Source of the DNA: Clostridiales bacterium
Lineage (GTDB): Bacteria > Bacillota > Clostridia > Oscillospirales > Oscillospiraceae
Assembly: GCA_021201475.1 (NCBI GenBank)
Contig: JAJQEV010000049.1
Span: 1-35,887 of the forward strand
Reading direction: 5' to 3'
Length of the DNA: 35,887 nt
Shown here: positions 1 to 35,887 of the stretch, piece by piece
How positions within the stretch are numbered: the first letter of the stretch is position 1
How the letters are laid out: the number at the start of each line of letters is the position of its first letter
Translations under genes and position numbers: made by a program
The notes under the pieces: generated by a model
Database searches by the model: none
Told to the model about the DNA's origin: nothing
The model's input: the letters and a program-made list of their open reading frames with translations, nothing else

Positions 1-525
1 AATTACGGCAAGGCCGAGCTGGTCAACGAGTTCTGCGATGATGACCCGTACACCACCATCGGAAGGCTGCTGTTCCTGCGGGAAGCGGCTACTCTGCCGG
101 AAGTCAGGACACTGGTGGAGGAAATTCAGCGGGAAGTCGAACACTTCTACTGCGTGGAGACAGACGCTTTCTCCGGCTATGATAAGTGGCTTGCCTGGCA
201 TCGTGATGTCGTTCACAGTGGCAGCAACAGGAAGAAGAAAGGCAAGACCCAGTTCCAGCAATTCAAGTGGTCTGTGCCGGTCTACGATGAAGAAGCCCCT
301 GACTTTATCGAAACGCCGCTAATCTCCGGGGACTTCCTGAACAGCGTACCGGGTGCAATGGAGATGTTCGTGCCGGAGCTGGCTGCAGAAATCGAGGAAA
401 GGATCAAGGCCGATCAGGAGAGCGACCACCCATCTCCCGACAAGTGCATCAATATCTCCATCACAACCGACCAGCTTGTCCGGCTGGTCAACGGCATTAA
501 GGAGACGAAGCGGAAAAAGGGCTGA
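1..525 (+). CDS. Unrecognised element protein, 5' end outside window
   Basis: The reading frame is open from the first base and stops at 523-525, so this is the last 174 codons of a longer gene. The product is acidic, with no membrane segment or signal peptide. A lysine-rich patch (residues about 79-86) is followed by an acidic C-terminal third that ends in a basic tail. I recognise no domain. Its position at the outer side of a restriction cargo operon suggests an accessory or maintenance protein of the mobile element, but no function can be assigned. The coding frame is supported by its length and by codon use like that of the hsd genes downstream. Confidence 0.6.
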   Translation, partial: NYGKAELVNEFCDDDPYTTIGRLLFLREAATLPEVRTLVEEIQREVEHFYCVETDAFSGYDKWLAWHRDVVHSGSNRKKKGKTQFQQFKWSVPVYDEEAPDFIETPLISGDFLNSVPGAMEMFVPELAAEIEERIKADQESDHPSPDKCINISITTDQLVRLVNGIKETKRKKG

Positions 526-703
526 TTTTCATTCGCCAATCGGCAAAATCGGCAAAACCGCGATTTTCAGCAGTCTCAGACGGATAACTCCTCATCTGGG
601 GCTGCTCCAAATCGAAAATCGTCGAAAACGCCAATTCGTCAATCGGGGAAAATTCCCCGAAAATGGCCCATTAGAGAAAGCAATCAGATTTTGGAGGTAG
701 TTT
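526..703 (+). other. Intergenic stretch with short CGGCAAAA-like repeats
   Basis: A non-coding 178-bp gap. It holds several short AT/CG-mixed repeats (for example CGGCAAAA at about 541-556) and a small inverted repeat around GGGGAAAATTCCCC (647-660). A ribosome site, GGAGG at about 693-697, precedes the next gene. No clear promoter was seen. Confidence 0.35.
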
Positions 704-1000
704 ATGAGTAAGCTCACGAAAATTGAGAGAGACACCGAGATTTATTACAATCAGTCCAATGCACCCATGCTGATACGCACCAACGACCCGAAGCTGATAC
801 GGAAGCTGAACAGCCTGGCCGCTGACTTCCCGGAGCTGTGCAAGCTCACAGAGGAGGATGAAATCTGTGGCTCCTATTTTGAAGTGGATAAGCACCGTGT
901 CAGTATTCATGTGACCCGGCCTTATTCCGAGGAACGCAGGCAGTGGCAAAGCCGGTGGGCAAAGGAGAACGGACTGAAAGGCAACACATCCGCTAAATAG
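704..1000 (+). CDS. Small conserved element protein
   Basis: A 98-residue protein starting at ATG 704 behind GGAGG with good spacing. The pattern, an N-terminal KLTKIERDTEIYYN segment, a middle with 'LIRKLNSLAADFPELCKL' and a C-terminal 'RPYSEERRQWQ', resembles the short proteins of about 70-100 residues often found beside cargo genes in gut integrative elements (sometimes loosely annotated as molecular chaperone). That resemblance is from memory of the family, not a search. No catalytic motif is visible. The gene ends 45 bp before the promoter of the restriction operon, so it is probably transcribed separately. Confidence 0.6.
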   Translation: MSKLTKIERDTEIYYNQSNAPMLIRTNDPKLIRKLNSLAADFPELCKLTEEDEICGSYFEVDKHRVSIHVTRPYSEERRQWQSRWAKENGLKGNTSAK

Positions 1001-1044
1001 GCTTGAAATCTTGAAAAATGCCAGTTGCAATCTTCAAATCGTGA

Positions 1045-1073
1045 TTGAATTCGGAGAATCCGCCTGCTATAAT
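1045..1073 (+). promoter_or_regulatory. Sigma-70-type promoter of the restriction operon
   Basis: A -35 box TTGAAT (1045-1050), a 17-bp spacer and an extended -10 box TGC-TATAAT (hexamer 1068-1073). Both boxes are near consensus. It lies 39 bp before the HTH controller gene and probably drives the whole hsd operon. Confidence 0.75.
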
Positions 1074-1111
1074 ATACGCAGTGGTTTCAAATGGTCAATC
1101 GGGAGGATTTT

Positions 1112-1342
1112 ATGATGGCAGTCAGCTATAACAAGCTCTGGAAAATGCTCATTGACAAAGGCATGAGTAAGACGGAAGTTATTCGGAAAGCCGGAATCAG
1201 CACGAACGCGATGGCACACCTGGGAAAGAACGAGGATGTCCGTGTTGCGGTGCTTGTAAAGATATGTGTAGCGCTCGACTGCACAATGGATGATATTATG
1301 GAGATCATACCTGACAAAACGGAGGAAAACGGCAATGGTTGA
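1112..1342 (+). CDS. XRE-family HTH regulator of the hsd operon
   Basis: A small Cro/C1-type DNA-binding protein of about 76 residues. The helix-turn-helix is read in 'MSKTEVIRKAGISTNAMAHLGK', followed by a C-terminal helix with 'LVKICVALDCTMDDIMEI', typical of the family. An upstream in-frame ATG at 1091 is possible, but GGGAGG at 1101-1106 places the start at 1112 or 1115. The gene ends inside hsdM (8-nt overlap), so the two are translationally coupled. Position and size suggest a C-protein-like controller that times or limits restriction gene expression. That role is inferred. Confidence 0.8.
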   Translation: MMAVSYNKLWKMLIDKGMSKTEVIRKAGISTNAMAHLGKNEDVRVAVLVKICVALDCTMDDIMEIIPDKTEENGNG

Positions 1343-2897
1343 CACAAAGAAAGAACAGGAACGGGACGAACTTCACCGTGCAATCTGGGCCATTGCCGAC
1401 GAACTCCGGGGAGCCGTGGACGGCTGGGACTTCAAGAATTATGTCCTCGGCACGATGTTCTATCGCTATATCTCTGAAAACCTGGTCAACTATATCAATC
1501 AGGGAGAGATCGACGCCGGAAACACAGATTTCGACTATGCCGCTATGTCCGACGCAGACGCAGAAGAAGCCAGAGAAGGACTTGTTGAGGAAAAAGGTTT
1601 CTTTATCCTGCCCAGTGAGCTTTTCTGGAATGTTTTGAAGGTGGCTCCAAACGACGAAAACCTGAATATGACGCTGGAAACCATCTTCCGGCACATTGAG
1701 GGGTCTGCAAAAGGCAGCGAATCCGAGAGCAGTTTCGCTGGATTGTTCGATGATTTCGATGTGAACAGCAATAAGCTGGGCAGCACAGTGGCAAAGCGGA
1801 ATGAGAAGCTGGTCAAGCTGTTAAACGGCGTGGCGGCCATGAACCTGGGCGACGTGAAGCATCACGACATCGACGCCTTTGGCGACGCCTATGAATACCT
1901 GATGACCATGTACGCCAGCAATGCGGGCAAATCCGGCGGCGAGTTCTTTACACCCGCCGATGTCTCCGAACTGCTGACTCGATTAGGCACTGTTGGCAAG
2001 ACGGAGATCAACAAGGTATATGATCCGGCCTGCGGCAGCGGTTCTCTATTATTGAAGGCGGAAAAAATTCTCGGAAAAGATGCTGTACGCAACGGTTTCT
2101 TTGGCCAGGAGATCAATATCACGACATACAACCTTTGCCGCATCAATATGTTCCTGCATGACGTGGGCTTTGATAAATTCAATATCGCCTGCGAGGATAC
2201 CCTGACCGCACCTCAGCACTGGGATGATGAACCGTTCGAGCTGATCGTCAGCAATCCTCCCTATTCGATCAAATGGGAGGGGTCAGATAATCCGCTGCTC
2301 ATCAACGATCCCCGCTTTTCTCCTGCCGGGGTGTTGGCACCGAAAAGCAAGGCTGACATGGCCTTTATCATGCACAGCCTTTCCTGGCTGGCTGCCAACG
2401 GAACGGCGGCTATCGTCTGCTTCCCCGGCATCATGTACCGTGGCGGCGCTGAACAGAAAATCCGTAAGTATTTGATCGACAACAACTTTATAGACTGCAT
2501 CATTCAGTTACCCAGCAATCTGTTCTTCGGTACTTCTATCGCCACCTGCATCATGGTGCTGAAAAAGGGCAAGACGGACAACAAAGTCCTGTTCATCGAT
2601 GCGACCAACGAGTGCATCAAGGTCACGAACAACAACAAGCTGACCGCCGACAACATTGACAGGATCGTTGTGGCATTTACCGCCCGTGAGGACGAAGCAC
2701 ACTTCACCCACCTGGCCGCTTATGATGAGGTGGCTGGCAATGACTACAATCTTTCCGTGTCCACCTATGTGGAAGCGGAGGACACACGGGAAAAGATCGA
2801 CATCGTAAAGCTAAATGCAGAGATTGAACAGATTGTCGCCCGTGAGCAGGTGCTTCGGGACGAGATCGCCAAGATTATTGCGGAAATCGAGGTATAA
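1335..2897 (+). CDS. hsdM: Type I restriction-modification methyltransferase subunit HsdM
   Basis: The 520-residue adenine-N6 methyltransferase subunit, which uses S-adenosylmethionine and acts in an M2S complex with HsdS. An HsdM N-terminal helical domain (about residues 8-140) is followed by the methylase domain. SAM-binding motif I is DPACGSGS at residues 230-237 and the catalytic motif IV is NPPY at 307-310. Length and motifs are normal. The start at ATG 1335 is chosen over an upstream frame extension at 1290 because GGAGG (1321-1325) sits 9 nt before it and homologues start near 'DELHRAIWAIADELRG'. It overlaps the HTH gene by 8 nt. The next gene starts 2 nt after its stop. Confidence 0.96.
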   Translation: MVDTKKEQERDELHRAIWAIADELRGAVDGWDFKNYVLGTMFYRYISENLVNYINQGEIDAGNTDFDYAAMSDADAEEAREGLVEEKGFFILPSELFWNVLKVAPNDENLNMTLETIFRHIEGSAKGSESESSFAGLFDDFDVNSNKLGSTVAKRNEKLVKLLNGVAAMNLGDVKHHDIDAFGDAYEYLMTMYASNAGKSGGEFFTPADVSELLTRLGTVGKTEINKVYDPACGSGSLLLKAEKILGKDAVRNGFFGQEINITTYNLCRINMFLHDVGFDKFNIACEDTLTAPQHWDDEPFELIVSNPPYSIKWEGSDNPLLINDPRFSPAGVLAPKSKADMAFIMHSLSWLAANGTAAIVCFPGIMYRGGAEQKIRKYLIDNNFIDCIIQLPSNLFFGTSIATCIMVLKKGKTDNKVLFIDATNECIKVTNNNKLTADNIDRIVVAFTAREDEAHFTHLAAYDEVAGNDYNLSVSTYVEAEDTREKIDIVKLNAEIEQIVAREQVLRDEIAKIIAEIEV

Positions 2898-2899
2898 CC

Positions 2900-3944
2900 A
2901 TGGCAGACAATAAAAATGAATTGAGCAATACTTATCAACCAATGGTTGATGATATTAAAGAGATCATTGAAGAAGGACGAAATAAAGCCTATTCTTCTGT
3001 GAACTCCATCATGACCATGACATATTGGAATATTGGCCGCCGTATCGTTGAGGAAGAACAGCGTGGGCAGGAGCGTGCCCAATACGGGAAGAAGCTGATT
3101 AAATACCTTTCGGAGCAGCTACAGCAAACGTATGGAGGCGGATTTAGCGAGCGCTACCTTGCGTATTTCAGGAAATTTTATCTTACCGTACCAAACCCTG
3201 AAATTTTGCAAACGCATTTGCAAAATTTGAGCTGGTCGCATATTCTGACGACCCTTCGAGTGGGAGATGAGACTGCAAGGCGGTGGTATCTGACAAACGC
3301 CAGCACACAGGGCTGGAGCGTGAAGCAGCTGAGCCGGAATATCTCAACGCAGTATTATGAGCGTCATTATGCTGCGCCGCAGCTTACAGAGACAAAAAGA
3401 GCTCCTGATAAGCTGGAGATACTGAAAACGCCCGTCATGGCGGAATTTCTCGGCTTTAAGTTGGATGAAAGCTATTCGGAATCCGATTTGGAGTCCAGCA
3501 TTATCAGCCATTTGCAGGAGTTTTTGATGGAGATGGGGAAAGGGTTTGCCTTTGTCGCCCGTCAACAGCATATCCGCACCGAAGCGGATGATTACTACAT
3601 TGACCTTGTGTTTTACAATGTGGTTTTGAAGTGCTATGTTCTGATCGACCTGAAAATCGGAAAAGTGACCCATCAGGACGTGGGACAGATGGATATGTAT
3701 GTCCGTATGTACGACGAACTGAAATGCACGGAGGGCGATAACCCCACCCTGGGGATCGTGCTTTGCTCCGAAACAGATCAGGATATTGCGAGATACTCCA
3801 TTCTCAAGGACAACGGGCATCTCTTTGCCACCAAATACAAGTTGAATTTGCCGTCCGAAGAGCAGTTGAAGGTGGAGATCGAGCGGCAAAAGGAAATTTT
3901 CTATATGCAGCACCCTGCATTAAAAGAAAAGGAGGGCGAAGCGG

Positions 3945-3952
<8 letters not shown>
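2900..3952 (+). CDS. PD-(D/E)XK nuclease, DUF1016/YhcG type
   Basis: A 350-residue protein. The N-terminal half matches the DUF1016 helical/winged-helix region ('TYWNIGRRIVEEEQ', 'GGGFSERYLAYFRKFY', 'LSWSHILTTLRV'). The C-terminal half is a PD-(D/E)XK nuclease fold with D235 and D250-L-K252 as the visible catalytic set, followed by 'QMDMYVRMYDE'. The length is usual for YhcG-like proteins. It lies between hsdM and hsdS, 2 nt after hsdM and overlapping hsdS by 8 nt, so it belongs to the operon. DUF1016 genes are common companions of type I systems; the exact role (second nuclease, or suppression of invading DNA) is not settled. It is not part of the core methylase or translocase. Confidence 0.88.
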
Positions 3953-5752
<1,800 letters not shown>

Positions 5753-5756
<4 letters not shown>

Positions 5757-6196
5757 AAACAATAGCTCTGAGATTTGGGGAACATTTTTCACCGGAATGT
5801 GGAACCATTGCAGCACACCAAGCAGTTATTGATGAGTTTGGTTATGTTTGGTATGGCAAGATGGGGGCACCTGTTTCTGCGAAAATTATTGAAGAAATAA
5901 AAGATTGTGCTGATCCGATCATTCTGCTGATTAACAGTGGCAGAATGGAGAGGTACTGGGCACACGTGATTGAAATCAGTAGAAATGTTCCAGAGAAAAA
6001 GACCATTCCTGAATACTATCGGGATAAGGTTGGCCAATTCAAAACCTGGTTTAAAGTCACGAAATTTGATCCAGCCCCAAGAGATATAATGTCACATTGC
6101 TTTGTTGCATCTTCAGGTAATGCGCTTGGTGAGGTTTCAAAGCACAGCATGAGCCCGTACTTTATAATAAATTACAATGAGGAGAAGGCAGTATGA
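5753..6196 (+). CDS. Unrecognised accessory protein of the hsd operon
   Basis: A 147-residue soluble protein. The start ATG at 5753 overlaps the hsdS stop as ATGA and has AAGGA (5739-5743) at suitable spacing, so it is preferred over ATG 5744. I recognise no family. The alternation of short predicted strands ('YVWYGKMG', 'IILLINSG', 'RYWAHVIEI', 'TWFKVTKF', 'YFIINY') is loosely like a small PUA/EVE-type beta barrel that might read a modified base, but this is only a guess at the fold. Coupling at both ends (ATGA overlaps with hsdS and with the next gene) shows it is made with the restriction complex. Confidence 0.75.
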
Positions 6197-6873
6197 CAAC
6201 TGAGAAAAGGGCCGGAGTGATTTATATTTTGACGAACCCGTCATTTCCGGATTATATCAAGATCGGATATGTTTCCAACTTAGAAAAGCGCCTGGAGCAG
6301 TTGAACCGGAGTGAATGTATTCCGTTCGCGTTTCGTGTTTATGCTGTATATCAGGTCACAAAGCCCCTACAGGATAAAGAGCTTCACAGCATCATAGACA
6401 GCCTGAACCCGGACTTGAGAGCCATCGACACGTTTGACGGAAAGACCCGCACAAAAGAGTTTTACGCCATGTCTGCTGAAGACGCCTATTCCCTGTTGGA
6501 GAGCATCGCCAAGTTGAGCGGCACACAGGACAGGCTACAACGTATGACACCAGAAGGCCATGAGATTTTGGATGAGGAAGTTGCCGCAGAAATCCAGGAG
6601 GAGGCGAAGGAACGCCGCTCCCCGTTCTCCTTCACAAAATGCGGCATTCCGGTAGGCGCTGAAATCGAATTACTGAACCATCCGGAATTTATCGCCACAG
6701 TAAAAGATGACCGGCACATTGAATATCATGGCCTGACATACTCCCTGACAGGTCTTGCGATGAAGCTGCTGGAGGTTGACCATGCACTGCAAGGGCCGGT
6801 GTACTGGACGTATCAGGGCAAGGTTTTGAGAGATATACGCATTGAGCGCGAGGAACAGGGACTTTACAAATAG
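6193..6873 (+). CDS. GIY-YIG nuclease-family protein (T5orf172-like)
   Basis: A 226-residue protein. The N-terminal 90 residues read as a GIY-YIG domain of the T5orf172 type: 'GVIYILTNP', 'YIKIGYVSNLEKRLEQLNR' and an E near 'TKEFYAMS'. A helical linker follows, then a C-terminal domain (about 150-220) with 'GIPVGAEIEL', 'YSLTGLAMKLL' and 'GPVYWTYQGKVL', which resembles the DUF4357/RAMA-like domains found in restriction-associated proteins. The start overlaps the preceding gene by 4 nt (ATGA). It is a probable second accessory nuclease or DNA-sensing factor of the operon. Catalysis is inferred from the family; not every active-site residue can be assigned by eye. Confidence 0.82.
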   Translation: MTTEKRAGVIYILTNPSFPDYIKIGYVSNLEKRLEQLNRSECIPFAFRVYAVYQVTKPLQDKELHSIIDSLNPDLRAIDTFDGKTRTKEFYAMSAEDAYSLLESIAKLSGTQDRLQRMTPEGHEILDEEVAAEIQEEAKERRSPFSFTKCGIPVGAEIELLNHPEFIATVKDDRHIEYHGLTYSLTGLAMKLLEVDHALQGPVYWTYQGKVLRDIRIEREEQGLYK

Positions 6874-6890
6874 AGAAACGAGGGTCGGAG

Positions 6891-9800
6891 ATGCCGTACT
6901 TTAATATCGTTGCCGCCACCAGCGAAAATACAGTGGTCACAGAATATGAGCCAGTCACAGCCCGTTCTGACAGCTACCAGAGCGAGGCGGCGCTGGAAAG
7001 GGAGTTTATCCGTCTGCTGGGGGAACAGGGTTATACCTATCTTCCCATCCACGCCGAAGCCGATTTGATTACCAACCTTCGGGAGCAACTGGAACAGTTG
7101 AACGATTATCGCTTCTCTGATGCAGAGTGGGAACGATTCTTCAAGGACGCCATCGCCAACCCGACGGAGCATATTGTGGAGAAGACCCGGAAAATTCAGG
7201 AGGACTATGTGCAGGTTCTGAAGCGTGACGACGGCAGCACTAAGAATATCTCCCTGATTGACAAGAAGAATATCCACAACAACCGTCTCCAGGTCATCAA
7301 CCAGTATGAAGTCAGCCAGGACGAGGGCGCACGGCACGACAACCGCTATGATGTGACCATTCTGGTCAACGGTCTGCCGCTGGTTCATGTGGAACTAAAG
7401 CGCCGGGGTGTCCCCATCCGGGAGGCGTTTAACCAGATCAACCGCTATCAGCGGGATTCCTTCTGGGCTGGCTGTGGCCTGTATGAGTATGTGCAAATCT
7501 TCGTTATCTCCAACGGAACCAACACCAAGTATTACTCCAACTCCACCCGTTTCAATGCCATCAAGGACACAAACGCCAGGAATACCAAGAAGGAAAAGAC
7601 CAGCAACAGCTTTGAGTTTACTTCCTTCTGGGCCGACGCCAAGAACAAGGTCATTCCCGACCTGATCGACTTTACCAAGACCTTCTTCGCCCGGCATACC
7701 ATCCTGAATATCCTGACAAAATACTGCATCTTCACGGCAGAAAATATGCTGATGGTCATGCGGCCTTATCAGATCACGGCGACGGAACGCATCCTGAACC
7801 GTATTGAGATCGCCAACAATTATAAAAAGTACGGAACCATCGAGGGCGGCGGCTATATATGGCACACCACCGGCTCCGGCAAGACACTGACCTCCTTCAA
7901 GACGGCACGGCTGGCCTCTCAGCTTCCCTACATCGACAAGGTGCTGTTCGTCGTTGACCGGAAAGACCTGGACTACCAGACCATGAAGGAGTATGACCGC
8001 TTCGAGAAGGGTGCGGCCAACAGCAACACCTCCTCTGTGGTTCTGGAACGGCAACTTCGTGACCCGAATGCTAAAATTATTATCACCACCATCCAGAAGC
8101 TGTCCGCTTTCATCAAAAAGTACAAGACCCACGAGGCCTATACCAAGCGGGTGGTCATCATTTTCGACGAGTGCCACCGCAGCCAGTTCGGGGATATGCA
8201 CGCAGCCATTGTCAAGAGCTTTAAAAAATATCATATCTTCGGCTTTACCGGTACGCCGATTTTTGCAGCCAACACCGGCGCTGTCCGCAATCCCCAGTTC
8301 TTTACGACGGCTCAGACCTTTGGTGACCAGCTTCACGCCTATACCATCGTGGACGCCATCAATGATAAAAACGTGCTGCCCTTCCGAGTGGATTATATCA
8401 AAACGATGGACGTGGACGCCGACATTGATGATGAAGATGTCTGGGACATTGACCGCAAAAAGGCGCTGGAGTCGCCGGAGCGGATCGCCCTCGTCACAAA
8501 ATATATTCTGGAACACTTCGACCAGAAAACCTATCGTGGCGACAAGACTTTTGAATATTCCGTGCTTCAAAATATCTCCGAGGTAGCCTCCGGCAAAAAC
8601 GGCACCGTAGAGGAGATCAAGGCGAAGCAGCGTGTCAGCGGCTTCAACTCCATCTTCGCTGTGGCCTCTGTGCCGGTCGCTATGAAGTATTATCGGGAGT
8701 TCCAGAAGCAAATGGCCGCCGACCCGACCAAGGCGCTGCGCATCGCCGTTATTTACAGCTATGGAGCCAACGAAGCCGAGGCAGATGGTATCCTGGATGA
8801 AGAAAACTCCGAGGACACCAGTGGGCTTGACCAGACCTCTCGTGACTTCCTGGATGACGCTATCCGGGACTATAACGAGATGTTCCACACAAATTACAGC
8901 ACGGACGGTGAGCGGTTCCAGAGTTATTATAAAGACGTTTCTCTCCGCATGAAAAACAAGGAGCTTGATCTGCTCATCGTGGTCAATATGTTCCTGACCG
9001 GCTTCGACGCCACCACGCTGAATACTCTGTGGGTAGATAAAAATTTGAAGATGCACGGCCTGATCCAGGCGTTTTCCAGAACCAACCGTATCCTGAACTC
9101 CATCAAAACCTTTGGCAATATCGTCTGCTTCCGTAACCTGCAAAAGCGAGTGGATGATGCAATTTCCTTGTTCGGAGACAAAGACGCTGGCGGTGTTGTC
9201 CTTCTGAAAAAATTTGAGGACTACTACAACGGCTATGTCGGCCCCGATGACAAGCCGAGGCCCGGCTATGTGGAGATGATCGAGGAACTGGAAACAAAAT
9301 ATCCGCTTTCCGAGCCGCAGATCGTCGGGGAACAAAATCAGAAAGAGTTTATTCTGCTGTTCGGCGCTATCCTGAGAATGCGGAACCTGCTCTCCTCCTT
9401 TGATGAATTCAAGGGCAAGGAACTGATTAACGAGCGCGATTTGCAGGACTATCTCGGACGGTATCAGGATTTGCGGGACGAGTGGCGTAGACCCGGTAAA
9501 GACAAAAAGGACATCACAGATGATGTTGTTTTCGAGATAGAGCTGATTAAGCAGATCGAGATCAACATTGATTACATCCTGATGCTGGTTGCCAAATACC
9601 ACAGCAGCCATTGTGAGGACAAGGAAGTACTTGTCACCATTCGCAAGGCAGTGGACGCCAGCCCAGAACTGCGCAGCAAGAAGGAACTGATTGAAAACTT
9701 TATCGGCAGCCTGAATGAAGTCGAGGATGTGATGGGCGAATGGCAGACCTATGTTGCCGAAGAACGGGAACGGGAGCTTGCCCAGATCATCAGCGAGGAG

Positions 9801-10106
9801 CATTTGAGGGAACCGGAAACCCGGAGGTTCGTCGAGAACGCTTTCCGGGACGGCGAGGTCAGGACGACCGGTACCGACATCGACAAGCTGATGCCACCGG
9901 TTTCCCGCTTTGGTGGAGGACGTGCAAAGAAGAAGCAGACGGTTATTGACAAGCTGAAAGCATTCTTTGAACGGTTCTTTGGAATTGGCGGGACGTTTAA
10001 GGCAAAGCAAGATAGCGTGACTTATGAGTTTGACACCGACAGTCAGCTTCAAATGGTAGCGGAGCCTCCGATGGAGTATGGGAAGAAAGAACCATCTACT
10101 GATTGA
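6891..10106 (+). CDS. hsdR: Type I restriction endonuclease/translocase subunit HsdR
   Basis: The 1,071-residue ATP-dependent translocase and nuclease subunit. The N-terminal PD-(D/E)XK nuclease shows D154 and E168-L-K170. The SF2 motor follows with Walker A 'TTGSGKT' (K331), DEAD-box variant D426-E-C-H, motif III 'TGTPIF', and the second RecA lobe including 'VVNMFLTGFDATTLN' and 'QAFSRTNR'. A long C-terminal helical domain contacts the methylase core. Size and motif order are normal and no frameshift is seen. It starts 17 bp after the GIY-YIG gene, apparently still in the operon. A long frame on the opposite strand here is only a shadow. Confidence 0.96.
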   Translation: MPYFNIVAATSENTVVTEYEPVTARSDSYQSEAALEREFIRLLGEQGYTYLPIHAEADLITNLREQLEQLNDYRFSDAEWERFFKDAIANPTEHIVEKTRKIQEDYVQVLKRDDGSTKNISLIDKKNIHNNRLQVINQYEVSQDEGARHDNRYDVTILVNGLPLVHVELKRRGVPIREAFNQINRYQRDSFWAGCGLYEYVQIFVISNGTNTKYYSNSTRFNAIKDTNARNTKKEKTSNSFEFTSFWADAKNKVIPDLIDFTKTFFARHTILNILTKYCIFTAENMLMVMRPYQITATERILNRIEIANNYKKYGTIEGGGYIWHTTGSGKTLTSFKTARLASQLPYIDKVLFVVDRKDLDYQTMKEYDRFEKGAANSNTSSVVLERQLRDPNAKIIITTIQKLSAFIKKYKTHEAYTKRVVIIFDECHRSQFGDMHAAIVKSFKKYHIFGFTGTPIFAANTGAVRNPQFFTTAQTFGDQLHAYTIVDAINDKNVLPFRVDYIKTMDVDADIDDEDVWDIDRKKALESPERIALVTKYILEHFDQKTYRGDKTFEYSVLQNISEVASGKNGTVEEIKAKQRVSGFNSIFAVASVPVAMKYYREFQKQMAADPTKALRIAVIYSYGANEAEADGILDEENSEDTSGLDQTSRDFLDDAIRDYNEMFHTNYSTDGERFQSYYKDVSLRMKNKELDLLIVVNMFLTGFDATTLNTLWVDKNLKMHGLIQAFSRTNRILNSIKTFGNIVCFRNLQKRVDDAISLFGDKDAGGVVLLKKFEDYYNGYVGPDDKPRPGYVEMIEELETKYPLSEPQIVGEQNQKEFILLFGAILRMRNLLSSFDEFKGKELINERDLQDYLGRYQDLRDEWRRPGKDKKDITDDVVFEIELIKQIEINIDYILMLVAKYHSSHCEDKEVLVTIRKAVDASPELRSKKELIENFIGSLNEVEDVMGEWQTYVAEERERELAQIISEEHLREPETRRFVENAFRDGEVRTTGTDIDKLMPPVSRFGGGRAKKKQTVIDKLKAFFERFFGIGGTFKAKQDSVTYEFDTDSQLQMVAEPPMEYGKKEPSTD

Positions 10107-10127
10107 TTTGTCTTAGGAGGGATGATA

Positions 10128-10961
10128 GTGACATCTGAGGAAAGAGATTATGATTATGCTGTTTGTAAGATTCCAAGGAAAGATAAGGATGGCAATGATA
10201 TAAGTTCTGATAAAATCGGAAAAGGTGGGCGACATCGTGAAGATGGTACTTATTCAGGTGTGGCCTATGATATTGAACTAACGGATGAAAATTGTGGACA
10301 AGAAGCACCGACCCCAAAGCCAACTATTCAGTATGAAGATTTGCCGTGGTGGGGTCAGTTGATTTGTGATGTTGCTGAGGAAGTTGTTCCTGTTGTTATG
10401 GAGAAATTGACAGATGTTGCAATAACCAGTTTTCAGAATTGGTGCCGTGAACGCAAAAGTCAGAAGTCATCCAAAAACAATTTGGAGAAAACTAAGAAAG
10501 CGACCATATACGATATAAAGGCCACAAGGATCATTCGAGAATTAGAGAATACCCCTGAAGAAGAAAAATCCAAAGTAATTGCAACCGTGGCAATGCCACT
10601 TGAGTTTGATTCTGCTTATGCTAAGTATTCAACAGATATGACGAGTGAACAGGCTCAAAAAGAATTACTGGATGCATTTGTTTTATATATTTTAAGTGTG
10701 CAGAAACTTTGGAAAGTCTCACATGCAAGAATTGTTGATGCATCAGGCAATATGACCAGCGGAAAGGAAATTGTGGATATGCTCAGCAGCCCCACTATTA
10801 TTGCCAGCATCAATTCCATCTTACAGCACAATCCGAAATTGCTGGAACAGTGGCAAGCTGAAGCGTTATCAAGTATCATAGGGAGACAATTACTTGTCGA
10901 AAATCAGTACGTCCCCTTAAATGAAGTGGAGCTAAAGGAAAAATTATTGGAGAAACTATAG
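10128..10961 (+). CDS. Unrecognised protein beside oriT
   Basis: A 277-278-residue protein. AGGAGG at 10115-10120 is only 1 nt from ATG 10122, but 7 nt from the in-frame GTG at 10128, so the GTG is taken as the start. The N-terminal 70 residues are charged and glycine-rich ('GKGGRHREDGTYSG'), a short amphipathic region follows ('LPWWGQLICDVAEEVVPVVMEKL'), then a mostly helical, lysine-rich region. No known domain is recognised. It is AT-richer than hsdR. It lies on the side of the probable oriT that would enter a recipient first, so a role in establishment or membrane association is conceivable but unproven. Confidence 0.72.
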   Translation: MTSEERDYDYAVCKIPRKDKDGNDISSDKIGKGGRHREDGTYSGVAYDIELTDENCGQEAPTPKPTIQYEDLPWWGQLICDVAEEVVPVVMEKLTDVAITSFQNWCRERKSQKSSKNNLEKTKKATIYDIKATRIIRELENTPEEEKSKVIATVAMPLEFDSAYAKYSTDMTSEQAQKELLDAFVLYILSVQKLWKVSHARIVDASGNMTSGKEIVDMLSSPTIIASINSILQHNPKLLEQWQAEALSSIIGRQLLVENQYVPLNEVELKEKLLEKL

Positions 10962-10968
10962 TATAAAT

Positions 10969-11017
10969 CCCTTACTTGTAAGGGCGCACTTCTATATCCT
11001 TGCGGATATTCTGTGCG
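10969..11017 (-). other. Probable oriT with RSF1010-like nic region
   Basis: Read on the minus strand, an inverted repeat ATATCC-gcaa-GGATAT (11009-10994) is followed after a few bases by AAGTGCGCCCTTAC (10991-10978), matching the nic core AAGTGCGCCCT of RSF1010-type MOBQ plasmids in sequence and layout. A flanking palindrome CCCTTAC-tt-GTAAGGG (10969-10984) overlaps nic, and outer arms CGCAC/GTGCG (10985-10989, 11013-11017) enclose the stem. It sits 5' of a MobA/MobL relaxase gene, the expected position. Confidence 0.75.
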
Positions 11018-11073
11018 ATCTGCGATGCTTCCCCTCTTTCCTGCCAACATTCCCTGTCCGGCATCCAAGAGGG

Positions 11074-11127
11074 CGGGATTGAAAATCCCGAACAAGAGGG
11101 CTGCACCCTCTTGCGCCGCTTTGCGGC
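11074..11127 (+). repeat. Three consecutive perfect hairpins between oriT and mob genes
   Basis: CGGGATT-gaa-AATCCCG (11074-11090), CAAGAGGG-ctgca-CCCTCTTG (11093-11113) and GCCGC-ttt-GCGGC (11115-11127) follow each other with almost no gap. None has a T-run, so they are not ordinary terminators. They may act as single-strand or protein-binding structures of the transfer origin region, or as a leader RNA structure. Confidence 0.6.
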
Positions 11128-11201
11128 TATCTCCTGCTACCACCGGCTTTGCGGTCTGCGACCGCTACGCCGGTTCCCCCCACAATAAAATATGTGAACA
11201 T

Positions 11202-11237
11202 AGACCGATTGTTGTAAAAGACAGTCGGTCTTTTTTT
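11202..11237 (+). terminator. Rho-independent terminator before the mob operon
   Basis: A 10-bp stem, AGACCGATTG with CAGTCGGTCT (one G-T pair), a 10-nt loop, then seven T. It would end transcripts coming from the restriction and oriT side just before the DUF3847 gene, or act as an attenuator for it. Confidence 0.75.
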
Positions 11238-11262
11238 ATGCCTGAAGGGAGGATTGATATTC

Positions 11263-11562
11263 GTGTCAAAAGAGTTGGATGACCTGAGAGCCGAGCGTGA
11301 CCACGCAAAGCAACAGGCTGAAGTATGGAGGCACCGGGAGGAACGAGCCGAGCAAAGGGTGAAATACCAGCGCAACGCCAAAGACCGGAAACGCACCCAC
11401 CACTTGATCCAGTACGGTGCAGCTTTTGAGTGCCACCACAAGGAGCTGTCCGTTCTGACGGATGAGGAAATCTATCTGTTTGTTGAGAGCCTGCTGGACA
11501 TCCCGGACGTGCGTCTGCGGATTCAGCAGAGTGTGGAGAACCACAAGAAAGAAGGTGATTGA
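11263..11562 (+). CDS. DUF3847-like accessory mobilization protein
   Basis: A 99-residue, strongly charged coiled-coil protein. The N-terminal heptad region ('LRAERDHAKQQAEVWRHREERAEQRV') leads to 'RKRTHHLIQYGAAFECHHKEL', the recognisable part of the DUF3847 family, and a C-terminal helix. Family members lie directly upstream of MobA/MobL relaxases in Firmicutes elements and probably help the relaxase at oriT, as MobC-type proteins do; this role is inferred. GTG 11263 is chosen as start because GGGAGG (11247-11252) is 10 nt upstream; TTG 11254 is too close. The end overlaps the beginning of the relaxase gene region. Confidence 0.8.
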   Translation: MSKELDDLRAERDHAKQQAEVWRHREERAEQRVKYQRNAKDRKRTHHLIQYGAAFECHHKELSVLTDEEIYLFVESLLDIPDVRLRIQQSVENHKKEGD

Positions 11563-11563
11563 T

Positions 11564-13069
11564 CTGGCTTTATACCATTTTCATGTGACGCAAATCAAAC
11601 GCAGCGAAGGAAGCAGCGTGATCGCTTCCGCTGCCTATCGTGCCGGAGAAAAGCTGCACAGCGAACGGTACGACGAGTACAGCGACTACACCCGGAAAGG
11701 CGGCGTGATCCTGTCGGAGATACTGCTATCTCCCCAGGCACCGAGGGAGTACGTAGACCGGGAAACGCTCTGGAACGCTGTTGAGAAGGTGGAGAAAAGG
11801 CCGGACGCACAGCTTGCCTACTCCTTCGACTTCGCCTTTCAGAATGAGTTTACTATGGAAGAAAATATCGCCCTTGCAAGGCAGTTCATGGAGGAAAATT
11901 TCCTGTCCAGAGGTATGACGCTGGACTTTGCCATCCATGAGCCGGACAAGGAACCGGGCGGTATTCCCAATCCGCATATTCACATTCTGGCTCCTATCCG
12001 TCCCATCAACCCCGATGGCACCTGGGGCAACAAGCAGAAGAAAGTCCCCGTCCTTGATGAGAACGGCGAACGTGTCTGGGATGAAAAGTACAAGCGATGG
12101 AAGTTTACCGCAGTCCCGACAACAGACTGGGGATCGCCGGAGGTTTTGGAGGAATGGCGAAAAAACTGGTGCGATCTCTGTAATGCGAAGTTCGAGGAAA
12201 AAGGGCTGGACGTTCGCATTGACTGGCGCTCCTATGAACGGCAGGGCGTGGAACTGCTGGCCCAAGTGCATGAAGGCCCGGCAGTCCGGGCAATGGAGAA
12301 ACGAGGCATCCCGACAGAGAAAGGCGATTACAACCGCTGGGTGAAGGCCACGAACGCCCTTCTGAAATCTCTCCGGGAAAAGATCGCCGGTCTGCTGACC
12401 TGGATCAAGACCGCCGAGGAAAAATTGAACGAGCCGGAGCAGCCGCACCTGATACAAATCCTGTTGGATTATATGGATGTGCAGCGTGCCGGAGCAGAAA
12501 ACTTCTCCAGATACGGACGGAGGAAGGCCAACCTCACCACTCTACAGGACGTTGCTGATGCGGTGGCCTTTCTCCGGGAGAATGACATCTCCACGCTGGG
12601 TCAGTTGGAAGAAAAGTTGACTGCACTCCAGGCGAAGGTGGATAACCTGGGCGATTCCATGAAAGCGAAAAATGCCAGGATAAAAACGCTGAAAGAAGCG
12701 CTCGACCAGGTTGCTATCTACAGAACAAACCTTCCGGTCTTTCAGGAGATGGGGAAGAAAAAGTACAACTATAAAAAGGCAAAGGCCAAATACCAGGCCG
12801 AACACGAAAGTGAACTCAAGCTCTTTTATCGTGCAAGACGGATTTTGAAGGAGGCAGGAATGCCGCCGGAGTTTTCTCAGGAAACCGTTGACGCATGGAG
12901 AAAAGAGCTTGCTTTGCTTCAGGACGAGCGAGCTGCGGAATATGCGGAGTTTAAGCCCTTGAGAGACGAGCAACGGCAGATGTCCCATATCCAGTATTGC
13001 GTGAACCGTGTCATCCAGCCGGAACCGCAAACGCAGGAGAAACAGAAAACGAATACCGTGGAGCGATGA
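11564..13069 (+). CDS. MobA/MobL-family relaxase
   Basis: Nicks oriT and pilots the transferred strand. The 501-residue product begins ALYHFHVTQIKRSEG, then 'ASAAYRAGEKLHSERYDE', typical of the MobA/MobL (MOBQ) family. The metal-binding HUH-type motif is seen in PHIHIL with H138 and H140. The C-terminal part is helical and lysine-rich. Homologues begin M-A-x-Y-x-F, which places the start at CTG 11564, with AAGGTG just upstream; a GTG at 11555 is the alternative. No ATG is available nearby. It follows the DUF3847 gene directly, implying coupling. No helicase or primase domain is fused; a CHC2 zinc protein follows 15 bp later. Confidence 0.9.
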   Translation: MALYHFHVTQIKRSEGSSVIASAAYRAGEKLHSERYDEYSDYTRKGGVILSEILLSPQAPREYVDRETLWNAVEKVEKRPDAQLAYSFDFAFQNEFTMEENIALARQFMEENFLSRGMTLDFAIHEPDKEPGGIPNPHIHILAPIRPINPDGTWGNKQKKVPVLDENGERVWDEKYKRWKFTAVPTTDWGSPEVLEEWRKNWCDLCNAKFEEKGLDVRIDWRSYERQGVELLAQVHEGPAVRAMEKRGIPTEKGDYNRWVKATNALLKSLREKIAGLLTWIKTAEEKLNEPEQPHLIQILLDYMDVQRAGAENFSRYGRRKANLTTLQDVADAVAFLRENDISTLGQLEEKLTALQAKVDNLGDSMKAKNARIKTLKEALDQVAIYRTNLPVFQEMGKKKYNYKKAKAKYQAEHESELKLFYRARRILKEAGMPPEFSQETVDAWRKELALLQDERAAEYAEFKPLRDEQRQMSHIQYCVNRVIQPEPQTQEKQKTNTVER

Positions 13070-13084
13070 GAGGGGGATTTGCAG

Positions 13085-13732
13085 ATGAATGTGTTTGAAG
13101 CGGTCAAGCAGTCTGTGACCACCCGGCAGGCTGCGGAGGCGTATGGACTAAGGGTGAACCGAAACGGAATGTGTGTCTGCCCATTCCACAACGACAGAAC
13201 CCCCAGCATGAAGGTTGACCGGCGTTTTCATTGCTTTGGCTGTCAGGCCGATGGGGATGTCATTGACTTCACGGCGAAGCTGTTCGATATGAATAGCAAG
13301 GGCGCCGCCGTCAAGTTGGCTGCTGACTTCGGTATCCCTTACGAGGAACGAACGCACAACCCGCCCCAGTCAACGCCAAAACCGAAAATATCTGCGGAAC
13401 TGCAATTCAGGAAAACAGAAAGCTACTGCTACCGTGTCCTCTGCGGTTATCTCCGGCTGCTTGAGAAATGGCAGACGGACTTCGCACCGAAAACGGCGGA
13501 TGAGGAGTGGCACCCGCTTTTTGTTGAAGCCCTACAGAGAAAAAATTATGTGGAGTACCTGCTGGACGATGTGTTCCTGACCGGGAGTGTCGAGGACAAG
13601 GCAGAGTTTATCCGGCTCCACGGAAAGGATGTGACCAGACTTGAAAAACGAATTCGAGAGTTTACCGCCAGCCAAGCAGAAACTGATTGTTCTGCCATCC
13701 ATGTCGCCAACCCGTCGAGACAAGACCGGTAA
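13085..13732 (+). CDS. CHC2 zinc-finger primase-like protein
   Basis: A 215-residue protein with the N-terminal zinc-binding domain of DnaG-type primases: C32-x2-H35 and C50-x2-C53, followed by 'ADGDVIDFTAKLFDMNSKGAAVKLAADFGIPY'. No TOPRIM catalytic core follows, so it is a short stand-alone form common in these mobile elements rather than a complete primase. The rest is helical. ATG 13085 has AGGGGG (13071-13076) 8 nt upstream, better than the in-frame TTG at 13079. It may help load or prime complementary strand synthesis after transfer; this is inferred. The last 15 or so residues run toward the repeat array and look poorly conserved. Confidence 0.85.
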   Translation: MNVFEAVKQSVTTRQAAEAYGLRVNRNGMCVCPFHNDRTPSMKVDRRFHCFGCQADGDVIDFTAKLFDMNSKGAAVKLAADFGIPYEERTHNPPQSTPKPKISAELQFRKTESYCYRVLCGYLRLLEKWQTDFAPKTADEEWHPLFVEALQRKNYVEYLLDDVFLTGSVEDKAEFIRLHGKDVTRLEKRIREFTASQAETDCSAIHVANPSRQDR

Positions 13733-13754
13733 CTTGTCCTACTGCGCCATTAAA

Positions 13755-14475
13755 ATCAGGCGGAGTCGCCACTACAATTTAGGCATGGACAGGGCGAAAC
13801 GGCTGTTGGGAACCTTGATGAAGATGTCCAGGAGAGCCTTAATGCAGCAAATTCGACCTACGAAGTCGAATAATCGACCTGCAAGGTCCTAAAAACCCAG
13901 CGGTATCTCAGCTACAATTTCTATAAACCCAGCCTACGAAGTCACAAACCCAGCCAGCAAGGCTATAAAAAACCGGCGGCGTCACCACTACAATTTATCT
14001 ACAGACGGGAAAACGGTTGGCCGGAAACCCTGGTGATGGTGTCTGAGATCGCCTTTATGCACTGTCTGAGCTGCGCCGCTCTTTGTAAAAGTGGGCGTAA
14101 GACGACCCTTTTGGTCGTGACAGTTCCTCTGAAAGGCGATTCATCTCAGCTACACTTTAATCACAGTCAGGATGAAACGGTTGCCAGGAGTCTTGGCAAG
14201 GCGTCTGAGATTGACTTGATGCCACCAACCGGGCCTACAAGGTCCGGTAACCGGGCCAGCAAGGCCCTCACACTTTGGCGGAAGCTCAGCTACAATTTAA
14301 TTACAGCCGAAATGAAATGGTTGCCGAGAACCACGATGAGGGGTGTTCAAGACGATTTTTGCCGCAAACCCGGCCTACAAAGCGGGCAATCCGGCCAGCA
14401 AGGCCATAAAAATCCGGCGGCATATTCATTACAATTTTATCACAGCCGGGCAGACCGGCTATTGGGAACCTTGAC
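13755..14475 (+). repeat. Array of TACAATTT boxes and paired hairpins
   Basis: Six boxes of (C)TACA(A/C)TTT start at about 13772, 13912, 13988, 14150, 14290 and 14430; three of the intervals are exactly 140 bp. Between boxes lie pairs of small hairpins with constant loops but different stems: TTCGAC-ctacgaa-GTCGAA (13852), GACC-tgcaa-GGTC (13876), AGCC-agcaa-GGCT (13952), ACCGGGCC-tacaa-GGTCCGGT (14228), GGGCC-agcaa-GGCCC (14253) and GGCC-agcaa-GGCC (14393). The stems change on both sides together, indicating selected structure. ACGACC-ctttt-GGTCGT (14102) is another stem. The segment GGCT(G/A)TTGGGAACCTTGA occurs at 13801 and 14457. No gene is supported here. Confidence 0.8.
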
Positions 14476-14684
14476 AATTTCATATTCATTCATCAGGTAC
14501 GTTACCGTGTGACAAGCTGCATGGGCGGTACGCCATGACCTCCCGGCTCTGGCCGGAAGCGAGCGAACAATACCAGCTTTGAAATGCCGGACTGCAACCG
14601 GCACAGCGACGACACCACACAGGGATAATGATACTTCTGTAATTCGCAGCCCGGCCATAAAGAAGGCGGGGAGGTTAGACGCCT
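14476..14684 (+). other. Gene-free stretch before the parB leader
   Basis: About 200 bp with no supported gene. It includes a small inverted repeat, CCGG-actgcaa-CCGG (about 14588-14602), and a ribosome site, GGGAGG (14668-14673), for the small frame that follows. Confidence 0.4.
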
Positions 14685-14768
14685 ATGGAGCGGTTCCGCA
14701 AACCGCCGCCTGATGATTTCCCGCTTCTCAGGGGTGTCGAGGACAAATATGAGAAATCGGTTCTATGA
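14685..14768 (+). CDS. Possible 27-residue leader peptide upstream of parB-like gene
   Basis: ATG 14685 follows GGGAGG (14668-14673) by 11 nt and encodes a 27-residue basic/acidic peptide starting MERFRKPPPDDFP. It is too short to assign. It overlaps the hairpin GCGGTT-ccgca-AACCGC (about 14690-14706). A second stem, GGAGCCG/CGGCTCC (14775-14781 and 14808-14814), lies between it and the parB-like start, so the stretch could be a translated regulatory leader. It is supported only by the ribosome site and position. Confidence 0.35.
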   Translation: MERFRKPPPDDFPLLRGVEDKYEKSVL

Positions 14769-14844
14769 TCTTTCGGAGCCGGTATCGGGAATGTCTTTCC
14801 TGCGTATCGGCTCCTTTGAACATATCCGGGAAAGGAGTTTTGAT

Positions 14845-15798
14845 ATGGATAGAGATTTGAAGCAGTATCAACATGGGGACGTTCTTTTGGGAAATTGCGC
14901 TCCCCACAACAGCAGCGAGCAGAATGGCAGGCCACTACAGATTGATGATGAGTTTTCCAGCCACATGCCGGTGCTGACGGATGAGGAGTTCAGGCAGTTG
15001 GAGGAGAACATCCTCTCGGACGGTGTGGTCATCTGCCCCATTATTACCTGGCACGGGTTTATTGTGGACGGCCATAACCGCTACCGCATCTTGCAGGGGC
15101 ATCCGGAAATCCCCTACCAGACAAAGGAGATGGAGTTTCCTGATCGCTATGCTGTTCTGGCGTGGATTTGCCGGAACCAGCTGGGGCGTCGCAATCTGAC
15201 AGAGGCGCAGAAGAAGTACCTGATCGGGAAACAGTACAATTCCGAAAAGGCTTCGCACGGTGCCGCAGATGGTTTCCGGGGCAATCAGTTCACGGCAAGT
15301 CCCCCCAAGGGGGATTTACCAAAATCGAATCCGACATGGAAAAAGGTCGCTGAAGAAAATCACGTCGGGAAAAAGTATGTGTATAATGCCGGGCGGTATG
15401 CGAATGGTGTTGACGCAGCCGATGAGATTGCCCCCGGCATTCGCCAGGAGATTTTATCCGGCAGGATTGCCCCAACAGCAAAGGATGTCTCAGAGGTTGC
15501 CACCGCCGAACCGGAGGAACGTCCGGAGAAGGTCAGGCGGCTCCGTATGAGTAAGGAAGAACTGAAACGCATGAGGGAGATCGGTGAAAGTTTCCAGACT
15601 GCCAGGAAGGTGACGGAGGAAAGTATGCTGGTGTCGGTATCCGCCCTGGTGGACACCATGATGAGCAGCTGCAACCGTTGCTTTCACGAATTCCCCAGGC
15701 TGCTTGATGACCCGCAGTACCGCACCCAGCTCATTGAGATCATGCAGAAGCCCAAGAACTATATCAGGACAATAGAGACTGGCGGTTCTCCGTTATGA
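14845..15798 (+). CDS. ParB-like nuclease/partition domain protein
   Basis: A 317-residue protein. The ParB/sulfiredoxin-type N-terminal domain is seen in 'LTDEEFRQLEENILSDGVV' and the signature VDGHNRYRIL, followed by 'RRNLTEAQKKYLIGKQYN', a helical region with an HTH-like segment near 'WKKVAEENHVGKKYVYNAGRYANG', and a lysine/arginine/glutamate-rich tail. AGGAG (14833-14837) with 7-nt spacing fixes the start at ATG 14845; an upstream in-frame start at 14713 has no ribosome site. In these elements such proteins are paired with a RepA-like ATPase, here 77 bp downstream, and probably serve replication, partition or regulation of the excised form. DNA binding is inferred. Confidence 0.85.
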   Translation: MDRDLKQYQHGDVLLGNCAPHNSSEQNGRPLQIDDEFSSHMPVLTDEEFRQLEENILSDGVVICPIITWHGFIVDGHNRYRILQGHPEIPYQTKEMEFPDRYAVLAWICRNQLGRRNLTEAQKKYLIGKQYNSEKASHGAADGFRGNQFTASPPKGDLPKSNPTWKKVAEENHVGKKYVYNAGRYANGVDAADEIAPGIRQEILSGRIAPTAKDVSEVATAEPEERPEKVRRLRMSKEELKRMREIGESFQTARKVTEESMLVSVSALVDTMMSSCNRCFHEFPRLLDDPQYRTQLIEIMQKPKNYIRTIETGGSPL

Positions 15799-15875
15799 AT
15801 GAAATAGCATTGTATAGGCGTGACCAAAATGGTAACGCCTGCAAACCGGCGAAAACAGAAAGGATGTGATCCCTC

Positions 15876-17012
15876 ATGAAAGATGAATTTGGAAGTTTAC
15901 CACAGGCAGAACAGGAGGCCGTGATACGGGCGATGAACGAAATGGAGGAATTGAGCGCCTCACCGCCCCGCTTCGACCCCAACGTCGATCTGCACACGGT
16001 TACGATGTCTGAACTGTATGACACCACGTTTCCGCCAAGGACGCCGCTTGTTGACGGGCTGATCTATAGCGGCACCTATCTCTTTGCCGGTTCTCCGAAA
16101 ATCGGCAAGTCCTTCTTTATGATGCAGCTTGCCTATCATGTGGCGATGGGTCTTCGTCTATGGGATTATCCTGTCCGGCAAGGTACCGTCCTCTATCTCG
16201 CTCTGGAGGATGATTACGCCCGACTGCAAAGCCGGTTAATGCAGATGTTTGGCGTGGAGTCTACCGATCACCTGATATTGACCACACAGTCGAGGACGCT
16301 GGAGGAAGGACTGACCGAACAGATGGAGCGCTTTATGCAGCGGCACCCGGACACGAGCCTTGTAATCGTGGATACGTTGCAGCGGGTCAGGGAGATCGGG
16401 ACGGAAACCTATAGCTATGCGATGGACTACAAGAATATCGCTGCCATGAAGGAATTCACGGACAGACACAATATCTGCCTGCTCATCGTCCATCACACCC
16501 GAAAGATGGAGGCCAGTGACTCCTTCGAGACGATTTCCGGCACGACCGGCCTGTTGGGTGCTGCCGACGGGGCTATTGTACTGCAAAAGAAAAAGCGAAT
16601 TGAGAACACCGCTGTTATGCAGATCGTCGGCAGAGATCAGGAGGATCAGGAGCTGACATTGGAATTTGACCGGGAGCATTGTTTCTGGCAGTTGAGCAAT
16701 GTGGAAAAGACTATCTTTCCGAGGAAAGCCGACCCCCTGCTCTATTCCATTGCCGGTTTCATGGTGGATAAAAGTGAGTGGACAGGTACCGCAACGGAGC
16801 TGGTAGAATTGCTCGACTGTTCCGACCTCAAGCCCCATGTTCTGACCAGGAAGATGAACGCCGGAGTATCTGACCTCTACAACAAGTTCGGCGTCAGCTA
16901 CACCCAGAATGAGCGGAGCCGGGACAAGCGCACCTTTACGCTGCGAAATAGGAAGGAAGTGGTTGATATTGATGCAATCAGGCAGGAAAAGAGCGGCGTT
17001 TCTCCTTCGTGA
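15876..17012 (+). CDS. RepA-like AAA ATPase (AAA_25 family)
   Basis: A 378-residue hexameric-helicase-like ATPase. Walker A is GSPKIGKS at residues 72-79 and Walker B is LVIVDT with D166; 'VHHTRK' and 'SGTTGLLGAADGAIVL' follow, as in plasmid RepA/RecA-like helicases. A winged-helix-like C-terminal segment (about 300-365) carries 'TATELVELLD' and 'SRDKRTFTLRN'. It may unwind the origin of the circular intermediate. ATG 15876 follows AAGGATGTGAT at good distance. It is adjacent to the ParB-like gene. The stop lies right in front of the first 64-bp iteron-like repeat, a likely binding site for an element replication protein. Confidence 0.86.
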   Translation: MKDEFGSLPQAEQEAVIRAMNEMEELSASPPRFDPNVDLHTVTMSELYDTTFPPRTPLVDGLIYSGTYLFAGSPKIGKSFFMMQLAYHVAMGLRLWDYPVRQGTVLYLALEDDYARLQSRLMQMFGVESTDHLILTTQSRTLEEGLTEQMERFMQRHPDTSLVIVDTLQRVREIGTETYSYAMDYKNIAAMKEFTDRHNICLLIVHHTRKMEASDSFETISGTTGLLGAADGAIVLQKKKRIENTAVMQIVGRDQEDQELTLEFDREHCFWQLSNVEKTIFPRKADPLLYSIAGFMVDKSEWTGTATELVELLDCSDLKPHVLTRKMNAGVSDLYNKFGVSYTQNERSRDKRTFTLRNRKEVVDIDAIRQEKSGVSPS

Positions 17013-17071
17013 CGCTATCCGTGTGACGCATAGGGGTGTATCAATAGCGTCACAAGCGTCACAGCGTCACA
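17008..17071 (+). repeat. 64-bp iteron-like direct repeat, copy 1
   Basis: Contains GCGTCACA three times in a row (with 1-2 bp gaps) plus inverted copies of the same octamer (TGTGACGC type). About 59 of 64 bases match copy 2 at 17814-17877. It overlaps the last codons of the repA-like gene. The octamer cluster resembles a protein-binding iteron block. Confidence 0.85.
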
Positions 17072-17124
17072 AAAAGTCAGGCCAGCCGCCGGGCAGGATA
17101 AAATCTGCGGCAGTTGGCCTGATG

Positions 17125-17415
17125 TCATTTACCGAATAAGTCGCTGTGTGACCCGGTACGGGCCAGCGTCAGCACCAGCACATCGCCATCAATGCGATAG
17201 ATAAGCAGCCAGTCCGGCAGGATGTGACATTCCCGGTGACCCACCCAGTCGCCGGTCAGTTCGTGGTCTTTGTTCTTTTCCGGAAGCGTTTCGCCCAGGG
17301 CAAGGCAGGCCACCACATCCTCCAACAGCTCGATTTTCAGCCCTCGCTTGATGGCACGTTTGTAGTCTTTTTTGAACTGAGTCGTAGGTTTGACAGTATA
17401 TTTGGTTTTCCTCAT
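17125..17415 (-). CDS. YafQ-family mRNA interferase toxin
   Basis: A 96-residue RelE-superfamily toxin that cleaves mRNA on the ribosome. The recognisable block is 'HELTGDWVGHRECHILPDW' followed by 'LLIYRIDGDVLVL' and 'RTGSHSDLF', the latter holding the catalytic histidine of YafQ-type enzymes. The length is normal. It overlaps the antitoxin gene by 4 nt, so the two are translationally coupled, and it is transcribed against its neighbours. The pair probably stabilises the element. Its stop lies about 50 bp from the first 64-bp repeat. Confidence 0.93.
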   Translation of the reverse strand: MRKTKYTVKPTTQFKKDYKRAIKRGLKIELLEDVVACLALGETLPEKNKDHELTGDWVGHRECHILPDWLLIYRIDGDVLVLTLARTGSHSDLFGK

Positions 17416-17687
17416 TTTTTCAGCTCCGCAAACATCTCATCCAGGTCGGTATATCCCTTTACAGAGGGGTCATGTGCGATACGCTCCGCTTCCAGCATGG
17501 CGGCAACCGTCTCCTTATTGGGCTGATCGAGCCGCACATCGAACGGGAACCCACCGACACGGAGGGACTGGCGCAGAAAGACATTGATCGCAGTAGTCAG
17601 GTTCATGCCCAACTCCCCATACAGGGCTTCACACTGCTTCTTGATGTCACTGTCCATGCGGACACTGAAATTTGTCGAATTAGCCAT
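17412..17687 (-). CDS. DinJ/RelB-family antitoxin
   Basis: A 91-residue antitoxin. The N-terminal ribbon-helix-helix reads 'TNFSVRMDSDIKKQCEALYGELGMNLTTAINVFLRQSL', typical of DinJ/RelB, and the C-terminal half ('AERIAHDPSVKGYTDLDEMFAEL') is the segment that wraps the toxin. It starts at ATG 17687 on the minus strand, behind AGGAG. It is the first gene of the pair, and it very likely autorepresses the promoter at 17723-17751, which overlaps two palindromes. Confidence 0.93.
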   Translation of the reverse strand: MANSTNFSVRMDSDIKKQCEALYGELGMNLTTAINVFLRQSLRVGGFPFDVRLDQPNKETVAAMLEAERIAHDPSVKGYTDLDEMFAELKK

Positions 17688-17718
17688 GAAAATCAGCTCC
17701 TTTCACATTTCATTGCAC

Positions 17719-17751
17719 CTGTATTATACAGCGTTTGCAATGCAAAATCAA
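17719..17751 (-). promoter_or_regulatory. Toxin-antitoxin promoter with two operator palindromes
   Basis: On the minus strand: -35 TTGATT (17751-17746), 17-bp spacer, -10 TATAAT (17728-17723). The -10 box lies within the odd palindrome CTGTATTATACAG (17719-17731), and the spacer holds TTGCAATGCAA (17735-17745). Both are plausible sites for the ribbon-helix-helix antitoxin. Confidence 0.8.
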
Positions 17752-17813
17752 CTCAAAAGACGTAGAATTCACAAAATCTTATTTTTTGACCAGTACACAC
17801 AGCAGATCGGTGC

Positions 17814-17877
17814 CGTGACGCTGTTTCTGTGACGCATGGGGGTGTATCAATAGCGTCACAAGCGTCACAGCGTCACA
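17814..17877 (+). repeat. 64-bp iteron-like direct repeat, copy 2
   Basis: The second copy of the sequence at 17008-17071, with the same GCGTCACA triplet and inverted octamers. Five differences were counted, four of them clustered near bases 10-14. The two copies enclose the toxin-antitoxin pair, with about 740 bp between them. Confidence 0.85.
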
Positions 17878-17902
17878 TGATGATAAGAAACTCAGGGATG
17901 AC

Positions 17903-17934
17903 CCCGGTATGGCAGCCTTCCATACCGGGCTTTT
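17903..17934 (+). terminator. Hairpin with short T-run before the recombinase unit
   Basis: A perfect 10-bp stem, CCCGGTATGG/CCATACCGGG, with a 7-nt loop, followed by CTTTTC. It would insulate the recombinase unit from the replication side. The T-run is short, so efficiency is uncertain. Confidence 0.65.
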
Positions 17935-17959
17935 CATGTTCAGGAATGGAGGTATGCTT

Positions 17960-18154
17960 TTGGCAAAAACGAATTACACGGCGGTCGCCGTCTTTGACGG
18001 GGACATGGATGCAACTCAGGCGTTTATTTCTCTGATTGCCCGAAAAATAAGCATAGCTATTTCGCAAGAAATGCTTGCTAAATCAGAATTGCCGTGCTAT
18101 ACTACAGACAAGGTTCCAACGACCCAAAACCTTGCGTCTGGATTATGCGGGTAA
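17960..18154 (+). CDS. Small protein upstream of the serine recombinase
   Basis: A 64-residue protein beginning (M)AKTNYTAVAVFDGDMDATQAFISLIARK. TGGAGG (17947-17952) sits 7 nt before TTG 17960 but only 1 nt before ATG 17954, so the TTG is preferred. The sequence resembles the short conserved proteins often encoded just before large serine recombinases in gut elements, though I cannot name a family with certainty. The last 20 residues overlap the recombinase promoter and look unconstrained. It could be a recombination directionality or regulatory factor; no direct evidence for this is seen. Confidence 0.5.
   Translation: MAKTNYTAVAVFDGDMDATQAFISLIARKISIAISQEMLAKSELPCYTTDKVPTTQNLASGLCG
18075..18103 (+). 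promoter_or_regulatory. Promoter of the serine recombinase
   Basis: -35 TTGCTA (18075-18080), 17-bp spacer, TGC-extended -10 TATACT (18098-18103). It lies inside the 3' part of the small upstream frame and about 55 bp before the recombinase start. Confidence 0.7.
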
Positions 18155-18159
18155 CGGAT

Positions 18160-19836
18160 ATGTGGAACGAACCAGAACGGAGCAAGGCGAGCGCCCTTCC
18201 CTCCGGCACCGTCAGGGCGGCGATCTACTGCCGCCTCTCGAAAGACGATGAATTGCAGGGTGAGAGCGCCAGCATTGCCAATCAGCGCAGTATGCTCCAG
18301 GACTACTGCGAAAAGCAGGGATGGGAGGTCATAGCAGTCTATCAGGACGACGGGTTCACGGGTCTGAACATGGATCGCCCTGACTTTCAGAAAATGTTGA
18401 AAGCAGCCGAGGCCAGGATGATAAACCTGATAGTAACGAAAGACCTTAGTCGGTTAAGTCGTAATTATCTGGAAGTTGGCAAGATGATCGAGGAATTCTT
18501 TCCCCGGCACGGCGTCCGCTATATCGCTTTGAATGACGGCATTGATACCATGCTGGATAACAACGATATAGCGCCCTTCAAAAATATCCTCAATGAATTT
18601 TATTCCAGGGACATTTCCAAGAAGGTACACGCCTCTTACTACCTCAAAGCAACGAGGGGTGATTTCACCGGCTGTGTGGCTCCCTTCGGATATGTCAAAG
18701 ACCCGGAGTGCAAAAACCACCTGCTCATTGATGAGGAGACAGCACCCATTGTCCGGCGGATTTTCGATTATGCTCTGGAAGGACGTGGCCCCGGTTATAT
18801 CCGCCGCCGTCTGGAGATGGATGAGATACCCTGCCCCACATGGTGGAACCGGCAGCGAGGCATCCGCAGTCACTTCACCAAATGGGAGCTGGCCGACCCG
18901 GATAACGGAAGGTTTCTCTGGGATGATTCAGTCCTGAAGGATATGCTGATCAATCCCGTTTATATGGGCTGTATGGCGTCCCAGAAGAAGAACTACCGCT
19001 TCAAGATCGGGACGATTGGCGAGAAGAAGCCGGAGGACTGGATCATCGTTGAGGGAACCCATGAAGCCATCGTCACCGCCGAGGAATTCGAGATCGTCCA
19101 GAAGAAGCTCAAGGCCAGACAGCGGCCAAGGGATGACGGCAATTTCAGTCTGTTCGCCGGTCTTATCAAGTGCGGCGAGTGCGGAAAGGCGCTGACCATC
19201 CGTAAGACCAACGCCAAGCAGCCAAAGGACATCTACGCCTGCTGGACGTACAACCGATACGGCAAGCACCACTGCACCCAGCACCGAATCGAGTACGACG
19301 TTCTCTATGACATGGTTCTCTCCAAAATTCAGGAGTGCGCCGCTGCTGCCCTGGCTGACGATGAGGAAGTGCTTGACCAACTGAGCGAATCCTTCCGGTC
19401 TGAGCAGGAAGGCCAGCTACAGGCCATCTCCCGACAAGTAGCCAAGGACACCGAACGGCTTTCCTTGCTGGACAGAATGGTTGTGAAGCTCTATGAGGAC
19501 ATGATCGCCGGGCGCATCTCTGAGGCCAACTTCAATCTGATGATGAAGAAAGCCCAGGATGAACAGGTGGAACTGACCGACAGGGTGAAGCACAACAAGG
19601 AACTGTTGACCGACCAGGACAGGCTGACCCGTGACAACCAGCAATGGCTGGACATGATCCGGGAGTACGCCGACATTCAGGAGCTTGACGCCGAGACCCT
19701 GCAAAAGCTCATCCGGGAGATTACCGTCCATGAGGACATCGACGAGGACGGAACCCGGAATATCACCGCAGAAATTCACTTCAACCTCAAACCCTTACCG
19801 GAGCCGATGGGCGGCTCCGAACCTACAACTGAATAA
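18160..19836 (+). CDS. Large serine recombinase (element integrase)
   Basis: A 558-residue site-specific recombinase that probably integrates and excises the element. The N-terminal resolvase domain has the nucleophile S27 in YCRLSKDD, then 'SIANQRSML', 'DDGFTGLNMDRPDFQKML', and 'TKDLSRLSRNYLEVG'. The recombinase domain ('GYVKDPE', 'IVRRIFDYALEGRGPGYIRRRL') and a zinc ribbon (CGECGKAL, then C and H-H-C downstream) precede a coiled-coil (about 410-500). Length and order are normal. ATG 18160 is preferred, 18145 is possible; neither has a strong ribosome site. The gene lies about 170 bp from a truncated Maff2 gene, so this is the element's right end. Confidence 0.94.
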   Translation: MWNEPERSKASALPSGTVRAAIYCRLSKDDELQGESASIANQRSMLQDYCEKQGWEVIAVYQDDGFTGLNMDRPDFQKMLKAAEARMINLIVTKDLSRLSRNYLEVGKMIEEFFPRHGVRYIALNDGIDTMLDNNDIAPFKNILNEFYSRDISKKVHASYYLKATRGDFTGCVAPFGYVKDPECKNHLLIDEETAPIVRRIFDYALEGRGPGYIRRRLEMDEIPCPTWWNRQRGIRSHFTKWELADPDNGRFLWDDSVLKDMLINPVYMGCMASQKKNYRFKIGTIGEKKPEDWIIVEGTHEAIVTAEEFEIVQKKLKARQRPRDDGNFSLFAGLIKCGECGKALTIRKTNAKQPKDIYACWTYNRYGKHHCTQHRIEYDVLYDMVLSKIQECAAAALADDEEVLDQLSESFRSEQEGQLQAISRQVAKDTERLSLLDRMVVKLYEDMIAGRISEANFNLMMKKAQDEQVELTDRVKHNKELLTDQDRLTRDNQQWLDMIREYADIQELDAETLQKLIREITVHEDIDEDGTRNITAEIHFNLKPLPEPMGGSEPTTE

Positions 19837-19917
19837 GACGCACACGAACAGGCCGGAGAGTAGAAGGACTGGAGTGGTGCCGAAAAGCACACCGCCGCCT
19901 GCCATTTGCTGATGTTA

Positions 19918-20013
19918 CACCTAATTAGGTATGAACCCCGATTTTTCGGAAAAACCGAAAAACCTTGAAAAATCAAGGAAAATTCGAGGTCACTTCCACC
20001 TAAACGGGTATGA
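19918..20013 (+). other. Putative attachment site region (right end of the element)
   Basis: Two 17-bp direct repeats, CACCTAATTAGGTATGA (19918-19934) and CACCTAAACGGGTATGA (19997-20013), match at 14 positions. The first contains a perfect 12-bp palindrome, ACCTAATTAGGT (19919-19930). The second runs into the surviving Maff2 coding sequence. The layout is as expected for attR of the adjacent recombinase, but the crossover point is not proven. Confidence 0.55.
19942..19978. terminator. Two adjacent hairpins, possible bidirectional terminator
   Basis: TTTTTCGG-aaaaa-CCGAAAAA (19942-19962) followed at once by CCTTGA-aaaa-TCAAGG (19963-19978). The first has T/A runs on both sides, so it could end transcripts from either direction. 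They lie between the recombinase and the element end; they may also be part of the attachment site. Confidence 0.5.
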
Positions 20014-20090
20014 CACAGCTCATGGCGGGCGGCGGTGTCGCCCTGATCGGTACGACTCTGGTTCCGCTTCTCTCTGGCCTGTTTGGTTGA
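20010..20090 (+). pseudogene. 3' fragment of a Maff2-family gene
   Basis: From ATG 20010 the frame reads MTQLMAGGGVALIGTTLVPL followed by LSGLFG and a stop. This is the C-terminal membrane segment of Maff2 proteins (about 70 residues, pilin/VirB2-like position at the start of Firmicutes conjugation modules), where 'KQLMAGGG...LVPLLSGLF' is the conserved ending. The first two thirds are missing and replaced by the element end at about 20,007. The downstream order, VirB6-like then PrgI, agrees with the usual Maff2 neighbourhood. I conclude that the serine-recombinase element inserted into this gene; the 5' fragment should lie beyond the left edge of the window. Confidence 0.78.
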
Positions 20091-20109
20091 GCCGCGGAGG
20101 TAATATCCT

Positions 20110-20976
20110 TTGAACAGCATACTCGAACAGATCACTGACTGGATAAAGGAAATGCTGGTCAGTGCGGTCATGAATAATCTGTCGGGGATGTTTGATTCGG
20201 TCAACCAGCAGGTTGGGGATGTTGCGACACAGGTGGGGACGACCCCGGCGAACTTCTCGCCGGGGGTGTTCTCCATGATACAGTCTGTGTCCGAGTCAGT
20301 CATCGTCCCGATTGCGGGCATTTTCCTCACGATTATCGCCTGCTACGAGCTTATTCAGATGATTATCGACCACAACAATCTCGCCAATTTTGAAACCTGG
20401 ATTTTCTTCAAATGGGTTTTCAAGACCTTCGTCGCCGTGATGCTGATTACCAACTGCTTCAATATTACGATGGCAGTCTTTGATGTCGCGCAGAGTGTAG
20501 TCAGTTCCAGCGGAAGCCTGATTACGACAAGCACCGCTGTCAGTGACTCCATGCTGACATCTCTGGAAGATACGGTGTCCGCTATGGAACTTGGGCCGCT
20601 GTTGGGGCTTTATATGCAGACTCTCGTCATCCAGTTCACCATGTCCGCCCTGTCGGTTGTCATTTTCGTGATCGTCTACGGACGCATGGTGGAAATCTAT
20701 CTGATGACAAGCCTTGCCCCGATCCCCTTTGCCACCTTCGGCAACCGGGAACAGAGCCAGATCGGCCAGAATTACCTGCGCTCCCTGATTGCACTGGGCT
20801 TTCAGGGTTTCCTGATTTTGGTCTGTGTGGGCATCTATGCGGTGCTGATCCAGTCCGTTTCCATTTCGAGTGATATTATTTCGTCCCTGTGGGGAATTGT
20901 CGGCTATACCGTGCTTCTGGTGTTTACCCTGTTCAAGACAGGAAGCCTCGCTAAAAGCGTAATGAACGCGCACTGA
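20110..20976 (+). CDS. VirB6/TrbL-like conjugation membrane protein
   Basis: A 288-residue polytopic inner-membrane protein of a type IV secretion system, probably part of the channel. About five to six hydrophobic segments are visible (around 55-80, 95-120, 165-200, 205-225, 235-265 and 265-280), with a family-typical 'YGRMVEIYLMTSLAPIPFATFGN' loop. The start is TTG 20110 behind GGAGG (20096-20100). It follows the Maff2 remnant by 19 bp and precedes PrgI, the standard order in Firmicutes elements. The gene is intact, but its neighbours are broken, so the transfer machinery cannot work from this locus. Confidence 0.9.
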   Translation: MNSILEQITDWIKEMLVSAVMNNLSGMFDSVNQQVGDVATQVGTTPANFSPGVFSMIQSVSESVIVPIAGIFLTIIACYELIQMIIDHNNLANFETWIFFKWVFKTFVAVMLITNCFNITMAVFDVAQSVVSSSGSLITTSTAVSDSMLTSLEDTVSAMELGPLLGLYMQTLVIQFTMSALSVVIFVIVYGRMVEIYLMTSLAPIPFATFGNREQSQIGQNYLRSLIALGFQGFLILVCVGIYAVLIQSVSISSDIISSLWGIVGYTVLLVFTLFKTGSLAKSVMNAH

Positions 20977-20994
20977 CAGAAAGGAGGAAAAATT

Positions 20995-22398
20995 CTGGCT
21001 GCTTATGTATCTGTACCCCGCGACCTGACGCGGGTGAAAAGTAAAATACTGTTCAATCTGACCAAACGGCAGCTTGTATGTTTCGGGGCGGCGGTGCTCA
21101 TCGGAGTGCCGTCGTTTTTCGGTATCAAAAGCCTGGGCAATACAAGCCTGGCCACGATGTGCATGATTGTCATCATCGACTACACTGCTTTTACCATCGT
21201 TGCCAATATGTCGCGGTTCAGTATGCAAGTCCCGACAGATGATCAGATGCTGCAAATGCTGGAGATCAGCGGATATACCGGTGAAGAAATGCGGCAGTAT
21301 GTCCGAGCCGGCATGCCAAGGAAAGCATCCTGCATTTCCGCGACGCATCTTGTGCCGTCAGTCTGCCTGCTGCCACGAGTGCTGGCGGATGCCATGATGG
21401 ATAAAAGTGAATGGCAGGGTTATAAAAAGGGGAAGAAAAAGAAGAATTACACGCCAACGCCCAATCTGTCCATGCAGAAATTGGAGAGCCTTGTCGGGTA
21501 TATGGAGCAAAACGATCTGCTGTATCTCGATGTTCTGGACGGAGAAGCATACACCGAGTTTGTCTGCAATCATGCACGATTCATGTGCAGATTGTCGTGT
21601 ATTCGCAAAGAGATGAAAAGTGTGTCCGATGCGATTGAACGGCGTCAGCGTGATTATTCAAAAGAAGCCATGCGCGAAATGGATCGCCTGATAAGGAAAA
21701 AGCCAAAAGGAAAAACGCAAAGCGGAAAGTCTTTCAACATGAGAGATGCAAAGGCCGCCCCTCTCGCTCCGTTAGCCGTTTCATCTTCCCCTGTACCGGA
21801 TCTGCCATCTTTCCAGGAAATTTCTGCCATGATGCAGCCGCAGGCAAATTATATTTCACTAAACCGGGATACAGACTTAAAAGATTTTTCCGATATTCCA
21901 CCTGAAATAAATGCTATCCTGAAACAGATGGAACAGTTTGATGACGAAGCAGGTGCCATGCAGGAAGAATGTTGGACGATCTCAGACCGGCTGACGGAAG
22001 AAAATTCCTCAGAACGAGCTGAGTATATCTCCGATGAATTCATGCCGGGAATCGCTATGGGAATCTTCCAGGCCATCCGCGAAGGCGATGAAATTTATAA
22101 GATTAAAGTGGGCCGCATTGTCATGGAAGATCTGATGTCCATGTGCGACATGCCGCTTCACACTGGTTTCGATACAGAACTCGGTGATGAGGATGAGTGG
22201 GACTACGGATTTGTCGAATGCAACGGCAGGCTGGCGCTCCCTGTCGTCAAAGACGGGGACTGTCTCTCATTCCCATTGGATGAAAATGTAGAAGCATTTC
22301 GATACACGATTCCTGTGTCTGCCATGATTTCCCGTTATGCAGACCGGCCATTTGAAGCGCCACTCTACATCCGGAAAAAGCCTGATCAGAAAATTTAA
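20995..22398 (+). pseudogene. PrgI 5' part fused to unrelated coding sequence
   Basis: AGGAGG (20982-20987) lies 7 nt before CTG 20995, from which the frame reads (M)AAYVSVPRDLTRVKSK and continues 'FNLTKRQLVCFGAAV', a clear PrgI-family beginning with two membrane segments. After 'ATMCMIVI' (about 21,170) the PrgI match ends abruptly and a different sequence follows for about 400 residues. This has a basic segment 'GYKKGKKKKN', an acidic C-terminal half and no domain I recognise. A PrgI protein is normally about 110-140 residues, so this is a chimera made by insertion or deletion. The downstream part may be a gene lacking its own start. VirB4 and other transfer genes are absent. Confidence 0.65.
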
Positions 22399-23083
22399 AG
22401 AATACGGCTGCTCAGACCGGAAGGCAAGAGACTATGCCGTCATCGTTGCGACACTGAATCAGGTCGATCTGCTGGAAGAAAAAGACTTCCGATTTGCAAC
22501 CGAGTACCCGGAACCGAAAGAAAAGACTGAGAATAAATCTCCGGAAAAAATAACAGATGCCAGACTCCAGCAGGAGATTTCCGCACGCGAAGATGCGGAA
22601 CGCGCACTGCGGCAGGCACAGAAAGAAAATCAGATCAGCCGTCATGAAATCAGCACACTGCAGAGGGAAATCGAGCGCCTGCAAAATCGTCTTGCGGAAA
22701 AAGAACAGGCTGCAGAACGCCTGGAGTCGAAAGAAGGAACCGAAGATGCTGAAAGAGATGTCATACAGTACCCGTACCGCACAAAGTTCCGTGTGGTTCT
22801 CTATGGTGGGGTTGAAGTATTCCACCGGGAGTTTCTGAAACTTCTGCCGGATGTGAGGGTCGTGGAGACCTTAGCGCACATCGACATCAACCCGATCCGG
22901 AATGCCGACATCGTATTCTTGCAGATCAACAAAACAGATCACAGCGGATACTGGACGGTCTGCGATGCCTGCAAAAGCAGCGGCGTACCGTATATCCATC
23001 TGAATTATGCCAGCGCGAAACGGTGCGCCGGAGTGATGGTGGAGGAAATACAGAAAATCGAAGGAGGAAAAAATTATGGCTAA
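22337..23083 (+). CDS. Coiled-coil protein with DUF2325-like C-terminal domain
   Basis: A 248-residue frame. A short basic N-terminus leads to 'FKEYGCSDRKARDYAVIVATLNQVDLL', a long coiled-coil (about 75-140, 'DAERALRQAQKENQISRHEI' type), and a C-terminal alpha/beta domain (about 155-240) with 'RVVLYGGVEVFHREF', 'NADIVFLQI' and 'HSGYWTVCDACKSSGVPYIHLN', which resembles DUF2325. The start is uncertain: ATG 22337 overlaps the preceding frame by 62 nt and has no ribosome site, so the two frames may be pieces of one frameshifted gene. Function unknown; DUF2325 proteins are common near conjugative element integrases. Confidence 0.65.
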   Translation: MQTGHLKRHSTSGKSLIRKFKEYGCSDRKARDYAVIVATLNQVDLLEEKDFRFATEYPEPKEKTENKSPEKITDARLQQEISAREDAERALRQAQKENQISRHEISTLQREIERLQNRLAEKEQAAERLESKEGTEDAERDVIQYPYRTKFRVVLYGGVEVFHREFLKLLPDVRVVETLAHIDINPIRNADIVFLQINKTDHSGYWTVCDACKSSGVPYIHLNYASAKRCAGVMVEEIQKIEGGKNYG

Positions 23084-23423
23084 TGATTACAAAGACAGCA
23101 ACGGAATCAAGAGGGATTATCTGAAACTCTCGCCAGAGAATCAGCATAAAGCATATCAGTACATGAAGAATCTGCTGCGTTTACAGCGAATGGAATCGGC
23201 TATGAAAGAAGAGCTTAAACTGGCGGGCATTCCGGATATTGCCTCCGATGAAATTGAAGATATTGTCTGTAGTTTCTGCCATAAGCCACAGAGCAAGGTA
23301 TTTCGCATGATAGCCGGTCCCGGCCTTTCAGAGCCGGCGTATATCTGTGATGAATGCGTAAAAATTTGTGACGAAGTTTTGGCTGATGAAGTTTCTGCGG
23401 CTAACATTGAAGAAGGTCAATAA
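23076..23423 (+). CDS. Free-standing ClpX-type zinc-binding domain protein
   Basis: A 115-residue protein. The C-terminal 50 residues match the N-terminal zinc-binding domain of the ClpX unfoldase: C65-x2-C68 and C91-x2-C94, with 'HKPQSKVFRMIAGPG' between. In ClpX this domain dimerises and binds substrates and adaptors. Here no AAA+ unfoldase domain follows; instead there is a helical N-terminal extension. It overlaps the DUF2325-like gene by 8 nt and has a strong AAGGAGG site. It might redirect or inhibit host ClpXP, or simply bind a partner; this is inference. It is the last gene before the AT-richer defence cassette. Confidence 0.82.
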   Translation: MANDYKDSNGIKRDYLKLSPENQHKAYQYMKNLLRLQRMESAMKEELKLAGIPDIASDEIEDIVCSFCHKPQSKVFRMIAGPGLSEPAYICDECVKICDEVLADEVSAANIEEGQ

Positions 23424-23509
23424 TCACTCTCGCTTTGTCATGTATATGAAGCTCTTATGAATTAATTGCACACGTTCAGGGTGTTTCCGTCAGTTTTCGA
23501 GTTTTGTGC

Positions 23510-23538
23510 TTGAAAAAATAAGATATTAATGCTATACT
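23510..23538 (+). promoter_or_regulatory. Promoter of the DruA/Dpt-like operon
   Basis: -35 TTGAAA (23510-23515), a 17-bp spacer, TGC-extended -10 TATACT (23533-23538). It is located 42 bp before the small HTH gene and is the only strong promoter seen for the cassette. Confidence 0.75.
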
Positions 23539-23579
23539 AAAGCGATATTTGTGTTATATTATCAACAAGGAGATTTGAT

Positions 23580-23804
23580 ATGAGTTTTTCGGACGAAATA
23601 AAAATGGTACGTATGAAAGCATTTCTTACTCAAACAGCATTTGCTGAGGAAATCCATGTATCTTTTTCAACCGTCAACAGATGGGAGAATGGTAAAGGAA
23701 AGCCTAACCTTACAGCTATGAAGTCAATTAAGGACTTTTGCGAAAATCATGATATTCCGCATGAAAATTTGGAAGTTGAATGGTTTAATAGCCCATCTAA
23801 ATAA
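23580..23804 (+). CDS. Small XRE-family HTH regulator of the defence cassette
   Basis: A 74-residue DNA-binding protein with the helix-turn-helix in 'LTQTAFAEEIHVSFSTVNRWENGKGKPN' and a short C-terminal helix. AAGGAG (23567-23572) gives 7-nt spacing to ATG 23580. It is the first gene behind the cassette promoter, with only 38 bp to the DruA-like gene, so it is probably cotranscribed and probably an autorepressor controlling a costly or toxic system. It has no sensor domain. Its A+T-rich codon use fits the genes downstream and not the ClpX-like gene upstream. Confidence 0.85.
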   Translation: MSFSDEIKMVRMKAFLTQTAFAEEIHVSFSTVNRWENGKGKPNLTAMKSIKDFCENHDIPHENLEVEWFNSPSK

Positions 23805-23842
23805 AAGGTTATATTGATATTAAACAGTGAAAGGGTTAAACC

Positions 23843-25834
23843 ATGGAGCATGCTAGAGAAAGTGATGAACAAATTATTACCTCCGAGTCTTTCACTCCGG
23901 ACTTATCGGGAGAATACGCTGAACGATATAATGCCTTGATAAAGAAACTTGTTGGAGTTTTGCCAGCGAATCGTGTAAGCGCAATTAGGAAAGAAAAAGA
24001 TTCCATAACGGAGCAAGGGGAAAACATTGAACAACTCAAATATAAGGCAGCATTAAGCGTATTGATTGATTTGTCCCAGCAGGGATGGATTTTTAATATC
24101 GAAGAAGATCATCTCGTTCTTAAGATGGAAACAGACAATATCGACGATAAAAAAATGCTGCGCTACAGATTAAGCACTGAACGTAATGCACAGTTTAAAA
24201 CTGATAGTGTTTCAAATTTTATTCATCGAATGGAAAAGGATAAGAAATATCAGAATGAAACAGTATCCATTAAATCACTGATTGGTGATCCGAAGTTTCT
24301 TTTGCAAAAGATAAAAAATAATGAAAGGGTATGTGAACCTTATATTCAGCTTGTTTCGAATGACAGAGATGAATACACCGGATATAAGCTATCAGATATA
24401 TGGCGCTACTTTCGGTACACATGGTCAATCCCGTATAGGACCATGCCTGGCAGAAATTTATATTACATTGTAAGAGACAGATTACAGCCGCATCACCCCG
24501 TCATGGGAATTTTCGCCCTTGGTAATTCAGTGCTAAATCTTACAGTTCGCGATGATGATATAGGCTGGACAGTAGAAGCCATAAAGCAAAATATGGCGAG
24601 ACGAGTTAACACTAGCTATTGTGAGCAGACATTAAGTGAAACTGATGGGAAGACAATAAGGGTCAAGGTAAATAAGCCAACAGAAACTAAGGAAGAATTC
24701 GAGCAAAGGACATCTGAATACGCAGATAAAATCTATCCATTGCTGTTAAAAAACATAGCCAGTGCAATTAATGACCTGTATGTTAAGGATCTAGGATATC
24801 ATCGTCAAACCCGTTATCCTAAACAGGAACAGGTGGATCAACTGATCGCTATGGCTGCAGAATATGCACAGAAATCTATAAACAACAAAAATAATGAGGT
24901 TTCCCCTAATTGGGGGGATGAAGCACAGTCTAATTTGTTTAAGCGCAAAAGAGCATCTGAGTTGGCCAAACTCTTGTCTACAAGGATTACTTTTAATAAG
25001 GCTCAGGGGAATAATAATAAAGAAAAATTACAGTTTTTGCTTTCTAACGAAGAGGGGCGAAAGGCTATTAACACAGCACTGATAGCTAATCGAAAATGTA
25101 AAATAGGCTCTAACATGATGGACATTATTGTATGCGGTTCTATTCCTCCATACAACGAATTACTTGGAGGAAAGCTTATTAGTATGTTAGCATGCTCACC
25201 GACAGTGATTAGCGATTACACCAATCGTTACAGCAATCAGGTAAGTGAGATTGCCTCTCGTATGAAAGGCAAAGAAGTTATTCGAGACAGTCGACTTGTC
25301 TATTTGGGAACCACAAGTCTGTATGCTACCGGAAGTAGCCAATACAACCGTATCAAGGTTCCCATGAGCAACGGAGGTATTATAGAGTTTAGAAAGATGG
25401 GCGTAACCGAAGGATATGGTACAGTTTTCTTTTCAAAGGAAACAACCGATCTTTTTTCCAGAATTCTAGAACTGCAGGATGGCGGTAAAAGGATTAACCA
25501 TGTGTTTGGAGAAGGCACAAGTCCACGTTTTCGCATGATTAGCCGAGGATTGAGTACTATAGGAATCAAGGCTGATGCATTTCTGAGACACTATTCTCCA
25601 AGAATTGTGTATTCGATAAACCTAGCGAAAAATACAAATAATTTTTTGATGGGCTTTGATGATGATGTGGACTACGGTTTTGATATTAATGATGAAAATG
25701 ATATTGAACAGAAAACGCAGGAAATCATTGAGTTTTGGTATACGAGGTGGTTGGAGAAGAGACTCACAACTGTAGATATTGATGAACGGCTTAATGCTTT
25801 TAAGCTTTCGGATATTTTACTGGGGAATATTTAG
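23843..25834 (+). CDS. DUF4338 protein related to Druantia DruA
   Basis: A 663-residue protein. Core motifs of DUF4338 are clear: 'LSDIWRYFRYTW' (183-194), 'PYRTMPGR' (197-204), 'HHPVMGIFALGNSV' (217-230) and 'RDDDIGW' (236-242); then 'LLGGKLISMLACSP' (440-453), 'SEIASRMKG' (468-476) and 'LGTTSLYATGSSQYNR' (488-503). DruA of type I Druantia belongs to this family and has a similar order. The molecular activity of the family is not established to my knowledge. The N-terminal 170 residues look cassette-specific. Starting 38 bp after the HTH gene and followed after 12 bp by a DptF-like ATPase, it is part of a new-looking operon. No DruE helicase is present in the window. Confidence 0.86.
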   Translation: MEHARESDEQIITSESFTPDLSGEYAERYNALIKKLVGVLPANRVSAIRKEKDSITEQGENIEQLKYKAALSVLIDLSQQGWIFNIEEDHLVLKMETDNIDDKKMLRYRLSTERNAQFKTDSVSNFIHRMEKDKKYQNETVSIKSLIGDPKFLLQKIKNNERVCEPYIQLVSNDRDEYTGYKLSDIWRYFRYTWSIPYRTMPGRNLYYIVRDRLQPHHPVMGIFALGNSVLNLTVRDDDIGWTVEAIKQNMARRVNTSYCEQTLSETDGKTIRVKVNKPTETKEEFEQRTSEYADKIYPLLLKNIASAINDLYVKDLGYHRQTRYPKQEQVDQLIAMAAEYAQKSINNKNNEVSPNWGDEAQSNLFKRKRASELAKLLSTRITFNKAQGNNNKEKLQFLLSNEEGRKAINTALIANRKCKIGSNMMDIIVCGSIPPYNELLGGKLISMLACSPTVISDYTNRYSNQVSEIASRMKGKEVIRDSRLVYLGTTSLYATGSSQYNRIKVPMSNGGIIEFRKMGVTEGYGTVFFSKETTDLFSRILELQDGGKRINHVFGEGTSPRFRMISRGLSTIGIKADAFLRHYSPRIVYSINLAKNTNNFLMGFDDDVDYGFDINDENDIEQKTQEIIEFWYTRWLEKRLTTVDIDERLNAFKLSDILLGNI

Positions 25835-25846
25835 GGAGGAATAGCA

Positions 25847-27385
25847 ATGGCGAAAATTGATTTTGTAAAGAAGCTGTATAACGGGAAAAATTGTTATTCA
25901 GATCATATGGATGAATCTGAGTTGCAACTACTTCATATTGCATCCAAAGCAGAAAGCATAATCATCGATATGCTTTCGCATAATCGTATTGTTTTTCTTA
26001 CCGGAAATCCTGGTGATGGAAAGACCTTCATCATCAAGGCAATTGCGTCGATCATAGATATAAGCGAGTTGTATATTCAAACCGACTTAAACAATGTCAA
26101 AGATTACTCGACGATAGTTAGTGATATCAGTACACTATATAAAGAAAACAAGGGCGCGATTGTCGCTGTAAATGAATATCCTTTTATGCAGCTTTGTAAA
26201 CAAATCAAAACTACATCTCGAGAAATTTACGACGATATTCAGAAAGCTAAAAAAGGAACTATTGTTTATGGTGTATCCCAGCCTCTGACAAGTCGAATTG
26301 CGGTAGTTGACTTAAATGAGAGAAATTTGCTCGGTGCAGATTATGACCTGCTATCAGGATTGATCGATAAATTTATAGATCTGCTTAATGACGATGCCAC
26401 ATATAATTCAGCATTGAAATATAATCTTATAGCGTTGTCAGATAAGTTTGTTAAAGGACAATTGCTGAGTTTATTCCAACTTGCAGCTGCGGAATGTGAG
26501 CACTTTGCAATTCGTGATATTCTGGGGGCGTTTGCCTTTATTTTTACAGCATGTACGATGGAGGACTTTGAAAACTGCAGATATTATTCAGCAGTTTTTG
26601 AGGGAACAAACGAGTTGCTCGCATCTGTTCAACAGTTCGATCCAGTATATCTTTCCTGCCCGTCATTAGATGAGGCACTTTGGAACGGAAAAATTGTGGA
26701 TAACTGGATTTTCGGAACTCCAGATAAGTATCCAAATGAGGTAGAGGATGTAGAGGAGGCCTTGAACCTGTTCTGTAATTTAAAACGTCGATATTTTTTT
26801 GAAAACAAGGATGGCAAGGAGTTGCTTAATCTTCAACCGGATGAAATTACAAAATGTACAGAACTTTTTGTAACATTTGAGGCGCAGAAAAAGAAAACAA
26901 AAGAGACATTGATTAGAGCTATTAACAAGCTATTTCTCCCATCCTCTGATGATAAGAAGCAGTTGCATATTTGGACAACACATCGATATGATATGAGCCA
27001 GGATGCTGCAGTTGCTGTTTCTAGTAAATCTGTTGACGCAAGTGAATTGGAAATTTTGATGCCTCGGCCTGCAGATTGGCTGAAGGGGCTGGAATATATA
27101 CCAGACCATATTATTATGAAGCCAAAAGCATTGGACACTCCAGTATTAACCTTAAATGTTGATTTTTTGAGAACCCTAAATGCTGTGGAGGATGGATATC
27201 CAATTGGACTTTTGGCTCCACAGTATGAACAGGCGGCGGCAATGTTTTTACAGCAATTGGATGATAAAGGTATTTCAGAGCCTAACGATGATGGAGAAAT
27301 CATTATAGCGAGCAGAACACGAAGCTACAAAAAAGTAATTCATATTCAGGATGGAAAATATGACTTTGAAGAGGAGGAAAACTAA
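25847..27385 (+). CDS. DptF-like P-loop ATPase
   Basis: A 512-residue NTPase. Walker A is GNPGDGKT at residues 53-60. A Walker B-like strand ends in acid, 'AIVAVNEYP' (104-112), and 'SRIAVVDLNERNLL' (149-162) follows. This pattern, GNxGDGK(S/T) then a 'NE' strand and 'VVDLNxRxL', is what I associate with DptF, the ATPase of the Dnd phosphorothioate-dependent restriction group. That assignment rests on motif and gene order, not on an alignment. GGGAGG lies directly before ATG 25847, 12 bp after the DruA-like stop. It probably powers assembly or DNA engagement of the nuclease complex. A different P-loop defence ATPase remains possible. Confidence 0.72.
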   Translation: MAKIDFVKKLYNGKNCYSDHMDESELQLLHIASKAESIIIDMLSHNRIVFLTGNPGDGKTFIIKAIASIIDISELYIQTDLNNVKDYSTIVSDISTLYKENKGAIVAVNEYPFMQLCKQIKTTSREIYDDIQKAKKGTIVYGVSQPLTSRIAVVDLNERNLLGADYDLLSGLIDKFIDLLNDDATYNSALKYNLIALSDKFVKGQLLSLFQLAAAECEHFAIRDILGAFAFIFTACTMEDFENCRYYSAVFEGTNELLASVQQFDPVYLSCPSLDEALWNGKIVDNWIFGTPDKYPNEVEDVEEALNLFCNLKRRYFFENKDGKELLNLQPDEITKCTELFVTFEAQKKKTKETLIRAINKLFLPSSDDKKQLHIWTTHRYDMSQDAAVAVSSKSVDASELEILMPRPADWLKGLEYIPDHIIMKPKALDTPVLTLNVDFLRTLNAVEDGYPIGLLAPQYEQAAAMFLQQLDDKGISEPNDDGEIIIASRTRSYKKVIHIQDGKYDFEEEEN

Positions 27386-28863
27386 TGGCTAACGATACAT
27401 TAAAAAGTATTGGCGAATCAGTATGTACAGACTATTTAGGCTTTGCTCCGACTTCTAATGGTACAAAGCCACCACATATTGCAAATGGTTTGTTCCGAGC
27501 ATGTCTTGGGGAAACCTGCCGGACAACAGATGTGCATGAATGGCTTATTTGTGAAGGTAACAAGGACGCGATTTCCTCGGACGAAATTATTTCTTCATAT
27601 CATCAAATCCTCGAAAGAGGACAAATGGAGAAAGTTTCCAATATTAAGGATCTGAGGTTCCTTCTATATGAAATCTTCAACCAAGATAATACAACGTATC
27701 CTTCATATGATTTCTCGGTTATGACTATTTCATCACACTGGATGGTAAAGAAAAGAGTCAGTTCAGAGGCCAATATAGGAGATTTTATTTTTGAAATTCT
27801 GTCTAAAAAAATTGACGGAAAGAGATCTCCAGCCATTGAATTGTTGCAGGCTGCATTGTCGAATGATACAGATGATATGACAAAACTTGTTAAGCCGATT
27901 ATCGCCTTTCCGTCAGAAAAAGAAAAAAGAGAAGTTTCCGGGGTGGAATTCCCTGACAATAGTGAAATCAGATGGGATTCGTGTAAGAAGTCCATACGCC
28001 GTGGCTTTGATCAACTTTCCAGAAATCTCGTCTTAATTGAAGAAAATAAGAACAGTTTGCTAGTTCTACGAAGAATGGTTAATTATGCTGTCTTTGCTTC
28101 GTTACTATATCTTATACACGGTAATTCAGCAGTATTTGACGGTCAACGTATCCCTATTGTAATTGATGCAGGAGGGGAATTGGATTCTATAAAGAAAGCA
28201 AGCGAGCAGTCATTTACAGCGGCGAAGAAGTCAGTAGAGGACTACTATGTCAATGCAATTTATAATATTATTGATGCTGAAATTCCCCATGATACGGTGA
28301 CGTCCTGTAAAAAATGGATTAACGAGATGGTTTTTAATTCTGCCGATAAGGAAGAAAATGTCAAAAATGCGATCACAAGTTATTACGATAGCTTTTGCGC
28401 AGAAGGGGATGCGCCTAAGTATGCATTGGCAAAAGCTTTGCAGATCGCCCTTTACACATTTGAATACAAAAATAATTCGCCATCTGATTTCTGTCGAGTG
28501 CTTGGCGTAAGGGCTGGCTTAGTTGGGCCAAAAGGAAATCGTGCAAAAATCAAGAGATATCTTGTTAATAGCTTTACGTTGGAAACCATTACTCTTAGCG
28601 CTGTTTCAGAAGATGACTTGGCAGATGGCATTGAACTTAAGGATTTGAGCGATAAACTTGTTCAAGATTATTGCATTTTGATTGGTGGAGATTCGGATAC
28701 AGAATATTCCATTTTGGAAACTGCAAATATTGCTCAGTCTACGCCTGGCGACTTGCGTGGCGACTTGAGTTTGAATTCCCAGCAACTGGCTAATACATAT
28801 ATTTCATTGGGACTCGGAAAACGATATGCTGATGGTGTTACACTGATTGGATGGAGGTTGTAA
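27385..28863 (+). CDS. Protein in the DptG position of the cassette
   Basis: A 492-residue, mostly helical soluble protein with no visible catalytic motif. Notable segments are 'LVLRRMVNYAVFASLLYLIHG' near the middle, 'GVRAGLVGPKGNRAKIKRYL' and a C-terminal 'SLGLGKRYADGVTLIGW'. Its start overlaps the ATPase stop as TAATG. Position between a DptF-like ATPase and a DptH-like translocase, and the size, suggest a DptG-type structural component that links the two; sequence similarity to DptG itself is not obvious to me. The last codons overlap the ribosome site (GGAGG 28853-28857) of the next gene, so expression is coupled. Confidence 0.7.
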   Translation: MANDTLKSIGESVCTDYLGFAPTSNGTKPPHIANGLFRACLGETCRTTDVHEWLICEGNKDAISSDEIISSYHQILERGQMEKVSNIKDLRFLLYEIFNQDNTTYPSYDFSVMTISSHWMVKKRVSSEANIGDFIFEILSKKIDGKRSPAIELLQAALSNDTDDMTKLVKPIIAFPSEKEKREVSGVEFPDNSEIRWDSCKKSIRRGFDQLSRNLVLIEENKNSLLVLRRMVNYAVFASLLYLIHGNSAVFDGQRIPIVIDAGGELDSIKKASEQSFTAAKKSVEDYYVNAIYNIIDAEIPHDTVTSCKKWINEMVFNSADKEENVKNAITSYYDSFCAEGDAPKYALAKALQIALYTFEYKNNSPSDFCRVLGVRAGLVGPKGNRAKIKRYLVNSFTLETITLSAVSEDDLADGIELKDLSDKLVQDYCILIGGDSDTEYSILETANIAQSTPGDLRGDLSLNSQQLANTYISLGLGKRYADGVTLIGWRL

Positions 28864-28865
28864 AG

Positions 28866-31800
28866 ATGAGCAGAAAACTTTTAACGGATGTTGTTGTCAA
28901 CCTTGTGAATAGATATGCTACCTCCCAGGAATATGGTGTTTCACTTGTAAATATTCCTGACTTTAATTATGCGGACTTTGTCTCAAGACTATATGGCGAG
29001 AAAAGCATAGAAGTGTTTTTTCTCGGCTTTTCTGCTGAAATAGAGCGTGATTTGACGGATAAATTACCGACAATGGAAAATGTTAAATATAGCTTCAGCG
29101 TTGAGGATGCGGAAACATCCAGAAATACAGGCAATGAAAGCATTTTTCGCGTGCTAATTATTAAGAGGGCGGAATTGGAGAAAATCTCATCTTTGCGGTG
29201 GTTCCCCGAAATAAGCTTGGAAAAAGTGTATACTCAAAGCTGTGATTATGTCAAGAAAGAACTGAAGGATACTAATTCTGTGATTGAGGCGCTTATTCAG
29301 GCCTTGCGTTGTAAGCCGGTGAGAAGCCTGCTTAGTTTTGAACGGGTTCTTGATTATCTCGAACTCTTGCTTTCTGCATCCGCCGATATGCTTCCAGATA
29401 TGGTTCGTAAAAATTACTATAAATTGGGACTTCTTGCTGATAAGAACATTGTTAGTAAGAACCCAAACAAAAATGATTTCGTTTCAAGAATAAAGAGAAA
29501 CCATGTAATCATCGAACGAATCAGTAACCTTGAACAAGCGGAACGTCAGAGTATTACAAATTATTATGCAAAAACATCAAATAACAAGGACATACCAAGA
29601 TTAATCCTAAGTTATTACAAAACAAAAAACATTGAACTCCTTAAGAAGATGGATATTGAGGATGTTGAGAGTTGTCTAAAGGCTGTTAAGGAAAAACCGA
29701 ATGGAGAAAATCCACCAAAAGCGAGAAAAACTCCAATTGTCCAGCCAACAGCCTTAGCCGCACAACTTGTTTTTGAAGGTAATACTGACAGAATTGATGA
29801 TATTCTCGACCATATTAAACAGGACGTTGATGAGCGATCTAACACTAAGAAAAGTGAGCGCGTTGAAATCGATTATGATAGCTCCAAGATTCAGATTAAA
29901 GCGGAACCGTTAACTGAAAAGGTTGCGGATCAGTTAACGACGGATGATGATATGGGAGGAATAATTCATGCTGATGTGGATTCTCCTGATGAAGCAATTA
30001 AGGAACTGGAAAAGTACGAATTTGTTCCGTTTAAGAAAAGCTATCTTGATGATATCAGAAATGATTTAAAGAGAATTTCTGCATTGCTTGCAGATGGCGA
30101 GCAGATATCCGAATATCTGGATAAGTTCCTACAGGCGAGAGATGCTGTTGCTCCTTATAGAAAAAGATTACAAGATGCACCTATGTTGCAGGTGCTGGCT
30201 AGATACACAGAATTTGAAGAATATATACGTGCTTATGAACGGCTACTTGTAGTAATCAATGAGGACTTCCCGAAAATATGGGGAGTTGCGGCTTCAAATG
30301 CGAAGGCAATTATTAATGCAGTAATGTCCTTGGACTATGTGTTTGTTGTAGGAGAAAGTAAACTGCATGCAATGCCAACACCTTTGCATCCGCTTTATCT
30401 GTGGAAATATGTAGAACTGGCAAGAGAAATACTTTCAGGCAGGGGTGTAAGCGAAATAGAGGAAGAATGCCTTTCTGATGATGATAAATCTTTTATTATT
30501 CGAAAAGCAGAGGATATTCCAGATCCGTTATCTGTAATGCTATTACCTGCTACAGTAACAGAACAGGTAGCAGCATTTTTGCCTTTGGCAGGACGAATTG
30601 GCCTTCTGCCAATTTATTCAAACGTATCTCAGGTCAATCAGAGTGAAAGCGGTATGGATACACTCAAACAGGCTATTGTCCGTTATATTTGCCTTTATCC
30701 ACATGCAGGTATGATGCTTCGCATGTGCTTTATTGACCCACCCTCCGTCGAAGTCATAGTTTCCATGCTTAAGGCATTGAATGCTGACAAGGAATTTAAT
30801 ATTAGTGGCATAGAAGTAACTATATTTAGAACCAAGGAGGTTCCTGGTAGTTGGATTGAAATTGATAATGACTCCCTGAATGAGGGTATGCTTGGTAAGT
30901 ATAAGGGTAGGCGGTCACTGAATTTTAACCTTAAGATTGTTAATAAGAGGCGTTCATATAATCAGATTCTTTCTGAAATATCGACGGAACAGCATTTGTT
31001 GGTTGTCTTTGATCCCAATGAGGTTAAGATTGAAACTGCTCAAAATAGTAGACAGATTCATATACATCCTTTATGTGTGCCGAAAATCTACAAATACAAT
31101 CCTATTAGTGAAGAGGTAGAAATTAGACCGGCAAGTGAAGGTGGAATATTTACTATATATTCCAGTATTATTGAAAAACTAAATGAGCATCCGTCTACAT
31201 TTAGCCATACAAGTACATTTTTTAGAACTCCTCTGAAGAGAGATACCTATGAAAGTTTGCTCAAAAAGTCCGATTGGCTTGTGATTCTTGATCAAAGTCT
31301 TAAAAGTTGGGACATATCTCTTAGAGCCGCGAGCGAAAAACTTTTCTATCGCGAAAACGATTACCGTTCAGTTGGTATTTACTCGGCCAATTGCAATAAG
31401 TTTGTGCTTGGATATGACACGCTTGTAAAACAGTTGGGGAATTTTATACCGAAAGATTCTGGCATTAAGAGTGTTATTGAGTCGATTAGAAACATTAATG
31501 ATGATGGCCTTCTAAGCATTGTTTCTCATACATCCAATAAAATTTTCGATGAAAAGCACGGAAAAGGAAGTCTGGGGACAGCAATTGCAGCCATTCACTA
31601 TAAGAGAGAAAATCCAGACGCAATTCTTGTTGGGTTGGATACTCAACTAGCCCAAGAATGGCTTTCAGATCGCGAAGAGGGTGAATTACCAGACTTGGTT
31701 GCAATTAATCTTCATAATGATCGGACAGCAACGGTTGATATCGTTGAAGTAAAAACCTATGCAAATAATCCAAATGCCTTTGAAATTAAAAACAATAAGA

Positions 31801-33479
31801 TATTGGGGCATGCGGTTCAGCAGGTTACGGTCCTTGAAAGGCTGATTATAGAAATGTTCGGAGCCACTGAACGAATTACAACAGTTTCTAGAAGAGAAAT
31901 TCTTAGGGAGCAGGTATTTGAGTGTTTGTTCCATACTAATATCGAATCAGCAGATAAAATGCGTTGTTGTGATGACCTCAATGCTTTGTTTGCAGGTGAG
32001 TTTAAAGTCTCAGTAAAAAAGAATATCGCATTTGTTGATTTCAATGATTATGCAAGTTCAGTTGTTGTTTATGAAGGTGGTGAAGGCTTTGAGGGAAATC
32101 ATTATACTGTCACCACTATCGGAAGTAATGAGATTCAAAGTATTCTAGCTGATGCGGCTTACACAGGATCTATGACAGAAAATCCTGATCAAGATGTAAC
32201 GGAAACAGCCGCAGATGCATCAGCGACTTCAACGAATCCCACTGCTGAGCCAGCGACGATGACTCCGCCGGAACCAGATAATATGGCAGAAGTTGAAACA
32301 AGGGAGCGAAAGGAAATTGATGCTGAGGTGCTGGAAAATGGAACTAACTCGCAGAAATCCATTGAACCAGAACTAGTTGAAGTCGATCCAGAAGCACAAA
32401 AACGAATTGAGGAAAAGTGTGCTAAGTTAAATAAAGTCCTTAAGGATTATGGAATCCGTGCAGAAAGCATAGAAGTTGAGAAGATCCAAGAAGCCGCTCG
32501 TTTTACAAGATTTCCTGTAAAACTTAAATCTGGAGAAACGGTAAATAGCCTGAACAGGTACAAAAACGACATTGGCATTCAACTTGAAGCAAACGGTGAA
32601 ATACTCATTGAGCACATAAAAGGGACCAGTTATATTTCTGTTGATGTTCCATTTGCAGACTCCGGAAAATCCATTAGCTTAATGGAGCACCTTGATCTTT
32701 TGAATACAAGTAAAGGGCGTTTGGATGTAATTGCAGGTCAGACTCCAGATGGAAAATTTGAAATTTTGGATGTTGCGGGCGCACCGCATATGCTTATAGC
32801 TGGGACTACTGGTTCAGGTAAAACGATCTTTTTGCAGTCCATACTTGTTAGCTTGCTTTATCAATTTACTGCAGATGAAATGGAACTTTTGATTGTTGAC
32901 CCTAAACAGACAGACTTTATTTTCTTCGAAGGGCTTCCACATCTTTACGGCGGTAAAGTTATCATTGATGCAGAAGAAGCATTAGAAATGCTGCAAAAAA
33001 TCAATGCTGTAGACAAGGAAGAGCGTACTGCTGCGTTAAGAGCATGCCGTAGTAAGGATATTGACTCTTATAATCAGAAGAACTCGGATAAGAAGATGAA
33101 ACGTTTGGTTGTTGTAATTGATGAATATTCTGACTTGATTCAGGCTGCCGAATTGAAAGGAATCAGAAAAGATTTTGAAAATAATCTTCTTATGCTTTTG
33201 CAAAGAGTGCGAAACCTTGGTATTCATTTGATTATCGCAACACAGAGACCTTCAGCGCAGATAGTTACAGGTCAACTTAAAGCGGTTATTCCATTCAGAG
33301 TTTCCTTTAGGTTACCATCACATACGGATTCGCAGACTATTTTGGATATGTCAGGCGCAGAAAATCTATTGGGCAAAGGGGATATGCTAATGGTTACCGA
33401 ATCAGACACAAAACGTATGCAGGGATTGTTTGTGTCTGAGACAGAGCTTGAGAAATTTTTGGAAGCAAAGATAAAGTAA
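28866..33479 (+). CDS. DptH-like nuclease-translocase: PD-(D/E)XK motif plus FtsK/HerA motor
   Basis: A 1,537-residue effector. Residues 1 to about 880 are unrecognised, largely helical, perhaps for recognition. A PD-(D/E)XK nuclease core lies at about 900-1030: P942-D943 and E961-V-K963 with an intervening strand. An acidic, Ala/Thr/Pro-rich linker (about 1100-1175) joins it to an FtsK/HerA motor: Walker A GTTGSGKT with K1319, Walker B VVVIDEYSDL with D1419-E1420, then 'IATQRPS' and 'LLGKGDMLM'. ATG 28866 is chosen because GGAGG is 8 nt upstream; the in-frame ATG 28851 lies within the preceding gene. It likely pumps DNA and cuts it. The DptH assignment follows from architecture and gene order. 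Confidence 0.85.
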   Translation: MSRKLLTDVVVNLVNRYATSQEYGVSLVNIPDFNYADFVSRLYGEKSIEVFFLGFSAEIERDLTDKLPTMENVKYSFSVEDAETSRNTGNESIFRVLIIKRAELEKISSLRWFPEISLEKVYTQSCDYVKKELKDTNSVIEALIQALRCKPVRSLLSFERVLDYLELLLSASADMLPDMVRKNYYKLGLLADKNIVSKNPNKNDFVSRIKRNHVIIERISNLEQAERQSITNYYAKTSNNKDIPRLILSYYKTKNIELLKKMDIEDVESCLKAVKEKPNGENPPKARKTPIVQPTALAAQLVFEGNTDRIDDILDHIKQDVDERSNTKKSERVEIDYDSSKIQIKAEPLTEKVADQLTTDDDMGGIIHADVDSPDEAIKELEKYEFVPFKKSYLDDIRNDLKRISALLADGEQISEYLDKFLQARDAVAPYRKRLQDAPMLQVLARYTEFEEYIRAYERLLVVINEDFPKIWGVAASNAKAIINAVMSLDYVFVVGESKLHAMPTPLHPLYLWKYVELAREILSGRGVSEIEEECLSDDDKSFIIRKAEDIPDPLSVMLLPATVTEQVAAFLPLAGRIGLLPIYSNVSQVNQSESGMDTLKQAIVRYICLYPHAGMMLRMCFIDPPSVEVIVSMLKALNADKEFNISGIEVTIFRTKEVPGSWIEIDNDSLNEGMLGKYKGRRSLNFNLKIVNKRRSYNQILSEISTEQHLLVVFDPNEVKIETAQNSRQIHIHPLCVPKIYKYNPISEEVEIRPASEGGIFTIYSSIIEKLNEHPSTFSHTSTFFRTPLKRDTYESLLKKSDWLVILDQSLKSWDISLRAASEKLFYRENDYRSVGIYSANCNKFVLGYDTLVKQLGNFIPKDSGIKSVIESIRNINDDGLLSIVSHTSNKIFDEKHGKGSLGTAIAAIHYKRENPDAILVGLDTQLAQEWLSDREEGELPDLVAINLHNDRTATVDIVEVKTYANNPNAFEIKNNKILGHAVQQVTVLERLIIEMFGATERITTVSRREILREQVFECLFHTNIESADKMRCCDDLNALFAGEFKVSVKKNIAFVDFNDYASSVVVYEGGEGFEGNHYTVTTIGSNEIQSILADAAYTGSMTENPDQDVTETAADASATSTNPTAEPATMTPPEPDNMAEVETRERKEIDAEVLENGTNSQKSIEPELVEVDPEAQKRIEEKCAKLNKVLKDYGIRAESIEVEKIQEAARFTRFPVKLKSGETVNSLNRYKNDIGIQLEANGEILIEHIKGTSYISVDVPFADSGKSISLMEHLDLLNTSKGRLDVIAGQTPDGKFEILDVAGAPHMLIAGTTGSGKTIFLQSILVSLLYQFTADEMELLIVDPKQTDFIFFEGLPHLYGGKVIIDAEEALEMLQKINAVDKEERTAALRACRSKDIDSYNQKNSDKKMKRLVVVIDEYSDLIQAAELKGIRKDFENNLLMLLQRVRNLGIHLIIATQRPSAQIVTGQLKAVIPFRVSFRLPSHTDSQTILDMSGAENLLGKGDMLMVTESDTKRMQGLFVSETELEKFLEAKIK

Positions 33480-33493
33480 GTGAGGTACATTTA

Positions 33494-33931
33494 ATGCAGA
33501 CAATTACTTCCGATGATTATAAAACCGGAATATTTATCAGAGAACTTAAGAATCGCTTTTTGTGTGAGGTCGAAATTGATTCGGAATTAATTGTCTGCTA
33601 TGTGCCTTCCTCGTGTCATTTGAGTAATTTTTTGCAGTTTTACAAGAAAAAAGTGTTGCTCATGCCTACGACGACACCAAAATCAAGGACACAATATGCT
33701 TTATTTGCGGTTCCATATAAAAGGAACTATATTGTGTTGAATACTTCAATGGCAAATCGTGCAATAGAAGCAAATATTAGAAGAAGGCTCTTTTCTTATT
33801 TAGGCAAAAGAAATAATGTTATAAAAGAGCATTCTGTTTTTGGGTATAAATGTGATCTTTATATTAAAGACACTGATACTATAGTAGAGGTTTCAAGTGT
33901 ATTTTTTATAATGCTGAACGTGCTCAGGTGA
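33494..33931 (+). pseudogene. Truncated SfsA-like nuclease gene
   Basis: The first 130 residues match the SfsA family in layout: 'GIFIRELKNRFLCEVEIDSEL', 'VCYVPSSCHLSNFL', 'RTQYALFAVPY' and 'HSVFGYKCDLYIKDTDTIVEV'. SfsA proteins (about 230 residues) have a PD-(D/E)XK-like fold with an E-V-K-S motif at the end of that block. Here the motif reads E-V-S-S and the similarity stops, replaced by a few frameshifted residues and a stop. Immediately after, in another frame, a tyrosine integrase begins mid-protein. So the 3' part was lost at the right edge of the cassette. The gap to the DptH-like gene is 14 bp, so it was probably the fifth gene of the operon. Confidence 0.7.
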
Positions 33932-34722
33932 TTGACTATAATCCATCGGCCGGAATTCCCGCAAAAGGCGGTATTCCGGGGAAAGGAAAAACAGTTCTGA
34001 CTGATGAACAGGTAAAAACATTACTGGACGCGATCAGAGGGAAACGTCCATATGTATTTATAATGATAGGACTGTACACGGGGCTGCGCCGTGAGGAGAT
34101 ACTGGCACTCCAGTGGGATTGTGTATTTCTGGATAATAAAGTTCCGTACCTTTCTGTAAGGAGAGCCTGGCGCGAAGAGCACAACAGACCAGTGATTTCC
34201 ACTGTTTTAAAGACTCCTGCCGCACGGAGAGATATTCCCATCCCAGAGTGTCTGGTTGACTGCTTACGTAAAGCAAAGGAAGAATCTGTTTCGGAATATG
34301 TAATTTCCAACAGCGAAGGGCAGCCGTTATCTGATGCGCAGTTTCAGAGGTTATGGAAATATGTGACGGTTCGATCTCAGAAGAAAAGGACTTATTATAA
34401 ATATGTCAACGGAGAAAGCATCAGATACACGGTTGATCCAACTGTACTTGGCTTTCAGAAAAACAATCACAATATTGTGTACAGTATTGATTTCGATGTG
34501 ACGCCACATCTGCTTCGTCACACATATATAACAAATCTACTCTACGCCGGGGTTGATCCAAAGACGGTGCAGTATCTGGCGGGGCATGAGAACAGCAAGA
34601 CTACAATGGATATCTATGCGAAAGTCAAATACAACAAGCCGGAAGAACTTCTGGATGTAGTAAATGGAGCCTTTAATCAAGAGTCATTGGAGAATGATAC
34701 CGGAAAGGAAGAAGCGGTATGA
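33901..34722 (+). pseudogene. Tyrosine integrase lacking its N-terminal domains
   Basis: The open frame begins in the middle of a typical core-binding domain end, 'FYNAERAQVIDYNP', then has a complete catalytic domain: 'TGLRREEILALQW' (first Arg), 'LLRHTYITNLL' (H-x-x-R), 'LAGHENSKTTMDIY' (His and the Tyr nucleophile). About 120-150 N-terminal residues (arm-type and core-binding domains) expected for an integrase of about 390 residues are missing. A GTG at 33928 could start a 264-residue product, but no ribosome site is seen and the joining point with the SfsA-like fragment lies at about 33,900. I infer loss during acquisition of the defence cassette. It overlaps the next gene by 4 nt. Confidence 0.8.
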
Positions 34723-35201
34723 CTGTAGGACAGAGAATAAAGTATTTCCGGAAAATGCGGGGTATGACACAGACACAGTTGGCGGTTGCTGCCGGTATGT
34801 CAGAGAAAAACGCGGATGTAAGGATTACTCAGTACGAAAGCGAAGGCAGGCATCCGAAGAAGCCTCTCCGGGAGTCCCTTGCAAGAGCACTTCATGTCAG
34901 CCCGGCTGCCATCTCGCCGCCTGATATGGACAGCGCCGCCGGGGTCATACAGATACTTTTTATGATGGAGGATCTGTATGGAATACGAATTGATAATATT
35001 CAGTCGGAACTCTGCCTGTTAATTGATCCGGCGCGAATGGACAGCGAGTTATCCGGAATGGTGATGGAATGGCTGAGAATGAGTCAGAGAATGGAAAATG
35101 GAGAGCTTACGAAAGAGGAGTACGATATGTGGAGATATAATGCTCCTAATAATACCGAAGGATCTCAGCCCCTGACTGACAGATCTGAAGAAGAAACATA
35201 A
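34719..35201 (+). CDS. XRE-family HTH protein behind the integrase
   Basis: A 160-residue protein. An N-terminal Cro/C1-type helix-turn-helix (about 1-65, 'GQRIKYFRKMRGMTQTQLAVAAGMSEK' then 'ITQYESEGRHPKKPLRESLARAL') is followed by a helical, acidic C-terminal domain. It overlaps the integrase stop as ATGA, so the two formed one unit. It is likely a regulator of the former integrative element. A terminator follows 8 bp after the stop. It matches the higher G+C of the integrase, not of the defence cassette, so the two belong to the older element. Confidence 0.87.
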   Translation: MTVGQRIKYFRKMRGMTQTQLAVAAGMSEKNADVRITQYESEGRHPKKPLRESLARALHVSPAAISPPDMDSAAGVIQILFMMEDLYGIRIDNIQSELCLLIDPARMDSELSGMVMEWLRMSQRMENGELTKEEYDMWRYNAPNNTEGSQPLTDRSEEET

Positions 35202-35208
35202 TGAGAAT

Positions 35209-35250
35209 AAGAACGTCCTAGGTCATGACTGGCTTTGAGACGTTCTTTTT
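35209..35250 (+). terminator. Rho-independent terminator after the integrase-HTH unit
   Basis: A 9-bp perfect stem, AAGAACGTC with GACGTTCTT, a 21-nt loop containing a CCTAGG palindrome, and a run of T. It ends the integrase-HTH transcript. Confidence 0.75.
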
Positions 35251-35887
35251 AAATTTGTTGTTGCTATTCTCCCTGATTTTCCATATAATAAAATAGTACT
35301 AAGGTAAAGAGTTTTGGTGTTTTTCATAATAAAGCAGTTGCTTTAAGAGAAAGTTGGGGCAGAGACGTAAAACCTGTCCCATTGGTCGGGATGGAGACCT
35401 AAAACCCATTCCCATTGCAGAATAAACTGTGAAAAATCAGTAAAAGAGTGGCACTGTCCACTCTTTTCTTTACCCAGATAAGAGGAGCAATTAGTGATGC
35501 CTTACTGTCCCATTTTTTACTGTTAATGAGGTGGTCAAAACGGGGACGTATTTCTCAAAAAGCCTTTAAAATCAAGGAAAAACGCAACTGAATAATGAGA
35601 AGTACGGTCTCAAGGCCGCCCGTCGCGCGCCTCAGTTCAGCAATTGCTGATTTTTTCAAAAAATCGAATCAAAATAGCTCAAAACCCAGGAAAAATCACG
35701 ATTTTCCGGGGTTTTCTATATAAATCAGCTTGATACAGTTTGTTTGATTTTGACCTGATGAGACGCTTTTTGACCCCGTTTTTTTGAGTTAAAAGTGGGG
35801 CAACCGTGAAGTGGCAAACTAAAACTGGACACGGGGGTGCAAAAATTGGACACGGTGATATAATCTATGTACAAAGGAAATATCATT
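35251..35887. other. Gene-free tail with short repeats, possibly transposon ends
   Basis: No supported gene. Two imperfect direct repeats of about 30 bp share GAGAC-n-TAAAACC and CCCATTG (35356-35385 and 35388-35418). A hairpin AAAGAGTGG-cactgt-CCACTCTTT is at about 35443-35466. Near the edge, AAAACTGGACACGG (about 35820-35833) and AAAATTGGACACGG (about 35843-35856) are near-identical 14-mers in tandem, like the multiple terminal repeats of some insertion sequences, followed by a TATAAT. The window ends before any transposase. Confidence 0.45.

Follow-up and report, generated by a model that had tools for sequence, protein, structure and literature searches.

DruA joined to relatives of the SspFGH/DndFGH restriction module: a probable defence cassette of bacteria and archaea

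What does DruA, a protein of the Druantia systems, do in an operon with relatives of the F, G and H proteins of phosphorothioate-linked restriction, and is such an operon a defence system in its own right? The question is raised by a 35,887-nucleotide stretch of a Clostridiales genome (contig JAJQEV010000049.1; the window), in which four large plus-strand open reading frames follow one another: DruA (DUF4338; 663 aa, 23843..25834); F, an SspF/DndF-like P-loop NTPase (512 aa, 25847..27385); G, an SspG-like protein (492 aa, 27385..28863); and H, an SspH/DndH-like protein (1542 aa, 28851..33479) with a PD-(D/E)xK nuclease motif and a C-terminal FtsK motor. The family matches bear out the original prediction of one tight operon of a DUF4338 protein, a DptF-like ATPase, a G protein and a nuclease/FtsK H. 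DruA and F are separated by 12 bp and F overlaps G by 1 bp, both as predicted. The predicted 2-bp gap between G and H presupposes that translation of H begins at the Met of its sixth codon (28866); from the first ATG, the two genes overlap by 13 bp. In that longest frame, the H residues previously numbered D943, K963 and K1319 become D948, K968 and K1324, and K59 of F keeps its number. The window also contains the mobility genes Mob, PrgI and an integrase.

The first protein is clearly a DruA, with matches to Pfam DruA (4.7e-37) and to PADLOC DruA1 (453 bits, residues 16-651). The Pfam domain is split by an insert, with profile positions 5-137 at 24212-24625 and 121-297 at 25085-25654, and 460 bases between them. 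At 409 and 413 aa, two DruAs from plasmids, which have other partners, are shorter, and we therefore regard the window protein as a long form. A sequence search of the PDB returned chance-level weak matches and no relative of solved structure. We know of no established role for DruA in Druantia.

The F protein of the window matches PADLOC SspF (1.4e-7), and within its family SspF is matched by all 29 members and DndF by 11. Four residues are invariant in the 29 sequences: K59 of Walker A (26003-26026), D80, which would lie at the end of strand 2, and A107 and N109, which form an A-x-N at the Walker B position (VAVNE, within 26159-26182). These residues resemble the DndF signature of an asparagine in Walker B and an acidic residue after strand 2, as given by Rakesh et al. 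2024 (PMC10853773). SspG is matched by 17 of 29 aligned G proteins, the window G itself being unmatched. In PDB sequence searches, the matches for F were short P-loops or chance hits, and those for G were weak and at chance level.

The window H matches FtsK_SpoIIIE (2.7e-31), the FtsK alpha domain and PADLOC SspH (2.1e-59). The SspH match spans the FtsK domain only, and its 202 bits compare with 189-197 bits for FtsK-like proteins of nearly all sampled genomes; as a locator the SspH family was useless, with FtsK-like proteins matched in 389 of 398 genomes. Across the H family, SspH is matched by 21 of 27 members and DndH by 5 of 27, and in a comparison with a single SspH sequence the alignment was confined to the motor. 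Because the SspH match does not discriminate, H without its motor was compared by profiles. FGH sets from nine further loci of Bacillota served as the reference; two of these were scanned, and both are Ssp-linked (SspB-C-A-FGH in L167, SspC-D-FGH in L169) and have no DruA in the stretch examined. Against these sets, hhalign gave probabilities of 99.9% for F over 457 columns, 97.6% for G over 217 and 97.0% for motor-less H over 458, with 0.1-0.3% in seven cross-family controls. The nuclease motif (31692-31754) is well kept across 27 aligned H sequences: D948 never varies, and conservation of E966 and K968 is 90% or higher; the Walker A motif of the motor lies at 32802-32825. On these family and profile matches, F, G and H are classed as relatives of the Ssp/Dnd restriction module, and matches to SspFGH are both commoner and stronger than those to DndFGH. 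The predicted Dpt kinship is thus upheld at the level of the module, but the cassette leans towards Ssp.

Does the combination recur? We ran a DruA profile against 84,980 species genomes, retained 79 loci of 110 relatives, and then used iterated profiles to label their neighbours. F occurs in 57 of the 79 loci, the full F, G and H set in 50, DruE in 16, and F together with DruE in 6, fractions that are not unbiased because the seeds were FGH-linked DruAs. Neither F nor DruE was seen at 12 loci, in four of which DruA is at a contig end. Seven loci have F without the full set: five stop at contig ends (L024, L029, L035, L044 and L064), L054 has no G called, and in L048 the H was missed by its own profile and is called DndH by PADLOC. 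By record titles, the F-positive bacteria belong to Bacillota, Spirochaetota, Nitrospirota, Chloroflexota, Bacteroidota, Pseudomonadota, Actinomycetota and Cyanobacteriota, and the archaea to Halobacteria; many of these loci come from metagenome-assembled genomes, so single phylum placements may be wrong. The recurrence of the four genes, which the original prediction had proposed as a check, therefore extends across phyla and into archaea, and it exceeds chance, since both gene set and order recur.

Plasmids carry the cassette as well. A tblastn search with F found seven plasmid records, five haloarchaeal and two from Hymenobacter. All five haloarchaeal records have the order DruA-F-G-H; in L006, G and H are both fragmented. 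Hymenobacter canadensis (L004) encodes a DruA-F fusion, its G and H are separated by a pair of transposase genes, and H is in two pieces; the second Hymenobacter record starts inside DruA. The search of viral contigs for F gave two pattern matches and no relatives, and no DruA was found in phage records. Within a Bacillota sample of 398 genomes, 47 encode a DruA domain at E 1e-8 and four, the window's included, encode a strong F (513-600 bits). DruA adjoins F in all four, though the other three are not all independent of the 79-locus scan (G234 is apparently the genome that holds L033, and G503 apparently the one that holds L025). Nine weaker Bacillota F loci (40-105 bits) have no DruA within the 5.6-17 kb examined. 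Most DruA-domain proteins are probably not linked to FGH.

The linkage is close. Median gaps, window included, are 11 bp between DruA and F (n=33), 2 bp between F and G (n=48) and -4 bp between G and H (n=51), and DruA and F form one open reading frame in 24 of the 79 loci, a pattern that needs two changes between fused and separate states on the DruA tree. In 48 loci, the distance matrices for DruA, F, G and H agree closely (r 0.96-0.98; none of 999 permutations as high), although this co-inheritance may partly reflect host phylogeny. Between the window and its nearest relative, L013, dN is 0.119 for DruA, 0.122 for F, 0.094 for G and 0.124 for H. These are the informative figures because dS is saturated (2.4 for G, 2.5 for H) or not computable (DruA, F). 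When neighbouring open reading frames of at least 100 aa were clustered by BLAST, no cluster beyond SfsA and the pre-labelled DruE, DruD and DruX exceeded 6 of the 66 loci, so a further conserved partner was rejected and the gene set looks complete.

The genes that would complete a known system were sought in the window's draft genome, which has no match to DndC, DndD, SspB or SspD; its only DruE hit was a 17.6-bit helicase match, and DruE1 was not found. The expectation that no nearby dnd or druE gene completes a known system is therefore supported for the genes sought (DndC, DndD, SspB, SspD and DruE1). We extended the search to the genomes behind 48 of the 57 F-positive loci, which with the window's own makes 49. 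DndC was over cut-off in 3 and gave some match at E 0.001 in 14; SspB had a match in 7 genomes and SspD had one in 10 (E 1e-10), with SspD exceeding 200 bits in 2. Either DndC over cut-off or SspB was somewhere in the genome in 10 of the 49, and neither in 39. Phosphorothioate marks are possible in those 10 genomes and in the 14 with weak DndC matches. Full-length DruE1 (>1500 bits) was found in 5 of the 49, and weaker DruE-like matches (125-465 bits) in 4 more. DruE absence, on which the original prediction relied, thus describes the window genome but not all its relatives, some of which have DruE next to the operon.

These relatives make the Druantia connection concrete. In haloarchaea, a divergent operon of DruX, DruD-like and DruE genes adjoins DruA on three plasmids (L007, L009, L010) and at three genome loci (L037, L040, L042), and DruE lies beyond H in L008 and L038; L006 and L055, from haloarchaea too, show no DruE, DruD or DruX genes. 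Where haloarchaeal DruE stands beside DruA-FGH, DruD-like and unknown genes come along in six of eight cases, and the DruE of L011, on the same plasmid as L007, is full length at 1566 bits. In Neobacillus (L087), DruC, DruD, DruE, DruA, F, G, H and SfsA occur in a row. Elsewhere DruA is accompanied by DruE without FGH. A DruA tree of 86 rows, built by a quick method with 16 open forks, scoring loci with both partners as FGH and omitting those with neither, requires five changes between FGH-linked and DruE-only states. Given these partner changes and the DruE genes beside the operon in haloarchaea and Neobacillus, DruA looks like an exchangeable hub.

How does the cassette compare with described systems? 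Like SspABCD-SspFGH (Wang et al. 2021, PMC8092258), it has homologous F, G and H in the same order and a nuclease-motor effector, but the window genome lacks SspB and SspD and has DruA instead. With DndFGH/DptFGH it shares the F signature, the restriction endonuclease and HerA/FtsK domains of H and, in part, a DUF4338 fusion, as described by Rakesh et al. 2024 (PMC10853773); it differs in its closer sequence kinship to Ssp and in having a whole DruA, often as a separate gene. With Druantia type I (DruA-E) it shares a DruA of the PADLOC DruA1 family, but the window genome has no DruE, the five cassette proteins scanned have no match to DruB, DruC or DruD, and the effector is FGH. The premise that DndFGH acts with Dnd modification is out of date: according to Rakesh et al., DndFGH components occur in 1798 taxa and all eight dnd genes in 316, and DndFGH can stand alone, often decoupled from modification. 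The same paper describes variable N-terminal fusions of DndF, including a GNAT domain annotated DUF4338, as likely co-effectors. The operon is therefore not wholly undescribed, as had been supposed. DUF4338-DndF fusions and standalone DndFGH were known, and what that work leaves out is the link of FGH to Druantia: the main text of that paper has no occurrence of 'Druantia' or 'DruA', and we found no description of a DruA-FGH operon in open-licence PMC articles.

So, what might the cassette do? Judging from gene linkage and homology, it probably protects its host from viruses or plasmids. As our main reading, to which we give a probability of about 0.5, DruA-FGH would be a self-contained anti-invader restriction system in which an FGH complex is aimed and restrained by DruA. 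F, G and H would assemble into a complex of the SspFGH/DndFGH type, with F as a nucleotide-binding switch, G as a DNA-binding adaptor, and H threading DNA with its FtsK motor and cutting it with its PD-(D/E)xK domain. As a constant fourth subunit, DruA would dock to F, an arrangement that would account for the repeated DruA-F fusions. It would take the place of the phosphorothioate marks of SspABCD-SspFGH, picking the DNA to be engaged and so both aiming and restraining the complex. Some such replacement would be needed because SspFGH, for which antiphage activity has been shown, damages DNA without phosphorothioate and is toxic in the absence of the marks (Wang et al. 2021, PMC8092258). Of these proposed steps (complex formation, cleavage, defence and aiming), the aiming role of DruA is the least certain.

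Other readings assign DruA or the whole cassette a different part. The operon might be a standalone DndFGH with DruA merely a backup effector, a GNAT-like enzyme acting on proteins of the host once restriction has failed, by modifying them. This agrees with the view of Rakesh et al. (PMC10853773) that variable DndF N-terminal domains, GNAT (DUF4338) among them, are likely co-effectors rather than sensors, and with the frequent decoupling of DndFGH from modification noted there. Here, however, DruA is not variable, standing beside all four strong F genes of the 398 Bacillota genomes; its conservation exceeds that of F (33-39% versus 23-25% identity to the window, in small alignments), and it also occurs with DruE where FGH is missing, so we consider a backup role unlikely. 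A DruA that modified DNA, like the acyltransferase Mom of phage Mu, could instead mark self for an FGH that cuts unmarked DNA. That no other conserved neighbour could modify DNA, that SspFGH needs a self mark (PMC8092258) and that DUF4338 has been called a GNAT (PMC10853773) all speak for it, yet a profile of 10 Mom sequences gave DruA a probability of 0.9-1.1%, with 0.1-0.3% for five other families, and no cofactor motif was identified. A Mom-like DruA thus gained no support, and we hold the marking role to be quite unlikely.

Could the locus be an incomplete Druantia I that takes DruE from elsewhere, with FGH as an accessory? The haloarchaeal loci and the Neobacillus DruC-DruD-DruE-DruA-F-G-H row fit this, but with full-length DruE1 in only 5 of 49 genomes and no more than the 17.6-bit helicase match in the window's own, we think it very improbable. 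Mobile-element maintenance or transfer by FtsK-type DNA pumping, with no part in defence, would suit the mobility genes of the window and the plasmid copies; it is the least probable reading, given the conserved restriction-type nuclease motif, the homology to antiphage SspFGH, and the clustering of neighbours, in which no mobility gene accompanied the cassette at over 6 of the 66 loci.

A broader and more tentative proposal is one we hold with less than even confidence: DruA may be an exchangeable specificity hub that steers two unrelated effectors, DruE or FGH (both at once in some haloarchaea and Neobacillus), and DruA-FGH may be a distinct, DruE-free defence type, bacterial and archaeal, with a protein in the role of the phosphorothioate mark. 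FGH would bring an active nuclease, versus the predicted inactivated nuclease domain of type I DruE (Bell et al., PMC12458937). The pattern points to a modular exchange of defence components, and it links two defence families that have been treated apart. The partnership of DruA with FGH, often in one polypeptide, makes both the role of DruA and phosphorothioate-free self/non-self discrimination testable on one small cassette. It may also explain why, in public genomes, 'DruA' annotations occur beside unnamed or FtsK-labelled proteins, for example on Hymenobacter and haloarchaeal plasmids.

Further features, also on the plus strand, flank the cassette. A promoter-like site that precedes the operon (TTGAAA-17-TATACT, 23510..23538) is suggestive only: it is one of four sites with 10/12 matches and alone among them has a TG before the second hexamer, and the scan total was no higher than in shuffled sequence (30 found versus a mean of 34.4). 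Terminator-like sites were likewise no commoner than in shuffles. A 74-aa open reading frame (23580..23804), HTH-like by eye, is a possible local regulator. Among 85 upstream regions, only that of L013 has a clear homologue in the corresponding position (88%), and L088 has a single, more distant match on the opposite strand; a conserved upstream regulator was rejected on that ground. Downstream lies a truncated SfsA-like gene (33494..33931; Pfam SfsA_N 28.8 bits against a cut-off of 25; ncbifam sfsA 5e-11, below cut-off), of 145 aa versus 223-243 aa in its relatives, longer copies of which occur in 33 of the 79 related loci.

The cassette made up of the DUF4338 protein DruA, the SspF/DndF-like ATPase F, the SspG-like protein G and the nuclease-FtsK motor H appears to be part of a mobile defence island: mobile-element genes (MobA/MobL, an AAA_25 protein, a large serine recombinase, a PrgI-family protein, a tyrosine integrase and an HTH gene) occupy window positions 11462-23083 and 33928-35201. 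F was found in 2 of 148 near relatives, a count that includes the window. Behind H, a shortened SfsA-like gene spans 33494-33931. DNA similarity to L013, which carries the nearest relative of the cassette, ends within this gene near 33904, and a short integrase ORF (264 aa; 33928) lies directly beyond, an arrangement suggestive of a recombination junction at this site. Further upstream of the cassette, a type I restriction-modification locus encoding HsdM, a YhcG/DUF1016 nuclease, HsdS and HsdR extends over 1290-10106.

The SfsA-like gene may be a companion of DruA rather than of FGH, given its placement at other DruA loci: it follows DruA in L039, where DruA occurs with the helicase DruE and without FGH, and precedes DruA in L049, L050, L056 and L078.

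Gene arrangements at related loci vary. At L033/L162, one gene cluster holds two DruA copies around F-G-H-SfsA. Immediately upstream of DruA, L048, L066 and L083 encode a 516-614 aa protein with an MzaB-like match at its N-terminus, and ORFs of similar size occupy this position in several other loci with DruE or a lone DruA. In the haloarchaeal plasmids L009 and L010, H is followed by genes for a protein of 368 aa and for a DUF262 protein. The SspF-like proteins of the Bacillota loci L166 and L168-L171 are 1331-1524 aa long, with roughly 800-1000 additional N-terminal residues.
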